DNA from: Methylocystis sp. IM3
GTDB taxonomy: Bacteria; Pseudomonadota; Alphaproteobacteria; Rhizobiales; Beijerinckiaceae
Length of the DNA stretch: 64,000 nt
Assembly (NCBI RefSeq): GCF_038070105.1
Contig: NZ_JBBPBZ010000001.1
Coordinates: 248,001-312,000, forward strand
Direction: 5' to 3'
Position 1 is the first letter of the stretch. Each line of letters begins with the position of its first letter. Of this stretch, positions 1-64,000 are shown one piece after another. Both the position numbers and the translations under genes were made by a program. Below the pieces are notes generated by a model. That model had not been told where the DNA came from. It saw nothing but the letters and a program-made list of their open reading frames with translations, and searched no databases.

Positions 1-357
1 TGGATCTCCGATGAGGACCTTAACGACGTCGCGCGTTGCCTGGATATGTCGGCGGACGAGCTCGACGGTGTCGCGACCTTCTACAATCTCATATTCCGCC
101 ACCCAGTTGGATGGCATACCATCCTGATCTGCGATAGCGTCTCTTGCTGGATCATGGGGTGCAGTGCGCTGCGCGATCATTTAGAGAAAGAGCTTCATTT
201 GAAGCTTGGGGAAACCACAGCCGATGGGCGCTTCACCCTGCTGCCCACGGCTTGCCTCGGAGCTTGCGACCATGCGCCAGTGATCATGATCGACGGCGAT
301 CTGCACGGCGACCTTTCTCCTGGTAAGCTGAGCGAAGCTCTCGCTTCATACCGGTGA
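1..357 (+). CDS. nuoE: NADH-quinone oxidoreductase subunit E (NuoE), 5' end outside window
   Basis: C-terminal 118 residues of the 24-kDa thioredoxin-fold subunit of complex I; the open frame runs in from the window edge. It holds the N1a [2Fe-2S] cluster: the ligands are visible as CDSVSC near the start of the fold and CLGAC about 40 residues later, the normal spacing. The fold-typical GVATFYNLIF segment precedes them. The stop overlaps the GTG start of nuoF by four bases, so translation is coupled. NuoE and NuoF form the NADH-oxidising tip in the cytoplasm. nuoA-D are expected just upstream, outside the window. Confidence 0.95.
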   Translation, partial: WISDEDLNDVARCLDMSADELDGVATFYNLIFRHPVGWHTILICDSVSCWIMGCSALRDHLEKELHLKLGETTADGRFTLLPTACLGACDHAPVIMIDGDLHGDLSPGKLSEALASYR

Positions 358-1637
358 CGGACGCGTCAATGGAGCGACCCCTCACCAAAAACATCCGTCC
401 GGGTGAAGAGCCGTTATCGCTCGAAGCTTATGTGCGCATGGGAGGCTATGAAGCGGTGCGGAAGGCGCTTCGCGAGATGACGCCAGACGATGTGGTAAAG
501 ATGGTCACAGAATCTAACTTAAGAGGTCGCGGGGGCGCGGGATTCCCGACGGGCAGGAAATGGAGCTTAGCGCCCAAGGATGACCGACGCCCGAGGTATT
601 TCGTTGTCAACGCCGACGAAATGGAGCCCGGCGCATTCAAAGACCGGATGCTGCTTGAAGGCAATCCCCATCAGTTGATTGAAGGGATTGTGGTGAGCGC
701 TTTCGCCACGCATGCAAATGTCGCGTTCATTTTCCTTCGAGCCGAATATACGCTCGCCGCCCGTCGCCTCGAGCGCGCGATCGCCGAGGCCTACGCCAAG
801 GGTTATCTTGGCAGGAGCATCGTCGAGTCGGACTTCGACCTCGCGCTCCATCTTCACACAGGCGCCGGCCGGTATATCTGCGGCGAGGAAACCGCCCTCC
901 TTACAGCGCTCGAAGGCAACCGCGCTATTCCCCGGGCGAAGCCGCCTTACCCGCAAACCAGCGGGCTCTGGGGCAAGCCCACCATCATCAACAATGTCGA
1001 GACCGTTGTTAACGTGCCCCACATTATCAATCGAGGCGCCGAGTGGTTCCGGGGTCTCAGCCGCGGCTCGGACGGGGGCACAAAAATTTATGGGCTAAGC
1101 GGCCACGTGAAGCATCCCGGCTCATGGGAGCTCCCGATGGGAACGACGATTCGGGAAATCCTCGAGGAGCATGGCGGGGGAATGCGCGAAGGCTATAGCT
1201 TTCGCGCGCTATTGCCGGGCGGCGCCTCGACCGAATTTCTCCTGGAGGAGCATCTCGACGTAGCCATGGACTTCCAATCCGTAGAAGAGGTCGGAAGCCG
1301 CCTGGGAACCGGCACGATAATTGTTCTCGACGGACAAACCTGCCCCGTCGGGATGCTGCATAATCTTGAGCATTTTTTCGCGAGAGAGTCTTGTGGGTGG
1401 TGCACGCCATGTCGCGACGGCTTGCCGTGGACGGAACGGATTCTGGCCGCCTTCGAGGAAGGGGAAGGAGAGCCGGGCGATCTCGAGATCTTGGCCATGC
1501 ACACGCAATTCCTCGGCCCCGGCAAAACATTCTGCGCGCTCGCCCCTGGCGCGATGGAGCCGCTCAAGAGCGGACTCCGGTATTTTCGGAAGGATTTCGA
1601 GCGCCATATCACAGAGAAGCGATGCCCCTGGAGGTAG
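354..1637 (+). CDS. nuoF: NADH-quinone oxidoreductase subunit F (NuoF)
   Basis: 427-residue 51-kDa subunit, where NADH is oxidised and electrons pass to FMN and cluster N3. Visible: glycine-rich NADH/FMN loop GRGGAGFPTG (about residue 62), FMN-site segment NADEMEPGAFKDR, GRYICGEETALL in the flavin region, and the [4Fe-4S] ligands in ESCGWCTPCRDG (about residue 345) with a fourth cysteine in FCAL about 40 residues later. The GTG start overlaps the nuoE stop. Length matches the family (about 420-445). No damage seen. Confidence 0.96.
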   Translation: MTDASMERPLTKNIRPGEEPLSLEAYVRMGGYEAVRKALREMTPDDVVKMVTESNLRGRGGAGFPTGRKWSLAPKDDRRPRYFVVNADEMEPGAFKDRMLLEGNPHQLIEGIVVSAFATHANVAFIFLRAEYTLAARRLERAIAEAYAKGYLGRSIVESDFDLALHLHTGAGRYICGEETALLTALEGNRAIPRAKPPYPQTSGLWGKPTIINNVETVVNVPHIINRGAEWFRGLSRGSDGGTKIYGLSGHVKHPGSWELPMGTTIREILEEHGGGMREGYSFRALLPGGASTEFLLEEHLDVAMDFQSVEEVGSRLGTGTIIVLDGQTCPVGMLHNLEHFFARESCGWCTPCRDGLPWTERILAAFEEGEGEPGDLEILAMHTQFLGPGKTFCALAPGAMEPLKSGLRYFRKDFERHITEKRCPWR

Positions 1638-1641
1638 AACC

Positions 1642-4377
1642 GTGACGACGCTCCACATTGACGGGGAGGAATACGACGTCGAGACGGGCGACAATCTCCT
1701 GCACGCTTGCCTCTCGCTAGGACTAAATGTCCCCTACTTCTGCTGGCATCCAGCGATGGGTTCGGTTGGCGCTTGCAGACAATGCGCAGTGAAGCTGTTT
1801 CACGACGAAACCGACGCGCGTGGCCGCATTGTTATGTCATGCATGACGCCCGCGACGGACAACGCGCGTCTCTCCGTCAACGATCCTGAGGTAATCGCCT
1901 TTCGGGCGAGCGTCATCGAATGGCTGATGACAAATCACCCCCATGATTGCCCAGTATGCGAGGAAGGAGGCGAGTGTCATCTGCAAGATATGACGTTGAT
2001 GACGGGACATATTTACCGGCGTTACCGGTTTAAAAAGCGGACGCATAAGAACCAGTATCTTGGCCCTTTTCTCACCCACGAGATGAATCGGTGTATCGCA
2101 TGCTATCGTTGCGTTCGCTTCTATCGCGATTATGCGGGAGGGCGCGACTTCGACGTTTTCGCCATACACCGCAATGTTTATTTCGGCCGCCACGACGACG
2201 GCGTGCTCGAAAACGAATTCAGCGGCAACCTAGCCGAGGTATGCCCGACGGGCGTTTTCGACGACAAGCCATTCGCAGCACTTTACAACCGCAAATGGGA
2301 CCTCGCGGCGGCGCCGTCGATCTGCGTCCATTGCGGCGTCGGCTGCAATACATCGGTCAATGCGCGCCTTGGAGCCGTGCATCGTGTCATCAACCGATAC
2401 AATGGCCAGATCAATGGCTATTTCCTATGCGATCGAGGCAGATTCGGTCGCGGCTTCCTCGATGTCGAGAGCCGAGCGCGGCAAGCTTTTAGGCGGCTAA
2501 GCAAAGGCGCCGCGCTAGAATATGCGACAAAAAGCCAAGCGCTCGATCATTTCGGTCGAATCCTCACTGGCGGCAAGGCGATCGGAATCGGATCGCCACG
2601 CGCCTCGCTGGAGGCTAATTTCGCGCTCCGCGAGTTGGTTGGCGCTGAAAACTTTTATCTGGGCGTGTCAGAGCCACAACAAGAACTCATCGCCCTAACG
2701 CTAGAAATCCTGCGGGACGGGCCGGCCGGAACCGCTTCGGTTAAGGATGCGGAGCAAGCGGACGGCATATTGGTGCTTGGCGAGGATGTTGCAAACACTG
2801 CGCCTCGCTTTGCCTTGGCCCTTCGTCAGGCGGCCCGCCAGAGATCATTGGAGATGGCGGACAAACTCAAGATACCAAGATGGCAAGACGCAGGCGTGCG
2901 AGAAGCGGCCGGGGGACAAAGAAGTCCCTTTTTTATCGCGACTCCCGACGCGACACGGCTCGATGACGTGGCCACGCGAGTTTACCGCGCCGCTTCTGAT
3001 GACATCGCCCGGTTCGGTTTTGCTGTCGCTCATGAAATTGATGACGCGGCGCCGCTGGTTCACGATCTCTCGGACGAGATCCGCGCGGTCGCCTGTCAGG
3101 TCGCTCAAGGGCTCAAAGAGGCGAAGCGCCCATTGGTCGTCGCGGGCGCAAGTTGCGTCAGCAGGCCTGTGGTCGAGGCCGCCGCCAACGTCGCCTGGGC
3201 TTTGCGACGGACCTCCCGCTCAGCCAAGCTTTATCTGGCCTTGCCGGAATGCAACAGCATGGGGCTCGGTCTGATGGGCGGAGGAACACTGCCGAGCGCC
3301 TTGCGCGCCCTAAAGGAGGGGACCGCGGACACGCTGATCGTGCTCGAGAATGACCTCTACAGACGCGCCGACGCGGCTACCGTCGAGAGTTTTTTCAAGC
3401 TCGCGCGTGACGTCGTCGTTCTCGATCAGCTGCTCCACGACACCGCTCGCAAAGCAACGCTCGTGCTGCCGGCGGGCGCCTTCGCCGAAGTCGATGGCAC
3501 GCTTGTCAACAGCGAGGGGCGGGCGCAACGCTACTTCAAGGTTCTCGCGCCGGCCGGAGAAATCCAAGAGAGCTGGCGATGGCTGAGCGATGGGCTGGCG
3601 TGGGTAGGCCGCGCGCCTCATCCACCCTGGTTACAGTTGGATGATGTCATCGCGGCTTGCGCGACGGCAATTCCTGCTCTCTCGCCGATCACGCGCGCCG
3701 CGCCGTCGGCGGATTTCCGCGTTAGCGGCAGCAAAATCGCGCGGGATCCGCACCGATATAGCGGCCGCACCGCCATCGACGCGGGACGGACGATACATGA
3801 GCCAAAACCGCCCGACGATCCTGACACCCCATTCTCCTATTCGATGGAAGGCTACTACGGCCCTCTGCCATCTGCCCTTATCCCATACTTCTGGACCCCG
3901 GGTTGGAACTCTGTCCGCGCTCTAAACAAATTCCAGGAGGAGGTTGGCGATGCGCTGCGAGGTGGCGACCCGGGCGTTCGACTCATTGAGCCTCGACCGC
4001 AGGCGACGCCGCGTTATTTCGACAAAGCGCCGGCGGCGTTCAAGCCACGGCGCGACGAATGGATTATCGCTCCGCTCTATGAGGTCTTTGGCAGCGAGGA
4101 GCTGAGCGGCACGGCGCCCGCCGTGCGCGAGCGCGTTCCCGCGCCATATATCGCGCTCAACCTTCAGGACGCCGCGCGCTTGCATGTCGGGGAAGGCGGA
4201 CTGGTTGCCGTCAGCGTGGAAGACGCAGTTTTTCGCTTGCGTGTGAAAGTGCGGCCGGCGCTGCCGCCGGGCGTCGCCGGCGCCGTCATGGGGCTTTCGG
4301 GATCGATCGATGCCCGCTTGCCGGCCTGGGGAAAAATTACGCCCGCCTATGGCATAAGCAAGGGTCAGCCGCGATGA
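1642..4377 (+). CDS. nuoG: NADH-quinone oxidoreductase subunit G (NuoG), long E. coli-type
   Basis: 911 residues from GTG 1642, four bases after the nuoF stop; the frame is open far upstream, but homology begins at [12 protein letters not shown]. Carries electrons from NuoF towards NuoI. Ligands by my count: N1b [2Fe-2S] C34, C45, C48, C67; N5 a His near 99-101 with C103, C106, C112; N4 C151, C154, C157 and C201 (CPTG); and the extra cluster N7 at C228, C231, C235, C263. N7 and the long molybdopterin-oxidoreductase-like C-terminal part are typical of gammaproteobacterial NuoG; the usual alphaproteobacterial NuoG is about 690 residues. The stop overlaps the nuoH ATG. Suggests a transferred or second complex I set. 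Confidence 0.94.
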
Positions 4378-5324
4378 ATGAACTCGCGTCCGGAGTTGGG
4401 AACGCCATCGGCATTTTGGCCGCGCTCGTGGGGTTCGCCGCCTTGTTGACTTGGATCGAACGCCGGCTTCTCGGTCTCTTTCAGGATCGTTATGGTCCCA
4501 ACCGAGTCGGACCATTCGGCGTTTTCCAGCTTGTCGCCGACATGATCAAAATTCTGTTCAAGCAGGATTGGATTCCCCCCTTTGCGGATCGTGCCTCCTT
4601 CGTGCTGGCCCCCGCCATCGTCATGTCGGCGACGCTCATCGCCTTCGCGGTGGTTCCAATAGCTCCTGGCATCGGCGTGGTCGACCTCAGCATCGGGGTC
4701 CTCTTCTTCCTGGCGATGTCCTCGCTCGCCGTATACAGCCCAATCCTGGCAGGCTGGGCCTCGAACAGTAAATATTCGCTCCTAGGCGGAGTGCGCGCCG
4801 CGGCGCAGATGCTGAGTTACGAGATTTTCATGGGGCTATCTCTCTTAGGGGTTGTCATGCTCGCTGGCTCGTTCGACTTAAGGGACATTGTCCTGTCGCA
4901 ACGCGATTTGTGGTACGTCGTCCCCCAATTCTTGGGCTTCATCACATTTTTGATAGCGGGCGTCGCAGAAACACGCCGTCTTCCCTTCGATCTCCCTGAG
5001 GCCGAGAGCGAGCTCGTCGCGGGCTTCCATACGGAATACTCAGGTATGAAATTCGGGATCTTTTTCATTGGCGAGTATGTCGGGATCACTCTCATCTCGG
5101 CCATGATCGTGACGTTATTTTTTGGCGGCTGGCTGGGGCCGGCGCTTCCGCCGCTCCTTTGGTTCCTAGTGAAGACAGGCTCCTTCGTCGGCTTCTTCAT
5201 CCTGATGCGCGCGGCGTTGCCACGGCCGCGCTATGACCAGCTGATGACCTTTGGCTGGAAAGCAATGTTACCCCTGACGCTCTTGAACCTCACCGTGACC
5301 GGCGCCGTCGCGCTTATCGCGTGA
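4374..5324 (+). CDS. nuoH: NADH-quinone oxidoreductase subunit H (NuoH)
   Basis: 316-residue membrane subunit that joins the peripheral arm to the membrane arm and helps form the quinone chamber. About eight hydrophobic segments. Family signatures are present: [20 protein letters not shown] near residue 30, a [13 protein letters not shown] stretch, and the acidic loop [20 protein letters not shown] with its conserved glutamates. ATG overlaps the nuoG stop by four bases. Normal length. Confidence 0.96.
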
Positions 5325-5345
5325 AACTGTTGGAAGGGAAGCGCG

Positions 5346-5861
5346 ATGTTTAGTTCGCTTCTGTCGCTCTGGACGGTCTTCCTTCACCTTTTTCGGCGTC
5401 GCGTGACAGTGCAATATCCGGAGGAGAAGCCCTACCTCCCGCCTCGCTTTCGCGGGCGCATCATATTGTCTCGAGACCCCGACGGCGAGGAACGTTGTGT
5501 CGCCTGTTATTTATGCGCCGTCGCATGCCCTGTAGATTGCATCGCGCTCCAAAAAACGGAGGACGAGCACGGGCGCTGGCGGCCCGAGTTCTTTCGCATC
5601 AATTTCTCGCGCTGCATCTTTTGCGGCTTCTGCGAAGAGGCCTGCCCGACATTCGCGATCCAATTGACCCCTGATTTCGAGATGAGCGAATATGAGAGAT
5701 CGAACCTCGTCTACGAAAAAGAAGATTTACTGATTAGTGGAGTCGGTAAGTATCCTGACTATAGCTTCTGGCGCATCGCGGGCAAGTCGATCGGCGGCAA
5801 GGATAAGGGTGAAGCAGAGCGCGAGGAAGCGCCGATCGACGTACGAGGGTTGATGCCGTGA
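5346..5861 (+). CDS. nuoI: NADH-quinone oxidoreductase subunit I (NuoI)
   Basis: 171-residue ferredoxin-like subunit carrying N6a and N6b, the two [4Fe-4S] clusters before N2 in NuoB. Both motifs are complete: [15 protein letters not shown] with cysteines 51, 54, 57, 61 and 65, and [12 protein letters not shown] with cysteines 90, 93, 96 and 100. An amphipathic N-terminal helix ([18 protein letters not shown]) anchors it to the membrane. It begins 21 bases after nuoH behind GGAAGGGAAGCGCG. Confidence 0.96.
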
Positions 5862-5920
5862 CGAGTTGAGTCCCGATCGTAGGCGCTTGAATGCGAAGCG
5901 ATAAAAAAGGATGGCGAGTT

Positions 5921-6445
5921 ATGGCGACAGCATTTTACATCGCATCGGCTATCGCCGTTGTCGCCACCGCGAGAGTGGTCGTCAATGACAACGCTATTCA
6001 TGCGCTCCTTTACCTGATCGTCTCGCTGCTCGCCACGGCGATCATCTTCTTCATTCTTGGCGCGCCCTTCGCCGCCGCGCTGGAAGTGATCATCTATGCC
6101 GGCGCCATTGTCGTTCTTTTCGTATTCGCCATTATGATTCTCAACCTTGACGAAGCCGCCGCCAGAGAGGAGCGACGTTTGCTCACGCCATCAATTTGGA
6201 TCGGGCCCTCGATCCTAACGGCGCTTCTCCTCGGCGAACTTGGCTATATTCTATGGCGCGGCGCCCCCCTGACTCAAAGCGGCGCCGCCATAGGCCCGCG
6301 GCAAGTGGGGGCATCGCTTTTCGGCCCCTATGTTCTCGCAGTCGAACTTGCGTCCCTGCTGCTGCTCGCCGGCCTCATCGGCGCCTACCACCTTGGACAG
6401 CATGAACGCCATCCTCAGAAGGAATTGACAGAAACGGAGGAGTGA
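5921..6445 (+). CDS. nuoJ: NADH-quinone oxidoreductase subunit J (NuoJ)
   Basis: 174-residue membrane subunit with five hydrophobic helices. The conserved helix EVIIYAGAIVVLFVFAIMIL (the pi-bulge helix that couples quinone reduction to pumping) is plain. I chose ATG 5921 because family homology begins at MATAFYIASAI and an AAAAAAGG stretch lies upstream; an in-frame ATG at 5891 would add ten charged residues. Followed after three bases by nuoK. Confidence 0.92.
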   Translation: MATAFYIASAIAVVATARVVVNDNAIHALLYLIVSLLATAIIFFILGAPFAAALEVIIYAGAIVVLFVFAIMILNLDEAAAREERRLLTPSIWIGPSILTALLLGELGYILWRGAPLTQSGAAIGPRQVGASLFGPYVLAVELASLLLLAGLIGAYHLGQHERHPQKELTETEE

Positions 6446-6448
6446 ACA

Positions 6449-6757
6449 ATGAGCCCAATTCCTGCGCAACACGGCTTGTTGCTCGCCATCGCCCTCTTTG
6501 GACTTGGCGCGATTGGCGTCTTGGCCCGCCGGAACCTGATCTTCATGTTGATGTCGATCGAGATCATGCTCAACGCGGCGTCGCTTGCCTTCATCGTGGC
6601 TGGGTCGCGGTGGGCGCAAGCTGACGGCCAAATCATGTTTATCCTGATACTTACGCTGGCTGCGGCGGAGGTTTCGGTCGGTCTCGCGCTCATCCTACAG
6701 ATCTTCCGGCGCCTTGGTACGCTCGACAGCGACGCCGCGAGCCGGATGCGAGGATAG
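6449..6757 (+). CDS. nuoK: NADH-quinone oxidoreductase subunit K (NuoK)
   Basis: 102 residues, three transmembrane helices, a MrpC-like proton channel subunit. The signatures [14 protein letters not shown] (with the conserved membrane glutamate) and [13 protein letters not shown] (second conserved glutamate) are present. GGAGG lies just upstream of the ATG. Starts three bases after the nuoJ stop and stops one base before nuoL. Confidence 0.95.
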
Positions 6758-6758
6758 A

Positions 6759-8639
6759 ATGCTCGCGCTTCTCCCGCTCGTCCCCGGCCTGCCCCTCCTC
6801 GGTTCCGCCATGTTGTTTGTCTCCTCTGGCGCTCTGCCGAGGCCTTGGATTGCGGTAATCGGCGTTGGCTCCGTTGCGATCTCGATGATCCTCGCCTTTG
6901 CTCTTTCAGCCATCTTCCTTATGTCGCCTCAACCCTACAGCCACGTCTTGTGGAGCTGGATCGCCGTCGATATTTTTAGGCCGCGCATCGGCTTTTACCT
7001 CGACGCACTATCCGTCGTGATGATGCTGGTCATCACCTTTGTCAGCCTTCTCATCCATCTTTATTCAACAGAATTCATGGACAAGGATGAGGGATACAGC
7101 CGCTACTTCGCGTATATGAATCTCTTCGTCGCCACGATGCTCATTCTGGTTTTGGCGGATAATCTTCTATTGCTCTATCTCGGATGGGAAGGCGTCGGCC
7201 TTTGCAGCTATCTTTTGATCGGCTTCTGGTATAGCGACCCTGCACATGGACGAGCGGCGCGCAAGGCGTTTATCGTCACGCGCGTCGGCGATACGGCGAT
7301 GGTGATCGGCCTCTTCTTTCTCTTCGTCAATTTGGAGACGCTGGATATTCAACATCTGATGCGCCGGGCGGCTGGAAGCTGGTCCGTGGGTTCCGGATCC
7401 GCGATGACGGCGGCGGCGCTGCTGCTCGGCGGCGCATTGGGCAAATCAGCGCAGCTGCCGCTGCAAGTCTGGCTACCCGACGCAATGGCCGGCCCTACGC
7501 CTGTCAGCGCTCTTATTCATGCGGCGACCATGGTCACGGCAGGGGTCTACCTTATCGCTCGGCTAAATGTCCTTTATGAGCTCGCGCCCGCGGTTCATGG
7601 CGCTGTTGCAGTGATCGGGGTGTTGACTTTGCTTCTCGCATCCTTCAGCGCGCTCAACCAGAACGACATCAAGCGAATACTCGCTTATTCGACGATCAGC
7701 CAAATCGGCTACATGTTCTTGGCGCTTGGGGTCGGCGCCTGGTCGGCTGCAATCTTCCACTTCATGACGCACGCCTTCTTCAAAGCGCTATTGTTTTTGT
7801 CGGCGGGAGTTGTCGTTCAGCGGCTTGGCGAAGAGCACGACATCTTCAAGATGGGCGGCCTCCGTCAGCGATTACCGCTCGCCTTTTGGAGCTTTTTGAT
7901 CGGCAGCGCCTCGCTAGCCGCGTTCCCGCTTATCACCGCGGGCTTTTACAGCAAGGATCGTATTCTGGCCGCGGCGTGGTCGAGCGGCCCCGGGGGCAAT
8001 TCGCTATGGGTCGGCGGCGTGGCCGGCGCCTTCCTCACTGCGCTCTATATCTTCCGCGCCGTTTTTATCGCCTTCTTCGGCGAGGCGAAGATCGAGCCGT
8101 GCGGGCGCACCGGCAGTCGTATCGCCGTCCCCCTTGTCGTTTTGTCCGTGCTTGCCGTCGTGGGCGGCTTTGTCGAGCTCCCGCCATATTTGGGGAACGC
8201 CCCAAATTTCAGCTCCCTCATGCAGTTGACGCTGCCCGTCTCTCGGTTCGAGCCGGGACAGGGCGTGGAGGGCTTGTCCATGCTCATCTCGGCGATCGCC
8301 TCCCTGCTCGGCATCTATGCCGCCTATATCGCTTTCCATCGCCGGCCGGCCTTCATTCAAACAATGATTCGAGCCCCGGCGACTCTCGCATTGGCGAAAT
8401 TCTGGGCGAGAGGCTGGGGATTTGACTGGCTCTATGATCACGCTCTGGTGCAACCATATCTCTGGGCGGCGCGCTTCAGTCGGACGGACCTTATCGATGC
8501 AATCTATACCACACTCGCTTTGCTGAGCGCCGAGGCCCATCGCTTGCTCAGTCAGATGCAGACGGGCCGAGTCCGCTGGTACGCCGCCGGAGTCGCAGGC
8601 GGCGCCGTTCTCGCCATAGCGGTTGCGGTGTTCGCATGA
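6759..8639 (+). CDS. nuoL: NADH-quinone oxidoreductase subunit L (NuoL)
   Basis: 626-residue antiporter-like proton-pumping subunit with many transmembrane helices and the C-terminal lateral helix. Seen: WEGVGLCSYLLIGFWY, KSAQLPLQVWLPDAMAGPTP with the conserved lysine and proline-rich stretch, SALIHAATMVTAGVYL, and the DIKRILAYSTISQIGYM segment with its conserved lysine. I chose ATG 6759, next to the nuoK stop; the open frame extends 15 codons upstream into nuoK. Stop overlaps nuoM by four bases. Confidence 0.95.
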   Translation: MLALLPLVPGLPLLGSAMLFVSSGALPRPWIAVIGVGSVAISMILAFALSAIFLMSPQPYSHVLWSWIAVDIFRPRIGFYLDALSVVMMLVITFVSLLIHLYSTEFMDKDEGYSRYFAYMNLFVATMLILVLADNLLLLYLGWEGVGLCSYLLIGFWYSDPAHGRAARKAFIVTRVGDTAMVIGLFFLFVNLETLDIQHLMRRAAGSWSVGSGSAMTAAALLLGGALGKSAQLPLQVWLPDAMAGPTPVSALIHAATMVTAGVYLIARLNVLYELAPAVHGAVAVIGVLTLLLASFSALNQNDIKRILAYSTISQIGYMFLALGVGAWSAAIFHFMTHAFFKALLFLSAGVVVQRLGEEHDIFKMGGLRQRLPLAFWSFLIGSASLAAFPLITAGFYSKDRILAAAWSSGPGGNSLWVGGVAGAFLTALYIFRAVFIAFFGEAKIEPCGRTGSRIAVPLVVLSVLAVVGGFVELPPYLGNAPNFSSLMQLTLPVSRFEPGQGVEGLSMLISAIASLLGIYAAYIAFHRRPAFIQTMIRAPATLALAKFWARGWGFDWLYDHALVQPYLWAARFSRTDLIDAIYTTLALLSAEAHRLLSQMQTGRVRWYAAGVAGGAVLAIAVAVFA

Positions 8640-10132
8640 CGCTCGTCTGGCTGATCCTTGTTCCAATGCTCGGCAGCGTGCTCGCTTGGCTTGCCGCGTG
8701 GTGGCCGGGCGGAGCCGCACCGCGCTGGATCGCGCTGATCATACTTGCGATCGATCTCATCCTCGCCCTCGCGGCGGCGGCCGGAAGCGACGCCGCCCTC
8801 CCCGATAATGAGGCTTGGCTTGCTCAGATCAATTGGCCTTGGATTCCGCAATTGGGAGCGAGACTCCATCTTGGCATGGACGGCTTGAGCCTGTTGCTGA
8901 TCCTTCTCACGATCTCGCTCGGCCTAGTCGCCGTGCTGGCTTCTTGGAGCGAGATCACGGAACGGCTCGGCTTCTTCCATTTTAATCTCCTGCTCACGCT
9001 CGCTGGCGTCGTCGGCGTCTTTCTGGCCTTCGATCTGCTTCTCTTCTTCTTTTTCTGGGAGCTGATGCTAGTTCCTATGTATTTCGTCATCGCGATCTGG
9101 GGGCATGAGCAACGCGTTTATGCAGCCACCAAATTCTTTCTGTTCACTCAAGGAAGCGGCCTCCTCATGCTGGCCGCTATCCTGGCGCTGTTCTTCATCG
9201 AGCTGCAGCAGCACGGGGCGGCGACATTCGACTACTTCGCGCTCTCACAGGCGCAGATCGATCCTGCGACGCAAATGTGGATCATGCTCGGCTTTTTCGT
9301 CGCCTTCGCGGTCAAGCTGCCAATTGTGCCGTTGCATACATGGCTGCCCGATGCTCACAGCGAAGCGCCGACGGCCGGCAGCGTCATCCTCGCGAGCCTG
9401 CTTTTGAAGACAGGCGCCTATGGCTTGTTGCGCTTCGCGGTGCCGCTCTTCCCAGCCGCGGCGACGGCGTTCGCGCCCGTGGCGATGACCCTCGGCGTGA
9501 TTGGAATTCTTTACGGCGCGCTGCTCAGCTTCGCCCAATACGACATCAAGCGACTCATCGCATACACCAGCGTCAGCCATATGGGTTTCGTTCTGCTCGG
9601 GATATACGCCTGGAACACGCTGACCCTGCGCGGCGCCCTCATGCAAATGCTCGCGCATGGCTTCAGCACGGGCGGGCTTTTCATCTTGGCCGGCGCACTT
9701 CAGGAAAGGCTCCACACGCGCGACATGTCGCGCATGGGAGGTTTATGGTCGAGCATGCCGCGTCTCTCAGGACTTGGAATGGTTTTCGCAATCGCGTCGC
9801 TTGGGCTGCCAGGACTCGGAAATTTTGTCGGCGAGTTCCTGGTGCTCGTAGGCGTCTTCCAGGCTTTTCCGATGCTCGGCGTCGCCGGGGCGCTGGCCCT
9901 CGTCGCATCCGCCATCTATGCTCTCGCCTTCGTTCAGCGCGTCTTTCATGGACCGCGGCAAGAATCCACGACGCTCGTCGACCTCGACGCGCGTCACCTC
10001 GGCGTGTTGGCGGTGATGAGCGCGATACTGATCTGGTTCGGCCTGTTCCCCCAACCGGTTTTCGAGGCGGCAAACCGAGCGCTCGGCGAGTTACAGCGCA
10101 CCGTCTTCGAACGCCAGATCGCGGGAAAATGA
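8636..10132 (+). CDS. nuoM: NADH-quinone oxidoreductase subunit M (NuoM)
   Basis: 498-residue antiporter-like subunit, 14 helices expected. Key stretches: FFFFWELMLVPMYFVI (helix 5 glutamate), KLPIVPLHTWLPDAHSEAPT (conserved lysine), DIKRLIAYTSVSHMGFVLL. Start overlaps the nuoL stop. Only one NuoM is present, so this is not the duplicated-NuoM (2M) type of complex I. Confidence 0.95.
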   Translation: MTLVWLILVPMLGSVLAWLAAWWPGGAAPRWIALIILAIDLILALAAAAGSDAALPDNEAWLAQINWPWIPQLGARLHLGMDGLSLLLILLTISLGLVAVLASWSEITERLGFFHFNLLLTLAGVVGVFLAFDLLLFFFFWELMLVPMYFVIAIWGHEQRVYAATKFFLFTQGSGLLMLAAILALFFIELQQHGAATFDYFALSQAQIDPATQMWIMLGFFVAFAVKLPIVPLHTWLPDAHSEAPTAGSVILASLLLKTGAYGLLRFAVPLFPAAATAFAPVAMTLGVIGILYGALLSFAQYDIKRLIAYTSVSHMGFVLLGIYAWNTLTLRGALMQMLAHGFSTGGLFILAGALQERLHTRDMSRMGGLWSSMPRLSGLGMVFAIASLGLPGLGNFVGEFLVLVGVFQAFPMLGVAGALALVASAIYALAFVQRVFHGPRQESTTLVDLDARHLGVLAVMSAILIWFGLFPQPVFEAANRALGELQRTVFERQIAGK

Positions 10133-10135
10133 TCG

Positions 10136-11581
10136 ATGCGCGGCGCCGATTTCATCGCCATCATGCCCTTCCTCGTACTCGGCGCCTCTCTAATCGCAGT
10201 CCTACTGGCGATTGCGTTTCGTCGCCGTCACGGAATAACCGCCACGCTAACGCTGCTTGGGCTTGGGCTTTCGCTGGTTTCCTTGTGGCCCGCCGCGTCT
10301 GTTTCTCCCGTTCAAGTGACGCCCCTTCTGCTCATCGACGGCTATGCGATTTTTTACCTCGGTCTCATTCTCGCCGCCAGTTTCGTCATTCTCTTGTTGT
10401 CGCATGGATATCTGGCGGTCCGCCACGATTCTCCCGAAGAGTACTATCTGTTCGAGGGCCTCGCGACAGTGGGAGCCGGCGCTCTCGTCGCCAGCAACCA
10501 CTTTGCTTCTTTCTTTCTCGGTCTCGAGATTCTCACCATTTCCTTGCTCGGGTTGATTGCTTATCCCCGCACAGAAGAAAGACCCGTCGAGGCCGGAGTC
10601 AAATACTTGATCCTCGCGGGGCTCTCTTCCTCATTCCTGCTTTTCGGCATGGCGCTTGTGTATGCTCGGCTGGGCACGCTCGAGTTCGCGCGCATAGGCT
10701 CCTTCCTAAATGCGTCCCAGGACGCCCCGTTCGACCTTTATTGGCTGACGAGCCTGGCGCTCATCATAACGGGGATTGGATTTAAGCTGTCGATCGTGCC
10801 CTTTCACATGTGGGCGCCGGATATCTACGAGGGGGCGCCGGCACCCGTGGCGGCGATTGTCGCGGCAATCTCGAAAGGCGCCGTGTTGGCTCTTTTCTTG
10901 CGCCTTTTTTTAACGACCGGCGCGCGCACCTCCAACTCGGTGGTCATATTGATCAACGTTTTAGTCATTGCATCGATAATGGTTGGCAACCTGCTTGCTC
11001 TTCAGCAAAACAACGTCAAGCGGATCCTCGCCTATTCGTCGGTCGCGCATCTCGGTTACTTATTAATCGCGTTTCTTGTCGGCGGCGATCTCGCAATCGA
11101 AGCTGTAAGTTACTATCTTGTCGCCTATTTCGTTGCTACTGTGGGCGCCTTCGGCGTTATCACGGTTCTTTCGACATCGGACAACGAGATGGAGATCGAG
11201 TTACTCGAGGACTATCGAGGCTTGATTTGGCGAAGACCCTTGATCGGCGGAGTTTTCGCCCTCACGCTGCTCTCCCTCGCCGGAGTTCCTCCCACAATGG
11301 GGTTTTTCGCAAAATTCTATGTTCTCAAGGCTGGCGTCAGCGCCGAGATGTGGCCTGCAGTCGCGGCTCTCGTCGTCGGCAGCATCATCGCCTTATTCTA
11401 TTATCTTCGGGTGATAGTAGCTTTGTGCGCGACACCTGGCGTTTGGCGGCACGATGCAAAGACGCCCTTCACAAGTGTCGTCGTGCTCGCTACGCTCACC
11501 TTGGCGTTGGTCGGACTCGGCGTCTTTCCAACGTCGTTAATTGACATGATCCAAGTCGTCGCACAAATGTCGATCAAATAG
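10136..11581 (+). CDS. nuoN: NADH-quinone oxidoreductase subunit N (NuoN)
   Basis: 481-residue third antiporter-like subunit, last gene of the operon. Shows FFLGLEILTISLLGL with the helix-5 glutamate, KLSIVPFHMWAPDIYEGAPAP with the conserved lysine, NVKRILAYSSVAHLGYLLI, and AGVPPTMGFFAKFYVLKAGV. Starts three bases after nuoM. I see no strong hairpin terminator directly after it; the next gene is convergent on the other strand. Confidence 0.95.
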   Translation: MRGADFIAIMPFLVLGASLIAVLLAIAFRRRHGITATLTLLGLGLSLVSLWPAASVSPVQVTPLLLIDGYAIFYLGLILAASFVILLLSHGYLAVRHDSPEEYYLFEGLATVGAGALVASNHFASFFLGLEILTISLLGLIAYPRTEERPVEAGVKYLILAGLSSSFLLFGMALVYARLGTLEFARIGSFLNASQDAPFDLYWLTSLALIITGIGFKLSIVPFHMWAPDIYEGAPAPVAAIVAAISKGAVLALFLRLFLTTGARTSNSVVILINVLVIASIMVGNLLALQQNNVKRILAYSSVAHLGYLLIAFLVGGDLAIEAVSYYLVAYFVATVGAFGVITVLSTSDNEMEIELLEDYRGLIWRRPLIGGVFALTLLSLAGVPPTMGFFAKFYVLKAGVSAEMWPAVAALVVGSIIALFYYLRVIVALCATPGVWRHDAKTPFTSVVVLATLTLALVGLGVFPTSLIDMIQVVAQMSIK

Positions 11582-11681
11582 CGCTTTCGATTGTAGAGCC
11601 AATGGAACCCGAGGCGCGGGCTGCTTTTCATTACCAGGCGCGGCGTAGGTCAGCGAGAACGATAGGGAGACCTGAGTCGCT

Positions 11682-12131
11682 TCATTGTCTTTCTGCCTCC
11701 GTTCGCGGAGCAGGAAGCAACTGCCATTTGAGCTCCTGTTTCGAGTCAAAATTGCAAGGCCTGTGAGCGATTACCTCTGCTTCACCGGGATACGCCTCGA
11801 GGCAACGTCCGGTATATTGGCTCGAGCTGGGCTCGACCAGCGAATTGATCGCCACAGGAGATTGGTATTTTACGTAACCGTTTAGTAGAGTCTCCAACTC
11901 GGATCGACGAACGTAAGCGGATAAATCATCCGGCCTCGCATACTTGTTCAATCGTGTTTCCAACGAACTCACTCGTTCATTCAGAGAGCGGACCATTTTC
12001 GTGAGACATTCAATCCTGGAATTGGCCGATCCTCTACGCAGATCGCAAGCGACTGCTTCTTGCGCAAGTGCTCCGGTCGAGGTCGACAGAAACATACCGA
12101 CAACTAGAGCGGAGGTCATGTTGCGTGACAT
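11682..12131 (-). CDS. Secreted coiled-coil protein of unknown function
   Basis: 149 residues. N-terminal signal peptide (hydrophobic VVGMFLSTSTGALAQ, with AQ-EA as a likely cleavage site). After it comes a short heptad-like stretch (CLTKMVRSLNERVSSLETRL, about residues 42-61) that should form a coiled coil, then a Cys-containing C-terminal half. I do not recognise a family. It faces nuoN tail to tail, with no partner in its operon. Confidence 0.55.
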   Translation of the reverse strand: MSRNMTSALVVGMFLSTSTGALAQEAVACDLRRGSANSRIECLTKMVRSLNERVSSLETRLNKYARPDDLSAYVRRSELETLLNGYVKYQSPVAINSLVEPSSSQYTGRCLEAYPGEAEVIAHRPCNFDSKQELKWQLLPAPRTEAERQ

Positions 12132-12628
12132 TGGGGGTCTCGTACATCATGGGGCGCGGTCTTGCCGCAATGCGGATCGCTCGCATCGAAAAATGCTGTC
12201 GTCGGGAGGTTTTGGGTTACTCCCACATTTTGTCGGAGTGAATTTTTCTATCGGACGGGCACACGATTTCGAAAGCTAGCTGCTCCGCCGGTAATCTGGG
12301 TTCCGCTTCCCAATCAGCAAGCGTAACAGGCATTCCTTCGGCTTCTTGTGATTCCGCTGGGAGATGTGGTCCGCGCTGCTCCGGGCATCATACGACGCCG
12401 CTGCGGAGGGGGCATCCGCCCGCGTCGGAGCCATGCCCTTACTGTATCGCGGGGGTGGCGCCCGATAAGACAAGGTCGGCCTCTTAGCTATCTCCCAAAC
12501 TACGGCGTTCGCCCTTGATCGAAATGTCCGAGCTGGGAACTCTCGGGGCAAAGAGGCCGCTGCGAGAGGTTTCGTGTGAATCAATTGGAAAACCAATTGC
12601 CGCAGCCGACCGAGGGCGCCCAAGAGGA
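12132..12628. other. Non-coding or degraded stretch
   Basis: About 500 bases between the secreted coiled-coil gene and the RibD-like stump. Several short frames are open but none has a recognisable family, a convincing ribosome binding site or continuity. The sequence upstream of the RibD-like homology (before about 12629) has no match to the intact reductase gene at 23173, so the break point is here. Confidence 0.4.
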
Positions 12629-12853
12629 ATGGTCGACGAGCCGTTTCTGACGCTTGCGCCGCAAATCGCAGGGAGAGGAATAGAGGCGCAGCGTCTGGGC
12701 CTCTTTGGCCATGGGAGGCTTCTTTCAGAAGCCGCGCCGTGGTTTTCGTTCCAGAGCGTCAAAAAGACGTCGGACCACCTGCTCCTGCGTTCCGCCTTTG
12801 CGAAAAATAGGCATGGCGCCGCGCTCCGGACAATGGCGACGCGGGGCGGATGA
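12629..12853 (+). pseudogene. C-terminal stump of RibD-like (dihydrofolate reductase fold) reductase
   Basis: About 74 residues from MVDEPFLTLAPQIAGRG to the stop, clearly homologous to the last 72 residues of the intact protein encoded at 23173-24054 (roughly three quarters identical by eye). The first about 220 residues are missing and the upstream sequence is unrelated. It converges on the intact AlkA-like gene exactly as the intact copy converges on an AlkA stump. See the finding on the reciprocal repeat. Confidence 0.8.
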
Positions 12854-13790
12854 ATCCCTTGGCTAACAGAGCGCCGCCGAGCGCGCAGAAATAGAGATAA
12901 CCCCGACGATCTCCAAAGCGCTCGATGACGTCGTCGAGCCACGCCGGATCGGACCGGCGCAGGAGACTGACGAGTCCGCGCGCCGCGCCGACGTCGCCTG
13001 GCGGGAAAATATCGAGTCGCCCGAAGCCGCGCAAAAGGACGAGGTTGGCGCTCCAGGGGCCGACGCCCGGCAGCTCGCGGAGCATGTGCAGCGCGTCCCC
13101 CGTCGGCGCCCGTGCAATATGCTCCTCGACCAAATCGCCCGCCTCGATAGCTCGCGCGACGTGGCGAAGCGCGTCCGCTTTTCGAAGGCTCAGCCCACAT
13201 GCCTTCAAGTCGTCAAGGCGAGCCTCGGCGATGGATCGGGCCGTCGGAGACGTATGGAAGGAGCGGCCCGCCTCGTCGATACGGCGGCCAAAGCGCCCGG
13301 CCAGCCGTGTTACGTTAGCTAAGCCGGCTTCGAGACTGACCTGTTGAAATGGCACCACATTCAAGAAGGTTTCGAAAAGACAGGCAAAACGAGGAGGGCG
13401 CATCCCCCGTAGCGCAACTGCTATCGAGCCGAGGGCTGGCTCTGCCTCGAGCAGTCGCTGAAGTGGCCCCGGATCCACATCCAGGCCCAGCATTCGTCGT
13501 AAAAGACTCTCAATCTGCAGCCCTGCTGCAGAAGATCCGCCGAGCATCGAATAGCGCACATCTGGCCGGTCGATGGTTCCCCGGTTTTCAACTGCGGTTA
13601 TCGCGAAACGGTCTTCTATGCGAAAGACACGTAGGTAACGCCTGCCTTCCCACTGGTCGATGCTGTTTGTAGGTCGACGCTGCAGAACCCGCACAGTTGC
13701 TTCGAGATGGAATGGTGCTCGCGTAGGAAGGCGCCGCTCGCCTGAGCTCCGTCCTAACGGGGGTTGTGTGCGCTTTTGATCATCAAACAT
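12759..13790 (-). CDS. DNA-3-methyladenine glycosylase II-like (AlkA family, HhH-GPD)
   Basis: 343 residues. Base-excision repair enzyme that removes alkylated purines. The helix-hairpin-helix LRELPGVGPWSANLVLLRGF is followed by FPPGDVGA, whose Asp is the catalytic residue in AlkA. N-terminal part fits the AlkA N-domain (FHLEATVRVLQ). The last about 35 codons overlap the reductase stump and are probably read-through: the family ends near LLAKGFIR. The ATG at 13790 lacks a clear ribosome binding site, and a start a few codons inside is possible. A diverged fragment of the same gene lies at 24005-24232. Confidence 0.82.
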   Translation of the reverse strand: MFDDQKRTQPPLGRSSGERRLPTRAPFHLEATVRVLQRRPTNSIDQWEGRRYLRVFRIEDRFAITAVENRGTIDRPDVRYSMLGGSSAAGLQIESLLRRMLGLDVDPGPLQRLLEAEPALGSIAVALRGMRPPRFACLFETFLNVVPFQQVSLEAGLANVTRLAGRFGRRIDEAGRSFHTSPTARSIAEARLDDLKACGLSLRKADALRHVARAIEAGDLVEEHIARAPTGDALHMLRELPGVGPWSANLVLLRGFGRLDIFPPGDVGAARGLVSLLRRSDPAWLDDVIERFGDRRGYLYFCALGGALLAKGFIRPASPLSGARRHAYFSQRRNAGAGGPTSF

Positions 13791-14194
13791 CGGATCACCC
13801 TCCGCGCCGATCGTGACTGTCCTGGCACAGGCGGGAGCGTAGCAGAGCGGCGCAAAAGCCCTATTTCAGCGCCCCGTGGGTGGCGTGTTGCCGCGGGAAA
13901 GACGCACAACCGAACCCAACTAAGCAGGCTATTTAGGCCCCTGCATCGTCGCCGGCGCCCGCTTTGCCGCCAGAGGCGCGCGGACCAGCATAATTTTTAT
14001 CCGCCCCCTTTCTCGCTGGTCGGGACGGGGCGCTTGGATCGTACTGCCGACGCTGGAAGCCTGGCGAAGCGTTCGATCCACGCCGCAAACATGGGCGTCA
14101 CCTTGCGCCTTCTTCGCGAATGCGATTGAAGACCCGAATAACTTCGCGAGGTCCCGCTCTATTAGTGCACGGCTTGGGATGACGACCCGGCACC
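13791..14194. other. Stretch without a supported gene
   Basis: About 400 bases upstream of the AlkA-like gene. A 121-codon frame is open on the plus strand but is Arg/Pro-rich with no family resemblance. Given the IS debris that follows, probably degraded sequence. Confidence 0.35.
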
Positions 14195-14452
14195 ATCAGT
14201 GAGGCGAGGAGGATTATAGCGGCCACATATCGACGCGGCGATCGTGAATTGCAAGGGCTTCTCTATGAGGCGGCGACAGTGATCCTGACCCGCAATTTAG
14301 CCGCCAGCACGCGGACATGGGGGCTCGCGCTCAAACAGAGGATTGGCGTCTAGCGAGCTGCGGTCGCAGTCGCGCGCAAGCTGGTGGTTATTATGCATGC
14401 GATAGTCAGGAAGGGAACCTTCTTCGATCGAATGGCGGGAATCGCCGCATGA
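14195..14452 (+). pseudogene. IS110-family transposase, C-terminal remnant
   Basis: Reading the frame of codon 14234 gives RGDRELQGLLYEAATVILTR, then an in-frame TAG at 14351-14353, then RAAVAVARKLVVIMHAI and a stop at 14450-14452. This is the conserved C-terminal region of IS110/IS116 transposases. The few residues before 14234 are in a shifted frame. No N-terminal half exists nearby. A dead fragment. Confidence 0.7.
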
Positions 14453-14856
14453 CAATTTAGGGATAGCGTTCGTTCCGAGTGCGCAAGAACGTCCCCTGCC
14501 GGGACATGGGTCGATCCATTCCGTTTAATGGGATGCGCCGCTGCTTCCAGCGGAGTGCGTCATCCACATTTGAAGGCTCTTCTCGCGAAGCCCCATCGTG
14601 CGTCGACTGATGTCGACCACGAAAACGACCCTGCACTTGGCATACGCGTCCGACGCCTTGCAAAATCGCTTGACACGAAAATCGCGATTAGACGACTCCA
14701 TCACCCCAAGATCACCGAACCGAAAGGCAAACGCCATGGTCTCGGGTGTCCGAAGTCATACCCACTGCCACTCAGACGCCCCGCCAAGGCTTGAATTTCC
14801 ACAGAGGGAACCTATGTAAAAACAAGGGTGTAGGATCGCCTTTTGGAAGATGCCAG
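14453..14856. other. Stretch without a supported gene
   Basis: About 400 bases between the IS110 remnant and the NepR-like gene. Short frames on both strands (up to 88 codons) show no recognisable family. May hold the promoter of the NepR-like gene, but I cannot point to elements. Confidence 0.35.
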
Positions 14857-15129
14857 ATGGAACTAAGGAAGGCCAACCTTACACCCGAATTGGCCGGGAA
14901 TATTCGAACGCAGCTCGGAAGGGCACTGCGCAGTGTATATAAAGCGGCTCTCGCTCGCGAGCCGCTATCTAGTGCCCTGGCGACACTGCTCCTACAGGTA
15001 GCGTTGGTAGAGCTTCTGCGAGGAAAACGTGAACAAGAACTCGCCGCCAGCGACGAACCGAGCGCCTGCCCCGTGCCCAGGGAGCGGAGCATCTGTGAGT
15101 CATCAAGTCCCGGCCATGGACCTCGCTGA
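14857..15129 (+). CDS. NepR-like anti-sigma factor (tentative)
   Basis: 90 residues from ATG 14857. The core ELAGNIRTQLGRALRSVYKA followed by ALAREPLSSALATLLLQ resembles NepR, the anti-sigma factor of the alphaproteobacterial general stress response, which binds sigma EcfG and is released by PhyR (family pattern: IG-x-x-LR-x-x-YD then EPVP-x-RF-x-x-LL). The match is partial: the EPVP and RF positions are altered. No ecfG or phyR lies nearby, although these are usually adjacent. It could be an orphan paralogue or a decayed copy. The frame is open further upstream to 14746, without support. Confidence 0.42.
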   Translation: MELRKANLTPELAGNIRTQLGRALRSVYKAALAREPLSSALATLLLQVALVELLRGKREQELAASDEPSACPVPRERSICESSSPGHGPR

Positions 15130-15223
15130 CCAGCTGGCCTATTTCGCTCCACTTCTGTCTGGCGGTAGCAAAAGGCCGAGCTAAGTCCAAGCGAGAACAA
15201 GCTTAACCGTTTCAACGAGTCCC

Positions 15224-15433
15224 GTGCCACGGATTTTCGACAGGGGAAGGACGGGGGAAGGAAGCCAGACTGATCGCCTTGTCATGCTCGGCGCCGCTGA
15301 AAGCTATGCGCGCTGGATCTTGCGGCTATTGGAAAAGAAATTCGTCGAGCTTGAGATCGTAGAGGCGGCGGGCGACAGCCCGATCGGTCGTGGCGAAATC
15401 CCACCGGGCATCGTCCTACGTGAAGCCGCTTGA
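15224..15433 (+). pseudogene. IS630-family transposase fragment
   Basis: 69 codons. The stretch YARWILRLLEKKFVELEIVE corresponds to the conserved ARWTLRLLADKLVELEIVE region in the N-terminal third of one IS630 subgroup. What follows does not continue the transposase (LKP-W and catalytic parts absent). A short isolated piece just outside the left end of the next IS. Confidence 0.5.
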
Positions 15434-15689
15434 AGGGATAAATCGAGTTTCGGCGCCCGCCTACATTTTAGCGAAGGCCGCTGAAAATGATCCGAGGCGG
15501 CGGCCACCCGAGACGAGCCATGGCTTCGACGCCGTGATGAGAATGGGTCCTGCTGCTTCGGAGTCTTGCCATCGACGCGAATGACTGCTTCATGGTCGGG
15601 GTACTTTGGGTATCCAATCCGAATACAAGTTTGCGGCCCGACGCCTCGCGCCCAATGCCGGGCTCCTCTCGGTTCGTATTGGATGCCGC

Positions 15690-17430
15690 ATTGTCTCGCC
15701 GAAAATATTCCTGAATGCTGAACCGTTGCCTCACGTAATTTGCTCCCGAACAGCGGAGGAGCGCGGGGACGACGATGAGGCGATTGAGCATGGCAACGCG
15801 TAAGGAACTGACTTCGGCTTTGGCGCAACGCTACAGGGTGGCGAACCGGGTGGAGAGAAGCCGGATTCTCGACGAGTTCGTTGGCTTGAGCGGTTTCCAT
15901 AGGAAGCATGCGATGCGGTTGCTGCGCGAAAATGGTCAGGCGTCGGCCCGGCGCGCGCGTCGGCGGATTTACGACGAGGCTGAGCGAAATGCGTTGATGC
16001 TGCTTTGGGAAGCCGCGGATCGGGTGTGCGGCAAGCGCCTGAAGGCCCTCCTGCCGATCTTGCTCGACGCGATGGAGCGGCACGGTCATATTGAGCTGGC
16101 GCCCGAAATTCGCGCCAAATTGCTATCGATGAGCGCGGCGACGATCGATCGACCGAACACTGCGACCAATCCGGGAGCAAATCGGTCGCCCGCGGCGTCG
16201 GCCTGCGGCAAGCGCCTTACGACGCAGCATCCCCGTGCGCACATCAGCGGAGTGGGACGATCCGGCACCCGGTTTCGTCGAGGCCGACCTTGTCGCTCAC
16301 AGCGGTCCTTCAGCGCGTGGCAGTTTCATCCAGACGCTCGTCCTCACCGACATCGCGACCGGGTGGACGGAATGCGCGCCGCTTCTCGTGCGAGAACAGA
16401 ATCTGTTGAGCGCTGTGCTCACGGAACTACGGAAGCAACTCCCCTTCACACTTTTGGGCTTGGACACGGATAACGACACCGTGTTTATGAATGAGACTTT
16501 GAAGACGTATTGCGAGCAAGCTGCAATCGTCTTCACGCGCTGTCGCCCTTATCGCAAAAACGACCAGGCCTTTGTCGAGCAGAAGAACGGCACTGTGGTC
16601 CGCCGAATGGTTGGTTACCGCCGCTTCGAAGGGCTCGAAGCGGCTGGCCTTCTCGCTCAGCTCTATCGTTCGGCACGTTTGTTTGTGATTTTTTTCCAGC
16701 CGTCGTTCAAACTGATCGGAAAAGAGCGTGACGGCGCGCGCGTCCGCAAGAACTACAGCGCCCCGGCAACGCCGCATCAGCGGCTGATCGCTGACGCGCG
16801 GGCGCCGGATGCAATGCGCGCCCGCGTCAATGAAATCTATGCCAGCTTAGACCCGGTTGCCTTATTGCGCGATATCCGAGCCATACAGGAGCGCTTGGCC
16901 AGGCTTACCGACGCGGCGCCAGCCAGCGATCCATCTGCGGCGCCGCCGATCGACCAGTTTCTGGCCAGCTTGCGAACAGCCTGGAAAGAGGGCACGGGCC
17001 GCCCGACTGATAGACCGATCATCAAGAAGAAGAGAGAGCGGCGACGCCCCGATCCGCTTCTCGAAGCGACGCCGCACCTCCGACAATGGTTCGAGGCCGA
17101 GCCGTGGCGGACAAGCAGTGAACTTCTATCCAAGCTCCAGGCGGAATGCCCAGGAACCTATCCGGCCAACGTGCTCCGGACTCTTCAACGGCGTCTTAAA
17201 TCCTGGCGTAGCGAGGAGGCGGCTGCGCTCTTGTTTGGCTCGATAGAATGCACGCGAGAGCCGGACTCGGTTGTCCGGTCACCAGGAGGCGCCCGTTACA
17301 TGGCTGAGGAGGCCGGTCGTTGCGCAACCCCGGCCAGCTCCACGACCGGCCTCCTCAGTCCCCTAGACTCGGGAGCAAAATAGATGAGGCAACGGCAGCT
17401 GGATTCAGGAGCATCGTTACGTGAGGCAAT
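15690..17430. mobile_element. Integrase-type (rve) insertion sequence with long imperfect ends
   Basis: About 1.74 kb. An inner 25-27 bp inverted repeat is clear: 15723-15749 and 17369-17395 share GTTGCCTCA and TTTGCTCCCGA with five differing bases between. The similarity continues outward: both sides have CCTGAAT, and a second outer motif of type ATTGYCTCRC is at 15690 on the left and, inverted, at 17430 on the right. So each end seems to hold two copies of a TTGCCTCACG-like site, as expected for a transposase binding twice per end. Carries one transposase gene with a single frameshift. Confidence 0.6.
15775..17383 (+). pseudogene. Integrase-core transposase, split by a +1 frameshift
   Basis: N-terminal HTH part (RKELTSALAQRYRVANRVER, FHRKHAMRLLRENG) lies in frame 1; the DDE integrase core lies in frame 2: FVEADLVAHSG (first Asp), LGLDTDNDTVFMNE (second Asp), KNDQAFVEQKNG (Glu). 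Reading across, one extra C at 16153-16154 in ATCGACCGAAC breaks the frame; removing it gives a smooth product through RTLRPIREQIG. Otherwise the gene looks full length (about 530 codons). It resembles the ISNCY-type integrase transposases common in Methylocystis-like genomes. Likely inactive unless the indel is a sequencing error. ATG 15775 or 15790. Confidence 0.75.
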
Positions 17431-17515
17431 ACGTCTTCTCACGCAGATTATCGCGCCATAAATGGTTGCGTTATAAGGGCAAATCTCCCCTCACGGCGCG
17501 CCCTAGGAGGTTCGG

Positions 17516-17995
17516 GTGAAGTATCCGAAGGTAGTCAAAAAGACCAAGGGCGCCGCCCCCCAACAACAATACGCCGCCCTCCCGTGGCGTCGTAAGGGGA
17601 AAGCGTTAGAAATAATGCTCATCACTTCGCGAGAGACGCGCCGGTGGGTCATTCCCAAAGGCTGGCCCATGAAAGGGCGCAAATCTCATGCAACCGCAGC
17701 TCTCGAAGCCATCCAAGAGGCGGGGCTTCTCGGCAAAATAGACAAAACGACGATTGGCGCCTTTCATTATCAAAAGAAATTGGGGAACGGCGCGACGGTA
17801 TTATGCCGCGTGGACGTTTTTCCATTGCGTGTTGTGCGGCAGCGGAAGAATTGGCCCGAGAAGCGACAGCGCGCTACAAAATGGTTCTCGGCCAGTAAAG
17901 CCGCCCGAATGGTGGACGAACCGGAACTCACCAAAATGATAAGGGGTTTTGAAAAGCTCGCGACGAAAAGCTTCAAGAAGGCCACCGCTACATGA
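17516..17995 (+). CDS. NUDIX hydrolase-like protein with degenerate Nudix box
   Basis: 159 residues from GTG 17516 behind a good TAGGAGG. N-terminal part (QYAALPWRRKGKALEIMLI, then TRRWVIPKGWPMKG) is typical of the diphosphoinositol-polyphosphate-phosphohydrolase-like Nudix proteins of Rhizobiales. The Nudix box should read RExxEExG, but here reads LEAIQEAG: the Arg and the first of the paired Glu are lost, so metal binding and catalysis are doubtful. Lys/Arg-rich C-terminus. Flanked by IS elements on both sides. Confidence 0.7.
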   Translation: MKYPKVVKKTKGAAPQQQYAALPWRRKGKALEIMLITSRETRRWVIPKGWPMKGRKSHATAALEAIQEAGLLGKIDKTTIGAFHYQKKLGNGATVLCRVDVFPLRVVRQRKNWPEKRQRATKWFSASKAARMVDEPELTKMIRGFEKLATKSFKKATAT

Positions 17996-18019
17996 GCGAT
18001 GTGCGATTTTGACGGTCAA

Positions 18020-18350
18020 TTAGACGTTGTTTGCTTTGGCGTAGGAAAGCGCGGCAGCGAGCAGGTCTGAGGGCTCATCGAGATTTGCTCGTAGCGGCAG
18101 GTAGAGAGACCCACTCGTGCATTTTTGGTTTGCCGTAGCGCGCGAAATGCCTCGCGCGTCCTCACCCAATAACGGTCTTGGCGAGGTCGGCGGGAATTTT
18201 GAGTGCGACTTCGCGTCCGAAGACGCAGGCGGTCATTTTGCGCCCAACGAAAATCGCCGGACCTCCGAACATCATGCCGCGAAGAGCTTTCGGTTCGATT
18301 GCGGCGCGTATGTTCATAAAGTGCGTCGAACAGCGACTGACAAGGTGCAC
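18020..18350 (-). pseudogene. TfoX N-terminal-domain protein, broken
   Basis: The frame from about 18320 reads RGMMFGGPAIFVGRKMTACV, the TfoX_N signature, then meets a TGA after KTVIG (about 18160), continues in the same frame as HFARYGKPKMHEWVSLPA, and must shift frame to give the usual C-terminus LLAAALSYAKANNV and the stop at 18020-18022. So there is one stop codon and one frameshift, and the first about 20 residues of the family are not convincing. These small proteins are related to the competence regulator Sxy/TfoX; function in alphaproteobacteria is unknown. Confidence 0.6.
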
Positions 18351-18567
18351 ACAAGGTGCATGAACGATGCCGTCGGCCGATGAGAGATTTTGTTGGCTTT
18401 GTCGCGCTGAAAAACAAAATTAGAGCTCCGCGCCAAGCTGAGGATGCGGATGGGTGCTGAATCGTCTCAGCGGACGAAATCGAGGCAATGGGGCATCTCC
18501 GTCCCATCGACCGCAACGGCGCCTTTGAGCCAATCAAATCGCCTCACTCGCGTCGTGTCGCCTACTC

Positions 18568-19648
18568 GACTTATTGATCCGGTACGGTGAAATCTTTAGG
18601 CGGCGTAACGCACCCGAGGGTTATGAAAATAGGCTTTGACGCGATGGGGCGAAGCTTCGACCGTATTCATGTGACCCTCGGCTGTTTTCTGAGTTTGAGC
18701 TTGGTCCGCACCGCGACCTTGGCGACGATGGCGTGTTTGAGGTCGGCGTTGAGTCGTTCGTCGAGATTCAGCTCAGGCGCGTAGCTCGAGAGATAGAACA
18801 CTTCGATCGCGTCAGTGCGCTCTGCGAGTCACGCCTTGACGATCTTCCAATGATGGACGCGCAGATTGTCGAGGATGACAAAATTTTTTCGCGCCCGCGT
18901 TCTTAATCAAGGCCTCAAAAACTTCGATCAACCTCTCGGCGTTGAATGTATCATCGATGATCATCCACCTCGCCTTGCCCTGGTTCGTCGCCCTGGCGAT
19001 CATTGACAGTTTCTGACGAGTTCCGGGGGTAAAGGCGATCGGCGTTTCGCCCTTGGGCGGATAACTGCGACCGCGAACGTCGGTGTTCACGAGGCCGGTC
19101 TCGTCACCCCAATGCATCTCGCCGCCTTCGGCTTTGGCTCGTTGTTCGAACGTCGGATATTCTTCGTCGAGCCACCGCTTGATCGCCTCCGGACGCTGCT
19201 CGTAGGCCCGCTTGATCGGCTTTTGCGGCGTGAAGCCCCAACGTTTGAGATAATTGCCGACCGCGCGCACGCATAGCTTCAGACTGAACTCGCGCTCGAT
19301 CAGCTCCGTCACCGCTGCGCGCGTCCACATACGCGCAGCTCGGCCTCCTCCTCAGGCTTGGGTTTGCGGCCTTCGCCTTGCTTCCTGCCGCGGGTTTTCC
19401 GCCTCAGTGCAGCGGCGACGCCTGCCTCGAACCGATCGATCGCCAAACGAACCGCCGGATGGGATAGCCCCGTCAACTCGACAATCCCCATCACTCTCTC
19501 GCACTTCCGGAAGAATCGGATCACTTGTTTGCGAGGCTCTAACAGAGCCTCAGAGGTTTGCTTGCGCGCGTCTTCCTTTTCCATTCCCGAGAAATAGCAT
19601 CACATCCGAACAGTACAAGATATTTTCGTGCCGGATTTATAGGCTAGC
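18568..19648. mobile_element. IS630-type insertion sequence, degraded
   Basis: Bounds are approximate. The left side at 18570 (ATCCGGTACGGTGAAATC) and the inverted right side near 19640 (ATCCGGCACGAAAATATC) are similar enough to be terminal inverted repeats around the 1 kb transposase remnant. IS630 elements duplicate TA on insertion; I cannot assign it with certainty. Confidence 0.5.
18597..19584 (-). pseudogene. IS630-family transposase, multiple lesions
   Basis: Pieces in order: N-terminal HTH (19584-19310: GIVELTGLSHPAVRLAIDRF); a frameshift with loss of about 20 codons near 19325; central part 19330-18895 (FTPQKPIKRAYEQRPEAIKR, GDETGLVNTDVRGRSYPP with the first catalytic Asp); a frameshift in an A-run/T-run at about 18888 just before ILDNLRVHHW with the second Asp; an in-frame TGA in place of Trp (about 18832); ELNLDERLNADLKHA with the third acidic residue; another frameshift near 18670 leading to the proper end HRVKAYFHNPRVRYAA. 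Clearly dead. Confidence 0.8.
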
Positions 19649-19750
19649 GCCTGGAGCCAACGAGGACTTGCGAGTGCCTGTGGCGTTCATCAAGAAAAGC
19701 AAGAAGCGATCTAATTGCGAACATCATTGCTTTGCGATGAATGTTCGGCG

Positions 19751-19948
19751 ATGGCGTTGAGTAGCGCGATTTACATGCCAGCCATGGTGGCCGTGCGACA
19801 CAATCCAGACCTCAAGGCGAAAGATGGTCAGCTCCTTCGTGCCGGAAAGCCTGGGAAACTGGCCCTCACAGTTGTCGTGCGTAAGCTCATTGTAATGGCA
19901 AATGCTCTGTTGCGAGACAACCGCAAATGGTCACCAATCATGGCTTGA
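19751..19948 (+). pseudogene. IS110-family transposase, C-terminal remnant
   Basis: About 65 codons: SSAIYMPAMVAVRHNPDLKA, then AGKPGKLALTVVVRKLIVMA and NALLRDNRKW. This is the standard C-terminus of another IS110 subgroup, different from the remnant at 14195. No upstream transposase part is found; the sequence before it is unrelated. Sits directly next to the IS630 remnant. Confidence 0.75.
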
Positions 19949-20166
19949 CCAAAACGGATACTCATCTTCGCTCCTTAAGCGCGACGATGAACCAGAAAGC
20001 CTCCCTTCCTCAAATCGAACCCTGTCTTAAAGGTGCTGAACCGGAACAGTCGTCGCCATCCGCGCTGCCCTGGAAGCCGCGTCGAGTTCGATAAGAGAGA
20101 CGATGCCGCGCACGAGAGGCTTACAAAGAAAGGGGCCGCGGACGAGCCGGGCTGAAGGAGCGCCAT

Positions 20167-20370
20167 ATGAAGCATTGGGACTTCCGCTCTCGAATGAGAC
20201 GTCATCGGCCAGAATGGCGAGGTGTCCATTCCCAGCCGAATATCGACGACGCAGATTTAGTTTTAGTCGCGGTGATCGGTGCCTGCTTCCTGATCGCCCT
20301 GCTGCTGGGCGCGCTATGCTATGAAGATGGGTCTTCATCACTTTTCGGAGAGCTGATTGCCAAGGTTTAG
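20167..20370 (+). CDS. Small inner-membrane protein, unknown
   Basis: 67 residues. Basic, Arg/His/Trp-rich N-terminus followed by one strong transmembrane helix (LVLVAVIGACFLIALLLGAL) and a short tail. GAAGGAG lies seven bases before the ATG, which supports translation. No recognised family. Neighbours are IS remnants on the left and the pterin cluster on the right. Confidence 0.45.
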   Translation: MKHWDFRSRMRRHRPEWRGVHSQPNIDDADLVLVAVIGACFLIALLLGALCYEDGSSSLFGELIAKV

Positions 20371-20866
20371 CCCTCGGGGTAGAGCAGGACAAGCGAAAGA
20401 AAATCAAGCTGTCCGGTAGTCCCGGAATTAAAGTCGACGAGATCGGCGAGCGATCGTGCCCAATCTGCGGCGGGCTTTCGAGGTCACGGCCGCGTAGCCG
20501 CCAAAGGCGTCGATTAGCTTGGCTTCGGCGGCGTAAAGTTCCCGCTGCCGTGCTGACGCCTCGCAGAACCGATCCTCGGCGGCTTCGCGTATCCGTCAAA
20601 ACGCGGCTGTGAAAACGCCCCTCGTCGGCGTCGGTGACAGTCTACCAGACTACGCCAGGCCGATGGGTGGCCACACACACGGCCCACCGCCTCCGAGGGT
20701 GAGCGATGTCACAGCCCAAATTGAAAGGAATGGCTGCCGCGCTACCTCTCATCCGCATGGGGGATCCGCACAGCGTCAATAGCCCGCGGTAGCCGCTTTG
20801 GCGCATGAGTTGTGCGCCGGCTCATATGCGAGATTATGTGAGAGACTTGGAGAAGGGGACGCATCC
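20371..20866. other. Stretch without a supported gene
   Basis: About 500 bases. On the minus strand, 20600-20460 reads openly as AAEDRFCEASARQRELYAAE and onward with a natural residue mix, but has no start, no ribosome binding site and a stop near 20455; it could be a gene remnant of unknown family. Nothing else seen. Confidence 0.3.
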
Positions 20867-21214
20867 ATGTCGGTTCTGGCCGAAAAGACCTGCACGCCTT
20901 GCCGAGGCGGCCTTCCGCCTCTGGAGCGCAATGAGGCCGAGGCTCTTCGAAGGAATGTCAAGGACTGGCAATTGCTGGACGATGCGCACCGTATCGAGCG
21001 CAGGTTTGACTTCAAGGATTTTCGGGAGGCTTTGTGCTTCGTCGCCGGAGTCGGCGAGCTCGCGGAAGCTGAGCGTCATCACCCTGACGTCTCATTTGGG
21101 TGGGGCTATGGGGTTGTCTCGCTGCAAACCAAGAAGATCAAGGGATTGCATGAGAACGACTTCATCATGGCGGCAAAGATCGACCAACTGTTCGACCGAA
21201 TGTATCCCCCCTGA
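20867..21214 (+). CDS. Pterin-4a-carbinolamine dehydratase (PCD/PhhB)
   Basis: 115 residues from ATG 20867. Dehydrates 4a-hydroxytetrahydrobiopterin, recycling the pterin after aromatic amino-acid hydroxylation; the family also has roles in other pterin pathways. Motif AEAERHHPDVSFGWGYGVV contains the active-site His-His-Pro-Asp, and TKKIKGLHENDFIMAAKID is the conserved C-terminal helix with the third His. The frame is open to 20798, but homology starts with the later ATG. First member of a pterin gene group here (folB and folK follow). Confidence 0.85.
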   Translation: MSVLAEKTCTPCRGGLPPLERNEAEALRRNVKDWQLLDDAHRIERRFDFKDFREALCFVAGVGELAEAERHHPDVSFGWGYGVVSLQTKKIKGLHENDFIMAAKIDQLFDRMYPP

Positions 21215-21340
21215 GCTGCTAAGCGGCAGATATAGGAGTGCAACCGGGATCCCCTTGCAATATCGGACTAACTAATTTTGCGTCCGCAGGGTCCGTCATC
21301 TCGCAGGGCCGTCTACGTCCGCTCTATCGGAGGATGTATC

Positions 21341-21652
21341 GTGAACAAGCGTTTCGCTCTGGCTGTGGTGGCTTCGTTCCCTTTTCTTGGGTCTTCCTTT
21401 TGCGACTGGGCAGCGCCGTTCACCCATGCTGAAGATCACCATGGATTCTCTGTTGAGGATAGAGCAGCATTTACAGACGCGCGGATCGCGGCATTAAAAG
21501 CGCGGTTAAAGTTGACCTCTGTGCAGGAAAATAGATTGACCGGCGTTCGACACGGCGCTCCCACGACACCGCAAAAGAGCGTTTTGAGCGAATGGCTGAC
21601 GTGGACGACGCCGAAGCAGCTGGTTTCCTCACCGGCCGGATTATTTACGTAG
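21341..21652 (+). pseudogene. Truncated periplasmic LTXXQ (Spy/CpxP-like) protein
   Basis: From GTG 21341: signal peptide (KRFALAVVASFPFLGSSF), then DARIAALKARLKLTSVQENR, which matches the first LTxxQ repeat of the Spy/CpxP-type alphaproteobacterial proteins. After ENRLTGV the sequence loses the family pattern, and the second repeat and the rest (usually 150+ residues) are missing. Probably a frameshifted or truncated gene; a short functional secreted protein cannot be excluded. Confidence 0.5.
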
Positions 21653-21682
21653 ATGAAGGAGCGCCATCTTTTGGAGACGCCG

Positions 21683-22042
21683 ATGGATCGCATTCTCATT
21701 AGAGAGCTCTCAGCGCGTTGCATCATCGGCCTCCGCCCGGATGAGAGGGAGGCGAAGCAGGATGTCGTTGTCAGCTTGGCCCTCTCGACGGATTTGAGCC
21801 ATGCCGGCAAGAGCGACGTATTAGACGATAGCGTCGACTACCGAGCGATCAAAAAACGGGTGCTCGCGCTGATGGAGGGCTCCCACTTCCATCTGCTCGA
21901 AGCTCTCGCCGAAGCCATCGCCGCCGCTTGCCTCGAGACTGCGGGAGTGTCCGAGGTGCGCGTGACCTTGGACAAGCCCGGAGCGTTGCGCTTTGCTCGC
22001 TCGGTCGCCGCTGAAATCGTCCGTCGAAGGCCAGGGCAATGA
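21683..22042 (+). CDS. folB: Dihydroneopterin aldolase
   Basis: 119 residues from ATG 21683, seven bases after TTGGAG; an in-frame ATG at 21653 has no such site. Converts 7,8-dihydroneopterin to 6-hydroxymethyl-dihydropterin and glycolaldehyde. Typical parts: RCIIGLRPDEREAKQDVVVS (start of the FolB fold, with the E/R pair), SVDYRAIKKRVLALME, FHLLEALAEAIAAACLE with the substrate-binding Glu, and VRVTLDKPGAL with the catalytic Lys. ATGA overlap with folK shows coupling. Confidence 0.93.
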   Translation: MDRILIRELSARCIIGLRPDEREAKQDVVVSLALSTDLSHAGKSDVLDDSVDYRAIKKRVLALMEGSHFHLLEALAEAIAAACLETAGVSEVRVTLDKPGALRFARSVAAEIVRRRPGQ

Positions 22043-22575
22043 CGCGGGCCTACATCGGGGTCGGTTCGAACATTTCGCCCGGAGCAAACATCAAGACGGC
22101 GATACGGCTGTTAGCACGCCAAGTCCGGCTGGTTCGCTTCTCCACATTCTATCGCACGCCGGCTGAGGGCCGCCCTGAGCAGCCCGATTATATCAACGGC
22201 GTGGTCGTAATCGAGACCGGCCTTACGCCAGAATCACTCAAGCATAAGGTGCTTCGCCCGATCGAGCACCGCTTAGGGCGTCGCCGAACTGACGACACGT
22301 TTGCGCCCCGCCCCATTGATCTCGACCTTCTGCTGTATGGTTCTCAGCAGGTGCAGACGACGGATCTTCGCCTTCCGGCCGAAGACATCGAGAAGCGGGC
22401 CTTTGTTGCAATCCCCCTGTCCGAAGTGGCGCCAGATCTGATGCTCCCGGGAACCGGCATAAGCATTCGTGATATCGCTGCGAAATTTACCAATTTTCAT
22501 ATGACCCGGCTCACGTTGTCAAACGAACTTCGAGGTTACTGTGCAAAGTCGGGAGGGACCGACGAATGCAGATAA
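22039..22575 (+). CDS. folK: 2-amino-4-hydroxy-6-hydroxymethyldihydropteridine pyrophosphokinase
   Basis: 178 residues. Transfers pyrophosphate from ATP to 6-hydroxymethyl-dihydropterin, giving the substrate for dihydropteroate synthase. Motifs: YIGVGSNISPGANIKTAIRL, FYRTPAEGRPEQPDYINGV (pterin loop), and RPIDLDLLLYG with the two Mg-binding Asp residues. Length is slightly above the usual 160, with an extra C-terminal tail. folP is not nearby: the group is PCD-folB-folK, not the common folP-folB-folK. Confidence 0.93.
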   Translation: MTRAYIGVGSNISPGANIKTAIRLLARQVRLVRFSTFYRTPAEGRPEQPDYINGVVVIETGLTPESLKHKVLRPIEHRLGRRRTDDTFAPRPIDLDLLLYGSQQVQTTDLRLPAEDIEKRAFVAIPLSEVAPDLMLPGTGISIRDIAAKFTNFHMTRLTLSNELRGYCAKSGGTDECR

Positions 22576-23172
22576 GGCGGAACAATCCATTAACGAGTTT
22601 CGAACGCATAAGGCCGCTGGGCTCGGCACCCTAACCATCGAAATTTGATGGTCTGGCAACGGGGCGACGAGCTAGCGTATCACGCCAATTCGTTCGGCAG
22701 ATGGGTTTTGGTTGTAGTTTCTTGAAAGATCGCCGCCGGCAGCCCTCGAAATACTGGCGCGGTTAAGCGTGCGTTTTCTCACCCCAGATGTGTCGCGCTA
22801 TACGTGGTGACCGCTGATATCATTCGCCGCCACGCGACGCCATGCGTAGCGTCTTTATTGACCTCGAGGCTGCAGTGCGGCTGCTGGCCGCAAAGACGCG
22901 CACGCCGGCCGAACGGCCAATGCTGTGGCTGAATCGCATCCCATCTGCCGGAGGGCCTGGGAGTTAGCCTCCCAGTCTTCGCCTGAGCAGATGGTTCCGC
23001 TCATCCTGACGAACGACCTCCACTGTGAATTCCGAAGCCGAGAGGACGGCCCATGAGTGCGAGGGCTTCCATTTAATGGCGTGCCGGGGATGGCTGCGGT
23101 GGCTGCGGTCATAAATCAGCGCGAGAGCGCCCGCGACGAATTGCTTGCTGGGCGCGGGAAGGAGACACTCAG
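22576..23172. other. Stretch without a supported gene
   Basis: About 600 bases between folK and the RibD-like reductase. No frame of recognisable family. Two direct TGGCTGCGGT units occur at 23091-23110, upstream of the reductase. A promoter for the reductase gene is expected here, but I do not see consensus boxes. Confidence 0.35.
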
Positions 23173-24054
23173 ATGCGTCTTGTCACCCTTTATGAGAGAG
23201 AAAAACCGCGAGCTCCGCTGCTACCCACCGAGCTTCAGCAACTCTATGGAGGCGACCTTTCCTTCTCTATGGCGTCGGTTGGCCGACCTTATGTGATCGG
23301 CAATTTCGTCGAAACGATCGACGGAGTTGTGTCCTTCGGCCTCCCAGGCCGCTCGGGGGGTGAGGAGATCAGCGGCGGCAAGCCTGAGGATTTATTCACC
23401 ATGGGGCTCCTCAGAAGCATGGCGGACGCCGTCTTGTTTGGGTCCGGATCGCTACATGCCGCGCATGGACATTTGCGCACCCCCGCGTTTGTCTATCCGC
23501 AGGCAAAAGAGCTTTTCGCACAGCTTCGCGCAAGGCTCGGCAAGCCGCTCTTGCCGCTCAGCGTGATTCTGACCTCGAGTGGGAATATTAACCTCGACGA
23601 AGCGACCTTTCACACGCCAGGTTTGGCGGCAGTCGTCATTACAACTAACGAGGGAGCTTTGCGGCTTGCCCGTGCACATCGCGACAAGCTCGGTTCGGTC
23701 GCCGTGCGCTCGACAGGGGAATCAGGGACGACGACACCGGCGGCGGTTTTAGGGATCCTCGCTGACGAGTTCCGCGTTCGCCTTCTGCTGCACGAGGGAG
23801 GCCCCACGGTCTTCGGCATATTCCTGGCTGCGAACATGGTAGATGAATTGTTCCTGACGCTCGCGCCACAAATCGCAGGGAGGGGAGTGGAGGCGCAGCG
23901 TCTGGGCCTCGCCGAACAAGCGTTGTTCCTTCCGGAAACTGCGCCGTGGTTTACGCTCCAGAGCGTCAAACAGGCGTCGGACCACCTGCTCCTGCGCTAC
24001 GCCTTCACGCAAAGTAGCTATGGGGCCGCGCTCCAGACGATGGCGAGCGGATAA
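23173..24054 (+). CDS. RibD C-terminal-domain reductase (dihydrofolate reductase fold)
   Basis: 293 residues. NADPH-dependent reductase domain as in RibD (pyrimidine reductase of riboflavin synthesis) and stand-alone homologues. Seen: YVIGNFVETIDGVVSFG (N-terminal strand with the substrate-site Asp), ADAVLFGSGSLHAA, LLHEGGPTVFGIFLAANMVD (glycine-rich NADPH loop) and ELFLTLAPQIAGRG. There is no deaminase domain, so it is not a complete RibD. Substrate unknown; the pterin genes upstream make a pterin or related compound possible. Its last 72 codons are duplicated at 12629-12853. Confidence 0.85.
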   Translation: MRLVTLYEREKPRAPLLPTELQQLYGGDLSFSMASVGRPYVIGNFVETIDGVVSFGLPGRSGGEEISGGKPEDLFTMGLLRSMADAVLFGSGSLHAAHGHLRTPAFVYPQAKELFAQLRARLGKPLLPLSVILTSSGNINLDEATFHTPGLAAVVITTNEGALRLARAHRDKLGSVAVRSTGESGTTTPAAVLGILADEFRVRLLLHEGGPTVFGIFLAANMVDELFLTLAPQIAGRGVEAQRLGLAEQALFLPETAPWFTLQSVKQASDHLLLRYAFTQSSYGAALQTMASG

Positions 24055-24232
24055 GTCCCTTGGTCAGCAGAGTGCCGCCCAGCGCGCAGATATAGAGATA
24101 GCCGCGGCAATCGCCAAAGCGCTCGATGATGCCGTCGAGCGATGCTGGATGGGACAGGCGCAGGAGACTGACGAGGCCGTGCGCCACGCCGACATTGCCT
24201 GGCGGAAACACATCGAGTCGCCCGAAGCCGCG
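24005..24232 (-). pseudogene. C-terminal stump of AlkA-like glycosylase
   Basis: Reads GFGRLDVFPPGNVGVAHGLV and on to CALGGTLLTKGLIR, homologous to the last about 60 residues of the intact AlkA-like protein at 12759-13790. The catalytic Asp of FPPGDVG is Asn here (AAT for GAC). Homology ends abruptly near 24232, where unrelated sequence begins. Overlaps the 3' end of the reductase gene on the other strand, the same convergent arrangement as at the left copy. Confidence 0.85.
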
Positions 24233-24240
24233 TGCGTTGT

Positions 24241-25018
24241 ACGTCTATCTTGTTAGGCTCCACAACCCCGCCCCAGGATTCGCGCATGCTGCTCCTCCGA
24301 CCTCGGCGTCGGGAGGAATGACCACGCCGATAGGCACACGGCGGTAGATCGAAAGGTCGGTATTATAACGCGCGCACATTGTGGCGGCAAAGCTGGTCCC
24401 GACATCTCCGACGTTCGGTCGTAGGCGGCGCGACACGCTCCGTCGCATGGGCTTCTTTTGCGGCGAGCGTTTCGATTCGGATCGGCAGGCGCGCAAAGGT
24501 CGCCCGCTGCCGTGGCGGGCGACCGGACTCTTTCTTGCGCGGGAAGCTGGCCAAATAACGCCCTTCGCGTTTAGGACGGGTCCCTAACGTCTGTCGATGC
24601 TGGGAATATGGTTGTTCAACCGGCCAACGACAAATACCACCGTTTCGCCCGCGATCTCCGCCTCGCCAGCCTGAAACTTCTTCTGCAAATCGACGCCTGT
24701 CACCACGAGCTTGTCATGTTCGGCTTTATGCGCGGCAGAGTAGAGTCGCCGAGCGCATTTACCAATCGAAAGATTTCGCGATGCATCGTGGGTGCTGAGT
24801 TCGTGCCAAATTGTTCTTTTGTCCAGGTCATGAGCGACATTAAGTTTCCTCCTCAGTCAGCGTGTGGTTTCGGGTTCGACCCATCGCCACGCCGAGGGAG
24901 AGAGGCGCCGATGCCGGCGAGCGGCTGCTTGATTCTTGCGCCTGGACTGAAATGGCTTATCTTTTCCGACACGCAACACTGCGTTCTGCTCGGGCGCGAG
25001 CATAAATGAGACTTGGCG
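24241..25018. other. Long stretch without a supported gene
   Basis: About 780 bases. Open frames on both strands (for example 24608-25009 plus, 24245-24496 minus) have no family resemblance and no good ribosome binding site. A GGGTTCGACCC at 24875-24885 resembles a tRNA T-arm but has no acceptor or anticodon partner. Probably degraded sequence beyond the repeat end. Confidence 0.35.
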
Positions 25019-25387
25019 ATGACTATCACACTCAACCACACGATCGTTCCTGCTCACAATAAGCAAGACGCCGCGGAATGGTTTGCCGACGTTTTCGGCT
25101 TGTCTATCGAGAACAAAAGCGACCACTTCGCGCCCGTGCGGGTGAATGAAACGCTGACTCTGTTATTTTCTGACGCCCCGTCGTTTGACGCCCATCATTA
25201 TGCGTTCCACATCAGCGACCGCGAATTCGACGCCATTTTCGGCCGCGTCAAGGAGAAAGGCGCGAGCTTCGGGAGCGCGCCCTGGAGCCGGACTGATAAA
25301 AAGCTCAATGACTGGAGCGGGGGCCGCGGCGTCTATTTCGAGAGCCCTGACGGCCATCTCATGGAATTGATGACAGTTCCCCAATAA
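25019..25387 (+). CDS. VOC-superfamily (glyoxalase-fold) protein
   Basis: 122 residues from ATG 25019. One VOC module pair: LNHTIVPAHNKQDAAEWFAD at the N-terminus, HHYAFHISDREFDAIFGRVK in the middle, and GRGVYFESPDGHLMELMTV at the end, whose His and Glu are the usual metal ligands (first ligand His in LNHTIVP). Such proteins are glyoxalases, dioxygenases or fosfomycin-type resistance proteins; the substrate cannot be assigned. Monocistronic, converging with a pseudogene. Confidence 0.85.
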   Translation: MTITLNHTIVPAHNKQDAAEWFADVFGLSIENKSDHFAPVRVNETLTLLFSDAPSFDAHHYAFHISDREFDAIFGRVKEKGASFGSAPWSRTDKKLNDWSGGRGVYFESPDGHLMELMTVPQ

Positions 25388-25412
25388 TGGGTTCAGGACA
25401 GGCTCGGGCTGA

Positions 25413-26143
25413 TCACCGGACGGGGTGCCGATCTGCCCCAAGGACGTCTCGAGCGCGGCGCGATCCCGGTGGGGCCTCATAGACGCTTTGGAGAAAGTCG
25501 AGGAGAATCGCATCCGGGTCTTTGGCGCGCCGGACGACGTCATAGTGCAGGCTGAATTCCTTGAGCTCGTTGGGGAAAAAGCCGTCCCGCGACCTCACCG
25601 GCGCGCCCTCGAATCCCGGCGGCGCGGGATAGGCGTAGGAATAGAAGGCCGGGTAATCCACAGAGCCGCCGCCGGGCCAAAAGCCGGCGCTACTCACCTC
25701 GTGCGAGTATGCTTCACGCACGACGACGTCTGGCAGATTGGGAACCCCGCCCGGATGCGGCGGCGCGCGGCGACCGGAAAACCGCGTCGTCGCGATGTCG
25801 AAGCTGCCCCAGAAGAAATGCACGGGGCTGGCCTTGCCGATAAAGCCCGTGCCAAACAACTTGAACGCACGATCCGCCTGCAATCTCCAGAAGCTCATAA
25901 GCCGCGTGAACGCGATCCTCCCGGGATGGGATGGCGTCGGCGATCTCGTTGGGACGCTGATGCGAGGCGGCGAGGCCGCGGAGCGGCACATAGAGCGTGA
26001 CATGCCACAAGTGGTTGAGCCAGGGAGTGAGCGATACTCCGATCGTTCCGACGATCTGAGTCCACAAGTGTGCACTTTCGCAGCCCTCCCGCCAGGCGGC
26101 GTTGGGGGAAATCCGCCCATGCGCCTTCGTCGGCCTCGCTCAC
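25413..26143 (-). pseudogene. DUF5996-family protein, frameshifted and internally deleted
   Basis: Parts of the family can be followed through three frames. From 26143: GAWADFP, shift, then NAAWREGCESAHLWTQIVG and LTPWLNHLWHVTLYVPLRGL; then about 75 residues are missing (joined to DAIPSREDRVHAAYE); then a shift to LQADRAFKLFGTGFIGKASP, HFFWGSFDIATTRFSGRRAP and EVSSAGFWPGGGSVDYPAFY; and a last shift near 25470 to DRAALETSLG. The conserved middle is very well kept, so decay is recent. DUF5996 proteins are about 300 residues, of unknown function. Confidence 0.75.
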
Positions 26144-26283
26144 ATCGGCTGTCCCTCGCGTAGGGTTGGAATATGCCGTTCGTCACCTCGGCGCCGGCGG
26201 ATAGCAGTTTGAATGCCGCCAAAACGCCCCGACACCCGATGTACGCGCAGGGCGTTTCTCAACCTTTGCAACCTGTCGGCCAC

Positions 26284-26376
26284 TTAGCCCCGCTTTCCGG
26301 CGCGATAAATGACAGCCCAAATGGCGAGAAAGACCAGTGCGACTGTCGCCACCGCGACCAAAATAATCAGAACCAT
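26284..26376 (-). CDS. Very small single-pass membrane protein
   Basis: 30 residues, MVLIILVAVATVALVFLAIW plus a short basic tail: one transmembrane helix with a positive C-terminus. GTGAGG lies six bases before the ATG. In size and shape it recalls KdpF/CydX-type small subunits, but no kdp or cyd gene is near. The frame is open further upstream to 26475, which would add a soluble, Cys-containing N-terminus without support. Confidence 0.35.
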   Translation of the reverse strand: MVLIILVAVATVALVFLAIWAVIYRAGKRG

Positions 26377-26519
26377 CGCCTCACACTCACATATATGGCC
26401 GATCGAAGCGTAGCCTATTCCGTTGCGCGAGCCTGAGCGCCGATCCGCGTTTCGAGACACCCCGACCGTGAACAATCGCGCGGGGCACTTTTTTGCATCT
26501 TATTTGCTCCAATGCGAAC

Positions 26520-26720
26520 TCAGTCTTCGTCCGAGTCGTCTTCCGGCGCCGGCGCTACCGGAGGAGCTGGTGTAGCGGGAATATCGTAACCGGGATCACT
26601 AGGAGGAGGCGCCACCTCCGCGGGAGGGCCAGCCGGGGGCACGGACTGGGCATGGGCAAGCAGCGCGCCGGCAAACAGCGCCGCGCTGGCAAGGCTCGCA
26701 CGGAGCATAGAACGTGACAT
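26520..26720 (-). CDS. Small secreted proline-rich protein
   Basis: 66 residues from the ATG at 26720 (GGAGG before it). Signal peptide MSRSMLRASLASAALFAGAL ending LAHA-QS, then a Pro-rich mature part (PPAGPPAEVAPPPSDPGYDI) and an acidic tail EDDSDED. No family recognised. Possibly a periplasmic metal- or cation-binding peptide, judged only by its acidity. Confidence 0.5.
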   Translation of the reverse strand: MSRSMLRASLASAALFAGALLAHAQSVPPAGPPAEVAPPPSDPGYDIPATPAPPVAPAPEDDSDED

Positions 26721-26722
26721 CA

Positions 26723-27349
26723 AGGCCTCCCTCCTGCAGGGCCATCCGGCAATATGGTCCCACATGGCGCGGTCACATTCCCCGTCAATCGTGGGCCAAG
26801 AGAGCGCAAACGCCGCCGCGGATATACCCTCGGGCCCTTTTTTGATGGTTCTCGGAGACGTTCTCTAACCAGCAACGGGGCTAGTTGAGCTTGAGTGCGC
26901 TGGAAGATCCAGTCCGGCGACCAGCCGGTCGCCGTCGGGCATAGCCAGCACCATTCTTTTCCCGCCACGAAGATCTTGCTGGACGCCAATTTGAGGCTGC
27001 GAGATATCGTACCACCGGTGCGGTAGAGATCGCAGCAATGAGGACTCTGACGAAGCTCGTGTTGGCGATGATGGGGCGGTCACGCGCGAAGTCCGCCAGA
27101 GGCGCGAAGGCGCGCGGATGATCGCATTGTTGGCGTCGAGTGAGGAAGTCGCGGGCCCCTTGAGGCGCGCGAAATTCTACCGCGCGAGCTGCCGCCGCCG
27201 ATGCTCTGCGACCTCCTTTGATTAACGGCCTTGTCAGCCACGCAAATGACAATGCCCGAGTTCGCGACCCTTGTCGCCGCCGCCGGCAATAACGATTTAT
27301 GCCTTTCGCGTTCGCCGCGCCGCCGCTTTTGTATTCGACAGGAGGAGAC
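26723..27349. other. Stretch without a supported gene
   Basis: About 630 bases. Minus-strand frames such as 26881-27438 are open and Arg/Ser/Ala-rich; one piece (GVQQDLRGGKRMVLAMPDGD, about 26900-26960) looks protein-like but has no start and no family. Probably a decayed gene plus the promoter region for osmC. Confidence 0.3.
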
Positions 27350-27772
27350 ATGATCCGCAAAGCGCAAGCTCCATGGCGGGGCTCCGGCCGAGACGGAACC
27401 GGCGAACTCACGAGCGCGTCGGGAACGCTGTCGCGCACACCCTATTCCTATCGGACTCGGTTCGAAGACCAGCAAGGGACGAATCCCGAGGAGCTGATCG
27501 CGGCCGCACACGCGGGTTGCTTCACAATGGCGCTTGCCTTTCAGCTGCAGGCCTCTGGCTATACTGCGGCTGAACTTTCAACCGAAGCGGCGGTGGCGAT
27601 CGAGCCCGACGGATCAGGCTTTCGAATCACGCGCTCCGCCTTGACGTTGCGCGCCGCTGTGCCCGGCCTCGACGAGGCGTCCTTCCTCGAAATAGCCCGA
27701 AGCGCCGAGAAAAACTGTCCGGTCTCCAAGGCGTTGAACGTCGAAATCGCCCTGGACGCCAGGCTGGTTTGA
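27350..27772 (+). CDS. OsmC-family peroxiredoxin
   Basis: 140 residues from ATG 27350, just after AGGAGGAG. Reduces organic hydroperoxides with two cysteines: the peroxidatic Cys in AAHAGCFTMAL and the resolving Cys in AEKNCPVSKAL, both at normal positions. N-terminal WRGSGRDGTGELTSASGTL is typical. Its stop overlaps the TTG at 27769 that opens the protease frame, so the two may be cotranscribed. Confidence 0.92.
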   Translation: MIRKAQAPWRGSGRDGTGELTSASGTLSRTPYSYRTRFEDQQGTNPEELIAAAHAGCFTMALAFQLQASGYTAAELSTEAAVAIEPDGSGFRITRSALTLRAAVPGLDEASFLEIARSAEKNCPVSKALNVEIALDARLV

Positions 27773-27819
27773 TCGCTTCCGCCCCCAAGGCGGCCTTTAA
27801 CCTCGATCGCAGCGCAGAG

Positions 27820-28767
27820 ATGGGGATGCAGGAAGCAACAGCCGAGCTCGACCCCTATTCGCAGATGCTCATCAAGGCTGTCGACGCCGTTTCGCCCGCC
27901 GTCGTCAGACTCGAAGCTGGTCACGGCGACAAACGGGCGAGCGCCGGTTCGGGCGTCATTGTCTCTTCAGACGGATTTTTGCTGACAAATAGCCATGTCG
28001 TCCGCGGCGCGCGTCGAGTCGAAGCGACGACGATCGAGGGGCGTGTGTTATCCGCCCGTCTGCTGGGAGACGACCCAGACACGGACCTGGCCCTGTTGCG
28101 GATCGACGAGAGCTTCTCCCTCCCTGCTGCGCGACTCGGCGACTCCCGCCGTCTCAAGCGCGGGCAATTGGCGCTCGCCATTGGAAATCCCTTAGGCCTC
28201 GAAGCGAGTGTAACGGTCGGGGTCATATCGGCTTTGGGCCGCAGCCTCCCCTCGCGAACAGGCAGACAAATAGAAGACGTCATCCAGACGGACGCCGCGT
28301 TGAATCCCGGCAATTCAGGCGGCCCTTTGATCACGACCGCAGGCGACGTGGTCGGCATTAACACGGCGATCATAAGGGCCGCGCAAGGAATCTGTTTCGC
28401 GGTCGCCTCCAGCACTGCGGAATTCGTGATGAGCGAGATCATCCGGCATGGGCGCGTGCGAAGGGGCTACATCGGCATCGGCACCGCGACCGTTTCCGTG
28501 CCCCGCCGCATCGCATTGAGACTCGACATCGAACAGGAAAAAGGGGCCTCGATCAGCGCCATCGAACCGAACGGCCCAGCTTGGGAATCAGGCCTGATGA
28601 CGCGGGACATTATTCTGCGCGTCGACGACAAAATCGTTTCTGGCGCTGACGATCTCATGAGAAACCTCAGCGCGGATGTGATCGGACGCGTCGTTGCATT
28701 TGACGTCTTGCGCCGTTCTGAATTGAAGCGCTTTTGGGTCGGGCCCAAGGAGCGCCGCGCCGCATGA
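27820..28767 (+). CDS. HtrA-like trypsin/PDZ protease without signal peptide
   Basis: 315 residues from ATG 27820; TTG 27769 would give 332 and overlap osmC. Chymotrypsin-fold serine protease with the triad at about His59 (TNSHVV), Asp89 (DTDLALL) and Ser166 (NPGNSGGPL), then one PDZ domain (about residues 225-305: GASISAIEPNGPAWESGL, DIILRVDDKIV). DegP/HtrA proteins are normally periplasmic; here no signal peptide is visible from either start, so it is either cytoplasmic or exported by another route. Likely a protein-quality role next to OsmC. Confidence 0.88.
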   Translation: MGMQEATAELDPYSQMLIKAVDAVSPAVVRLEAGHGDKRASAGSGVIVSSDGFLLTNSHVVRGARRVEATTIEGRVLSARLLGDDPDTDLALLRIDESFSLPAARLGDSRRLKRGQLALAIGNPLGLEASVTVGVISALGRSLPSRTGRQIEDVIQTDAALNPGNSGGPLITTAGDVVGINTAIIRAAQGICFAVASSTAEFVMSEIIRHGRVRRGYIGIGTATVSVPRRIALRLDIEQEKGASISAIEPNGPAWESGLMTRDIILRVDDKIVSGADDLMRNLSADVIGRVVAFDVLRRSELKRFWVGPKERRAA

Positions 28768-29014
28768 GTTTCTATTTACGAAACATGCGGCCGCCGCCCC
28801 AAGCGCAGAGCTTGGATTACGCGAGCTACGGGAGAAACGAGATTTGCCATAGATTTTGAATTTTCCACTCTCCCCGAGATCCTCCTGAGCCATGCTGACG
28901 TCTAGTTTTGCTTGTGCTCCTCTAAAAACTCGAGGAGAGCTCGCGATTGTTCGACATCGAGTTTCCTCGAGATTTGCGAAAACCCCACAGCCGCTCGATA
29001 TTCGAAGGGACCGT
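28768..29014. other. Gap between protease gene and the next frames
   Basis: About 250 bases with no supported gene. Contains short A/T-richer parts (GATTTGCCATAGATTTTGAATTTTCC, split here for length: begins about 28842) that could hold a promoter or terminator; no clear hairpin. Confidence 0.25.
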
Positions 29015-29308
29015 TCAGATTTTGGCGTTAAGCTCAGACCCAAGGATGTCGCCGACATAACGAGCCACATGCAGTTGCGCCCACCGCACCATCTTCAGGA
29101 ACGCGTGAGCGGCCTCGATAGCGTCTTCGAGCTGGTCGAGCTCGAAGCCAAGCTTCATGTCTTGCTCGACGGCTAGCCTTCCGTATTGGTCATCCGCAGC
29201 GGAGCGGCCGACAAGCCGTCGACGGCGCCTTGATAATTTCTGGAGGATTTGCACGGCTGCGGTTCCAGCGAGCCACGGAGCCGTAAACGCTCCCGAAGGC
29301 GTGCTCAT
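29015..29308 (-). CDS. Hypothetical protein, tentative
   Basis: 97 codons. The second half (LGFELDQLEDAIEAAHAFLK, WAQLHVARYVGDILGSELN) has the amphipathic helical look of a real protein; the first half is Arg-rich. No ribosome binding site stands out and no family is recognised. Its 5' end overlaps the start region of the HAD gene on the other strand, so both starts cannot be right as drawn. Confidence 0.3.
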   Translation of the reverse strand: MSTPSGAFTAPWLAGTAAVQILQKLSRRRRRLVGRSAADDQYGRLAVEQDMKLGFELDQLEDAIEAAHAFLKMVRWAQLHVARYVGDILGSELNAKI

Positions 29309-30080
29309 TGATCTTGATGCCGTCGTTTACGTGGGAGACGCGGCCTTGCCTGGCTCGCTGGAAGCAATCGAAAGGCTTCGAGCTGCGGGGCTTCCTTACC
29401 GCTTCGTGACGAATACGACGAGACGTCCCCTCCGGCGCATCGTCGAGGATCTGCCGCGCCTGGGGCTCTCGGTCTCGCCTGAAGAAATCTACACGCCGGC
29501 GGCTTTGGCGCGATCCTTCCTGCTCCAAAGAGGCCTCGCGCCATTTCTTGTGACGCATCCCGATCTGCAGGAGGAGTTCGCGGATATTGCGGCGGGGAGC
29601 GGAGAAGCGGTGGTCATAGGCGATGCGGGTGAGTTCTTTACATACGACCTTTTGAACCGCGCGTATCGCAAGATCATCGGCGGGGCCGTCTTCCTGGCGC
29701 TGGCGAAAAACCGGTGCTTTCTCGACCGCGATGGCGAACTGAGCCTCGATGCGGGCCGGTTCGTGAAGGGGCTCGAATTTGCCTCTGGCCGTGAGGCTTT
29801 GGTGCTGGGCAAGCCTTCGCCGACGTTCTTCAGTCTTGCTGTATCCGGGCTCCATCGCCCCGCCGATCGGGTGGCGATGATCGGCGATGACGCTGAGGCC
29901 GATGTCGGCGGCGCGATGGCCGCAGGCTTGATGGGCGTTCTCGTCCGGACAGGAAAGTACCAGACAGGACGGGAGGCGCGGCTCCCCCAGCGGCCCACCT
30001 TTGTGGCGGAGAATCTCGAGGCCGCCGTCGTTTGGCTGTTGGAATCCCCTGAACGCGAAGCCCCACCAGAGACACGATGA
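29301..30080 (+). CDS. HAD-superfamily class IIA phosphatase (LHPP/NagD-like)
   Basis: 259 residues if GTG 29301 is used; the frame is open to ATG 29157, but those 48 residues are Ser/Arg-rich and unlike the family, which begins right before the nucleophile motif. Motif I is LIDLDAVVYVGD (the usual Gly after the second Asp is Ala), motif II FVTNTTRRP, motif III LGKPSPTFF with the Lys, motif IV MIGDDAEADVGGAMAAGL. Similar to the TIGR01458 group. Cytoplasmic small-molecule or protein phosphatase; substrate unknown. Confidence 0.82.
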   Translation: MLIDLDAVVYVGDAALPGSLEAIERLRAAGLPYRFVTNTTRRPLRRIVEDLPRLGLSVSPEEIYTPAALARSFLLQRGLAPFLVTHPDLQEEFADIAAGSGEAVVIGDAGEFFTYDLLNRAYRKIIGGAVFLALAKNRCFLDRDGELSLDAGRFVKGLEFASGREALVLGKPSPTFFSLAVSGLHRPADRVAMIGDDAEADVGGAMAAGLMGVLVRTGKYQTGREARLPQRPTFVAENLEAAVVWLLESPEREAPPETR

Positions 30081-30225
30081 ATTCAGCAACGCCCGGCATC
30101 GCACTCACGGATCCGAATCGTCAACGACAGCTCAAGGAATCCGATCGCCCTGTTGCACACCGGAGCCTTGTAGACTTTCTGCGCCGTAATGAGCCGCATA
30201 TTTGCGCATTTGAGGCCATGGCCTG

Positions 30226-30792
30226 TTATTGCCCGTGTGCCTGACCGCTCCCTGGATGGTCGCGGCGCCTGAGTTCCGGTTCGACAAGCTCGTATCTAAT
30301 CAGAAATTTCAGGGCTCTGCTCCAGGACTCGTCCGTCTCGCCACGCAGATCGGTCTGCGAAACATGGACAAGCCCCCCCGTGCGCGCATCGCGGATTCGA
30401 AGTTCCAGATATTGCTCCATGACGCTAATCTTCCGGAAGAATCCCACGAAGGACATGTCGGCGCCCAGATCGCGAGCTGCGTCGGCGTCACAACCGTTGC
30501 ATTTTCGAAGCCAATGGTCGGCGACCGTCGGGCTAGCAGACGCGTTGACATCGACAAGCTCGAACAGGCCAGACCGCGAAAGCAGGTCGCGGACCAGCGT
30601 GGTCATGCGTTGAAGGCGCGCCGTTTCGGCCGCGCTCTCTCCCGCGATTGGGCCGCCGGTGCTGAAGTCGTCTAATTCGAGATCAAACACGGCGAGCTTG
30701 ATTGGGCGCGATGACTCGGTCGCCGCCGCTGGGGTCAGGGCAAGCAAAGCGACGATCGCGCACGCCCTGAGAAGGTTTTTAAGCGATCCCAT
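30226..30792 (-). CDS. DUF2380 secreted protein
   Basis: 188 residues from the ATG at 30792, behind GGGAGAAATCAG; the frame is open to 30966 without support. Signal peptide LLRACAIVALLALTPAAAT, then KLAVFDLELDDFSTGG, characteristic of DUF2380 (about 170-200 residues, function unknown). CNGCDADAARDLGAD in the middle carries the two cysteines of the mature part. Lies just after the response regulator on the same strand, so it may be controlled by or act with the two-component pair. In my memory, DUF2380 genes often sit near FlhSR-like regulators in methylotrophic alphaproteobacteria. Confidence 0.75.
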   Translation of the reverse strand: MGSLKNLLRACAIVALLALTPAAATESSRPIKLAVFDLELDDFSTGGPIAGESAAETARLQRMTTLVRDLLSRSGLFELVDVNASASPTVADHWLRKCNGCDADAARDLGADMSFVGFFRKISVMEQYLELRIRDARTGGLVHVSQTDLRGETDESWSRALKFLIRYELVEPELRRRDHPGSGQAHGQ

Positions 30793-30917
30793 CTGATTTC
30801 TCCCGTTCGACATAAAACGCGGAAGAAATATGGACAGGCCAGCGTCTATTGGCTTAGGCGAGGCTCCCGTTAGCAGCCGGGCAAATCTCCTTGGAGAGCG
30901 CAACATGCCAGACTTGT

Positions 30918-31568
30918 TCAGCCCGCATTCTCGGTGTCGACTAATCCTGAGCCAATGGCCAGCCAAACGAGATGTGCGTCGGTCCGCGCGCCGACCTTCG
31001 ACTTGATCTGGTAATGATAATTCTGAACGGTCTTTGTGCTGAGATTGAGCAAGGCGGCAATCTCGTCCGTCGTCCTGCCCATGGCGATCAGTCTCAGGAG
31101 TTCCGTCTCGCGTGGACCGAGGTCCGCGATGACGGACCGGTTGTCGCCAAGGCGTTCGGCGGCGATTTGCCGCGCGACGTCGTTGCTGAGCGCGCGGCCG
31201 CCGTTCGCAACCGTCCTAACGGCCTTTATGAGATCGCTTGCGTCGCTGCTCTTGGTGACATAGCCCGCGGCGCCCGCCTCGAACGCCTTTAGCGCGAAGG
31301 CCGATCCGCTATGCATGGTGAACACGAGGATACGTGCGTTCTTGTCCCACTGGCGGATGTGGCGAAGCCCTTCGAGCCCGCCGGCGCCAGGCATGGAGAG
31401 ATCCATGATGACGACATCGGGCGAGATGTCACGGTAAAGCTGATAGGCAGCGGCCGCATTGTCCGCTTCGCCGACGACACGGAAGCCGGGTTGGCGCTCC
31501 AAGAGCCTGCGGTAGCCTTCGCGCACGATCGGGTGGTCGTCGACAAGTATGATGGCCACGGCGCTCAT
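30918..31568 (-). CDS. NarL/FixJ-type response regulator (FlhR/MoxX-like)
   Basis: 216 residues. Receiver domain with acidic pocket DDHPIVREG (Asp10/11), phospho-acceptor Asp56 in VIMDLSMPG, and Lys in YVTKSS; C-terminal LuxR-type HTH LGPRETELLRLIAMGRTTDE, followed by LNLSTKTVQNYHYQIKSKVG. ATG at 31568 overlaps the kinase stop by four bases. Closest known type by my reading is FlhR/MoxX, which with FlhS/MoxY controls formaldehyde and methanol oxidation genes in Paracoccus; the assignment to that role is inference. Confidence 0.88.
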   Translation of the reverse strand: MSAVAIILVDDHPIVREGYRRLLERQPGFRVVGEADNAAAAYQLYRDISPDVVIMDLSMPGAGGLEGLRHIRQWDKNARILVFTMHSGSAFALKAFEAGAAGYVTKSSDASDLIKAVRTVANGGRALSNDVARQIAAERLGDNRSVIADLGPRETELLRLIAMGRTTDEIAALLNLSTKTVQNYHYQIKSKVGARTDAHLVWLAIGSGLVDTENAG

Positions 31569-32959
31569 GCCGTCGCGAGTCCCGGTGGCGCCGTTCCGCC
31601 CGGCGGGGAGAGCGGAATCCGCGCGGCGATGAGAAGACCATGGGCCGAACGGCCGATGGAAAGGCTGCCGCCCAAAGCGGCGATGCGCTCGCGCATCCCC
31701 AATATGCCGTGGCCGGCGGACGCCTTCACGCTCGCCGGATCGCCGCCGCCGTCGTCCTCGACCGTCATGGCGATCTGGCCATCGCTCGACCGCCCGCTTT
31801 CGATGCTCAGGCGGATGTCGCTTGGGCGGCCATGACGCATGGCGTTGGTGAGGCATTCCTGCGCAATGCGGTAGACGCTGATTGAGACCGCGCGTGGCAG
31901 GGCTTTGAGATTGCCTGCGAGATCGAGATGCACTTTTGCCCGCGATTGAGGCCGCGCGTTCCATCCTGCGACGAGTTGAACCAGGCACGCCTCGAGCCCC
32001 AGTTCCTCCAGGTCCTGGGATCGAAGGCGCGCCAGCGCTTCGCGCAGAGTCGTCATCATCCGTTTTGCGACTCCGGAAATCGAACGCGCATCCTCGGCGA
32101 GATCGGGCCGATCCAAAGCGCCGGCCTCTATGGAGGCCGCGAACGCGAGTGTCGCGGTCAGGCACTGGCCAAATTCGTCGTGAAGGTCACGCGCGAGAGC
32201 GCGCCGCTCCTCCTCCTGAACCTCGAACAGGCGCTTGGTGAGGGCCGTACGCTCGGCGGCCGTCTGCGCAAGGCGCTCGGCGAGATCGTTGGCCGCCTCG
32301 GCGATGAGCCCGAACTCGGCCGCCTGATAGGCGATGGGACGTCGGTAATTGCCATCTTGCAGACGCCGCAATCCCTCGATGATCGTCTGCGTCGGCGCCA
32401 GCGCCCTGGCGATGGCCATGGCGGCCAAGAGGCAGATCGCAGCCGCCATGGAGGCCGCGACGCCGAGGACGACGGAGATCTGGCCCCAGGCCTGACGGAC
32501 TGCCGCATCGGCGTTGGCGATGGCGACGACGATGCCGGTCTCCGGCGCTCGGACGGTGAGTTGCCGGGCCACCGGCCTCTCGGGGCCGAAAACCTCCCTG
32601 TAGGCGCGCGCGAACCATTCCGGCGCCGACGCGCCGACGCCTTCGAGACGGCTGCACAGTTGGCGCGGCTCGTCTCCCGCCGGGGCGAATGCGAGACACA
32701 CGCCGGGGGAGACGAGCTTCAGCGTTGAGAGCGACTCCCAGTTCGGAACGGGCAGCACCTTGTCGCGCCGCATGCTGCCGCGCCACAGAATCTCCCGCCA
32801 GAACAGGTTCTCGAGCTCGAAGGCGACACGGTCCGCCGTGGCGACGGTCTCGGCTTCGACGTTCTTGTGGGCGTCGATCATGACGTACGCCGAGGTCGCT
32901 ATGAGCGTTATGGCGGCGATTACGATGAGCTGAGCGATCAATTGAACAATGAGGCGCAT
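31565..32959 (-). CDS. HisKA_3 sensor histidine kinase (FlhS/MoxY-like)
   Basis: 464 residues. N-terminal transmembrane helix (LIVIAAITLIATSAYVMI), periplasmic sensor about residues 30-155 with a pair of Cys (88, 102), second helix about 160-185, HAMP about 186-238, then RRALARDLHDEFGQCLTA with phospho-accepting His260 of the NarX/UhpB class, and HATPase with SVYRIAQECLTNAMRHG (N box) and HGILGMRERIAALGG (G box). Cotranscribed with the regulator. The stop ATGA overlap shows coupling. Divergent from the cupin gene at 33228. Confidence 0.9.
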   Translation of the reverse strand: MRLIVQLIAQLIVIAAITLIATSAYVMIDAHKNVEAETVATADRVAFELENLFWREILWRGSMRRDKVLPVPNWESLSTLKLVSPGVCLAFAPAGDEPRQLCSRLEGVGASAPEWFARAYREVFGPERPVARQLTVRAPETGIVVAIANADAAVRQAWGQISVVLGVAASMAAAICLLAAMAIARALAPTQTIIEGLRRLQDGNYRRPIAYQAAEFGLIAEAANDLAERLAQTAAERTALTKRLFEVQEEERRALARDLHDEFGQCLTATLAFAASIEAGALDRPDLAEDARSISGVAKRMMTTLREALARLRSQDLEELGLEACLVQLVAGWNARPQSRAKVHLDLAGNLKALPRAVSISVYRIAQECLTNAMRHGRPSDIRLSIESGRSSDGQIAMTVEDDGGGDPASVKASAGHGILGMRERIAALGGSLSIGRSAHGLLIAARIPLSPPGGTAPPGLATA

Positions 32960-33049
32960 GAACGGCGCTCCGCAGCTTGGCGCGAAGTCTGAAGTCTAGC
33001 CGTCGGCGCGTGCGCCGCCAATGCATAAGCCGGCGCATCCGCGAAAATC

Positions 33050-33062
33050 GGGCAAATTGCCC
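33050..33062. promoter_or_regulatory. Palindrome GGGCAAATTGCCC, candidate operator
   Basis: Perfect 6-bp arms around one central base. It lies in the 268-bp gap between the divergent kinase (start 32959) and cupin gene (start 33228). A second near-copy is at 33133-33145. The two-component regulator encoded next door is the obvious candidate to bind, but that is inference. Confidence 0.5.
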
Positions 33063-33132
33063 AACGCCGGTCGCTCGCAGGAGAGCTCAGTCCTCTGGTT
33101 CGGCGGCGCGAGGGGGCCTCGATTCACAGACC

Positions 33133-33145
33133 GGGCAAATTCCCC
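33133..33145. promoter_or_regulatory. Near-palindrome GGGCAAATTCCCC, second candidate operator
   Basis: Differs from the site at 33050 by one base (G to C in the right arm). The two are 83 bases apart, about eight helical turns. A weaker third relative, GGGCATCCTGCC, begins at 33156. All three lie upstream of the cupin gene. Confidence 0.45.
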
Positions 33146-33227
33146 GGCCGAATCCGGGCATCCTGCCATAGGCGCTCGCCGCCGGATTTCTCAAAATCTA
33201 AGCGGAAACCCCACGAGGAATAGGATC

Positions 33228-33659
33228 ATGTCCGAGTTTGCCTTCGACGACCGCAATATCCGCTGGAAACAGATCGACGGAATCGATTATTTGTCGCTGT
33301 CGGTTCTGGACTTCGACGAAAAAAACGAAGTCATTCACGTCGTCTTCAAATTTGCCGCAAATCAGCAAATTATTCTTCACCGGCATCTGACCCTGAACAA
33401 AACAATGACGCTCCAGGGCGAGCATCGTCTTTATCATCTCGACGGGCGGCTGAAGGAAATCAGGCCGACGGGGCGCTTCACGGTCGCGCCGCCCTCCGAC
33501 GAGCCGCACCGCGAAGGCGGGGGCGATCAGGATGCGGTTGTTCTCTTTGCCATCTACGGGAAAGGCTCCCTCTACCAGGCGCTCGATGATGACTCGAACG
33601 TCATCCGAGATCTCACACTGGAGGACTTTGCCGGCCTCTACGATCGCGACGGGAACTGA
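33228..33659 (+). CDS. Cupin-like protein
   Basis: 143 residues from ATG 33228. Beta-rich with ANQQIILHRHLTLNKTMTLQ and GEHRLYHLDGRLKEIRPTGR, which fit a single cupin barrel (His-His pair and a later Glu/His as possible metal ligands), followed by an acidic C-terminus ending LEDFAGLYDRDGN. Similar small cupins occur beside membrane proteins in alphaproteobacteria; function unknown. Three bases before the next membrane-protein gene, so an operon. Confidence 0.6.
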   Translation: MSEFAFDDRNIRWKQIDGIDYLSLSVLDFDEKNEVIHVVFKFAANQQIILHRHLTLNKTMTLQGEHRLYHLDGRLKEIRPTGRFTVAPPSDEPHREGGGDQDAVVLFAIYGKGSLYQALDDDSNVIRDLTLEDFAGLYDRDGN

Positions 33660-33662
33660 ATC

Positions 33663-34079
33663 ATGTGGCTCTCCGCTTTCGCCGTTTCTGGCGCTCTTTG
33701 CCTTTCGATGGCTTTGATCGAAGCGTGGCTGCTCGTCGCGCTGCTCGCGCCCACCGGCGCGGCGCTCCAGCGAATTCTTCCCAACCGGGCGGATCTCGTC
33801 CGCTCTCATATCGACTATCTGATGATGGCGTTGTTTCTCTTCGTCTTCTATGGATTGTGCCGGCTCACCGGCGCGGCGCCGCCGAACTGGTTGATCGCCG
33901 CGGCGTGTTTTGGCGCCTTTTTCAACCCCTTCGCCTTTCTGGTGCACGCCATGCGGCCGGATTACAAAGCAGCGCCCCCAGCGGGCTTGTTCGCCGCGAT
34001 CATCTCGAGTTGTGTGGCGACGACGATCGGCTTTGCGGCGGCGGCGTGGACAATCGCGGCCGCCGTCGTGTTTTCGTGA
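33663..34079 (+). CDS. Four-helix membrane protein, unknown
   Basis: 138 residues, four clear transmembrane helices: LCLSMALIEAWLLVALLA, YLMMALFLFVFYGLCRL, LIAAACFGAFFNPFAFL and GLFAAIISSCVATTIGFAAA. A conserved-looking Glu in the first helix, and a His-Ala-Met-Arg loop (LVHAMRPDY). No family recognised. Coupled to the cupin gene by a three-base gap. Confidence 0.65.
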   Translation: MWLSAFAVSGALCLSMALIEAWLLVALLAPTGAALQRILPNRADLVRSHIDYLMMALFLFVFYGLCRLTGAAPPNWLIAAACFGAFFNPFAFLVHAMRPDYKAAPPAGLFAAIISSCVATTIGFAAAAWTIAAAVVFS

Positions 34080-34108
34080 AGGGCCAGTAGCAGCGTGCAG
34101 CAGAGAAA

Positions 34109-34130
34109 GCGGCCCCGGCGTCCGGGCCGC
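34109..34130. terminator. GC hairpin after the membrane-protein gene
   Basis: GCGGCCC (34109-34115) pairs with GGGCCGC (34124-34130) around an 8-base loop. No T-run follows, so it may be a Rho-type or bidirectional stop between this operon and the convergent MAPEG gene rather than a strict intrinsic terminator. Confidence 0.4.
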
Positions 34131-34157
34131 AGTAACGCAGCAGCATCTTAAGCCAAT

Positions 34158-34565
34158 CTACGCCAAGCCAACGATGTGCAGAAACAACGCCGCCTGTGCG
34201 CCGAACCCGATCAGGAAGGCGATGGTGCGTAGGATCGGCGCTCCGAGGGCGTAGACGATCGCATGTGCGACCCGGCTCCAGAAATACAGCGCGCAGGCCT
34301 GCGCCGTCATTGGCGCGCCAATGCCGAGCGCATGGACGGCGAGCGCCAGCGGCGCGAACACGACGAGGTTCTCGACGGCGTTGTGGTGGGCGCTCGCCAG
34401 CCGATAAGCCCAATCGACGTGCGGCTGCGCGCCGCGCTGGGGGTTCTTCAACGTCGGCCACACGCCAATCTCGTAAAAGCGGTTAAGGACGATTGGAATC
34501 CACAATAAGCCGGTAAAGGCTGCGGACAGGGCGACTTAAGTCAATTCAGGGGTCTGGTTGGTCAT
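34158..34565 (-). pseudogene. MAPEG-family membrane protein with premature stop
   Basis: From ATG 34565 the frame reads MTNQTPELT, then TAA at 34536-34538, then VALSAAFTGLLWIPIVLNRF and continues intact to the end (SAHHNAVENLVVFAPLALAV, the MAPEG signature). One nonsense codon at position 10 separates the start from a complete four-helix protein of 136 codons. Rescue from a TTG at 34505 would remove half of the first helix. MAPEG proteins are membrane glutathione-dependent or eicosanoid-type enzymes; bacterial roles are largely unknown. Confidence 0.75.
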
Positions 34566-34679
34566 TAGGCTTCTCCAGGCGCGATCAGCCGCGCCGGCTG
34601 CAACGGAGAAAAGAGCTACGCCTCTGCGGCAATCTTATCTATGATCGCGCCGCTCGTTTTCTTGACCGGAACGACTGTC

Positions 34680-35666
34680 ATGCGCCTCGCGGATCCGTTG
34701 GACGACGCCTTGGATGATCTACGCATCTCCGGCTCGGTGCTGGTTCACGAGACTTACCAACCGCCCTGGGCCGTCGACGTGCCGGCAGAGTCGAGGCTTC
34801 GCTGCCTTCTCGGCGTGGGGCCGGACATGCGGGTGTTGCCGTTTCACCTGGCCCGTCGTGGCGGCTTCGATCTGTCGCGCGAGGGCGAGACAGTAGGTCG
34901 GGTGGAGGCGCCCGAGCTTTTGCTGCTGCCGGGCGGGTCGGCGCATCGCCTGTCCAATGGCGATGTCGCACAGTCGGCGGCGTTGGAAACGATCTTAAGC
35001 GACGCCAACCGGATTGGCACGCCAAAGGACGAACCGGGGGCGACAGAGCTAATCTGCGGCGCCTTCGTCATTCGAGCGACTCCGCTCAACCCGCTGTTGG
35101 GCGCGCTGCCGTCCGCGCTCAAAGTCCCGGCAGGCGGGGTCGAGGCCAGCCCGGCGCTGGCCGGCGCCGCGGCGATGCTGGCGGCGGAGTGCGGGCGGCG
35201 CTCCCGCAACGGCTTTACCGCCCAGCGCCTTTTGGAAGTGCTCTGCGCCGAGGCGATACGTTCGTTTCAGCAGCGCCAGCGCGCGCGAGACGCAGGCTGG
35301 TTTCGGGGGCTGGCTGACCCGAAGATTTCAGAGGCGGTGCGTTATGTGCACGCCGATCCCGGCGCAGATTGGAGCGTGGAGGCGCTGGCGGCGCGGGTTG
35401 CGTTGTCTCCCTCTCGCTTTGCGGCTCGCTTCCGGGAGACCATGGGGGAAAGCGTCATGGCCTATGTCGGCCGATGGCGCCTCAATGTCGCCTGTCGCCT
35501 TCTCCGCGAGACGGAGTCGCCTCTTGATCGCATCGCCGAGCGCGTTGGATATGAGAGCGTCCCCGCGTTTAGCCGCGCGTTCAAGGCTCAAGTCGGTCGC
35601 CCACCGGCCCAATGGCGTCGAAAAAGGGCGACCGCCTTCGCGAAAAGTCGGGAGCCAGCAGAATAG
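34680..35666 (+). CDS. AraC-family transcriptional regulator (cupin_6 sensor domain)
   Basis: 328 residues from ATG 34680, where the usual family start LADPLDDALDDLRISGSVL begins; ATG 34641 would add 13 hydrophobic residues. N-terminal cupin domain (about 1-185), then two HTH motifs: WSVEALAARVALSPSRFAAR and PLDRIAERVGYESVPAFSRA, ending FKAQVGRPPAQWRR. Such regulators often control an adjacent oxidoreductase or transporter; neighbours here (MAPEG pseudogene, EamA half) are damaged, so its target may be lost. Confidence 0.88.
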   Translation: MRLADPLDDALDDLRISGSVLVHETYQPPWAVDVPAESRLRCLLGVGPDMRVLPFHLARRGGFDLSREGETVGRVEAPELLLLPGGSAHRLSNGDVAQSAALETILSDANRIGTPKDEPGATELICGAFVIRATPLNPLLGALPSALKVPAGGVEASPALAGAAAMLAAECGRRSRNGFTAQRLLEVLCAEAIRSFQQRQRARDAGWFRGLADPKISEAVRYVHADPGADWSVEALAARVALSPSRFAARFRETMGESVMAYVGRWRLNVACRLLRETESPLDRIAERVGYESVPAFSRAFKAQVGRPPAQWRRKRATAFAKSREPAE

Positions 35667-36049
35667 CGAGCGCGGATCGCGGCTAAACATTGCCCTTCTC
35701 GGCGCGGAGCAGGAACTACGACTCTCCTATCCATGGTTTTGGGGTCGCTTGATGACCTCATCAACCGTCCCCTGCTCACGCCCGGCAAGGTGCGCAACCT
35801 GCCCCTCAAGAGTCGCTTTTCGCCGCGTCAGAGAGCGGCACCCTCTTTGAAAGGCGACAGGCTAACGAATTCACTTCGGGAGCCCAGAATGGCGGCTTGC
35901 TTCTTTGGACCAAAAACAGTCGCGGCGTGGAAATCGCGAAAGGCTCTCCGCCGCGAGCCCCGCAGTCCACGCGAATGGGGCAAGCAACAACGCCGGCGCC
36001 GGCCGTCACGGTATTAGAATCCCTCCCCTTCGGGTAAGCCCCTCAGGAC
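35667..36049. other. Stretch without a supported gene
   Basis: About 380 bases of low-complexity frames on both strands, no family, no hairpin of note. Confidence 0.3.
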
Positions 36050-36559
36050 TCACCGCGCAGGGCTGCTCGAAGCCTGGTGGACGCCATGAAGCATGAGAAT
36101 TGTGCCGAAGAGCTGCAGGGCGGTGATAGCTTCCCCGAGCAGAAACCAGGCCATCAGGAGGGTCGCGATCGGCCCAGTCGCGCCAATGATCGCGGTATGC
36201 GCCGCGCCGATCCGTGCGATCTCTTCCGAAGTAAGAAAGCTTGGCAGGATGGCCGAAAAGATCCCAAGCGCCAATCCATAGCCATAGACGGCCGCAGGTT
36301 GCTCCAGCAGATCGAAGCGGGGATTTGAAAGGCCGTAATGCAAATACACACCGCCCGTCGCCGCCAGCATGGCGAGCGCGGTATAGCGCTTGGCGCCGAG
36401 ACGCCCAATGATCGTCTGACTACCAATGAGATAGACCGCATAGGCGACGGCGCTCAAAAGTACTAGCAACACGCCTTCTCCCCAGCGCGACGCTGCGGCG
36501 GCCTTCGCGCGGTCGAGCAGCGACGCTGACCCCCAGTGCGTACTACTGCGCACCTCCAA
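36050..36559 (-). pseudogene. EamA/DMT transporter, C-terminal half only
   Basis: About 169 codons with five transmembrane helices matching the second EamA repeat: GEGVLLVLLSAVAYAVYLIG, then SFLTSEEIARIGAAHTAIIG and TLLMAWFLLGEAITALQLFG. Normal DMT exporters have ten helices in two repeats (about 290-300 residues). The N-terminal repeat is absent; upstream (36560-36815) there is no trace of it. Remnant. Confidence 0.7.
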
Positions 36560-36815
36560 CGCCGCGGCTCCTATCCCGGCTTACCAACGGATATATGAGG
36601 CAATTGCCCTCAATCAAACCGAAATCCGCCGGGTTGTTCGCAGAAATAGTCTGCGCTCGTCCGTCAACGAAATGGCCGCGTGAAATTTGACGGTGACGGT
36701 TGTGCGCCTTCATCAGCTACATCAGCAAACAGCGAATGTAAGCCGAACGACTAACGCCTCTAAGATTCTGCCGATTCCTGGCGGGGACTGCGACGGCCTT
36801 CGCCAAGTTGCCAGC

Positions 36816-37789
36816 TTATCCTGTTGTCCTTGGCGTTTCTGACTGTCTACGCCACGCGATTTTTCCTTCGTAGATTTCCTTGGCCTCATCACGCACAAGC
36901 GCGCAAAACCACTTTAGCAGGGGGTCGGTAGCCTGAACTTGAGTGGAAACGAGGGTCATCGGCAATGCTGTGTTCTTAAAAGGCGGCTTCAACAGAACGA
37001 GACCGAAATGATCGACAAAGCGGCGAGCGAACGTGGCCGAGAGAGTCGTGACCAAATCCGTCGCCGCAACGCAAGCGAGCGCGGCTGTAAAATGCGGCGC
37101 GGTAAGGGCCATGCGGCGGGAAACGCCTTCCGAGCGAGCATGGCGTCAATGTCGGATGTTCCGTCGCCAAGCAGCGCGACGCCGACATGATCGAAGCGAC
37201 CGTAGTCTCCGAGTTTCCATTTGCGCTTCGCGGCCGGATGACCTCGGCGCAAAATAAGCGCAAGTTCATCGCGCGCGACGGTCTCGCTCACGGCCCCAGG
37301 CGGGAGAGGCGTGCTCGCCAACGCGAAAGCGAGATCGAGCGCGCCTCGCTCCAATCGCTTGAGAACGTCGCCGTAGGGTTCGAAGCAAAGATCAACCAGG
37401 GGCGCCTCGCGGGACAGGCGTCTCATGATCGCTGGGCCGAGCAAGATCGACTGCGTATCGGCTGCGGCGACGCGCAAAACTCGGCGCTCTTTTGTGGGAT
37501 CGAATGGCGTCTTACTGAATACTGGCTTCAGACCATCGAGCGCTGCGATGACGCGCGGCGCCAGCGCTTGCGCTTTCGGAGTTAACGCGAAGCCTTCGCG
37601 CGTGCGAACGAGGAGCGGGTCCCCGAGCAGGTCCCGCAACCGCGCGAGCGCGCGACTCATAGCCGGTTGGCTGAGGCCAACATCTTCAGCGGCGCGCGTG
37701 ACGTTGCGCCGCCGCAGCATGGCGTCGAGCGCCGGTAAAAGATTGAGATCGACGCCGGCTAAATTCGTTTCGCGCATAGGGCGGATCAT
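36816..37789 (-). pseudogene. LysR-family regulator with single-base frameshift
   Basis: From 37789: HTH domain DLNLLPALDAMLRRRNVTRA and VGLSQPAMSRALARLRDLLG, effector domain to LLGDGTSDIDAMLAR. There the frame breaks near 37137 and resumes as EGVSRRMALTAPHFTAALAC in another frame, ending at 36816. Adding one G would join LAR-EGVSRR and give a normal 320-residue protein. Divergent from the epimerase gene, a usual LysR-target layout. Both of this pair carry one indel. Confidence 0.78.
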
Positions 37790-37794
37790 AACAA

Positions 37795-37811
37795 TGCATT
37801 TTGGATATGCA
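37795..37811. promoter_or_regulatory. LysR-type dyad TGCAT-N7-ATGCA
   Basis: Perfect 5-bp arms in the 197-bp gap between the divergent LysR pseudogene and the epimerase gene, a few bases from the LysR start. Fits the T-N11-A pattern of LysR operators. Binding is inferred from position. Confidence 0.45.
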
Positions 37812-37986
37812 AGGCACGGCGATACGCTCGCACAGCATCTCGATGGGGAAGAGAGCTACCGCCGCCGCCCCGATTTGAGTTTTTACCGGGCCGGAACAGC
37901 TCACGATTGGTGGGCGTGGAGTCTTAACCTCGCCCACGAGGGCGCGCGCCGCGTTGCAAATGTAGTAAGACTCAAAGTAGAGGCAG

Positions 37987-38926
37987 ATGAGCATCAATGT
38001 TACTATATTCGGCTTCGGTCCGGTGGGGCGGGAGACAACGCGGCGGCTTCTCGCGCAAGGGGTCTCCGTTCGTGTTGCACAGCGCCACGCGCCCGCTGAT
38101 TTGCCGCAAGGCGTGAGTTTCATGGCTTGCGACGTCCTAGACGCCGAAGCTGTGCGTCGGGCAACCGAAGACGCGCGGCAGATCGTCGTCGCGGTAGGAT
38201 TTCCTTATGCGGGCGATTTCTGGCGTGTCGCCTGGCCACGCGCAATGACGAACTTCGTCAGCGCCTGCGAGAAGACCCGTGCACGCATGGTGTTTGTGGA
38301 CAATCTTTACATGTATGGACCGCAGGATGCGCCATTGCGGGAAGACATGCCACTCGTGCCCATCGGCGTAAAACCGGTGGCTCGCGTCGCGGCGACGCGC
38401 ATCTGGATGGCGGCGGCGGAAGCCGGACGAATCCGCGCAACGGCGCTCCGCGCCTCGGATTTCTACGGACCCGGCGTAACTTTATCTCATTTGGGCGCGT
38501 ACGCCTTCGGCGCAATCGCGAAAAGGAAGCGCGCCTTTTTGCTGGTGCCGCCTGACACGCAGCATGATTTTGCTTTTGTCACGGATGTCGCACGCGGCGT
38601 CGTCACCCTGCTCGATGCGCCGGACAACGCTTACGGCCACGCTTGGCAACTCCCTTGCGCGCCGACGCGCACGCCGCGCGAAATTCTATCCCTCGGCGCC
38701 CAGGCGCTCGGTAGCGCGACACGCATTTTCGCTTTGCCGCTTGCGTTCCTGCCGATCCTTGGGATCGGTTCGTCCTTAATGCGTGAAATGGCCGAGATGC
38801 GTTTTTTTTTGGGATCGTCCCTATCGGGTCGATGCGCGCAAGTTCTCTTCTCGCTTTTGGTCCGGCCCGACGCCGCTGGAGGTCGGAGCCCCCGCCACGG
38901 CTCGATCTTTTGCAAGCGACGCATAG
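37987..38926 (+). pseudogene. NAD-dependent epimerase/reductase, homopolymer frameshift near the end
   Basis: Extended SDR-like protein: VTIFGFGPVGRETTRRLL (NAD-binding glycine loop), MVFVDNLYMYGPQ, RASDFYGPGVTLSHLG, DFAFVTDVARGVVTLL. At 38802-38810 a run of nine T breaks the frame after AEMRFF. With eight T the sequence continues WDRPYRVDARKFSSRFWSGP and stops at 38924-38926, giving 312 residues. As read, the frame runs on into the next gene and creates a false 497-residue fusion. ATG at 37987. Likely functional if the tract is an assembly error or slips at transcription. Confidence 0.75.
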
Positions 38927-38934
38927 AGGCTGCC

Positions 38935-39480
38935 ATGCGCTTATTGGCGATTTCTGGCAGCTTGCGATCGGCGTCCACGAACACGGCGACGCTAAAGGCG
39001 ATCGCCTTGCTTGCACCTCCCGGCGTCGAATTTGTTCTCTACGATCGGCTTGCAAGCCTGCCGCATTTCAATCCCGATCTCGATCGCGCCGATGCGCCTC
39101 ATCTTCTTCCCCGCGAAGTTGGCGCGTTACGTCAAAACATCGGTCACAGCGACGGCGTGGTGATCTGCTCCCCGGAATACGCGCATGGCGTTCCCGGCTC
39201 CTTGAAAAACGCGCTCGACTGGCTCGTCGGCAGCATTGAATTTCCCGAAAAGCCCGTAGCGCTGCTCCACACCTCGCCACGCGCGGTCCATGCAGACGCC
39301 CAACTTCGGGAGACCCTCGCCACAATGTCCGCCAGGCTTATTGAGGCGGGGTCCCTCACTATCCCAATCGAAGGAAAAGCAAGAGCCCTGGACGCGAATT
39401 CCATGGTGTCTGATGTAGCGCTGGCCGAGAAGTTAGGCGCAGCCTTGTTGACTGTCATCGCGGCAATTCAACGCGCTTGA
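38935..39480 (+). CDS. NADPH-dependent FMN reductase
   Basis: 181 residues from ATG 38935, six bases after GAGG. Flavodoxin-fold reductase: LLAISGSLRSASTNTATLKA (FMN phosphate loop), DGVVICSPEYAHGVPGSLKN (FMN ring-binding, very typical of the ChrR/SsuE/ArsH-like class), LHTSPRAVHADAQLRETLA. Uses NAD(P)H to reduce FMN, quinones or metals. Follows the epimerase gene by nine bases when the frameshift is allowed for, so the two form an operon with the divergent LysR. Confidence 0.88.
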   Translation: MRLLAISGSLRSASTNTATLKAIALLAPPGVEFVLYDRLASLPHFNPDLDRADAPHLLPREVGALRQNIGHSDGVVICSPEYAHGVPGSLKNALDWLVGSIEFPEKPVALLHTSPRAVHADAQLRETLATMSARLIEAGSLTIPIEGKARALDANSMVSDVALAEKLGAALLTVIAAIQRA

Positions 39481-39824
39481 TTATTGAGCGGCGTGGGCGT
39501 TTGCAACGCCCAACGCGGTTTGGGGCGGTTCAGGCGCGCGACCTGCGCCACGCGGCTAGCTGCTCGAGACTGTTTTGACCGAGATCCGCGTTCCAACCTC
39601 GCGGTCGACCGGGAAGATCGAAGGCTCTTCTTGCATGTTAATCGGGATTAGGGACAAGCTGCTTACACTGGAACTCCACACTCGCATAAAGCCGCTCGAA
39701 CATGGAGTGACGTGGCAAAGCTTGCCACGCCACCTACGCAGCGCAATAACCATTTCGCTGATTGTCGCCTCTTTATCAGCTTAAGCGGCCTGAGCGCACT
39801 GGCCCGCGCTCAGGCGAATGCGTA
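39481..39824. other. Stretch without a supported gene
   Basis: About 340 bases. Minus-strand 39753-39556 ends in EEPSIFPVDREVGTRISVKT, which looks protein-like but has no start, ribosome site or family I can name. Confidence 0.3.
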
Positions 39825-40076
39825 TCAAGCTCTATGCGAACCGTGCGACGCATGCCCACCCTTGCGGCCCGCTTCTGATGCGAGAGCGTGGTTCTTGGCG
39901 AAGCTCCGTTTAGTCGGATCGACACTCTGTCCGCCCTTTCGTCCGGCGCGCGCCGCGAGTTCAGGGTTCTGCGAGAAGCTGCGTTTTTCATTCGGCACGC
40001 TTTGCCCGCCCTTACGGGCAATCTCGCGCTGTTTCTCGGGGTCCATAGAAGCAAAGCCTCGCTTCGAGTTAGCCAT
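39825..40076 (-). CDS. KGG-repeat general stress protein
   Basis: 83 residues, with AGGGAGG before the ATG. Three KGG repeats: SKRGFASMDPEKQREIARKG, then KRSFSQNPELAARAGRKGG and KRSFAKNHALASEAGRKGG. Hydrophilic, intrinsically disordered; same family as YciG and plant-type conidiation protein Con-10. Such genes are normally under general stress control. Monocistronic. Confidence 0.88.
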   Translation of the reverse strand: MANSKRGFASMDPEKQREIARKGGQSVPNEKRSFSQNPELAARAGRKGGQSVDPTKRSFAKNHALASEAGRKGGHASHGSHRA

Positions 40077-40603
40077 GAGCGCCTCCCTAAGTTTGAACTT
40101 GGCAGGTTACGTAGGTCAGGCTCAGGCGGTGACAAGGCTACGGCGAGCCGAGCGACGTCGCGGGGGCGGGGATGAGGTGATCCCCCCCGAGTGGGGGAGA
40201 CGAGCTCCGCCTGTCGTGCGGCAAGTTCGCTTCGAGGGATACGGGGAAAAACTTTCCGGCCTCTCCACATTTGGATGTGGAAGCGCTGGGCGTGAGATCG
40301 TGGGATCGGAAGCGGCGCCCTTACGAGGGCGAGTCTGCCGTGAGCGCCACCATTCTATTCGCGGGCGTGTGAAGTTCTGGGAGCAGCGCCCGTTTACGAG
40401 ATCCCGCGGGAAAGACCCGCGGCTTCCGCTTTTTTGAGATCATCTTAAATAATCGAGTTTGCGCCACCCTACGCATCGACGCAGAATCCACGGGCGTGGC
40501 CCTGTTCTCTTCTTTCCTGCATCCGCTAGCGCGGCACTCGTTGTAAGAGTGGGACACGCGGCGAACCTCTGGCTTCGGCTTCATGATATCTAAGGAGACC
40601 AGC
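40077..40603. other. Upstream regions of KGG protein and mscL
   Basis: About 530 bases between two divergent genes. No protein family found. The part 40180-40330 is GC-rich with short repeats (AGCGGCGCCCTTACGAGGG region). Both promoters must lie here; I see no convincing -35/-10 pair. Confidence 0.3.
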
Positions 40604-41029
40604 ATGCTACAGGATTTCAAGAATTTCGTTATGCGAGGCAACGTGGTCGATCTCGCGGTCGGCGTCATCATTGGCGCCGCTTTTGGCAAGATCGTCTCCT
40701 CGCTTGTTGACGACATCATCATGCCGATCATCGGCAAGCTGACGGGCGGGTTGGACTTCTCCAACTATTATTACTCGTTTTCGACCGCGGCGCATTCCGA
40801 CATGACATATGACGAAGCGAAGAAACTCGGCGCGACGATCGGCTACGGACAATTCGTGACGATCACTGTCAATTTCCTTATTGTCGCTTTTGTCCTCTTT
40901 ATCGTCATCCGTCAGTTCGAAAGGCTGAAGAAGCAGGCTCCTCCGGCCGCTCCAATTGCGCCGCCTCGCAACGAACTGTTGCTCGAAGAAATTCGGGACG
41001 CCATTCGCGGGCGCTCGGGAACTCTTTGA
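40604..41029 (+). CDS. mscL: Large-conductance mechanosensitive channel
   Basis: 141 residues from ATG 40604, preceded by AAGGAGACC; ATG 40583 lacks this. Pressure-release channel of the inner membrane, a homopentamer. [20 protein letters not shown] and [20 protein letters not shown] give the N-terminal helix and TM1 pore; [20 protein letters not shown] is TM2; [18 protein letters not shown] the C-terminal bundle. Followed by a terminator. Confidence 0.95.
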
Positions 41030-41038
41030 TCTTTCAAC

Positions 41039-41076
41039 CACGGGAGGCCGTCTCACGGTGGTTGCCTCCCGTGTTT
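41039..41076 (+). terminator. Intrinsic terminator after mscL
   Basis: Ten-base perfect stem CACGGGAGGC (41039-41048) with GCCTCCCGTG (41064-41073), a 15-base loop, followed by TTT. Confidence 0.7.
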
Positions 41077-41315
41077 AGGCGTTTTGTGAGATGTTCGGGC
41101 CCCAGGCGACGTTATCCAAACGCGCGCCCCCGTTCGGGTTTTGGGAAAGCTGATTTTCCCGCCGCGGAATTTTTCAGGACAGGGATGACCGTAGGACGCG
41201 GCGATGTTCACCTTCGAGCTAACAATCATTCTATCCCTTCCCGACCCGCTTCCGGTTAGTTGACCCAAGAATCCACAAATTTGGCGGCACTCCCTCTGCG
41301 CTACAGATGCCGTCG

Positions 41316-41882
41316 TCATTGGTCTCTTCGAGAGATTGCGGGATGGCATATTCTAACGATCAAGCCGACAGCGGTAGCGAATAGGACCCCGGCTGTGACG
41401 ATAGAAACCGTGTTCCAGTTCGGCTTCAGGCTACCGAGCGTGACAAGCATGGTGGTCGCCGCGGCAGGCGGGTGCTGAGCATTCAAAACCGATTGCAGGC
41501 CAACCGTTACAGAGACCGCAAGAGCCGTTGCCGCCGCCCGCTGCATTGACAGAATTTCACCGCTCATGACCGCCGGTGTGTTCTGAGCGCCGAATGCAAA
41601 CAACGCCACAAGCCCAGCCCCAAGGCCCATGGCGTGACCGACGATTGTATTCCAGATCCTTGCGCCAGGCTCGTGTGGCGTGACAGCCTGTATAAAAACG
41701 GTTGGCCCAAGGCTAGGGAAAACCCAGGGTTGGTCGGCTGCTAACGCCAGGGCACCAATAGCCCCGATAGCCAATCCGGACGCAAGCGCAGCATAGAGCC
41801 GCGATACGACGATGCGGATACGGTAATTTCCGTAATCAACGACCTCGGCAGTTCGGGAGTCGTCTGTGGAAATAGGACTCAT
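41316..41882 (-). CDS. HPP-family integral membrane protein
   Basis: 188 residues with four or five transmembrane helices. The defining HPP motif is present in AQHPPAAATTMLVTLGS, and LAADQPWVFPSLGPTVFIQA plus AGARIWNTIVGHAMGL-like (PGARIWNTIVGHAMG) segments are family typical. HPP proteins include plastid and cyanobacterial nitrite transporters; the bacterial role is not settled. Monocistronic. Confidence 0.88.
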   Translation of the reverse strand: MSPISTDDSRTAEVVDYGNYRIRIVVSRLYAALASGLAIGAIGALALAADQPWVFPSLGPTVFIQAVTPHEPGARIWNTIVGHAMGLGAGLVALFAFGAQNTPAVMSGEILSMQRAAATALAVSVTVGLQSVLNAQHPPAAATTMLVTLGSLKPNWNTVSIVTAGVLFATAVGLIVRICHPAISRRDQ

Positions 41883-42173
41883 CTTTCAAGCACCTGGGAT
41901 GGAAGTATCGAAATGAACCGGTTGAGATCGCACCGTGCTTTCTCTACCGATTCATCCTTTATCCAGCGTCGCAAGGCACCTTTTAGTGAAACACCGCAAT
42001 GGCCCTAAGAGCAGGGCCCGTGCTCAAGTCCATTGAGAGTGGACGCTGAAGAGCTGATGGTTACTCTGTGCGTTCGAAAATCTTTCCCGATTTGCCAGCA
42101 GCGTCGCCGGAGACGCGGGGGCTGAACCATCGCGCGAACCAAAAGGAATCGCTTGACGGCAAGTCGAGAATTC
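41883..42173. other. Gap between HPP gene and reductase
   Basis: About 290 bases; upstream of the HPP start and downstream of the reductase stop. No gene and no obvious strong hairpin. Confidence 0.3.
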
Positions 42174-43142
42174 TCAACGACCTGACCTCGCGGGAAGAAA
42201 CGTGTCGGAACGCATTTGCTTAAGGCTGGCGCCCTTCATATAGAGATCGCGTTTGAGGCGGCCTACCAGCCTCTCGCCCCCACAGAGGAAGAACGCCGTT
42301 TGGGAGAGCTCGTTCTCATGCTCTAGCGCCGCCGCCGCCACGTCGCCGCCGTGACGATCGGGATCGCTAAGGACGCGCGGGACATAGTTCAGATTCGCGT
42401 GCCTCTCCGTCAGCTCCTTTAGATGACGGTGCAGGTACAATCCGTTGCGCTCTCGCGCTCCGTGATACAGGCGGATTGGACCACGATGTCCGCGCCTCAG
42501 AGCGTCTCGCAGGACGCCGATCAGAGGCGCTAGGCCAGTCCCCGAGCCGATCAGCGCCATCGGCTGATCGGCATCGACGCCTTCATAAATGCACGTTCCG
42601 AGAGGACCGGCGATATGAAGCCGACGGCCATGCGCAAGCTCGTCGGAGATGAATCTGCTCATTCTCCCACCCGGATGAAGACGGATATGGAGCTCGATGA
42701 AGGCATCTTCCTCGGGCACACTCGCAATTGAATAGTGCCGTCCAAGTCCGTCGTCGGTGATGAGCTCCAGAAACTGCCCGGGGCGATAGGCAAAGTTCGA
42801 ATCATGTTCCAGCCGCAGCCGCACCACGTCGCCAGAAAGGCGGTCCATCGAGTGAACGACAGCCTCCGATCGGGTCCCGGTTTCTTGCGCCGGCACGATG
42901 GTCAGAGGCGCATCGGGCACGCAGACGCAGGGCAAGAAATAACCCAGCGCCTTCTGCGCGTCGCTGAGCCCCTTCTGCGCGGCGGCCGGCGGACTGCCTT
43001 CGACCACGCGATGCAGGCAACTTTGGCAGACCCCGGATCGGCAGGAGTGAGGCGCGTCGATTTCAGCGCGTAGCAGCGCGGAAAGAACGTCCTCCCCCGG
43101 CTCGATCTCGATGGCTGCCTCTCGATAGGTGAGCAGCGTCAT
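42174..43142 (-). CDS. [2Fe-2S]-FAD-NAD(P)H reductase
   Basis: 322 residues in three domains: plant-type ferredoxin (cysteines 34, 39, 42 in SCRSGVCQSCL, then 72 and/or 74 in LPCVCVP), FAD domain with GRHYSIASVP, and NAD(P)H domain with IGSGTGLAPLIGVLRDAL and FFLCGGERLV. The order matches reductase components of soluble di-iron monooxygenases (MmoC type), but no oxygenase is near; the partner in this operon is the globin 10 bases upstream. Most likely passes electrons from NAD(P)H to that globin (inference). Confidence 0.88.
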   Translation of the reverse strand: MTLLTYREAAIEIEPGEDVLSALLRAEIDAPHSCRSGVCQSCLHRVVEGSPPAAAQKGLSDAQKALGYFLPCVCVPDAPLTIVPAQETGTRSEAVVHSMDRLSGDVVRLRLEHDSNFAYRPGQFLELITDDGLGRHYSIASVPEEDAFIELHIRLHPGGRMSRFISDELAHGRRLHIAGPLGTCIYEGVDADQPMALIGSGTGLAPLIGVLRDALRRGHRGPIRLYHGARERNGLYLHRHLKELTERHANLNYVPRVLSDPDRHGGDVAAAALEHENELSQTAFFLCGGERLVGRLKRDLYMKGASLKQMRSDTFLPARSGR

Positions 43143-43152
43143 CGCTTGGGCC

Positions 43153-43518
43153 TCAGTGGTTCAATACGTCGCTGCGAACCGAATTGGCCAACGCCGCAAC
43201 TTCTTGCACTTCCTTTTCAGCGACGCCGAGCTGCCGAAGCGTTCTCGACAGGTCTTCGATCACCGCGTCGACATGTGAATCGTTCAAGCCCTTGGCGACA
43301 AGCCTCTCATGCGCCTTTCGCATGTCTTTGCCGGTATATTTATTGGGGCCGCCAAACGCCATGGTCAAAAAGGATTTTTGCTTTGCGAGCTGATCTTCCA
43401 TATCCACGCCTTCGAAGAAGCGTGCGATGCGGCCGTCGGCGAGAACCGTACGATAAAAAAGGTCGACCGCGGCGTCCACCGCCTTTTCGCCACCGAGACG
43501 CTCATAAAGACTAGACAT
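43153..43518 (-). CDS. Group I truncated hemoglobin (trHbN-like)
   Basis: 121 residues from the ATG at 43518. Two-on-two globin: SLYERLGGEKAVDAAVDLFY with the B10 Tyr (about 22), QLAKQKSFLTMAFGGPNKYT (E7/E11 Gln candidates), DMRKAHERL with proximal His70. Group I members bind O2 and NO and can turn NO into nitrate if given electrons. Frame is open far upstream, but that part is unrelated. The reductase follows directly, giving both halves of a flavohemoglobin as separate proteins. Confidence 0.9.
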   Translation of the reverse strand: MSSLYERLGGEKAVDAAVDLFYRTVLADGRIARFFEGVDMEDQLAKQKSFLTMAFGGPNKYTGKDMRKAHERLVAKGLNDSHVDAVIEDLSRTLRQLGVAEKEVQEVAALANSVRSDVLNH

Positions 43519-43603
43519 GCGTATCCCTCCCTCAGGCCAGCTGCGTTTCGACGGCGGCCAGTTTTCTTCGAACGCTCCTTTAGAGGGAGGTGAGGGAGGA
43601 TTC

Positions 43604-43852
43604 TTACCTTGAGGCGTCGGATTTTTTTTCAGCCAGGACGACTTCAAGGAGACCCAGGTAAACCTCTTCGCACTCCGGGCACTGATGCATGTGATGGCGC
43701 ACGTCTGGGAGGCGCGCCGCGGCGTCCTCTCCTGTAGCCTCCAGCTCGGCATAACGCGGCAATCGCTCGAAATAATCGCTGCACGACAGCTCCTCGCCGG
43801 CTTTCGAGGCGAAGATAGTGTCGATCAGGCGTCCGAACTCGGTCCGTTTCAT
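43604..43852 (-). CDS. Zinc-type anti-sigma factor
   Basis: 82 residues. Contains VRHHMHQCPECEEVYLGLLE, the HxxxCxxC zinc-binding anti-sigma (ZAS) motif with an upstream His, in a small soluble protein without transmembrane helix. Lies 22 bases after the sigma gene, the standard pairing, so it should hold that sigma inactive until a signal (often redox) releases the zinc. A CCTCCCTCACCTCCCTC repeat on the plus strand lies in the 85-base gap to the globin gene. Confidence 0.85.
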   Translation of the reverse strand: MKRTEFGRLIDTIFASKAGEELSCSDYFERLPRYAELEATGEDAAARLPDVRHHMHQCPECEEVYLGLLEVVLAEKKSDASR

Positions 43853-43874
43853 GCTGGATTCTCGTCGCTAATCA

Positions 43875-44567
43875 TTAGACGCGGTGAAACAATGATTCCT
43901 TACCGTCTTCAAAATAGGGCCGCTCGGGCCGAGGCGTATCAAAAATGGCGATGAGCTCGCGATGTGTGACTCCCCTAGAGAGGAGAGCCGCCTGGAGCCG
44001 CTTGCGCGCATCGTGGATGAGCTTATAGAGGCTATTTCGATTGGTTCCCAGCCATTCCGCCACGAGATCGAGCGGCATTTCCTGGAATGCATGGGCAATC
44101 AACGCCTTGCGCTGCAAGGGAGTCAGCGCTGTTTCGATTAGCTCGCTCAGCATCGCCCAAGCTTGTTGTTGCTCGAGGCTTCGCTCGGGCCCGGGATTGT
44201 CGATCGGCCAATGCGGCATGGCGTCGCCAAGACGCGCGACTTCGATGGCCGAGGTTCGCCAGCGGCGACGCCGCAGTTCATTAAGGGTGACGCGGATAGC
44301 GATCGAATAAGCCCATGTCGTGAATTGGCTGTCGCCGCGGAATTGATCCAGCTTAGACTGAATGAGGAGCACCGTCTCCTGTGCGCAGTCTTCCGCCAGG
44401 TCCTCATGATCGTAGCCAGGGCCGGCGGCGTTGGTGGAGCCTTTGCGGGATAGGAAACTGAAAATGGCGCGGCGCAACAATTGCCGCAGCTCCTTGACGG
44501 CGTTCTCATGACTCTGCCCCCTCTGGCGCAGAGCCGCTAGCCACTCAGTGTTGGATCTTGTCGTCAC
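43875..44567 (-). CDS. ECF-type RNA polymerase sigma factor
   Basis: 230 residues. Region 2: DLAEDCAQETVLLIQSKLDQ, then FTTWAYSIAIRVTLNELRRR; region 4: LTPLQRKALIAHAFQEMPLD, then LGTNRNSLYKLIHDARKRLQ. A flexible linker of about 35 residues joins them. N-terminal 45 residues and a C-terminal tail (about 25 residues) lie outside the core. First gene of the sigma, anti-sigma, globin, reductase set, all same strand, so it probably drives its own operon. Confidence 0.9.
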   Translation of the reverse strand: MTTRSNTEWLAALRQRGQSHENAVKELRQLLRRAIFSFLSRKGSTNAAGPGYDHEDLAEDCAQETVLLIQSKLDQFRGDSQFTTWAYSIAIRVTLNELRRRRWRTSAIEVARLGDAMPHWPIDNPGPERSLEQQQAWAMLSELIETALTPLQRKALIAHAFQEMPLDLVAEWLGTNRNSLYKLIHDARKRLQAALLSRGVTHRELIAIFDTPRPERPYFEDGKESLFHRV

Positions 44568-44980
44568 CGACGCCCCTGGAGTTGACGATTAGCCACACGC
44601 TCGATCCCTCACAGGCCCTCGACGATGTCCAAAGGACGCCAGATCATCTCTAGTCTGCAGCCCGGAGGCGAAGTTCCCCTGCTGTCGATGGTTGCTGGAA
44701 TTTACAAAGCTCAACCGGTCAGGCGCAAGTCTGATTTGGCGTCTTATCGCAGACCAGCTGCCGGTCGCACCGGGATGTTTTCCTTCACTCATTTGGAACG
44801 CCTGGTTTCGAAACCACCACGCCGGCCCTGCATCGGAAGCCCGGCCGGGAGTCAATCAGTAGACCCATGCCACCCTGGTGGCGGATTTTACAGCGCCAAT
44901 TCCCAGTATGGGCGAACCAGCCAACGACAAGGTCGGTCGGCCCCCCGACGCCGTAGAGACGGCGACATTGACTTTTTCCG
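44568..44980. other. Region upstream of the sigma operon, downstream of hemA
   Basis: About 410 bases, same-strand intergenic. The promoter for the sigma operon must be here; I cannot read a clear ECF-type box (AAC...CGT). No gene is supported. Confidence 0.3.
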
Positions 44981-46267
44981 CTACTGGGCCGCGAGCTTGA
45001 TCTCCGGATAGGTGCAATGTTCCTTGCTGTTCTCATCCACATGCAGATGCGACGGCGGCTCGATGAATCGGATGCCGAGCGTCGGCCAGACATCGACCAT
45101 CGCCTCGACGAGATGCGCAATGTGCTCCTGCGTGTGGCGTGGGGTCGGCGTGATGCGCAGGCGCTCCGAGCCCTTGGCGACCGTCGGATAGTTGATCGGC
45201 TGAATGTAGATGTTGTGGCGCGTCAGCAGCAGATCGCTCGCGGCCTTGCACAGTTCCGCGTCGCGCACCATCACCGGCACGATATGAGAGCCGTTCTCGA
45301 GCACCGGCAGGCCGGCGGCGGCGAGCGCATGTTTGGTGATATGCGCGGCGCGCTGATGGGCGGCGCGCAGGTCGGGACGGCGTTTCAGCAGCCGCACCGC
45401 AGCGCAGGCGGCGGCGGCCACCGGCGGCGGAAGAGCGGTCGAGAAAATGAAGGCGCCCGCATAGGAGCGGATCGCATCGATCACCACGGCGTCGCCCGCG
45501 ACATAGCCGCCCATGGCCCCGAAACCCTTGGCGAGCGTGCCCTCGATCACGTCGATCCGGTCCATGACGCCTTCGCGCTCGCAGATGCCGCCGCCACGCG
45601 CGCCATACATGCCGACCGCATGGACCTCGTCCACATAGGTCATGGCGCCGTAACGCTCGGCCAGCGCCGCGATCTCCTTGACCGGGGCGATGTTGCCGTT
45701 CATCGAATAGAGGCTCTCGAAGACGATCAGTTTCGGCCGGTCGCCGGCTTCGATCAAAAGCTCTTCGAGATGGGCGAGGTCGTTGTGACGGAAGATTTTC
45801 CGCTCCGCGCGCGAACGCTTCACGCCCTCGATCATCGAATTGTGATTTGAGGCGTCGGAAAGGATGAGGCCATTCGGCAGCAGATCGGCGATGGTCGAGA
45901 TCGCCGCGAGATTGGAGATCCAGCCCGAGGTGAAGACGAGAGCCGCCTCCTTGCCGCGCAGATCGGCAAGCTCGCGCTCGAGTTCGACAATGGCGTGGCT
46001 GGTGCCGGAAATATTGCGCGTGCCACCGGCGCCGGCGCCGACCTTGCTCGCGGTCTCGACCATGGCCGTGACCGCCTCGGGGTGCTGGCCCATGCCGAGA
46101 TAGTCGTTGGAGCACCAGACGGTCACGTCCTGGACAGAGCCGTCGTCGCGATGCCAGCGGGCGAAGGGGAAGCTGTCGACTTCGCGCTCGAGGTGGACGA
46201 AGACGCGGTAACGGCGCTCGTCCTTCAGACGGGAGACGGCCGCCTCGAAATATCGCCGATGTAGCAT
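44981..46267 (-). CDS. hemA: 5-aminolevulinate synthase
   Basis: 428 residues, slightly longer than the usual 400-410 because of a C-terminal tail. Condenses glycine and succinyl-CoA to 5-aminolevulinate with PLP, the committed step of heme, bacteriochlorophyll and corrinoid precursors in alphaproteobacteria. [54 protein letters not shown] (PLP ring Asp) and [13 protein letters not shown] with the Schiff-base Lys247 are all present. The gene lies upstream of the sigma/globin operon on the same strand. Confidence 0.95.
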
Positions 46268-46470
46268 CTCTGTGTCCCTCGATTTTCTCGCTCATGCGCA
46301 TCCGACAATCAGGATAAGGGCGGGGGCGCGACAAACGCCGCGCCCCCTTTGTCGCGCCATCGAGAGGTATTTGGGGGTCGATGGCGCGATTCTTGATCAT
46401 CGACATTAGATGCTAAGTCCACATCGATTTTCGAGGCGCATGAAGTCGAGGATTGGCCGTAGCTTCTGAG

Positions 46471-46722
46471 CTATGGCGTTGCGAACAAAAACGCTGCGGG
46501 GCCAGCCAATCCGGCAAGCACGAAAAGAAGTCCTCGCAGGTCTTGATTCGCGATTGGAATTAATGCTTGTCCGTCTTGGTGATGCGTTTTGACATCCTGT
46601 GTGGAGGACAAGACGGTCGATGTATGCAGGTGGCGACGCTCAGCGAATTCGTGCCGAGGCGAAGCGGCCGCAAGTTGCGCTGTAGTGGATAGGATCAGCA
46701 GCGTAAGAAGAAGATGTTTCAT
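46471..46722 (-). CDS. Small secreted or membrane protein, unknown
   Basis: 83 residues from the ATG at 46722, behind AAAGGAGAC. Signal peptide KHLLLTLLILSTTAQLAAAS, a His-rich soluble part (HEFAERRHLHTSTV, KTHHQDGQ) and a C-terminal hydrophobic helix LRGLLFVLAGLAGPAAFLF. The His content might mean metal binding. No family recognised. Confidence 0.55.
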   Translation of the reverse strand: MKHLLLTLLILSTTAQLAAASPRHEFAERRHLHTSTVLSSTQDVKTHHQDGQALIPIANQDLRGLLFVLAGLAGPAAFLFATP

Positions 46723-47038
46723 CGATGTGTCTCCTTTGACGGATCGAGCGACTGAAGGCATCGTCAATTCCGTTACAGAGTTTCCTGCCACGTCCCGCTC
46801 GACTGACGCCTTTGCGTTAGCGTGAGCCTCTAAAATCACAACGTGGTCACTTATCCAGCATGCATGATCATCTTTCTCGTGACGTCGCCTGTTAGATGCA
46901 TCTGCATAGGAGGTTCTTACCCCCGACCAACAAGTTTTTTTAGCCGGCTCGCGCCGCGCTGATTCTCTGGCCTCTTCCGCGACGCAGCCCGCGCGCGGCG
47001 CTGCAAAAATGGCCTGCGCGAGACGCCGTAGCTCCGCG
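46723..47038. other. Stretch without a supported gene
   Basis: About 315 bases between the MFS stop and the small secreted gene. Contains the latter's upstream region and nothing else I can name. Confidence 0.3.
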
Positions 47039-48625
47039 TCATGGCGACTCCATGAGCTCCTCCGCGCGCAGATGCGCCGCATCCCCACGCCGCCAGAAGG
47101 CGATCATTGTCGGATGTGCGAACCAGAGGAGGACGGCCAGCAACACGAAGACGACAGCACCGACTAGAAACACGTCGTTCAACGCGAGCAGAGCTGATTG
47201 CTCACGTATGAGGTTTGCAAGCCGGCGCATCACCGTCGAGGAGCTGAGGCCAGCACCTTCAAGTTTTGCAGTCGTTTGCGCGAAAAGATCCAGTGACGCG
47301 AACCGCCGCCCACCGAGGTGATCGGCAAGATCGAGCTGGTGGAACGGCAACCGGCGGAACTGCACAACAGCGAGCAACGAGATGCCGTAAGAGCCCGCCA
47401 CGGTGCGCAGCAACGCCAGTTCCTCGGCGGCGCGAATAAGTTTCGCTCCAGAGAGCCCGTGCATGGCCAGGCTCGCAAGCGGGGCAAAGAAGAGGGCAAT
47501 GAAAAAGCCGAAGATCAGCATCGGCCAGAAGAGCTGGTCGAACCAGGCAAGTCGGTCGAACAGCCCCAACCAAGTAAGTGTCCCAGCGAGACCGACAAAA
47601 TCGAAGAAGCTGATCAGGCGCACGTCGACCGTTTTGTTGAGTTCATGGAGAACGGCGACCGCCGGCCCTGCGACGACAAACATCGATAGGTAAACCATTC
47701 CCGCAAGGGATGCGGTATAGCCCATGAGCAGCTGCAGCTGAAAGACGAATACCGACAATAGCCCCTGGATGATCAGGAATCCGAAAACGGAGCAGAAGGT
47801 CGCAATCGCATAGTTGCGATTCCCGAACAAGCGCAAGTCAAGCACGGGATTGCGCTCGCCGAGCTCCCATATCACAAATGCCGGCACCGCGATTTCAACA
47901 GCGATTAGCGCCGTCACAAGGATCGGCGAGGCGAACCAGTCAAAATCGTTACCCATGTTAAACACCGTCTGAGCGCCGTAGACGATGACGGTAAGCAGGG
48001 CGACGCCTACGAAGTCGAAGCGCACGATCCTCACATTGAAACCACGGCCATAGAGCAGCGCGCCCACAAGGGCGGCCACAAGCACGCCGACGACAACGTC
48101 GGTGTAAAACAACCAGCGCCAACCTAAAAATTCGGCGTACCATCCACCGAGAAACACGCCGATCGTTAAGGGCGTCATGCTCAATACCCCCCACAATCCG
48201 ACGGCCCAGGTGCGCCGGCGCTCGGGAAACTCTTTAAGCGTCAGCGATTGTGCGAGCGGGAGGGTCACACCGCCTACGAAGCCAAGCGCAATGCGGGCCG
48301 GCAGAAACATCCAAAGGGTTTCGCTCGCCGCACAAACCGATGCGGCGCAGGCGTAAAGGACGAACGCCACGACATAGACGCGATAGTCGCCGAAGCGGCC
48401 CGAGAACCAACGCGCAAACGGCAGCCCAAGCGCCAGGCCAACCATATGGTCGGTCGTCCCCCACGTGCCGAAACTCGGGGTGACGCCGCCGAGACTGCCG
48501 GCGACATAGGGAACGGTTATCGTGTAACCGGGGACGTTGGAGAGGACAACAATCGTACCAAGCGCTAGCGTGGCGGTGAACAGCCACAGACGCCAGCCGC
48601 GTAATGGCCTGTTGTCAACGACCAT
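47039..48625 (-). CDS. DHA2-family MFS drug exporter (EmrB/QacA-like, 14 helices)
   Basis: 528 residues from the ATG at 48625 (MVVDNRPLRGWRLWLF). Proton-driven efflux in the inner membrane. Seen: FARWFSGRFGDYRVYVVAFV (motif A-like loop), PARIALGFVGGVTLPLAQSL (motif B with Arg), WGVLSMTPLTIGVFLGGW (motif C-like). No EmrA-type adaptor gene is beside it. Divergent from a LysR gene at 48813, which probably controls it. Confidence 0.88.
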   Translation of the reverse strand: MVVDNRPLRGWRLWLFTATLALGTIVVLSNVPGYTITVPYVAGSLGGVTPSFGTWGTTDHMVGLALGLPFARWFSGRFGDYRVYVVAFVLYACAASVCAASETLWMFLPARIALGFVGGVTLPLAQSLTLKEFPERRRTWAVGLWGVLSMTPLTIGVFLGGWYAEFLGWRWLFYTDVVVGVLVAALVGALLYGRGFNVRIVRFDFVGVALLTVIVYGAQTVFNMGNDFDWFASPILVTALIAVEIAVPAFVIWELGERNPVLDLRLFGNRNYAIATFCSVFGFLIIQGLLSVFVFQLQLLMGYTASLAGMVYLSMFVVAGPAVAVLHELNKTVDVRLISFFDFVGLAGTLTWLGLFDRLAWFDQLFWPMLIFGFFIALFFAPLASLAMHGLSGAKLIRAAEELALLRTVAGSYGISLLAVVQFRRLPFHQLDLADHLGGRRFASLDLFAQTTAKLEGAGLSSSTVMRRLANLIREQSALLALNDVFLVGAVVFVLLAVLLWFAHPTMIAFWRRGDAAHLRAEELMESP

Positions 48626-48746
48626 GGTGCGTTCCAAGACCGGCGCGCTCGGGAAATGGCGACTGATGGGACAACAATCTCTGCAGCATGGCGCTCGCAC
48701 GAACAGTTTCGGCCTCCGCAAGGGGCGCCGGTCGGAAACAGGTTCG

Positions 48747-48771
48747 CATTTGATTTACGAACAGACAAATG
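48747..48771. promoter_or_regulatory. Dyad CATTTG-N13-CAAATG, candidate LysR operator
   Basis: Perfect 6-bp arms in an AT-richer part of the 187-bp gap between the MFS pump (start 48625) and the LysR gene (start 48813), about 40 bases from the LysR ATG. Typical LysR activation-site geometry. Predicted from sequence only. Confidence 0.5.
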
Positions 48772-48812
48772 TGTTTTATTGATTTTAATATCGAACTTTT
48801 TCATACTAACTC

Positions 48813-49724
48813 ATGGACATCAACCTTGCTCGGACCTTTCTGGTAGTGGCTGAAAGCGGAAGCTTCATTGCGGCCGCAGAGCGCCTGCACCTGACCCAAA
48901 CCGCCGTCAGCGCTCGAATTCGAGCGCTGGAAATGGAACTCGACCGGGTGCTTTTCATTCGAAACAAGGCAGGCGCCCGGCTGACGCCAGCTGGTGAACG
49001 CTTCAAGCGCTATGCCGAGACGCTTGTGCAGATATGGGAGAGGGCCCGGCAACAGGTCGCTCTTCCCGCCAACAAAGCCGACAAAATCACCCTTGGAGGC
49101 GAACTGAGCCTTTGGCATCCGTTACTTGCGGATTGGCTAATTTGGATGCGCCTGGAGTGTCCTGACATCGCGGTCCGAGCGGAAGTCGACGCTGCGACGC
49201 GCCTCGTCGAACGAGTCGAAGAGGGATCTCTAGACTTGGCGGTCGTCTATAGCCCGCCTCAGCGGTCTGGCCTCGTTTGCGAGTTGCTCATGGAAGAAAA
49301 ACTCGTCCAGGTGACGAGTTCGCCTGACGGAAGCGTCGATCCAAGCAGTTACATTTTCGTAGATTGGGGCAACGCCTTCCAAGCTAATCATCAGGCGGCC
49401 TTCCCTGAGCTTGGCAGTCCCGCTACGTCGATCTCGCTTGGGCCCCTTGCTTTGACCTTCCTCCTGTCGGTCGGCGGTTCTGGCTACTTCCGCATTGGCA
49501 CGGCGCAACCCTTCATCGACGATGGACGATTGCGTCGGGTGCGAGGAGCTCCTGAATTCTCCTACTCCACTCACGCCGTCTACGCCGCCGGCCGAGCCGA
49601 TGAGGCGCTTGCGCGCGTCAGAGAAGGCCTGAGATTCGCGGCCTCCGGCCGCGAAAAGCCAAGCCTCTCGACAGTCATTGAATCACGGAAACGCCTAAAC
49701 AAACGATCCACCGCGTCCCGATAG
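48813..49724 (+). CDS. LysR-family transcriptional regulator
   Basis: 303 residues. HTH domain DINLARTFLVVAESGSFIAA, then RLHLTQTAVSARIRALEMEL, and a periplasmic-binding-type effector domain (about 90-290). Divergent from the MFS pump, so the likely target is that pump and itself. Ligand unknown. Its C-terminal 15 residues are basic. Confidence 0.9.
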   Translation: MDINLARTFLVVAESGSFIAAAERLHLTQTAVSARIRALEMELDRVLFIRNKAGARLTPAGERFKRYAETLVQIWERARQQVALPANKADKITLGGELSLWHPLLADWLIWMRLECPDIAVRAEVDAATRLVERVEEGSLDLAVVYSPPQRSGLVCELLMEEKLVQVTSSPDGSVDPSSYIFVDWGNAFQANHQAAFPELGSPATSISLGPLALTFLLSVGGSGYFRIGTAQPFIDDGRLRRVRGAPEFSYSTHAVYAAGRADEALARVREGLRFAASGREKPSLSTVIESRKRLNKRSTASR

Positions 49725-49811
49725 CGCGCAAGGCGGCGACGATGGCCGGCAGCAGAACGCCCAAATCCTCTGCGCTCGCGTTTCCGCTGAAGTCCCCGCT
49801 TCAAATGCCGC

Positions 49812-49840
49812 TTGACCAAATTACATAGGTGTCCTATGTA
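49812..49840 (+). promoter_or_regulatory. Promoter with embedded perfect operator (MarR autoregulation)
   Basis: -35 TTGACC (49812-49817), 17-base spacer, -10 TATGTA (49835-49840). The operator TACATAGG-TGT-CCTATGTA (49822-49840) is a perfect palindrome with 8-base arms and it covers the spacer and the -10. Transcription should begin near 49847, which is the A of the MarR ATG, so the mRNA may be leaderless. Very likely the MarR protein's own site. Confidence 0.75.
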
Positions 49841-49846
49841 TGTGGC

Positions 49847-50605
49847 ATGACCTGCGTTCCGTCAGATCCCGACTTGACCCGCCGGATTCGCGATGGCCTC
49901 GATCGCATTTGCGCCGTTATGCGCGCGGATCAATGGGCGATCGCAGGGACGGCTGGGCTTAATCCGACGCAGTCGCATGTTCTGATTTTTATAGCCGGCC
50001 GAGCGGAAAAAGGCGTACGCGTCGGCGCGATCGCCGCGCAGCTTGGCGTGTCTCAGCCTACGGCGACGGACTCGATCGCGGCGCTGGTTCGCAAAGGCTT
50101 GCTGACAAAGACGTCTGACCCAGAAGATGCTCGTGCCGTAACCATGCGCATCACCCAAGCCGGACGCGACATCGTGCGCGGGATCGGTCTCGTCGTAACC
50201 GCGACCGAGCGCGCCCTTGAAACATTGTCAAATCAGGAACAAACCGAGTTACTGCAACTGGTCATCAAAACGATCCGCGCGCTTCAAATCGCCGGGGCTC
50301 TTTCGCCGCAACGCATGTGCGTCACCTGCCGATATTTCCGTCCCAATGTGCATAAAGAACCGACGGCGCCCCACCATTGCGATTATGTCGGAGCGGCTTT
50401 CGGACCTCAGAGTCTGCGTCTCGATTGCCGCGACCATGATGCATCATCTCTATCCGACGCAGAGGTTCTCTGGAGAAGCTACACGACAACGCTCCCAGAA
50501 CTTAGCACAGGATATGACGCAATGGATTTTGCGTCTGGCTCAAATATTCAGCCGCTCGAAGAGAGTCGCCTTTCCTCAACAGGCGACGCACGCAAGAAGG
50601 AGTGA
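49847..50605 (+). CDS. MarR-family regulator with C-terminal Cys/His domain
   Basis: 252 residues from ATG 49847; a GTG at 49829 lies inside the operator. Winged helix about 25-145 (VGAIAAQLGVSQPTATDSIA, LVRKGLLTKTSDPEDARAVT). An extra C-terminal segment holds CVTCRYFRP (Cys158, Cys161), HHCDY (His176, His177, Cys178) and LDCRDH (Cys194, His197), which looks like a metal or redox-sensing site not found in ordinary MarR proteins (about 150 residues). Cotranscribed with a CPVC thioredoxin-fold protein. Confidence 0.88.
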   Translation: MTCVPSDPDLTRRIRDGLDRICAVMRADQWAIAGTAGLNPTQSHVLIFIAGRAEKGVRVGAIAAQLGVSQPTATDSIAALVRKGLLTKTSDPEDARAVTMRITQAGRDIVRGIGLVVTATERALETLSNQEQTELLQLVIKTIRALQIAGALSPQRMCVTCRYFRPNVHKEPTAPHHCDYVGAAFGPQSLRLDCRDHDASSLSDAEVLWRSYTTTLPELSTGYDAMDFASGSNIQPLEESRLSSTGDARKKE

Positions 50606-50611
50606 AGTGCT

Positions 50612-50848
50612 ATGACCCGCAAAGCGATTTTCTATCACGCTGGCTGCCCAGTCTGCGTCGACGCGGAGCGTCAGTTCGCCGAGAAACTCGATCCGAATCA
50701 ATACAAGATTGAGATCGTTCACCTCGGCCAAACGAAAAATCGGATAGCCGAGGCGGAAGCGGCGGGCGTGAAGTCAGTTCCAGCCTTCGTCATCGACGGT
50801 CAGGCGTATCACATCAATTTCGGAGCCGATCTGGCCGCCCTTAAATAA
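50612..50848 (+). CDS. Small thioredoxin/glutaredoxin-fold protein (CPVC)
   Basis: 78 residues. FYHAGCPVCVDAERQFAEKL has the active-site CPVC; VKSVPAFVIDGQAYHINFGA has the cis-Pro. A minimal thioredoxin fold. Six bases after the MarR gene, with AAGGAGTGAAG as ribosome site. With the Cys-rich MarR, this suggests a thiol or metal stress response. Confidence 0.82.
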   Translation: MTRKAIFYHAGCPVCVDAERQFAEKLDPNQYKIEIVHLGQTKNRIAEAEAAGVKSVPAFVIDGQAYHINFGADLAALK

Positions 50849-51001
50849 AGTGAGCGTCCCTACTGCGCGCGGGCCTCGCTTAATGGCCCGCGTTGCAATA
50901 AACCTGAAAGCAACGACATTGACTGCAGTGGAGAATCTAGCGCGATGGGAGGCGATTACACGGAGCCTGTCCTCCGTTAAAATCCTTACCGGGGTTAGGC
51001 C

Positions 51002-52792
51002 GTGAATATATCAGTTCGCATTTTCACAGTGACGCTATTCGCATTGCTTCCTACTCTCGCTGTGCAGGGGATAAACGAAATTTTGCGAAACAACGCGCGA
51101 GAGCAGGAGATTCGCGCCTCGGCCCTGTCGACAGCCGAACATCGAAACGCCGAGCTAGATGGAATTGTGAACGGCATCGAACGCCTATTGGGAGCCGTCG
51201 CTGAACTACCGATCTCCAAATCGGAAAACCCTGCAGAGTGTACGGAAACCCTCGGAGAACTTGCCAGGCAGTATCGAAAAGATCTGGTGCTCGCCGTCGC
51301 CGACCGCGACGGCGCGATCCTGTGCGCCAGCGTACCCGGCTTTTCGGGAGCTATGATCGGCGATCGCAGCTTTTTTGCCGAGGCGCTGAAATCGGGAACG
51401 TTTTCAACCGGCGATTTCACCATAAGCCGAATCAACAATGAAAAGACGATCCCGTTCGCCTATCCGATTCGGAATGACAAAGCCGAAACGATAGCGATCG
51501 CTGTCGCCTATCTCAGCTTGGACTGGCTCGCCGGTAATTTGCGTCGGGTTCCATTCCAACCCGGCGAGTCCCTTTTAATCACGGATCGGCACGGGACAAT
51601 CTTGGCCGAGCTGCCCAACAGCGCCGGCCGCGTCGGAAAGAACGCGACTCCCGAACAGCTGGCGATGATCCGCGCCGATTCGCCCGCAACCGCGGAGCTA
51701 AAGGACGAGCACGGCAAAGATGTCATTTACGGCTATGTTCCCATCACGGTGCCGCCGCCGGATCTCTACATCCTTTTTGGAGTCGATCGCGAGCACGCAT
51801 TTGCCCCGCTCTACGCCGAACAATGGCGGAGCTTTGCGCTTGGCCTCCTGAGCCTTAGCGCCGCCTTGGCGCTCGCGTGGGTGGTAGGCGCGAACGCCAT
51901 CCGACGGCCCATCGAGAGGCTGCTAAAGGTGATCAGAGGGTGGCAGCGGGATGATTACCAAGTCTATGTCCCGCGAGCCCTCGAAGCCCCCGAGTTCCGC
52001 GAGCTCGGCGAGTCGTTTAACCAGCTGATGAATGCCCTACACGCGCACGAGAAAGAACTCTCCGACGCCAATCGATTTAAGGGCTTGATCCTTGCTATCG
52101 CCGGGCACGACTTGAGACAGCCGCTGCAGATACTCATGGCTGTGTCCAGGTTACGCAGCCGGGCGCAGGATAAGGAGGACGAAAATCGATATTTGGCGGC
52201 GGCTGACGAAGCGGTCGAACGCCTGAACAGCCAGCTTGAGGCCCTGGTTACCGCGACGCGGCTCGACGAAGGGCCTCGCGAGCGCCAACCAGTCTCGATC
52301 GGACCCTTGCTCCGATCTGTCGTGGATCAGTGGGCCTCGAAGGCTGATCAGAAAGGCCTAAGAATTCGGTTACGGTCATGCGAAGCGGACGTCTTAAGCG
52401 ACCCTGTTCTTCTTGAGGCGATCATCCGCAATCTGATTGGCAACGCGATCAACTACACGGTTAAAGGCGGAATTTTAATCTCCTGCCGACGACGCACCGG
52501 CCGCGTTTGGATCGAGATTTACGACACCGGGATCGGAATTCCAAAGGATAAAATCGAGACGGTATTCGGAAAATTCCGCCGCCTAAATTCCGACACCAGC
52601 GGCCTCGGTCTTGGTCTGTGGATCGCGAGAATTGCGGCTGATACGCTCGGCCACGAGCTATCCGCTTGCTCCGTTCCTGATCACGGGTCGCGCTTCAGGG
52701 TCGAGGCGCCGCTCGCGTCTTCTAACATCGTAATTCAGTCCTTTCCGGGAGAGCCTGCTAGTCGCACGCACTCGCATGGCGGAAAAGCCTGA
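51002..52792 (+). CDS. Sensor histidine kinase with periplasmic dCache-like domain
   Basis: 596 residues from GTG 51002. TM1 (ISVRIFTVTLFALLPTLAVQ), periplasmic sensor about 30-275 of the dCache type (FSGAMIGDRSFFAEALKSGT, TISRINNEKTIPFAYPIRND), TM2 about 278-298, HAMP, HisKA with LAIAGHDLRQPLQILMAV (phospho-His), HATPase with RNLIGNAINYTVKGG (N), YDTGIGIPKDKIETVFGKF (G1/F) and GLGLGLWIARIAAD (G2). No response regulator is adjacent, so it is an orphan kinase. Confidence 0.9.
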   Translation: MNISVRIFTVTLFALLPTLAVQGINEILRNNAREQEIRASALSTAEHRNAELDGIVNGIERLLGAVAELPISKSENPAECTETLGELARQYRKDLVLAVADRDGAILCASVPGFSGAMIGDRSFFAEALKSGTFSTGDFTISRINNEKTIPFAYPIRNDKAETIAIAVAYLSLDWLAGNLRRVPFQPGESLLITDRHGTILAELPNSAGRVGKNATPEQLAMIRADSPATAELKDEHGKDVIYGYVPITVPPPDLYILFGVDREHAFAPLYAEQWRSFALGLLSLSAALALAWVVGANAIRRPIERLLKVIRGWQRDDYQVYVPRALEAPEFRELGESFNQLMNALHAHEKELSDANRFKGLILAIAGHDLRQPLQILMAVSRLRSRAQDKEDENRYLAAADEAVERLNSQLEALVTATRLDEGPRERQPVSIGPLLRSVVDQWASKADQKGLRIRLRSCEADVLSDPVLLEAIIRNLIGNAINYTVKGGILISCRRRTGRVWIEIYDTGIGIPKDKIETVFGKFRRLNSDTSGLGLGLWIARIAADTLGHELSACSVPDHGSRFRVEAPLASSNIVIQSFPGEPASRTHSHGGKA

Positions 52793-53231
52793 AGTAACTT
52801 TCAACCTTTTCTCGTAGGGGCTCCCTAAGGCAAGGGCTTGCGGGAAGCGTCGATCAACGTGTCAATCATTTTTTCTTGTCACGACCGCGAGCCGATCAAG
52901 CCGGCATCTAGCTCGTCTAAGGCCGATACTCGACGACGCAACAATTACGCATCTGCCATCGAAGCACCGCCTGGCTTGCACTTCTCGATCGTCGGCAGGT
53001 TTCCAAGAGCTATCGTCGCGCCGATGAGTAGGGCGAAGCAGGATTCGTTAAAAAACATATCCTGGCATCATAAACTAAGATCCTCGTGGATCGATGATCT
53101 TCCATAAATCTCCAATATAATTTTGCCAGTCGCAACCTCCGTTCCCGTCGTTCGAGACGTGAATAGGGACGAGGGTTTGCAGGTAAAGCAAGCCAAATTC
53201 GTGTTTGGCCGCGAAGCACACAGGCATTCAA
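52793..53231. other. Gap between kinase and carbonic anhydrase
   Basis: About 440 bases. A short plus-strand frame 52838-53107 has no family. The part just before 53232 is AT-richer (ATAAATCTCCAATATAATTTT at 53104-53124, written across its length) and is a likely promoter of the carbonic anhydrase gene. Confidence 0.3.
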
Positions 53232-53888
53232 ATGAAATCGCACGAGAAGCTTCTCCTTGAAAACAAGGCTTGGGCCGAAGAGAAGAAGCGCCATAAGCCC
53301 GAGTTTTTCGAAAAGCTGGTACACGGACAGCAGCCCGAATTCCTTTGGATCGGTTGCGCCGACAGCCGCGTCCCGGCGGATATCATCGTCAACGCCGATC
53401 CCGGCCTGATTTTCGCGCACCGCAATATCGCCAATCAAGTCATCGCGACGGATCTTAATTGCCTCAGCGTCGTGCAATATGCTGTTCAGATTTTAAAAGT
53501 GAAACACATCATCGTGTGCGGCCATTACAATTGTGGCGGCGTGAAAGCGGCGTTGTCGCGCCAGCAATCGGGTTTCACGCTGCTGAACAAATGGCTGGCA
53601 CATGTGAAAAATGTTTATCGCTTGCATCGCGGTGAGCTCGACGCGATTAATTGCGTCGACGCCAAGACCAACCGGCTCGTCGAGCTTAACGTCATCGAGC
53701 AGGTTAACAACCTCGTCTTTTCGTCGCTCGTTCAAGACGAATGGCGAAGCGAGCAACGCCCCATGGTTCATGGGTGGGTCTATGCGCTCGATGACGGGCT
53801 TTTGAAACAGCTCATCTCGCTGGGGCCAGAGAGCGAAATAGACGCAATCTACCGATGGGATGATGAACCCGCACAGCCAGCGCACTAA
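53232..53888 (+). CDS. Beta-class carbonic anhydrase
   Basis: 218 residues from ATG 53232. Interconverts CO2 and bicarbonate. Zinc ligands and the Asp-Arg pair: Cys42, Asp44, Arg46 in GCADSRVP, His98 and Cys101 in GHYNCGGV. Plant/E. coli Can-type length. Followed after 15 bases by a SulP transporter, which strongly suggests bicarbonate or CO2 handling. The frame is open to 53205 without support. Confidence 0.93.
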   Translation: MKSHEKLLLENKAWAEEKKRHKPEFFEKLVHGQQPEFLWIGCADSRVPADIIVNADPGLIFAHRNIANQVIATDLNCLSVVQYAVQILKVKHIIVCGHYNCGGVKAALSRQQSGFTLLNKWLAHVKNVYRLHRGELDAINCVDAKTNRLVELNVIEQVNNLVFSSLVQDEWRSEQRPMVHGWVYALDDGLLKQLISLGPESEIDAIYRWDDEPAQPAH

Positions 53889-53903
53889 ACGATCAAACAG
53901 GAG

Positions 53904-55478
53904 ATGTCGGACATCATGCGTAAGCATCTCGACTATTACACGCGTTATCTGGACCACGATATCCCCGCGGGGGTGGTCGTGTTTCTCGTGGCGCTGCCGC
54001 TCTGCCTCGGCATCGCGGTCGCCTCCGGAGCGCCGCCGTTTTCCGGCGTTATCGCCGGCATTGTCGGCGGTCTCGTCGTTTCCGTCGTCAGCGGTTCGCA
54101 ACTCAGCGTTTCCGGCCCGGCTGCGGGCCTCACCGTCATCGTCGCGGCGGCGGTGGAGAAATTTGGTCTCGGCGGCACCGTGCTGGCAGTCGCGCTCTCC
54201 GGCCTCTTCCAGATCGGCATGGGCTATGCCCGCGCGGGCGTGATCGGCGCCTATTTTCCTTCCGCCGTCATCAAGGGCATGCTGGCCGCAATCGGCCTGA
54301 TCCTGATCGTAAAGCAGTTGCCCCATGCGATCGGCTATGACGCAGACGCAGACCGCGATCTGTCCTTCCTCGAAGGCGGGGCCAATGCGACGTTTTCCTT
54401 TGTCTGGTCGTCGCGGAACTCCATCTCGCCCGGCTCCACAATCGTCGCTTTGGTCTCGCTCGCAATCTTGCTGCTATGGGACACGGACAGGATACGGGGA
54501 AACCGAATCCTCGCCCTTGTGCCGGGCCCGCTCGTCGCGGTGATCTTCGGCATTCTCTTCAACCTGGCCGCGCAGGCCGTGGCGCCTTTCTTCGCGATTT
54601 CCCCACAGCACCTTGTGACGCTGCCGCAAATCTTCGGGCCCCTTCAGTTCGCGGGACAGATCCGCTTGCCGGATCTTCGATTGCTGACGGACTACCATAT
54701 CTACGTGACGGCGGCGACCCTTGCCCTTGTCGGTAGTCTCGAGACGTTGCTCAGTCTCGAGGCAGTCGACAAGCTCGATCCACTCAAGCGCACGGCCCCC
54801 ACCAATCAGGAGCTCAAGGCGCAAGGCGTTGGCAATTTCGTAAGCGGTATGATGGGTGGTCTGCCTATAACAGCGGTAATCGTGCGTAGCTCCGCCAGCA
54901 TCAACGCCGGGGCGCACACCAAGGTTGCTTGCCTTGTGCATGGAGTGCTTTTGCTTTTGAGCGTCATGTTCCTCGCCAGTGTCCTGAACATGATCCCGCT
55001 CGCTTGCCTTGCGGCAGTGCTTCTGCTCACCGGTTACAAGCTGGCCAAGCCGAAACTCGTGGCTGAACAGTTCGAAAAGGGCTTCGAGCAATTTGCGCCT
55101 TTCGCAGTCACAATCGCGGCCATCCTTTTGACTGACCTGCTCAAGGGGATGGCGATCGGCATGGCGGTCGGTCTGTTCTTCGTGCTTCGCACGAATTACC
55201 ATTCGGCATTCACGCTTACCCGGGACGGCAACCATTACCTGTTGCGGCTGCAGAAAGATGTCTCGTTTCTCAACAAGGCGCCTCTACGCACTATTCTCGA
55301 GGAGATAGACGGAGACAGTTTCGTCGTCATCGACGGAACCCGGGCGACATTTATCGATCGCGACATCATGGAAACCCTCGAGGATTTCATGAAAGCCGCA
55401 AGCGACAACAACATCCGTGTCATCTTGAAGGACTTGCCGAGATTCGAGAAGACTGCGGCGCTGGCGGTGGTCGCCTGA
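53904..55478 (+). CDS. SulP-family anion (bicarbonate/sulfate) transporter
   Basis: 524 residues. About 11-12 transmembrane helices: DHDIPAGVVVFLVALPLCLG, GLVVSVVSGSQLSVSGPAAG (typical start of SulP), LIVKQLPHAIGYDAD, VGSLETLLSLEAVDKLD, and QELKAQGVGNFVSGMMGGLP with conserved Asn/Gly; C-terminal STAS domain (about 435-524, DGDSFVVIDGTRATFIDRDI). Pairing with carbonic anhydrase is a known layout of SulP bicarbonate importers (BicA-like). Confidence 0.9.
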   Translation: MSDIMRKHLDYYTRYLDHDIPAGVVVFLVALPLCLGIAVASGAPPFSGVIAGIVGGLVVSVVSGSQLSVSGPAAGLTVIVAAAVEKFGLGGTVLAVALSGLFQIGMGYARAGVIGAYFPSAVIKGMLAAIGLILIVKQLPHAIGYDADADRDLSFLEGGANATFSFVWSSRNSISPGSTIVALVSLAILLLWDTDRIRGNRILALVPGPLVAVIFGILFNLAAQAVAPFFAISPQHLVTLPQIFGPLQFAGQIRLPDLRLLTDYHIYVTAATLALVGSLETLLSLEAVDKLDPLKRTAPTNQELKAQGVGNFVSGMMGGLPITAVIVRSSASINAGAHTKVACLVHGVLLLLSVMFLASVLNMIPLACLAAVLLLTGYKLAKPKLVAEQFEKGFEQFAPFAVTIAAILLTDLLKGMAIGMAVGLFFVLRTNYHSAFTLTRDGNHYLLRLQKDVSFLNKAPLRTILEEIDGDSFVVIDGTRATFIDRDIMETLEDFMKAASDNNIRVILKDLPRFEKTAALAVVA

Positions 55479-55846
55479 ATGAAGGGCGCTGTTGGGGGTT
55501 TGGTGGGGGTCGGACGCTCTGTCTTGCGACGAAAAGGAGCTCAAAAAAGGCTTGGCGAGGTCGTTCGGGGCTCGGATTTCATACCGCCGCTCCTCTCAAC
55601 CCCTGGGCGCGCCAACTGGAGGGCCTGATGGCCAGCGAGACCTCCGCCTTTCCGAAATTCCAGCGGATGACGCGACTCGCTAAGGCTCCATTGCTGGTGA
55701 CGCCTTGACCTTTGCCAGTGAACGGCAATCCGGCCGACATCACAACTGGGAGGCGCGAGCGAGACGCCCCTCGATCTCGCCTGTATTGCAGCCTGGTCGG
55801 CGGCACGCCATTCTGAAACGCTCCATGACCCTAAGCGAGGCGAATC
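55479..55846. other. Gap between SulP and NnrS genes
   Basis: About 370 bases. No gene supported; low-complexity frames on both strands. Confidence 0.3.
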
Positions 55847-57055
55847 ATGCCCCCCATTCCGCGCTACCGCGCCCAACAGAGCCAAGCCTTCCTCGCAACT
55901 TTCCTCTCGGCAGGGTTCCGCCCCTTTTTTCTCTTCGCGGCGCTCTGGGCCGCCGTCGCGCTGCCCCTTTCGATCGCTTATTTCGAGATGGCCGCTGAAC
56001 TGCCGACGCGATTCTCACCCAGCATCTGGCACCCGCACGAGATGGCCTTCGGTTTCGGTGGCGCGGTTGTGGCGGGATTTCTACTCACGGCGATCCCCAA
56101 TTGGACAGGGCGAATGCCCTTGCAAGGCGCGCCGCTCGCGGGTCTTGTCGCGCTATGGCTTCTCGGCCGCATTGCCGTCTTCTTCTCCGCGAGTGCGCCG
56201 GCGCCCGTCGCGGCAGTGCTCGATCTCGCTTTTCCGGCCGCGTTCTTCGTCGTCGTCGCGCGCGAGATTGTGACCGGGCGGAACTGGCGCAACCTTCCCA
56301 TGGTGGTCGCGCTCGCCCTTCTCTTTGTCGGCAATATGCTCACGCATCTCGATGCGATGGATGTCGCTGAGACGGGCGCCCTTGGAGTGCGGTTGGGTAT
56401 AGCGACACTCGCCATGCTCGTTGCGCTCGTCGGGGGACGCATCACGCCGAGCTTCACCCGCAACTGGCTGGCGAGAGCCTTGCCCGGCGCCGGCGTGCCC
56501 GCCCCTTTCGGCGCGCTCGACCGCGTCGCGCTCGCGGCGACGCTCGTGGCGCTCATCGCCTGGGTGGCGCTCCCGGACACCACGCCGACCGCTGTTCTTC
56601 AAATCCTCGCTGGCGCCGCGCTGCTTCTGCGGCTGGCGCGCTGGCGCGGCGCCCGCACGGGAGCGGAGCCGCTCCTCTTTGTGCTGCATCTGGGCTATGG
56701 CTGGCTTGCGCTGGGCCTGTTGTTCATGGGCGTCAACAAACTTTTCCCTCTCACGGATGCGACGACGTCGCTGCATACGCTTACTGCCGGCGCCATTGGG
56801 ACCATGACGCTCGCCGTGATGACCCGCGCAACGCGTGGCCACACTGGCCGCCCGCTCGTCGCGGATCGTGGAACGGTGGCCATCTACATCGCCGTGACGC
56901 TCGCGGCGGCCCTTCGCGTCGGCGCGCCTTTTACGGGCGAATATTACTTTGTCGCCCTCGCGGTCGCAGCTGGGCTTTGGAGTCTAGCTTATGGGCTCTT
57001 CGTGCTGCTGTATTTCGGGATGCTGACGGGACCACGCGCGCGGGCCGACGCATAG
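55847..57055 (+). CDS. nnrS: NnrS-family membrane protein
   Basis: 402 residues, about 12 transmembrane helices. SAGFRPFFLFAALWAAVALP and IWHPHEMAFGFGGAVVAGFL are the NnrS signatures (the His pair is a suspected heme/Cu site), also TAIPNWTGRMPLQGAPL and GNMLTHLDAM, GGRITPSFTRNWL. NnrS proteins help cells survive NO stress and are usually under NnrR/Fnr control. No NO reductase gene lies here. Monocistronic; cut off from downstream DNA by an IS5-type element. Confidence 0.93.
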   Translation: MPPIPRYRAQQSQAFLATFLSAGFRPFFLFAALWAAVALPLSIAYFEMAAELPTRFSPSIWHPHEMAFGFGGAVVAGFLLTAIPNWTGRMPLQGAPLAGLVALWLLGRIAVFFSASAPAPVAAVLDLAFPAAFFVVVAREIVTGRNWRNLPMVVALALLFVGNMLTHLDAMDVAETGALGVRLGIATLAMLVALVGGRITPSFTRNWLARALPGAGVPAPFGALDRVALAATLVALIAWVALPDTTPTAVLQILAGAALLLRLARWRGARTGAEPLLFVLHLGYGWLALGLLFMGVNKLFPLTDATTSLHTLTAGAIGTMTLAVMTRATRGHTGRPLVADRGTVAIYIAVTLAAALRVGAPFTGEYYFVALAVAAGLWSLAYGLFVLLYFGMLTGPRARADA

Positions 57056-57352
57056 GCGCCGGCGTCATGTCCGTCTCGGCGTGGAGGCGCTCAAAACGCC
57101 CGATGCCGCTGCTCAGCGCAGCCGCCAAGGACAAACGCGTCAGAATCATCGGCGGAACCTATCGCCTCGCGCTCCGATGGCTTGGGATCGATGGAGCCGC
57201 TTGCAATCGCGGTCGAATTGGTGACGGAAATTCTGTGCAACCTTTCGAATTCTGGATCCGCCTCCCGGGGCATCGTCTCGAAACCCGCGCATGACGCCGA
57301 CATTCAATCATCGAGACAAATATCCGGCATTTTTCATGTAGCTGAGAGTTCT
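57056..57352. other. Gap downstream of nnrS
   Basis: About 300 bases; short Ser/Arg-rich frames only. Continues at 58666 on the far side of the inserted IS. Confidence 0.3.
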
Positions 57353-57356
57353 CTAG

Positions 57357-58661
57357 CAGGCCGTTGAAAAAGGGGTCTGCGTCGGCTTCATTCCGCTTCG
57401 CGCGGTGTTTTCAGGTCATGTCCGAGCCGGCTTACCTGGCTCGGAGGCGCGGGGCGCGCTTCCTCTCGTCCTCTTGCCTCACGCCGCGGCGAGCAGCTTT
57501 GGCAGCCGGATCAGATTATAGGCGGCGGCCGCGAAGGTGAAAGCGAAGCCCACTCGGTCGCATCCCCGAAACTTCGTCTTCTCCTGCCCGGCGACCGTCT
57601 TGATCCAGCCGAACCCCTCCTCGATTCGCTTGCGGATGCGCTGGCTGAGCCCGTAACCCTCGTGCCGCGTCGTGCGTCCATCGATGGCCGACGATCGGCC
57701 GCTGATGTTTTGCGCCACATGCGGCGTCACCCGCATCGAGCGCAGTTCGTTGACGAAGTCCTTGGCGTCATAGCCCTTGTCGGCCGCGAGGGTGATCCGC
57801 GTCGCGCGGTCGGCGCGCGGCTCGATCATGTGCAGCGCGGCGACGCGTTCGGCCTGGCCGTCGGCTTTGGTCAGGCACGCGTCGACGAACAGCGCGTTAC
57901 GGTTCTCCATCAGCGCATGGCCGATAAAACACAGCTTCGCCTCCTTGCCGGCGCCCTTGCGGTAAAGCCGCGCCTCCGGGTCGCTCGTCGAGGCGTGCGT
58001 CTCGTTCGAACGCTTCTCGCCATGGAAATCCGCTTCGCGGTTGCGCCCGCCGCTGCCTGGAGGCGGATCGTCCGTCCCGTCCTTCGAGCTTTCGCCGGCG
58101 TCTTTCGGCGTGAAGCTCTTCATCGACGCCCAGGCTTCGATCAGCGTGCCGTCGACTGAGAAATGATCGTTGCTCAGGAGTCGCTTCACGCGCGGCTGCG
58201 CCAGCACGGCGGAAAGAAATTTCGCCGCGACGTCGCCGTCGAGCAGCCGGTCGCGATTCTTCGAGAATGTCGAATGATCCCAGACGGGATCGTCCACCCC
58301 GAGCCCCACGAACCAGCGAAACAAAAGGTCGAAATCCAGCCGCTCCATGAGCTGGCGCTCGGAGCGGATTGAATAGAAGGCTTGCAGCAGCATGGCGCGC
58401 AGCAGCTTCTCCGGCGGGATGGAGGGCCGCCCGGTCGCGGCGTAAAGCGCCGAAAACTCCCCGGCCAAAGCAGCCAGAGCCTCGTTCGCCAGATCGCGGA
58501 TGACCCGTAGCGGATGCGCTTTCGAAACGCGCGACTCCAGGTCCACGTAGCTGAACAACGCCCCCGAGCGCGCGTCCTCACCCCGCATCCCAAGCCTCCC
58601 CTGTCCAAAAACAAGGGAATCATATCAGCGACGCTCAGGCGAGGGGTTTTTCAACAGCCTG
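57357..58661. mobile_element. IS5-type insertion sequence, complete
   Basis: 1305 bp. Ends CAGGCCGTTGAAAAA (57357) and inverted TTTTTCAACAGCCTG (58647-58661), 14 of 15 matching, and direct CTAG on both sides (57353-57356, 58662-58665), which fits the YTAR target of IS5. One intact transposase. The intact ends and target duplication suggest recent insertion. Confidence 0.85.
57479..58588 (-). CDS. IS5-family transposase, intact
   Basis: 369 residues. PSIPPEKLLRAMLLQAFYSI and ERLDFDLLFRWFVGLGVDDP, DHSTFSKNRDRLL (N-terminal DUF772 region), then DDE catalytic domain: SVDGTLIEAWAS (first Asp), TLAADKGYDAKDFVNELR (second Asp), and RKRIEEGFGWIKTVAGQEKT (Glu). Normal length, no frameshift; likely active. 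Confidence 0.9.
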   Translation of the reverse strand: MRGEDARSGALFSYVDLESRVSKAHPLRVIRDLANEALAALAGEFSALYAATGRPSIPPEKLLRAMLLQAFYSIRSERQLMERLDFDLLFRWFVGLGVDDPVWDHSTFSKNRDRLLDGDVAAKFLSAVLAQPRVKRLLSNDHFSVDGTLIEAWASMKSFTPKDAGESSKDGTDDPPPGSGGRNREADFHGEKRSNETHASTSDPEARLYRKGAGKEAKLCFIGHALMENRNALFVDACLTKADGQAERVAALHMIEPRADRATRITLAADKGYDAKDFVNELRSMRVTPHVAQNISGRSSAIDGRTTRHEGYGLSQRIRKRIEEGFGWIKTVAGQEKTKFRGCDRVGFAFTFAAAAYNLIRLPKLLAAA

Positions 58662-58665
58662 CTAG

Positions 58666-59002
58666 CCCTCTCTGTGCCCATCTGGCCGGCCGAGAAAAGC
58701 TGCGGAGTAGCGGAAGATCCATTTTTTCCTGGAGGTCCGCCGTTCGAACGGAATCGTAGCGCTGGCTCCGGCAAACCCGTCGCCGCAGTCATCTAAAAGT
58801 TTCATGGGTGCGCCAACACCGCTCCAAATGGAGGGAGCAGTTCGCGCAAGCCGCTGCGCAAGAGCCGCGCCGCGTCGAACGGCTGGAAATAGAACTCGTG
58901 TCTCTGTCTTCTCCTGGACAGCCCCTGGCAGATCAGATGGCGGGAGAACAGCGGCTTGAGGCTGCTCTCCCCAATGATAAGGCAGCCGTAATGCCCGGCC
59001 AC
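58666..59002. other. Gap between IS5 and smbP
   Basis: About 340 bases, continuation of the sequence that was interrupted by the IS. No gene supported. Confidence 0.3.
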
Positions 59003-59341
59003 TTATTTCTTGGCGGCCTCAAGATGCGTCAGCGCTTCCTCGGCATGCTTCGTCGCGCTAGCGGCGTCCTTCTTCTTGCCCTCGGAAATGGCGGCGTTCA
59101 GGTGCGTGATGCCTTCCTTCGTGTGAGGGTTGGCCTTCTCTTTTTCCGCGGCGTCGGCGTGAGTAAGCGCCGCCTCGGCGTGCGTCACCAGTACGTCAGC
59201 GTGGCCTGCCTTGCCATGTTCGATCGCTTCCTTCGTATGCTTGATCGCTTCCCCAAGATGGTCTTCCGCGAGAGCCAAGCGTGGAGCAAAAAACGCAGCG
59301 AGGCCCAGGCCCAGCACGAGAATGAAAATTCTACGAGTCAT
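59003..59341 (-). CDS. smbP: SmbP-like small metal-binding protein
   Basis: 112 residues. Signal peptide MTRRIFILVLGLGLAAFFAP ending at ALA-ED, then His-rich alpha-helical repeats: HLGEAIKHTKEAIEHGKAGH, ADVLVTHAEAALTHADAAEK and SATKHAEEALTHLEAAKK, with His every few residues. SmbP of Nitrosomonas europaea is a periplasmic copper-binding four-helix protein with the same repeats. Copper buffering would fit a copper-dependent (methano- or nitrifier-like) lifestyle. Isolated between IS elements. Confidence 0.85.
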   Translation of the reverse strand: MTRRIFILVLGLGLAAFFAPRLALAEDHLGEAIKHTKEAIEHGKAGHADVLVTHAEAALTHADAAEKEKANPHTKEGITHLNAAISEGKKKDAASATKHAEEALTHLEAAKK

Positions 59342-59745
59342 TGAAATCCTCCCCGATGACGAGTCTCCCTCCCCTTTTAGAGGAGCGCATCTGGAGCATG
59401 AGCTAGTTCACGCTGGCTGGCAAGAAGCGGGGTTAAAACAAAACCGACGACGCGCAATAAGCGAAGCCGCTACTTTTGTTCCAAGTCTGGCATCCAGATA
59501 ATCGCCGCCATGGTTAAGTCGCGGTTCATTGCTTCTGCTAACCGACCTCGCATCGGCAGACGGCGCAGGATCGCCCAAACGCACGTTTAGATACATTAGC
59601 ACTACTTTGGCAGATTTTTGAGAGGTCCTGCACTTTTGGGATTGAACGAAGCCGCTATCGCGGCGGGAGGGGCGAGGTCGCGTGATTGGCCTCCTGTCTG
59701 AGAGGATTTGGGCGTTGCAACCCACCTCAGACAGGAGGTTTCCAG
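59342..59745. other. Gap upstream of smbP and of the IS91-type unit
   Basis: About 400 bases. No gene. A 13-base imperfect repeat GACAGGAGG precedes the recombinase ATG. The 5' boundary of the IS91-like unit is somewhere here; the first plausible junction is near 59620-59700, where GAGGTCC occurs (compare the repeat at 63631). Confidence 0.3.
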
Positions 59746-60596
59746 ATGGCCGAGATCAGCCCTCTGCGTCGTCGCATGATCGAAGACATGACGGTCCGCA
59801 ATCTTTCGCCGGCGACCCAGCAATCCTACATCCACGCCGTCGCGAGGTTCAGCCAATATTTCGGGCGTTCCCCTGATCGCCTCGGGCTGGAGGACGTCCG
59901 CGCCTACCAGGTGCATTTGATCTCGAAGAGCATATCCTGGGCGTCGCTCAACCAGATCGTCTGCGCGCTCCGCTTTTTCTACGGGGTGACGCTCGGCTGC
60001 GACGATCCCGGAGCGGATCGCCTATGCCCGCGAGCCGCGCAAGCTCCCGTCCGTGCTGAGCACCGACGAAGTGGTCCGTTTTCTCGAATCCGTCTCCAGC
60101 CTCAAAGCGCGCATCGCGCTCACCACAGCCTATGCCGCGGGACTGCGCGTGTCGGAGGTGATCGGCCTGAGGGTAGCCGACATCGACAGCGACCGCATGG
60201 TCATCCGGATCGAGCGCGGCAAGGGCGGCAAACGTCATGCTGTCTGAGCAATTGCTCAGCATTCTGCGCAGCTATTGGCGTCTCGCGCGGCCAGAGAGCT
60301 TCTTGTTTCCCGGTCGCGACAAGAATAAGCCGATCGAGCAAACCGTCCTGCACGCCGCCTGCCGTTCGGCGCGTGCGGCGGCTGGCATCGACAAGCGCGT
60401 GAGCGTCCATATCCTGCGACACAGCTTCGCGACGCATCTCCTGGAGAGCGGCGTCGACATTCGCATCATCCAGGTGCTGCTCGGCCACGAGCATCTGTCG
60501 ACGACGGCGCGCAACACGCAGGTCTCGACGCATCTGATCAGCGGGACGAAGAGCCCCCTGGACCGCCTTTCCCTGGAGGTGACGCCGCCCGAGTGA
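59746..60596 (+). pseudogene. Tyrosine recombinase (integrase), two frameshifts
   Basis: Three pieces: 59746-60000 (N-terminal SAM-like core-binding domain: RMIEDMTVRNLSPATQQSYI, LNQIVCALRFFYGVTLGC); a shift near 60005 into IPERIAYAREPRKLPSVLST and then [20 protein letters not shown] (catalytic Arg); a second shift near 60235 (RHAV to [14 protein letters not shown]) and then [20 protein letters not shown], ending [17 protein letters not shown] with His/Arg and a final Asn-Thr where the catalytic Tyr should be. The family often lies directly before IS91-type transposases, as here. Not functional as read. Confidence 0.8.
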
Positions 60597-60602
60597 CCGG
60601 GC

Positions 60603-61787
60603 GTGGAGAGGCCGGCGATCGAGCTCGCCGACATCTTCCGCCGCCATGGCGATGCCTATCGTCGCGATCACGCCGGGCGTCTCGGCCGCGGCGAGCGACG
60701 CGTCATGGGCGCGATCGCGGCGTGCCGGACGGCGGCGCTCGGCGGCCATGTCGAGCAATGCGGCGATTGCGGCGCCAGACGCATCGCCTACAACTCCTGC
60801 CGGAACCGGCATTGCCCAAAATGCCAGGGCGCGGCGCGCGCCGCCTGGCTCGACGCGCGCAAGGCCGAGCTGCTGCCGGCGCCTTATTTCCATCTTGTCT
60901 TCACCCTGCCGCCGGCGGCGGCCGAGGTCGCCTTCCAGAACAAGAGGCTTCTCTACGCCGCGCTGATGCGCGCCGCCGCCGAGGCGACCATGACCCTCGC
61001 CGCAAATCCGAAGCGGCTCGGCGCCAGGATCGGCCTGCTCGCGGTTCTCCACACCTGGGGGCAGACGCTCACCCATCATCCCCATGTCCATTGCGTCGTC
61101 CCCGGCGGCGGCGTCTCGCTCGACGGCGAGCGCTGGATCGTTTGCAAGCCGGGCTTCTTCCTGCCGGTGAAGGCGCTGGCGCGCTTGTTCCGCCGATTGT
61201 TCCTCGCCACCCTGGAGGCGGCGTTCGACAAAGGCGAGCTTGGCTTTTTCGGCGAGTTGGCGCCGCTTTGCGATCCACGCGCTTTCGCCGAGCGCATCGT
61301 TGCGCTGCGCAAGACCGATTGGATCGTCTACGCCAAGCCGCCTTTCGGCGGCCCTGAGCAGGTGCTCGCCTATCTCGCGCGCTACACTCACCGCGCAGCG
61401 ATCGCCAATTCGAGGCTGGTCGCAGCTGGCGACGACAACGTCGCTTTCTCTTACAAGGACTATCGCCGCCAGGGGCGCCGTCGGATCATGCGCCTTTCGC
61501 CCGACGAGTTTATTCGCCGCTTTCTGCTGCATGTGCTCCCCGACGGCTTTCACCGCATCCGCCATTATGGCCTTCTGGCCAGGGGCGACCGCGAGGAGCG
61601 GCTCGCGCTCTGTCGTCGGCTCGCCGCCGCCGAACATCCGGTCGAGCCGAAGGTCGGCACCCGCGAGGATCCGGCGACCACCGCAATTGGCGCCGCCTTC
61701 CCATGCCCCGACTGCGGCGGACTCATGCGCCGCATCGGCGTCGTTCCGCCCGCGAGGCCTCGACCGTTCCGATGCGACACGTCATGA
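60603..61787 (+). CDS. IS91-family transposase (Y2 rolling-circle type)
   Basis: 394 residues. N-terminal zinc-finger region (CGDCGARRIAYNSCRNRHCP, KCQ) and the two-Tyr transposase domain: FHLVFTLPPA, THHPHVHCVVPGGG (HUH His pair), YLARYTHRAAIANSRL with catalytic Tyr, FSYKDYRRQGRRR with another Tyr. Full length. Starts six bases after the broken recombinase gene. IS91-type elements move by rolling circle and can carry neighbours with them. Confidence 0.88.
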   Translation: MERPAIELADIFRRHGDAYRRDHAGRLGRGERRVMGAIAACRTAALGGHVEQCGDCGARRIAYNSCRNRHCPKCQGAARAAWLDARKAELLPAPYFHLVFTLPPAAAEVAFQNKRLLYAALMRAAAEATMTLAANPKRLGARIGLLAVLHTWGQTLTHHPHVHCVVPGGGVSLDGERWIVCKPGFFLPVKALARLFRRLFLATLEAAFDKGELGFFGELAPLCDPRAFAERIVALRKTDWIVYAKPPFGGPEQVLAYLARYTHRAAIANSRLVAAGDDNVAFSYKDYRRQGRRRIMRLSPDEFIRRFLLHVLPDGFHRIRHYGLLARGDREERLALCRRLAAAEHPVEPKVGTREDPATTAIGAAFPCPDCGGLMRRIGVVPPARPRPFRCDTS

Positions 61788-62386
61788 GCCCGGCCATCAC
61801 CCCCGCTCGGAACCCGGCACAACTCCCCCGTTTCGCTCATCGCACGATGCGCCGACGGGGCGCCGCCTCGCGCCGCGAGCGCGAAAATCTTCATCCACAT
61901 GCCGCCGATACCGCGACAGACGGCCACGAATGTCGGCCCGCTCGAGCGCTTCCCGCCCATGCGCGGACTTCTCGTCTCCCGCCGCAAGCACCGGCGCCCA
62001 CCGCGGCCCTGCTACCAACGACAACGAGACGCGCTTTCCCCATAGTGGCTAACGACCCGCGCCTTCGTTCAATCCGGCTCACATGGGGAGGTTCGCGTCA
62101 AGGGGGTTAGATTTAGTGGCGCATAAGTAAGACTCCTATTGCGGTTTCGGTATCCAAGGTCTGAGCCAGCTTCCGCGACCTGGTTTTTCCTCGCCAGATC
62201 AAACTCACATTCGGTCGCCGTTCGTGACGGCTGCGCCAATATCCCGCTTGCGGCGGGTGGGCTCAGGAAGACGAGACCATTCTTAAGTTCGGCGGTTCAG
62301 GCCATGCCGGATTTCGGTTCGTCTGCCCGGATCCGCCAGGACTGATCAGATTCCTGGACGATTGAGGATTTGGCTGGTGTACGTCA
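61788..62386. other. IS91 downstream region
   Basis: About 600 bases between the IS91 and IS110 transposases. No gene supported. A rolling-circle origin/terminus may be here, but I cannot assign a hairpin with GTTC or similar with confidence. Confidence 0.3.
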
Positions 62387-63556
62387 TCAGGCGGCTTTCA
62401 TCACGGCTCCCTCAATGACGACGCCGGAGGTCACACATTTCCACAGCGCCACCAGCAGTTTTCGCGCCAATGCCACGATAGTCGTTTTTTTGAGGCGGCC
62501 ACTGTTGCGCCTGACCCGCTCTTTGAACCACACGGCCAGCGCCGAATATGGCTGATGCCGAAGCCATAGCCAGGACAACTGAATGAGCGTTGTTCGCAAT
62601 CGCGGATTGCCGGCTTTAGACACGCCTTGTTCGTGATCGACCGATCCACTCTGCCAGGGTGTCGGCGCTAAGCCCGCATAAGAAGCGACCTGGCGTCGAT
62701 TGTCGAAATGCCGGAATAGCCCTTCCGACCAGAGGACGGCGGCGAACTCTGGACCGATACCTTTGATGGTGAGCAACATTGCCGCCGGTTCTGGCGCCGC
62801 GACTCGTTTTTGCGTGGCAAGCAGCGTATCCCGCTCGGTCTCCACCGCCTTGATCTGCTCAAGCAGGAGCTCGAGCCGATCAAGTTCACGAGTGATTTGA
62901 GCCTTGAGATGCGGCGGCAATGGACGGCCATCGCCCGTCTTCAGCTCTTCGACCCGTCGTCGTCGATCGCGACGCAGCGGCTCGTAACCGGATACGCCCT
63001 GCGAGAACAGCAATCCTTTGATCCTGTTGATGTGCGAAACGCGCTCGTTGGTTAGCACCTTGCGCTCGCGACAAAGACGTCGGCGGTCTTCGTCCTCGGG
63101 GGTCGGCGCGTTGATCATCGCGCACACCCGAGGCTCGCCGCGCTTGTGCGCCAGCAGCGCGCGAAGCGGCGCCTCGCCATCGATCCTGTCGGTTTTCGCC
63201 CGTCGGCGCCGACGTGATGTCGCGATCGAGGCCGGATCGACGACATGGCTTTCAATCCCTTCTCTCTCCAGCACTCGATGAATCCAGAAGCCGTCCAACC
63301 CGGCTTCCTGAATGACGACGATCGGGAAGGATTTTCCAGTTCGCGCCGGCGCCTTCTGTCTGAGGTCCGAAAAGCGCGCCAACAGCGCGACGATGTCCCC
63401 AGCAGGCACAGCGTGCTTCGACATCTTCTCGTCACTGCCCGGCGACAGCGATGTGATCAACCAGGTTGAACGGCTCAATTCCATTGAGATGAAAATCGCG
63501 CCAATATCGATGCGGATAGCGTTCGGCGTTTCGTGTCGATTAGCTCCAACTTGCAT
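62387..63556 (-). CDS. IS110-family transposase, complete
   Basis: 389 residues from the ATG at 63556. DEDD-type (RuvC-like) N-terminus: IFISMELSRSTWLITSLSPG (Glu in place of the usual first Asp, as in one subgroup), IVVIQEAGLDGFWIHRVLE, ARRKTDRIDGEAPLRALLA-like block (RAKTDRIDGEAPLRALLA), and C-terminal helix region LLTIKGIGPEFAAVLWSEGL, ASYAGLAPTPWQSGSVDHEQ and VSKAGNPRLRTTLIQLSWLW with the catalytic Ser region. Full length, likely active. Confidence 0.9.
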   Translation of the reverse strand: MQVGANRHETPNAIRIDIGAIFISMELSRSTWLITSLSPGSDEKMSKHAVPAGDIVALLARFSDLRQKAPARTGKSFPIVVIQEAGLDGFWIHRVLEREGIESHVVDPASIATSRRRRRAKTDRIDGEAPLRALLAHKRGEPRVCAMINAPTPEDEDRRRLCRERKVLTNERVSHINRIKGLLFSQGVSGYEPLRRDRRRRVEELKTGDGRPLPPHLKAQITRELDRLELLLEQIKAVETERDTLLATQKRVAAPEPAAMLLTIKGIGPEFAAVLWSEGLFRHFDNRRQVASYAGLAPTPWQSGSVDHEQGVSKAGNPRLRTTLIQLSWLWLRHQPYSALAVWFKERVRRNSGRLKKTTIVALARKLLVALWKCVTSGVVIEGAVMKAA

Positions 63557-63630
63557 GGTCGTCTCCAGAGTCGGTGTTCGCAACCTCACTCTGCCAGAGC
63601 GCCGGTCGCTCTCCACCTCCCCATGGGATC

Positions 63631-63685
63631 TTATGTGAGGTCCGCATCTCGCAAGTCGCAGCATCGCGCCCCGGACCTCACATAA
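63631..63685. repeat. Perfect 14-bp inverted repeat between two transposase genes
   Basis: TTATGTGAGGTCCG (63631-63644) and its exact inverse CGGACCTCACATAA (63672-63685), 27 bases apart. It lies just upstream of both the IS110 transposase (minus) and the IS701-type transposase (plus). It could be two abutting IS ends, a hairpin, or the IS110 target palindrome. Confidence 0.65.
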
Positions 63686-63750
63686 CCCTCCAGATTCCCT
63701 AGGATCGTTTTGCGTGATTCATGAGTGGTCGGCGTTTTGGAGGGCCGACC

Positions 63751-64000
63751 ATGGACGAGAGCTGGAAGTCCGATCTCGAGCGGTGGCTCGCGCCTTTCAT
63801 CGGCGCATTTCGGCACAAGACGCGGGCGCGCATGTGCCCGGTCTATGTTGCGGGGTTGATCGGCGCGGGTGATCGCAAGAGCGTGCAGCCCATGGCGGCG
63901 CGGGACGGCGACGTCGGCTATGACCAGCTCCATCACTTCATCGCCAGCGGCGTATGGGACGCAGAACCGCTGGAAAAGGCGCTGCTCGCCGAAGCCGACA
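63751..64000 (+). CDS. IS701-type transposase, N-terminal part (runs off window)
   Basis: 83 codons to the window edge, from ATG 63751 after GGAGGGCC. Reads WKSDLERWLAPFIGAFRHKT, then VYVAGLIGAGDRKSVQPMAA and YDQLHHFIASGVWD, the standard start of IS701/DDE_5 transposases (about 420 residues). Catalytic residues lie beyond the window. Confidence 0.85.
   Translation, partial: MDESWKSDLERWLAPFIGAFRHKTRARMCPVYVAGLIGAGDRKSVQPMAARDGDVGYDQLHHFIASGVWDAEPLEKALLAEAD

Follow-up and report, generated by a model that had tools for sequence, protein, structure and literature searches.

Complementary truncation of diverged copies of a reductase–glycosylase gene pair on a putative Methylocystis plasmid

INTRODUCTION

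In reciprocal (complementary) gene loss, two copies of a linked gene pair each keep a different member, and of each lost member a decaying 3' stump survives. In Campbell-type integration, a single crossover leaves a segment flanked by direct repeats. The repABC megaplasmids of Methylocystaceae are mosaic, several repC-bearing plasmids with many diverged shared segments occurring in one methanotroph. Two plasmids have been reported for strain SC2, and they are described as repABC-containing in a cited title (PMC3794950).

We analysed a window of 64,000 nucleotides from Methylocystis sp. IM3 that holds two copies of a convergent gene pair encoding a RibD_C-domain reductase (R) and an AlkA-like DNA glycosylase (A). 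As in reciprocal gene loss, a different member is kept in each copy and the lost members are decaying 3' stumps; here, however, the copies are no fresh duplicate, being ~19% apart with a third copy on another plasmid, and for this reason they look derived from different plasmid lineages. We found complementary retention in homologous pairs as well as relaxed selection on the lost members (small numbers), and we treat the case as one working like the reciprocal loss of duplicate pairs, not as a proven instance of it. The locus shares with Campbell-type integration the flanking direct repeats and a crossover that would produce a circle carrying R and A intact, but the repeats are only 81% identical and no recombinase, replication or empty-site evidence was found. 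It does not differ in any essential way from megaplasmid mosaicism, the R/A finding being one of many diverged repeats.

RESULTS AND DISCUSSION

The window lies on a repC-bearing replicon rich in diverged repeats

The window is part of a 360-kb contig (C1) of this Methylocystis-type methanotroph, whose genome has five repC-bearing contigs in a RepC profile search. The sole RepC (PF03428) match on C1 is at 65311-65883 (216.7 bits), outside 260629-272232, the stretch from the start of the left repeat to the end of the right one in contig coordinates, and the same search gave no RepC match inside the 11.2-kb interval. From the presence of repC we take C1 to be a plasmid, and the 'chromosome' of a preliminary description of this DNA should therefore be read as such. 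Base composition in 1-kb windows showed no step at the interval, and whole-window scans returned no tRNA or Rfam matches. C1 alone carries 16 chained repeat pairs of 65-90% identity, the R/A repeat among them, and 15 such pairs link C1 to a second plasmid, contig C6; insertion sequences are included in both counts and were not separated. Diverged repeats, insertion sequences included, are thus the background of the host plasmids.

Two direct repeats consist of the 3' ends of R and A

The features of the gene pair are as follows.

12629..13031, + strand, left direct repeat (3' ends of R and A); 81% to 23836-24232 by blastn
12629..12853, + strand, R stump, final 74 codons of the RibD_C reductase plus its stop, no internal stop on translation; 69% amino-acid identity to R residues 222-292
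12759..13790, - strand, whole A, AlkA-like DNA glycosylase, 343 aa; Pfam AlkA_N 43.3 bits, HhH-GPD 37.4 bits
23173..24054, + strand, whole R, RibD_C-domain reductase, 293 aa; Pfam RibD_C 52.2 bits
23836..24232, + strand, right direct repeat; 81% to 12629-13031 by blastn
24005..24232, - strand, A stump, last 75 codons and stop, frame open; 69% amino-acid identity to A residues 241-341

The two repeats lie on the same strand and share 328 identities in 403 alignment columns with 6 gap positions (E = 2e-111 between two 2.7-kb stretches; 9e-109 in the self-comparison of the window). The preliminary description had put their identity at about 80% and had read them as the 3' ends of two convergent genes, with only A whole on the left and only R whole on the right; the alignment, the Pfam matches and the open stump frames bear this out. 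It had also suggested aligning the regions around the repeats, and blastn of the 2.7-kb stretches found no homology past either repeat end, so the ends are sharp. Apart from these repeats, a 55-bp inverted repeat was the sole match of the window to itself at E<=1e-3.

On the left, the 3' ends of R and A overlap by 95 bp. Two stop codons were counted when the right A stump was translated. One, a TGA, ends the stump itself, at the position where A on C6 also stops (A on the left extends further); the other, a TAG at 24245-24247, lies just beyond the repeat. Both whole genes face inward, toward the interval.

A third copy on C6 shows no clear sister relationship

The preliminary description had two copies in view. 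Both are real, and a third, diverged copy with A whole and R as a stump is present on C6. Its R stump is cut at about codon 242, as against codon 222 in the left copy on C1; the combination of a whole A and an R stump thus arises elsewhere too, with another break point. Over 177 aligned positions of A outside the overlap, we counted 26 differences between left and right, 21 between right and C6 and 19 between left and C6; the distance from C6 to left or right does not exceed that between left and right. When the three A copies were rooted with 20 distant homologues, four amino-acid sites (of 59 codons) grouped right and C6 against left. At three of these, by eye, right and C6 seem to have the ancestral state and left the derived one, and the fourth is ambiguous; a few residues of the A tail are, also by eye in this alignment, common to left and right. 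As these sites conflict, the comparison suggests no clear sister pair.

The stumps are partly decayed

Changes at codon positions 1+2 versus 3 numbered 18:7 on the stump branches and 8:14 on the intact branches (Fisher p = 0.020), counted without the R/A overlap, the R remnant on C6 (3,3,3), sites differing in all three copies and the part before 12690, which has no counterpart on C6. The pooled dN/dS of the stump-intact comparisons was 0.35, and that of intact A between left and C6 was 0.19 (288 codons). The stumps are under relaxed selection; the codon counts are small, and every decay estimate is therefore weak. The neutral share was estimated at 0.38 (95% -0.06 to 1.05), with bootstrap P(>=1) of 0.033 and P(<=0) of 0.048, and in view of both tails partial decay is only marginally separable from none. 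Translation showed neither a stop nor a frameshift inside either stump. In simulations under full neutrality, the chance that both would stay stop-free was 0.076, frameshifts not counted. Because the stumps are partly decayed and yet have no stop or frameshift, the divergence of the copies is probably older than their truncation.

Contents of the interval and the right flank

13998..14703, no strand assigned, IS110-type remnant immediately upstream of A; annotated IS110 transposases match at 72% over about 14108-14650, and Methylocystis plasmid DNA without annotation at 83%
15687..17463, + strand, ISNCY-type insertion sequence with broken reading frame; 73% DNA match to an ISNCY family transposase, ORFs 15775-16473 and 16235-17383 in different frames
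17516..17995, + strand, NUDIX-like protein, weak match; Pfam NUDIX E 0.09, 13.2 bits, below the cut-off of 21.1
18570..19643, - strand, IS630-type remnant; HTH_33 and DDE_3 in 18812-19330, 87.6% to the genome's own plasmid C5, similar plasmid DNA annotated as IS630
20798..21214, + strand, pterin-4a-carbinolamine dehydratase (PCD); Pfam Pterin_4a 92 bits
21653..22042, + strand, FolB-like protein; Pfam FolB 107.5 bits
22039..22575, + strand, FolK (HPPK); Pfam HPPK 101.9 bits, TIGR01498 above cut-off
25013..25387, + strand, VOC/glyoxalase protein in the right flank; Pfam Glyoxalase 34.9 bits, PCD-linked in Methylocystis heyeri

The insertion-sequence remnants and pterin genes that the preliminary description had placed in the interval are there; its NUDIX gene is weakly matched, and the ORF at 14746-15129, taken as its 'NepR-like' gene, had no Pfam match at E<=1.

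In M. heyeri, a single small gene lies between PCD and VOC, which keep the order and orientation that they have here. In the present window the right repeat lies between the two, with PCD in the 'island' and VOC in the flank. The link was found in one organism only, at one of the 19 VOC loci examined outside the own genome, and the M. heyeri VOC is 66% identical to the present one, as against 80-81% for the VOC of nearer relatives that have no adjoining PCD.

Explanations of the locus

We favour, at about even confidence, the view that the locus contains diverged plasmid copies of one R-A pair and that each has been cut back to a single gene; the most likely cause is routine reshuffling and decay of plasmids, and the locus is no proof that a DNA circle jumped in. 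Diverged copies of one convergent, 3'-overlapping pair would have entered the plasmid pool from different plasmid lineages, presumably as separate arrivals. Each surviving copy would keep one gene, which we presume to work. Because R and A overlap tail to tail, the 3' end of the partner would stay with the kept gene as a passenger. For A the passenger is an R tail, shorter on C6 than in the left copy; for R, in the right copy, it is an A tail. The rest may have been lost by recombination and deletion in DNA rich in insertion sequences. Given the passenger tails, the apparent reciprocal truncation would amount to redundancy followed by complementary loss. The third copy, the want of a clear sister pair, the many repeats within C1 and between C1 and C6, the relaxed stumps and the PCD-VOC link all support this reading. 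Against it, the geometry (direct repeats, whole genes facing the interval) is what integration of a circle predicts, and we put the chance of obtaining it from separate losses at about 1 in 8 (orientation 1/2 x retention pattern 1/4); moreover, the PCD-VOC link is known from one organism, whose VOC is less similar than that of nearer relatives, and no intact ancestral pair was found in the genomes searched. The locus offers a small, clear illustration of what the trimming of plasmid copies does to convergent, overlapping genes: passenger stumps stay behind, and such stumps can mimic an excisable island.

The preliminary description had proposed single-crossover insertion of a circle. In our formulation, an 11.2-kb circle with an intact R-A pair integrated into a plasmid holding a doubly truncated, 400-bp R-A remnant. 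We consider this possible, though rather unlikely. The description of the geometry holds in full: the direct repeats have sharp ends, the whole genes face inward, and a crossover placed at any of three shared 15-mers (3/3) produces a circle of 11,201-11,207 bp on which both R, at 293-295 aa, and A, at 328-343 aa, are open. As the divergence seems to predate the truncation, a diverged donor of the circle would also fit. Against this, the insertion would need an acceptor already truncated on both sides, and the recombining partners share only 81% identity at present; the interval has neither a RepC match nor a composition step, and the M. heyeri link crosses the supposed boundary. A synteny comparison in relatives, suggested earlier, has been run: neither an intact R-A pair nor a stump-only site was found in any genome searched, nor was an empty or circular form of the island. 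If true, the circle would be a natural case of plasmid building via recombination between strongly diverged sequences. We regard as doubtful the further idea that the segment is a still-recombinable plasmid module, which entered via the 81%-identical partners at the glycosylase/reductase tail-to-tail junction; on its excision, R and A would be reunited on a circle and only the stumps would stay behind.

In-place tandem duplication, or a terminally redundant linear insert a little longer than a single unit of a circle or array, would produce both stumps in a single event, when the copies split, with the 19% difference accumulating later. Relaxed changes on the stump branches agree with this, but a neutral share of 1 is predicted, against the estimate and stop-free chance given above, and the C6 copy is at least as near to each C1 copy as these are mutually. 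We therefore find this explanation improbable. Tandem amplification, the preliminary description's alternative, fits worse than copies from diverged lineages, as decay of the stumps falls short of what full neutrality from the split onward predicts (small numbers). We consider it very unlikely that repeated insertions and adjacent deletions by insertion sequences trimmed the outer sides of an inherited tandem pair duplicate. The three insertion-sequence remnants within the island speak for this, but none of the remnants detected adjoins the breaks at 12629 or 24232.

Homologues in other genomes and plasmids

Outside the own genome, no close A was found in 101 relatives (E<=1e-3) or 397 genomes of the order (E<=1e-18), and no close R in 397 genomes of the family (E<=1e-3) or 398 of the phylum (E<=1e-15); these four sets overlap, each includes the own genome, and strongly decayed stumps could escape the stricter limits. 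R and A had no match in viral contigs. When compared with the strain's own five plasmids and with 24 loci from relatives, the flank at 11582-12650 had no match, and that at 24233-25008 had a single one, of 64 bp and 78%, on C1. Plasmid records matched R in 47 cases and A in 68, every one below 60% identity. The best R outside the own genome is 51% identical, in genome G179, with no A beside it. A search of genome contigs with two peptide patterns gave 22 loci with distant A homologues, and the surrounding DNA that was retrieved has no R next to them: one is at 43%, one is a short fragment at 78%, and the other 20, at 51-62%, include loci of Myxococcota and Steroidobacteraceae.

The repeat pair and its genes

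Aligned locally, 11501-14200 and 22701-25400 share a single long match, which pairs 12629-13031 with 23836-24232 and has sharp ends on both sides; 328 of its 403 columns are identical and 6 positions are gaps. These are the homologous direct repeats, about 80% identical, that the preliminary description had recognized by eye. They consist of the tail-to-tail ends of a RibD_C reductase gene (R) and an AlkA-like glycosylase gene (A), whose 3' ends overlap by 95 bp in the left copy. The reading frames confirmed the reciprocal truncation proposed for the pair, only A being whole on the left and only R on the right.

Genes of the two copies and two further genes, one on each side of the right repeat
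12759-13790, A, whole, left copy
Left copy, R stump, last 74 codons of R
23173-24054, R, whole, right copy
Right copy, A stump, last 75 codons of A
20798-21214, pterin-4a-carbinolamine dehydratase gene (PCD), inside the 11.2-kb island between the repeats
25013-25387, glyoxalase-type gene (VOC), outside the island

Crossovers simulated at three shared 15-mers yielded circles of 11,201-11,207 bp in which both frames were open; an excised circle would indeed carry both genes intact, as had been suggested.

Diverged copies among the plasmids

The genome (4.9 Mb, six contigs; the window is C1:248001-312000) has matches to RepC (PF03428) on C1, C3, C4, C5 and C6. None was found on C2, where the AMO family (PF02461), which includes particulate methane monooxygenase subunit A, is matched twice. 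We take C1, 360 kb long and bearing repC, to be a methanotroph plasmid, and the earlier placement of the interval on a chromosome is not upheld, as C1 carries a RepC match. Two plasmids are reported for Methylocystis strain SC2 in PMC3794950, which refers to another paper on them as repABC-containing plasmids.

We counted chained matches (at least 250 bp, 65-90% identity) within and among the five plasmids. C1 alone had 16, the R-A pair included, C1 and C6 shared 15, and all plasmid pairs together gave 183 (the sum of the listed counts); part of these are copies of insertion sequences. At 25-55 kb of the window, several segments are matched on C6 at 71-88%. An 81% repeat on C1 is in itself unremarkable. 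Base composition in 1-kb windows showed no step at the island.

C6 (155 kb) bears a third copy, with an A having 82% of residues identical and an R remnant that starts at about codon 242 rather than 222 and contains a 1-bp insertion. Nucleotide identity was 81.4% for left-right (403 columns), 83.2% for left-C6 (1098) and 82.4% for right-C6 (336). At the 177 A positions outside the R/A overlap and present in all three copies, left-right differed at 26, right-C6 at 21 and left-C6 at 19, and these counts suggest no clear sister pair.

Outside this genome, no A of comparable closeness was found in 101 relatives or 397 genomes of the order (E<=1e-18), nor any such R in 397 genomes of the family or 398 of the phylum (E<=1e-15); these sets overlap one another and include the own genome. 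The best other R in the family set was 51% identical (genome G179), the remaining matches being weak; this R lies next to an archease-like gene, and no A match was seen within the surrounding 18 kb. A GTDB 220 scan, with one genome per species and two peptide patterns only, gave 22 A-homologue loci, of which 20 were 51-62% identical; the other two were a 43% match and a short 78% fragment. No R adjoined any of them in the fetched DNA.

Decay of the stumps

When C6 served as the third sequence, the changes private to stump branches divided between codon positions 1+2 and position 3 as 18 and 7, against 8 and 14 on the intact branches (Fisher p 0.020). By these counts the stumps have probably been released from selection for some time. 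Pooled over the stump-intact comparisons, dN/dS was 0.35; the two intact A genes gave 0.19 over 288 codons and 0.10 over the same 59 codons. The corresponding neutral share of the stump branch was 0.38 (95% -0.06 to 1.05; P(>=1) 0.033, P(<=0) 0.048). Neither stump has a stop or frameshift inside the repeat; in a simulation leaving out frameshifts, the chance of both remaining stop-free if neutral since the split was 0.076. These data suggest, at modest confidence, that divergence of the copies preceded their truncation, which would fit copies from different plasmid lineages.

Origin of the arrangement

We give about an even chance to diverged plasmid copies of one pair having each been trimmed to a single gene. 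This account would need nothing beyond what these plasmids repeatedly show, diverged copies within one replicon and between replicons, and the tail of the lost gene would be preserved with the kept one because the ends overlap.

Single-crossover insertion of an 11.2-kb circle, the original proposal, appears rather unlikely. The best point in its favor is the geometry: the repeats are direct, both whole genes face inward, and separate losses would produce this about one time in eight by our estimate. However, it requires an acceptor previously cut at both ends and recombination at 81% identity, and neither an empty, stump-only site nor a circle was found in the genomes searched. The C6 copy likewise has A whole and R as a stump, yet with a different break point. 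Among the matches listed for diverged-sequence recombination and plasmid integration, no publication, judged by title and start of abstract, concerned this case.

A PCD-VOC link also spans the right edge proposed for the island. In M. heyeri (plasmid NZ_CP046053.1), PCD, a DUF4167 protein gene and VOC directly follow one another; PCD and VOC have the same order and orientation in the window, but a DUF4167 relative was not found in the DNA separating them. The same-genus genome G025 has a VOC locus that agrees with that of NZ_CP046053.1 in coordinates and matches, and on this basis we infer the genus Methylocystis. If the M. heyeri order is ancestral, the right repeat would be no boundary between foreign and resident DNA. 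Among 19 VOC loci outside this genome, each viewed with at most 1.5 kb per side, PCD was nearby in one (G025, apparently M. heyeri itself). Seven further VOC match positions yielded no locus; one of these is on C6, a contig with no PCD. The M. heyeri VOC is 66% identical, versus 80-81% for those of genomes G021 and G367 and of C6, all without adjoining PCD. We treat the link as moderate evidence, coming from one organism.

Tandem duplication in place, also raised earlier, goes against the apparent divergence of the copies before truncation (modest confidence) and the incomplete decay of the stumps.

Other features of the window

For the plasmid-borne nuoN-like gene of the left flank (10136-11581), 27 of 28 congeneric genomes, same-species G367 among them, have matches of just 31-35%; G025 alone has an additional broken 61% match. 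By sequence the gene is different from the genus's usual nuoN. The island FolK, with matches of 39-42% in 26 of the 28, looks likewise unusual for the genus. PCD, FolB, FolK and the RibD_C reductase are grouped at 20798-24054 as a pterin-like gene set.

At 17304-17358, a 55-bp stretch within an ISNCY-type element forms an inverted repeat with itself (80%). Six-frame translation revealed a frame-broken remnant between the right repeat and VOC (24580-24860, minus strand), presumably a bacteriohemerythrin pseudogene from its motif by eye. Two stretches contiguous on C6 (G000:C6:95898; 86-88%) are split by 9.7 kb on C1, with an exact junction (39941/49627), by either a C1 insertion or a C6 deletion. 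A 2.4-kb element at 59632-62079 has three 93% copies on plasmid C4.
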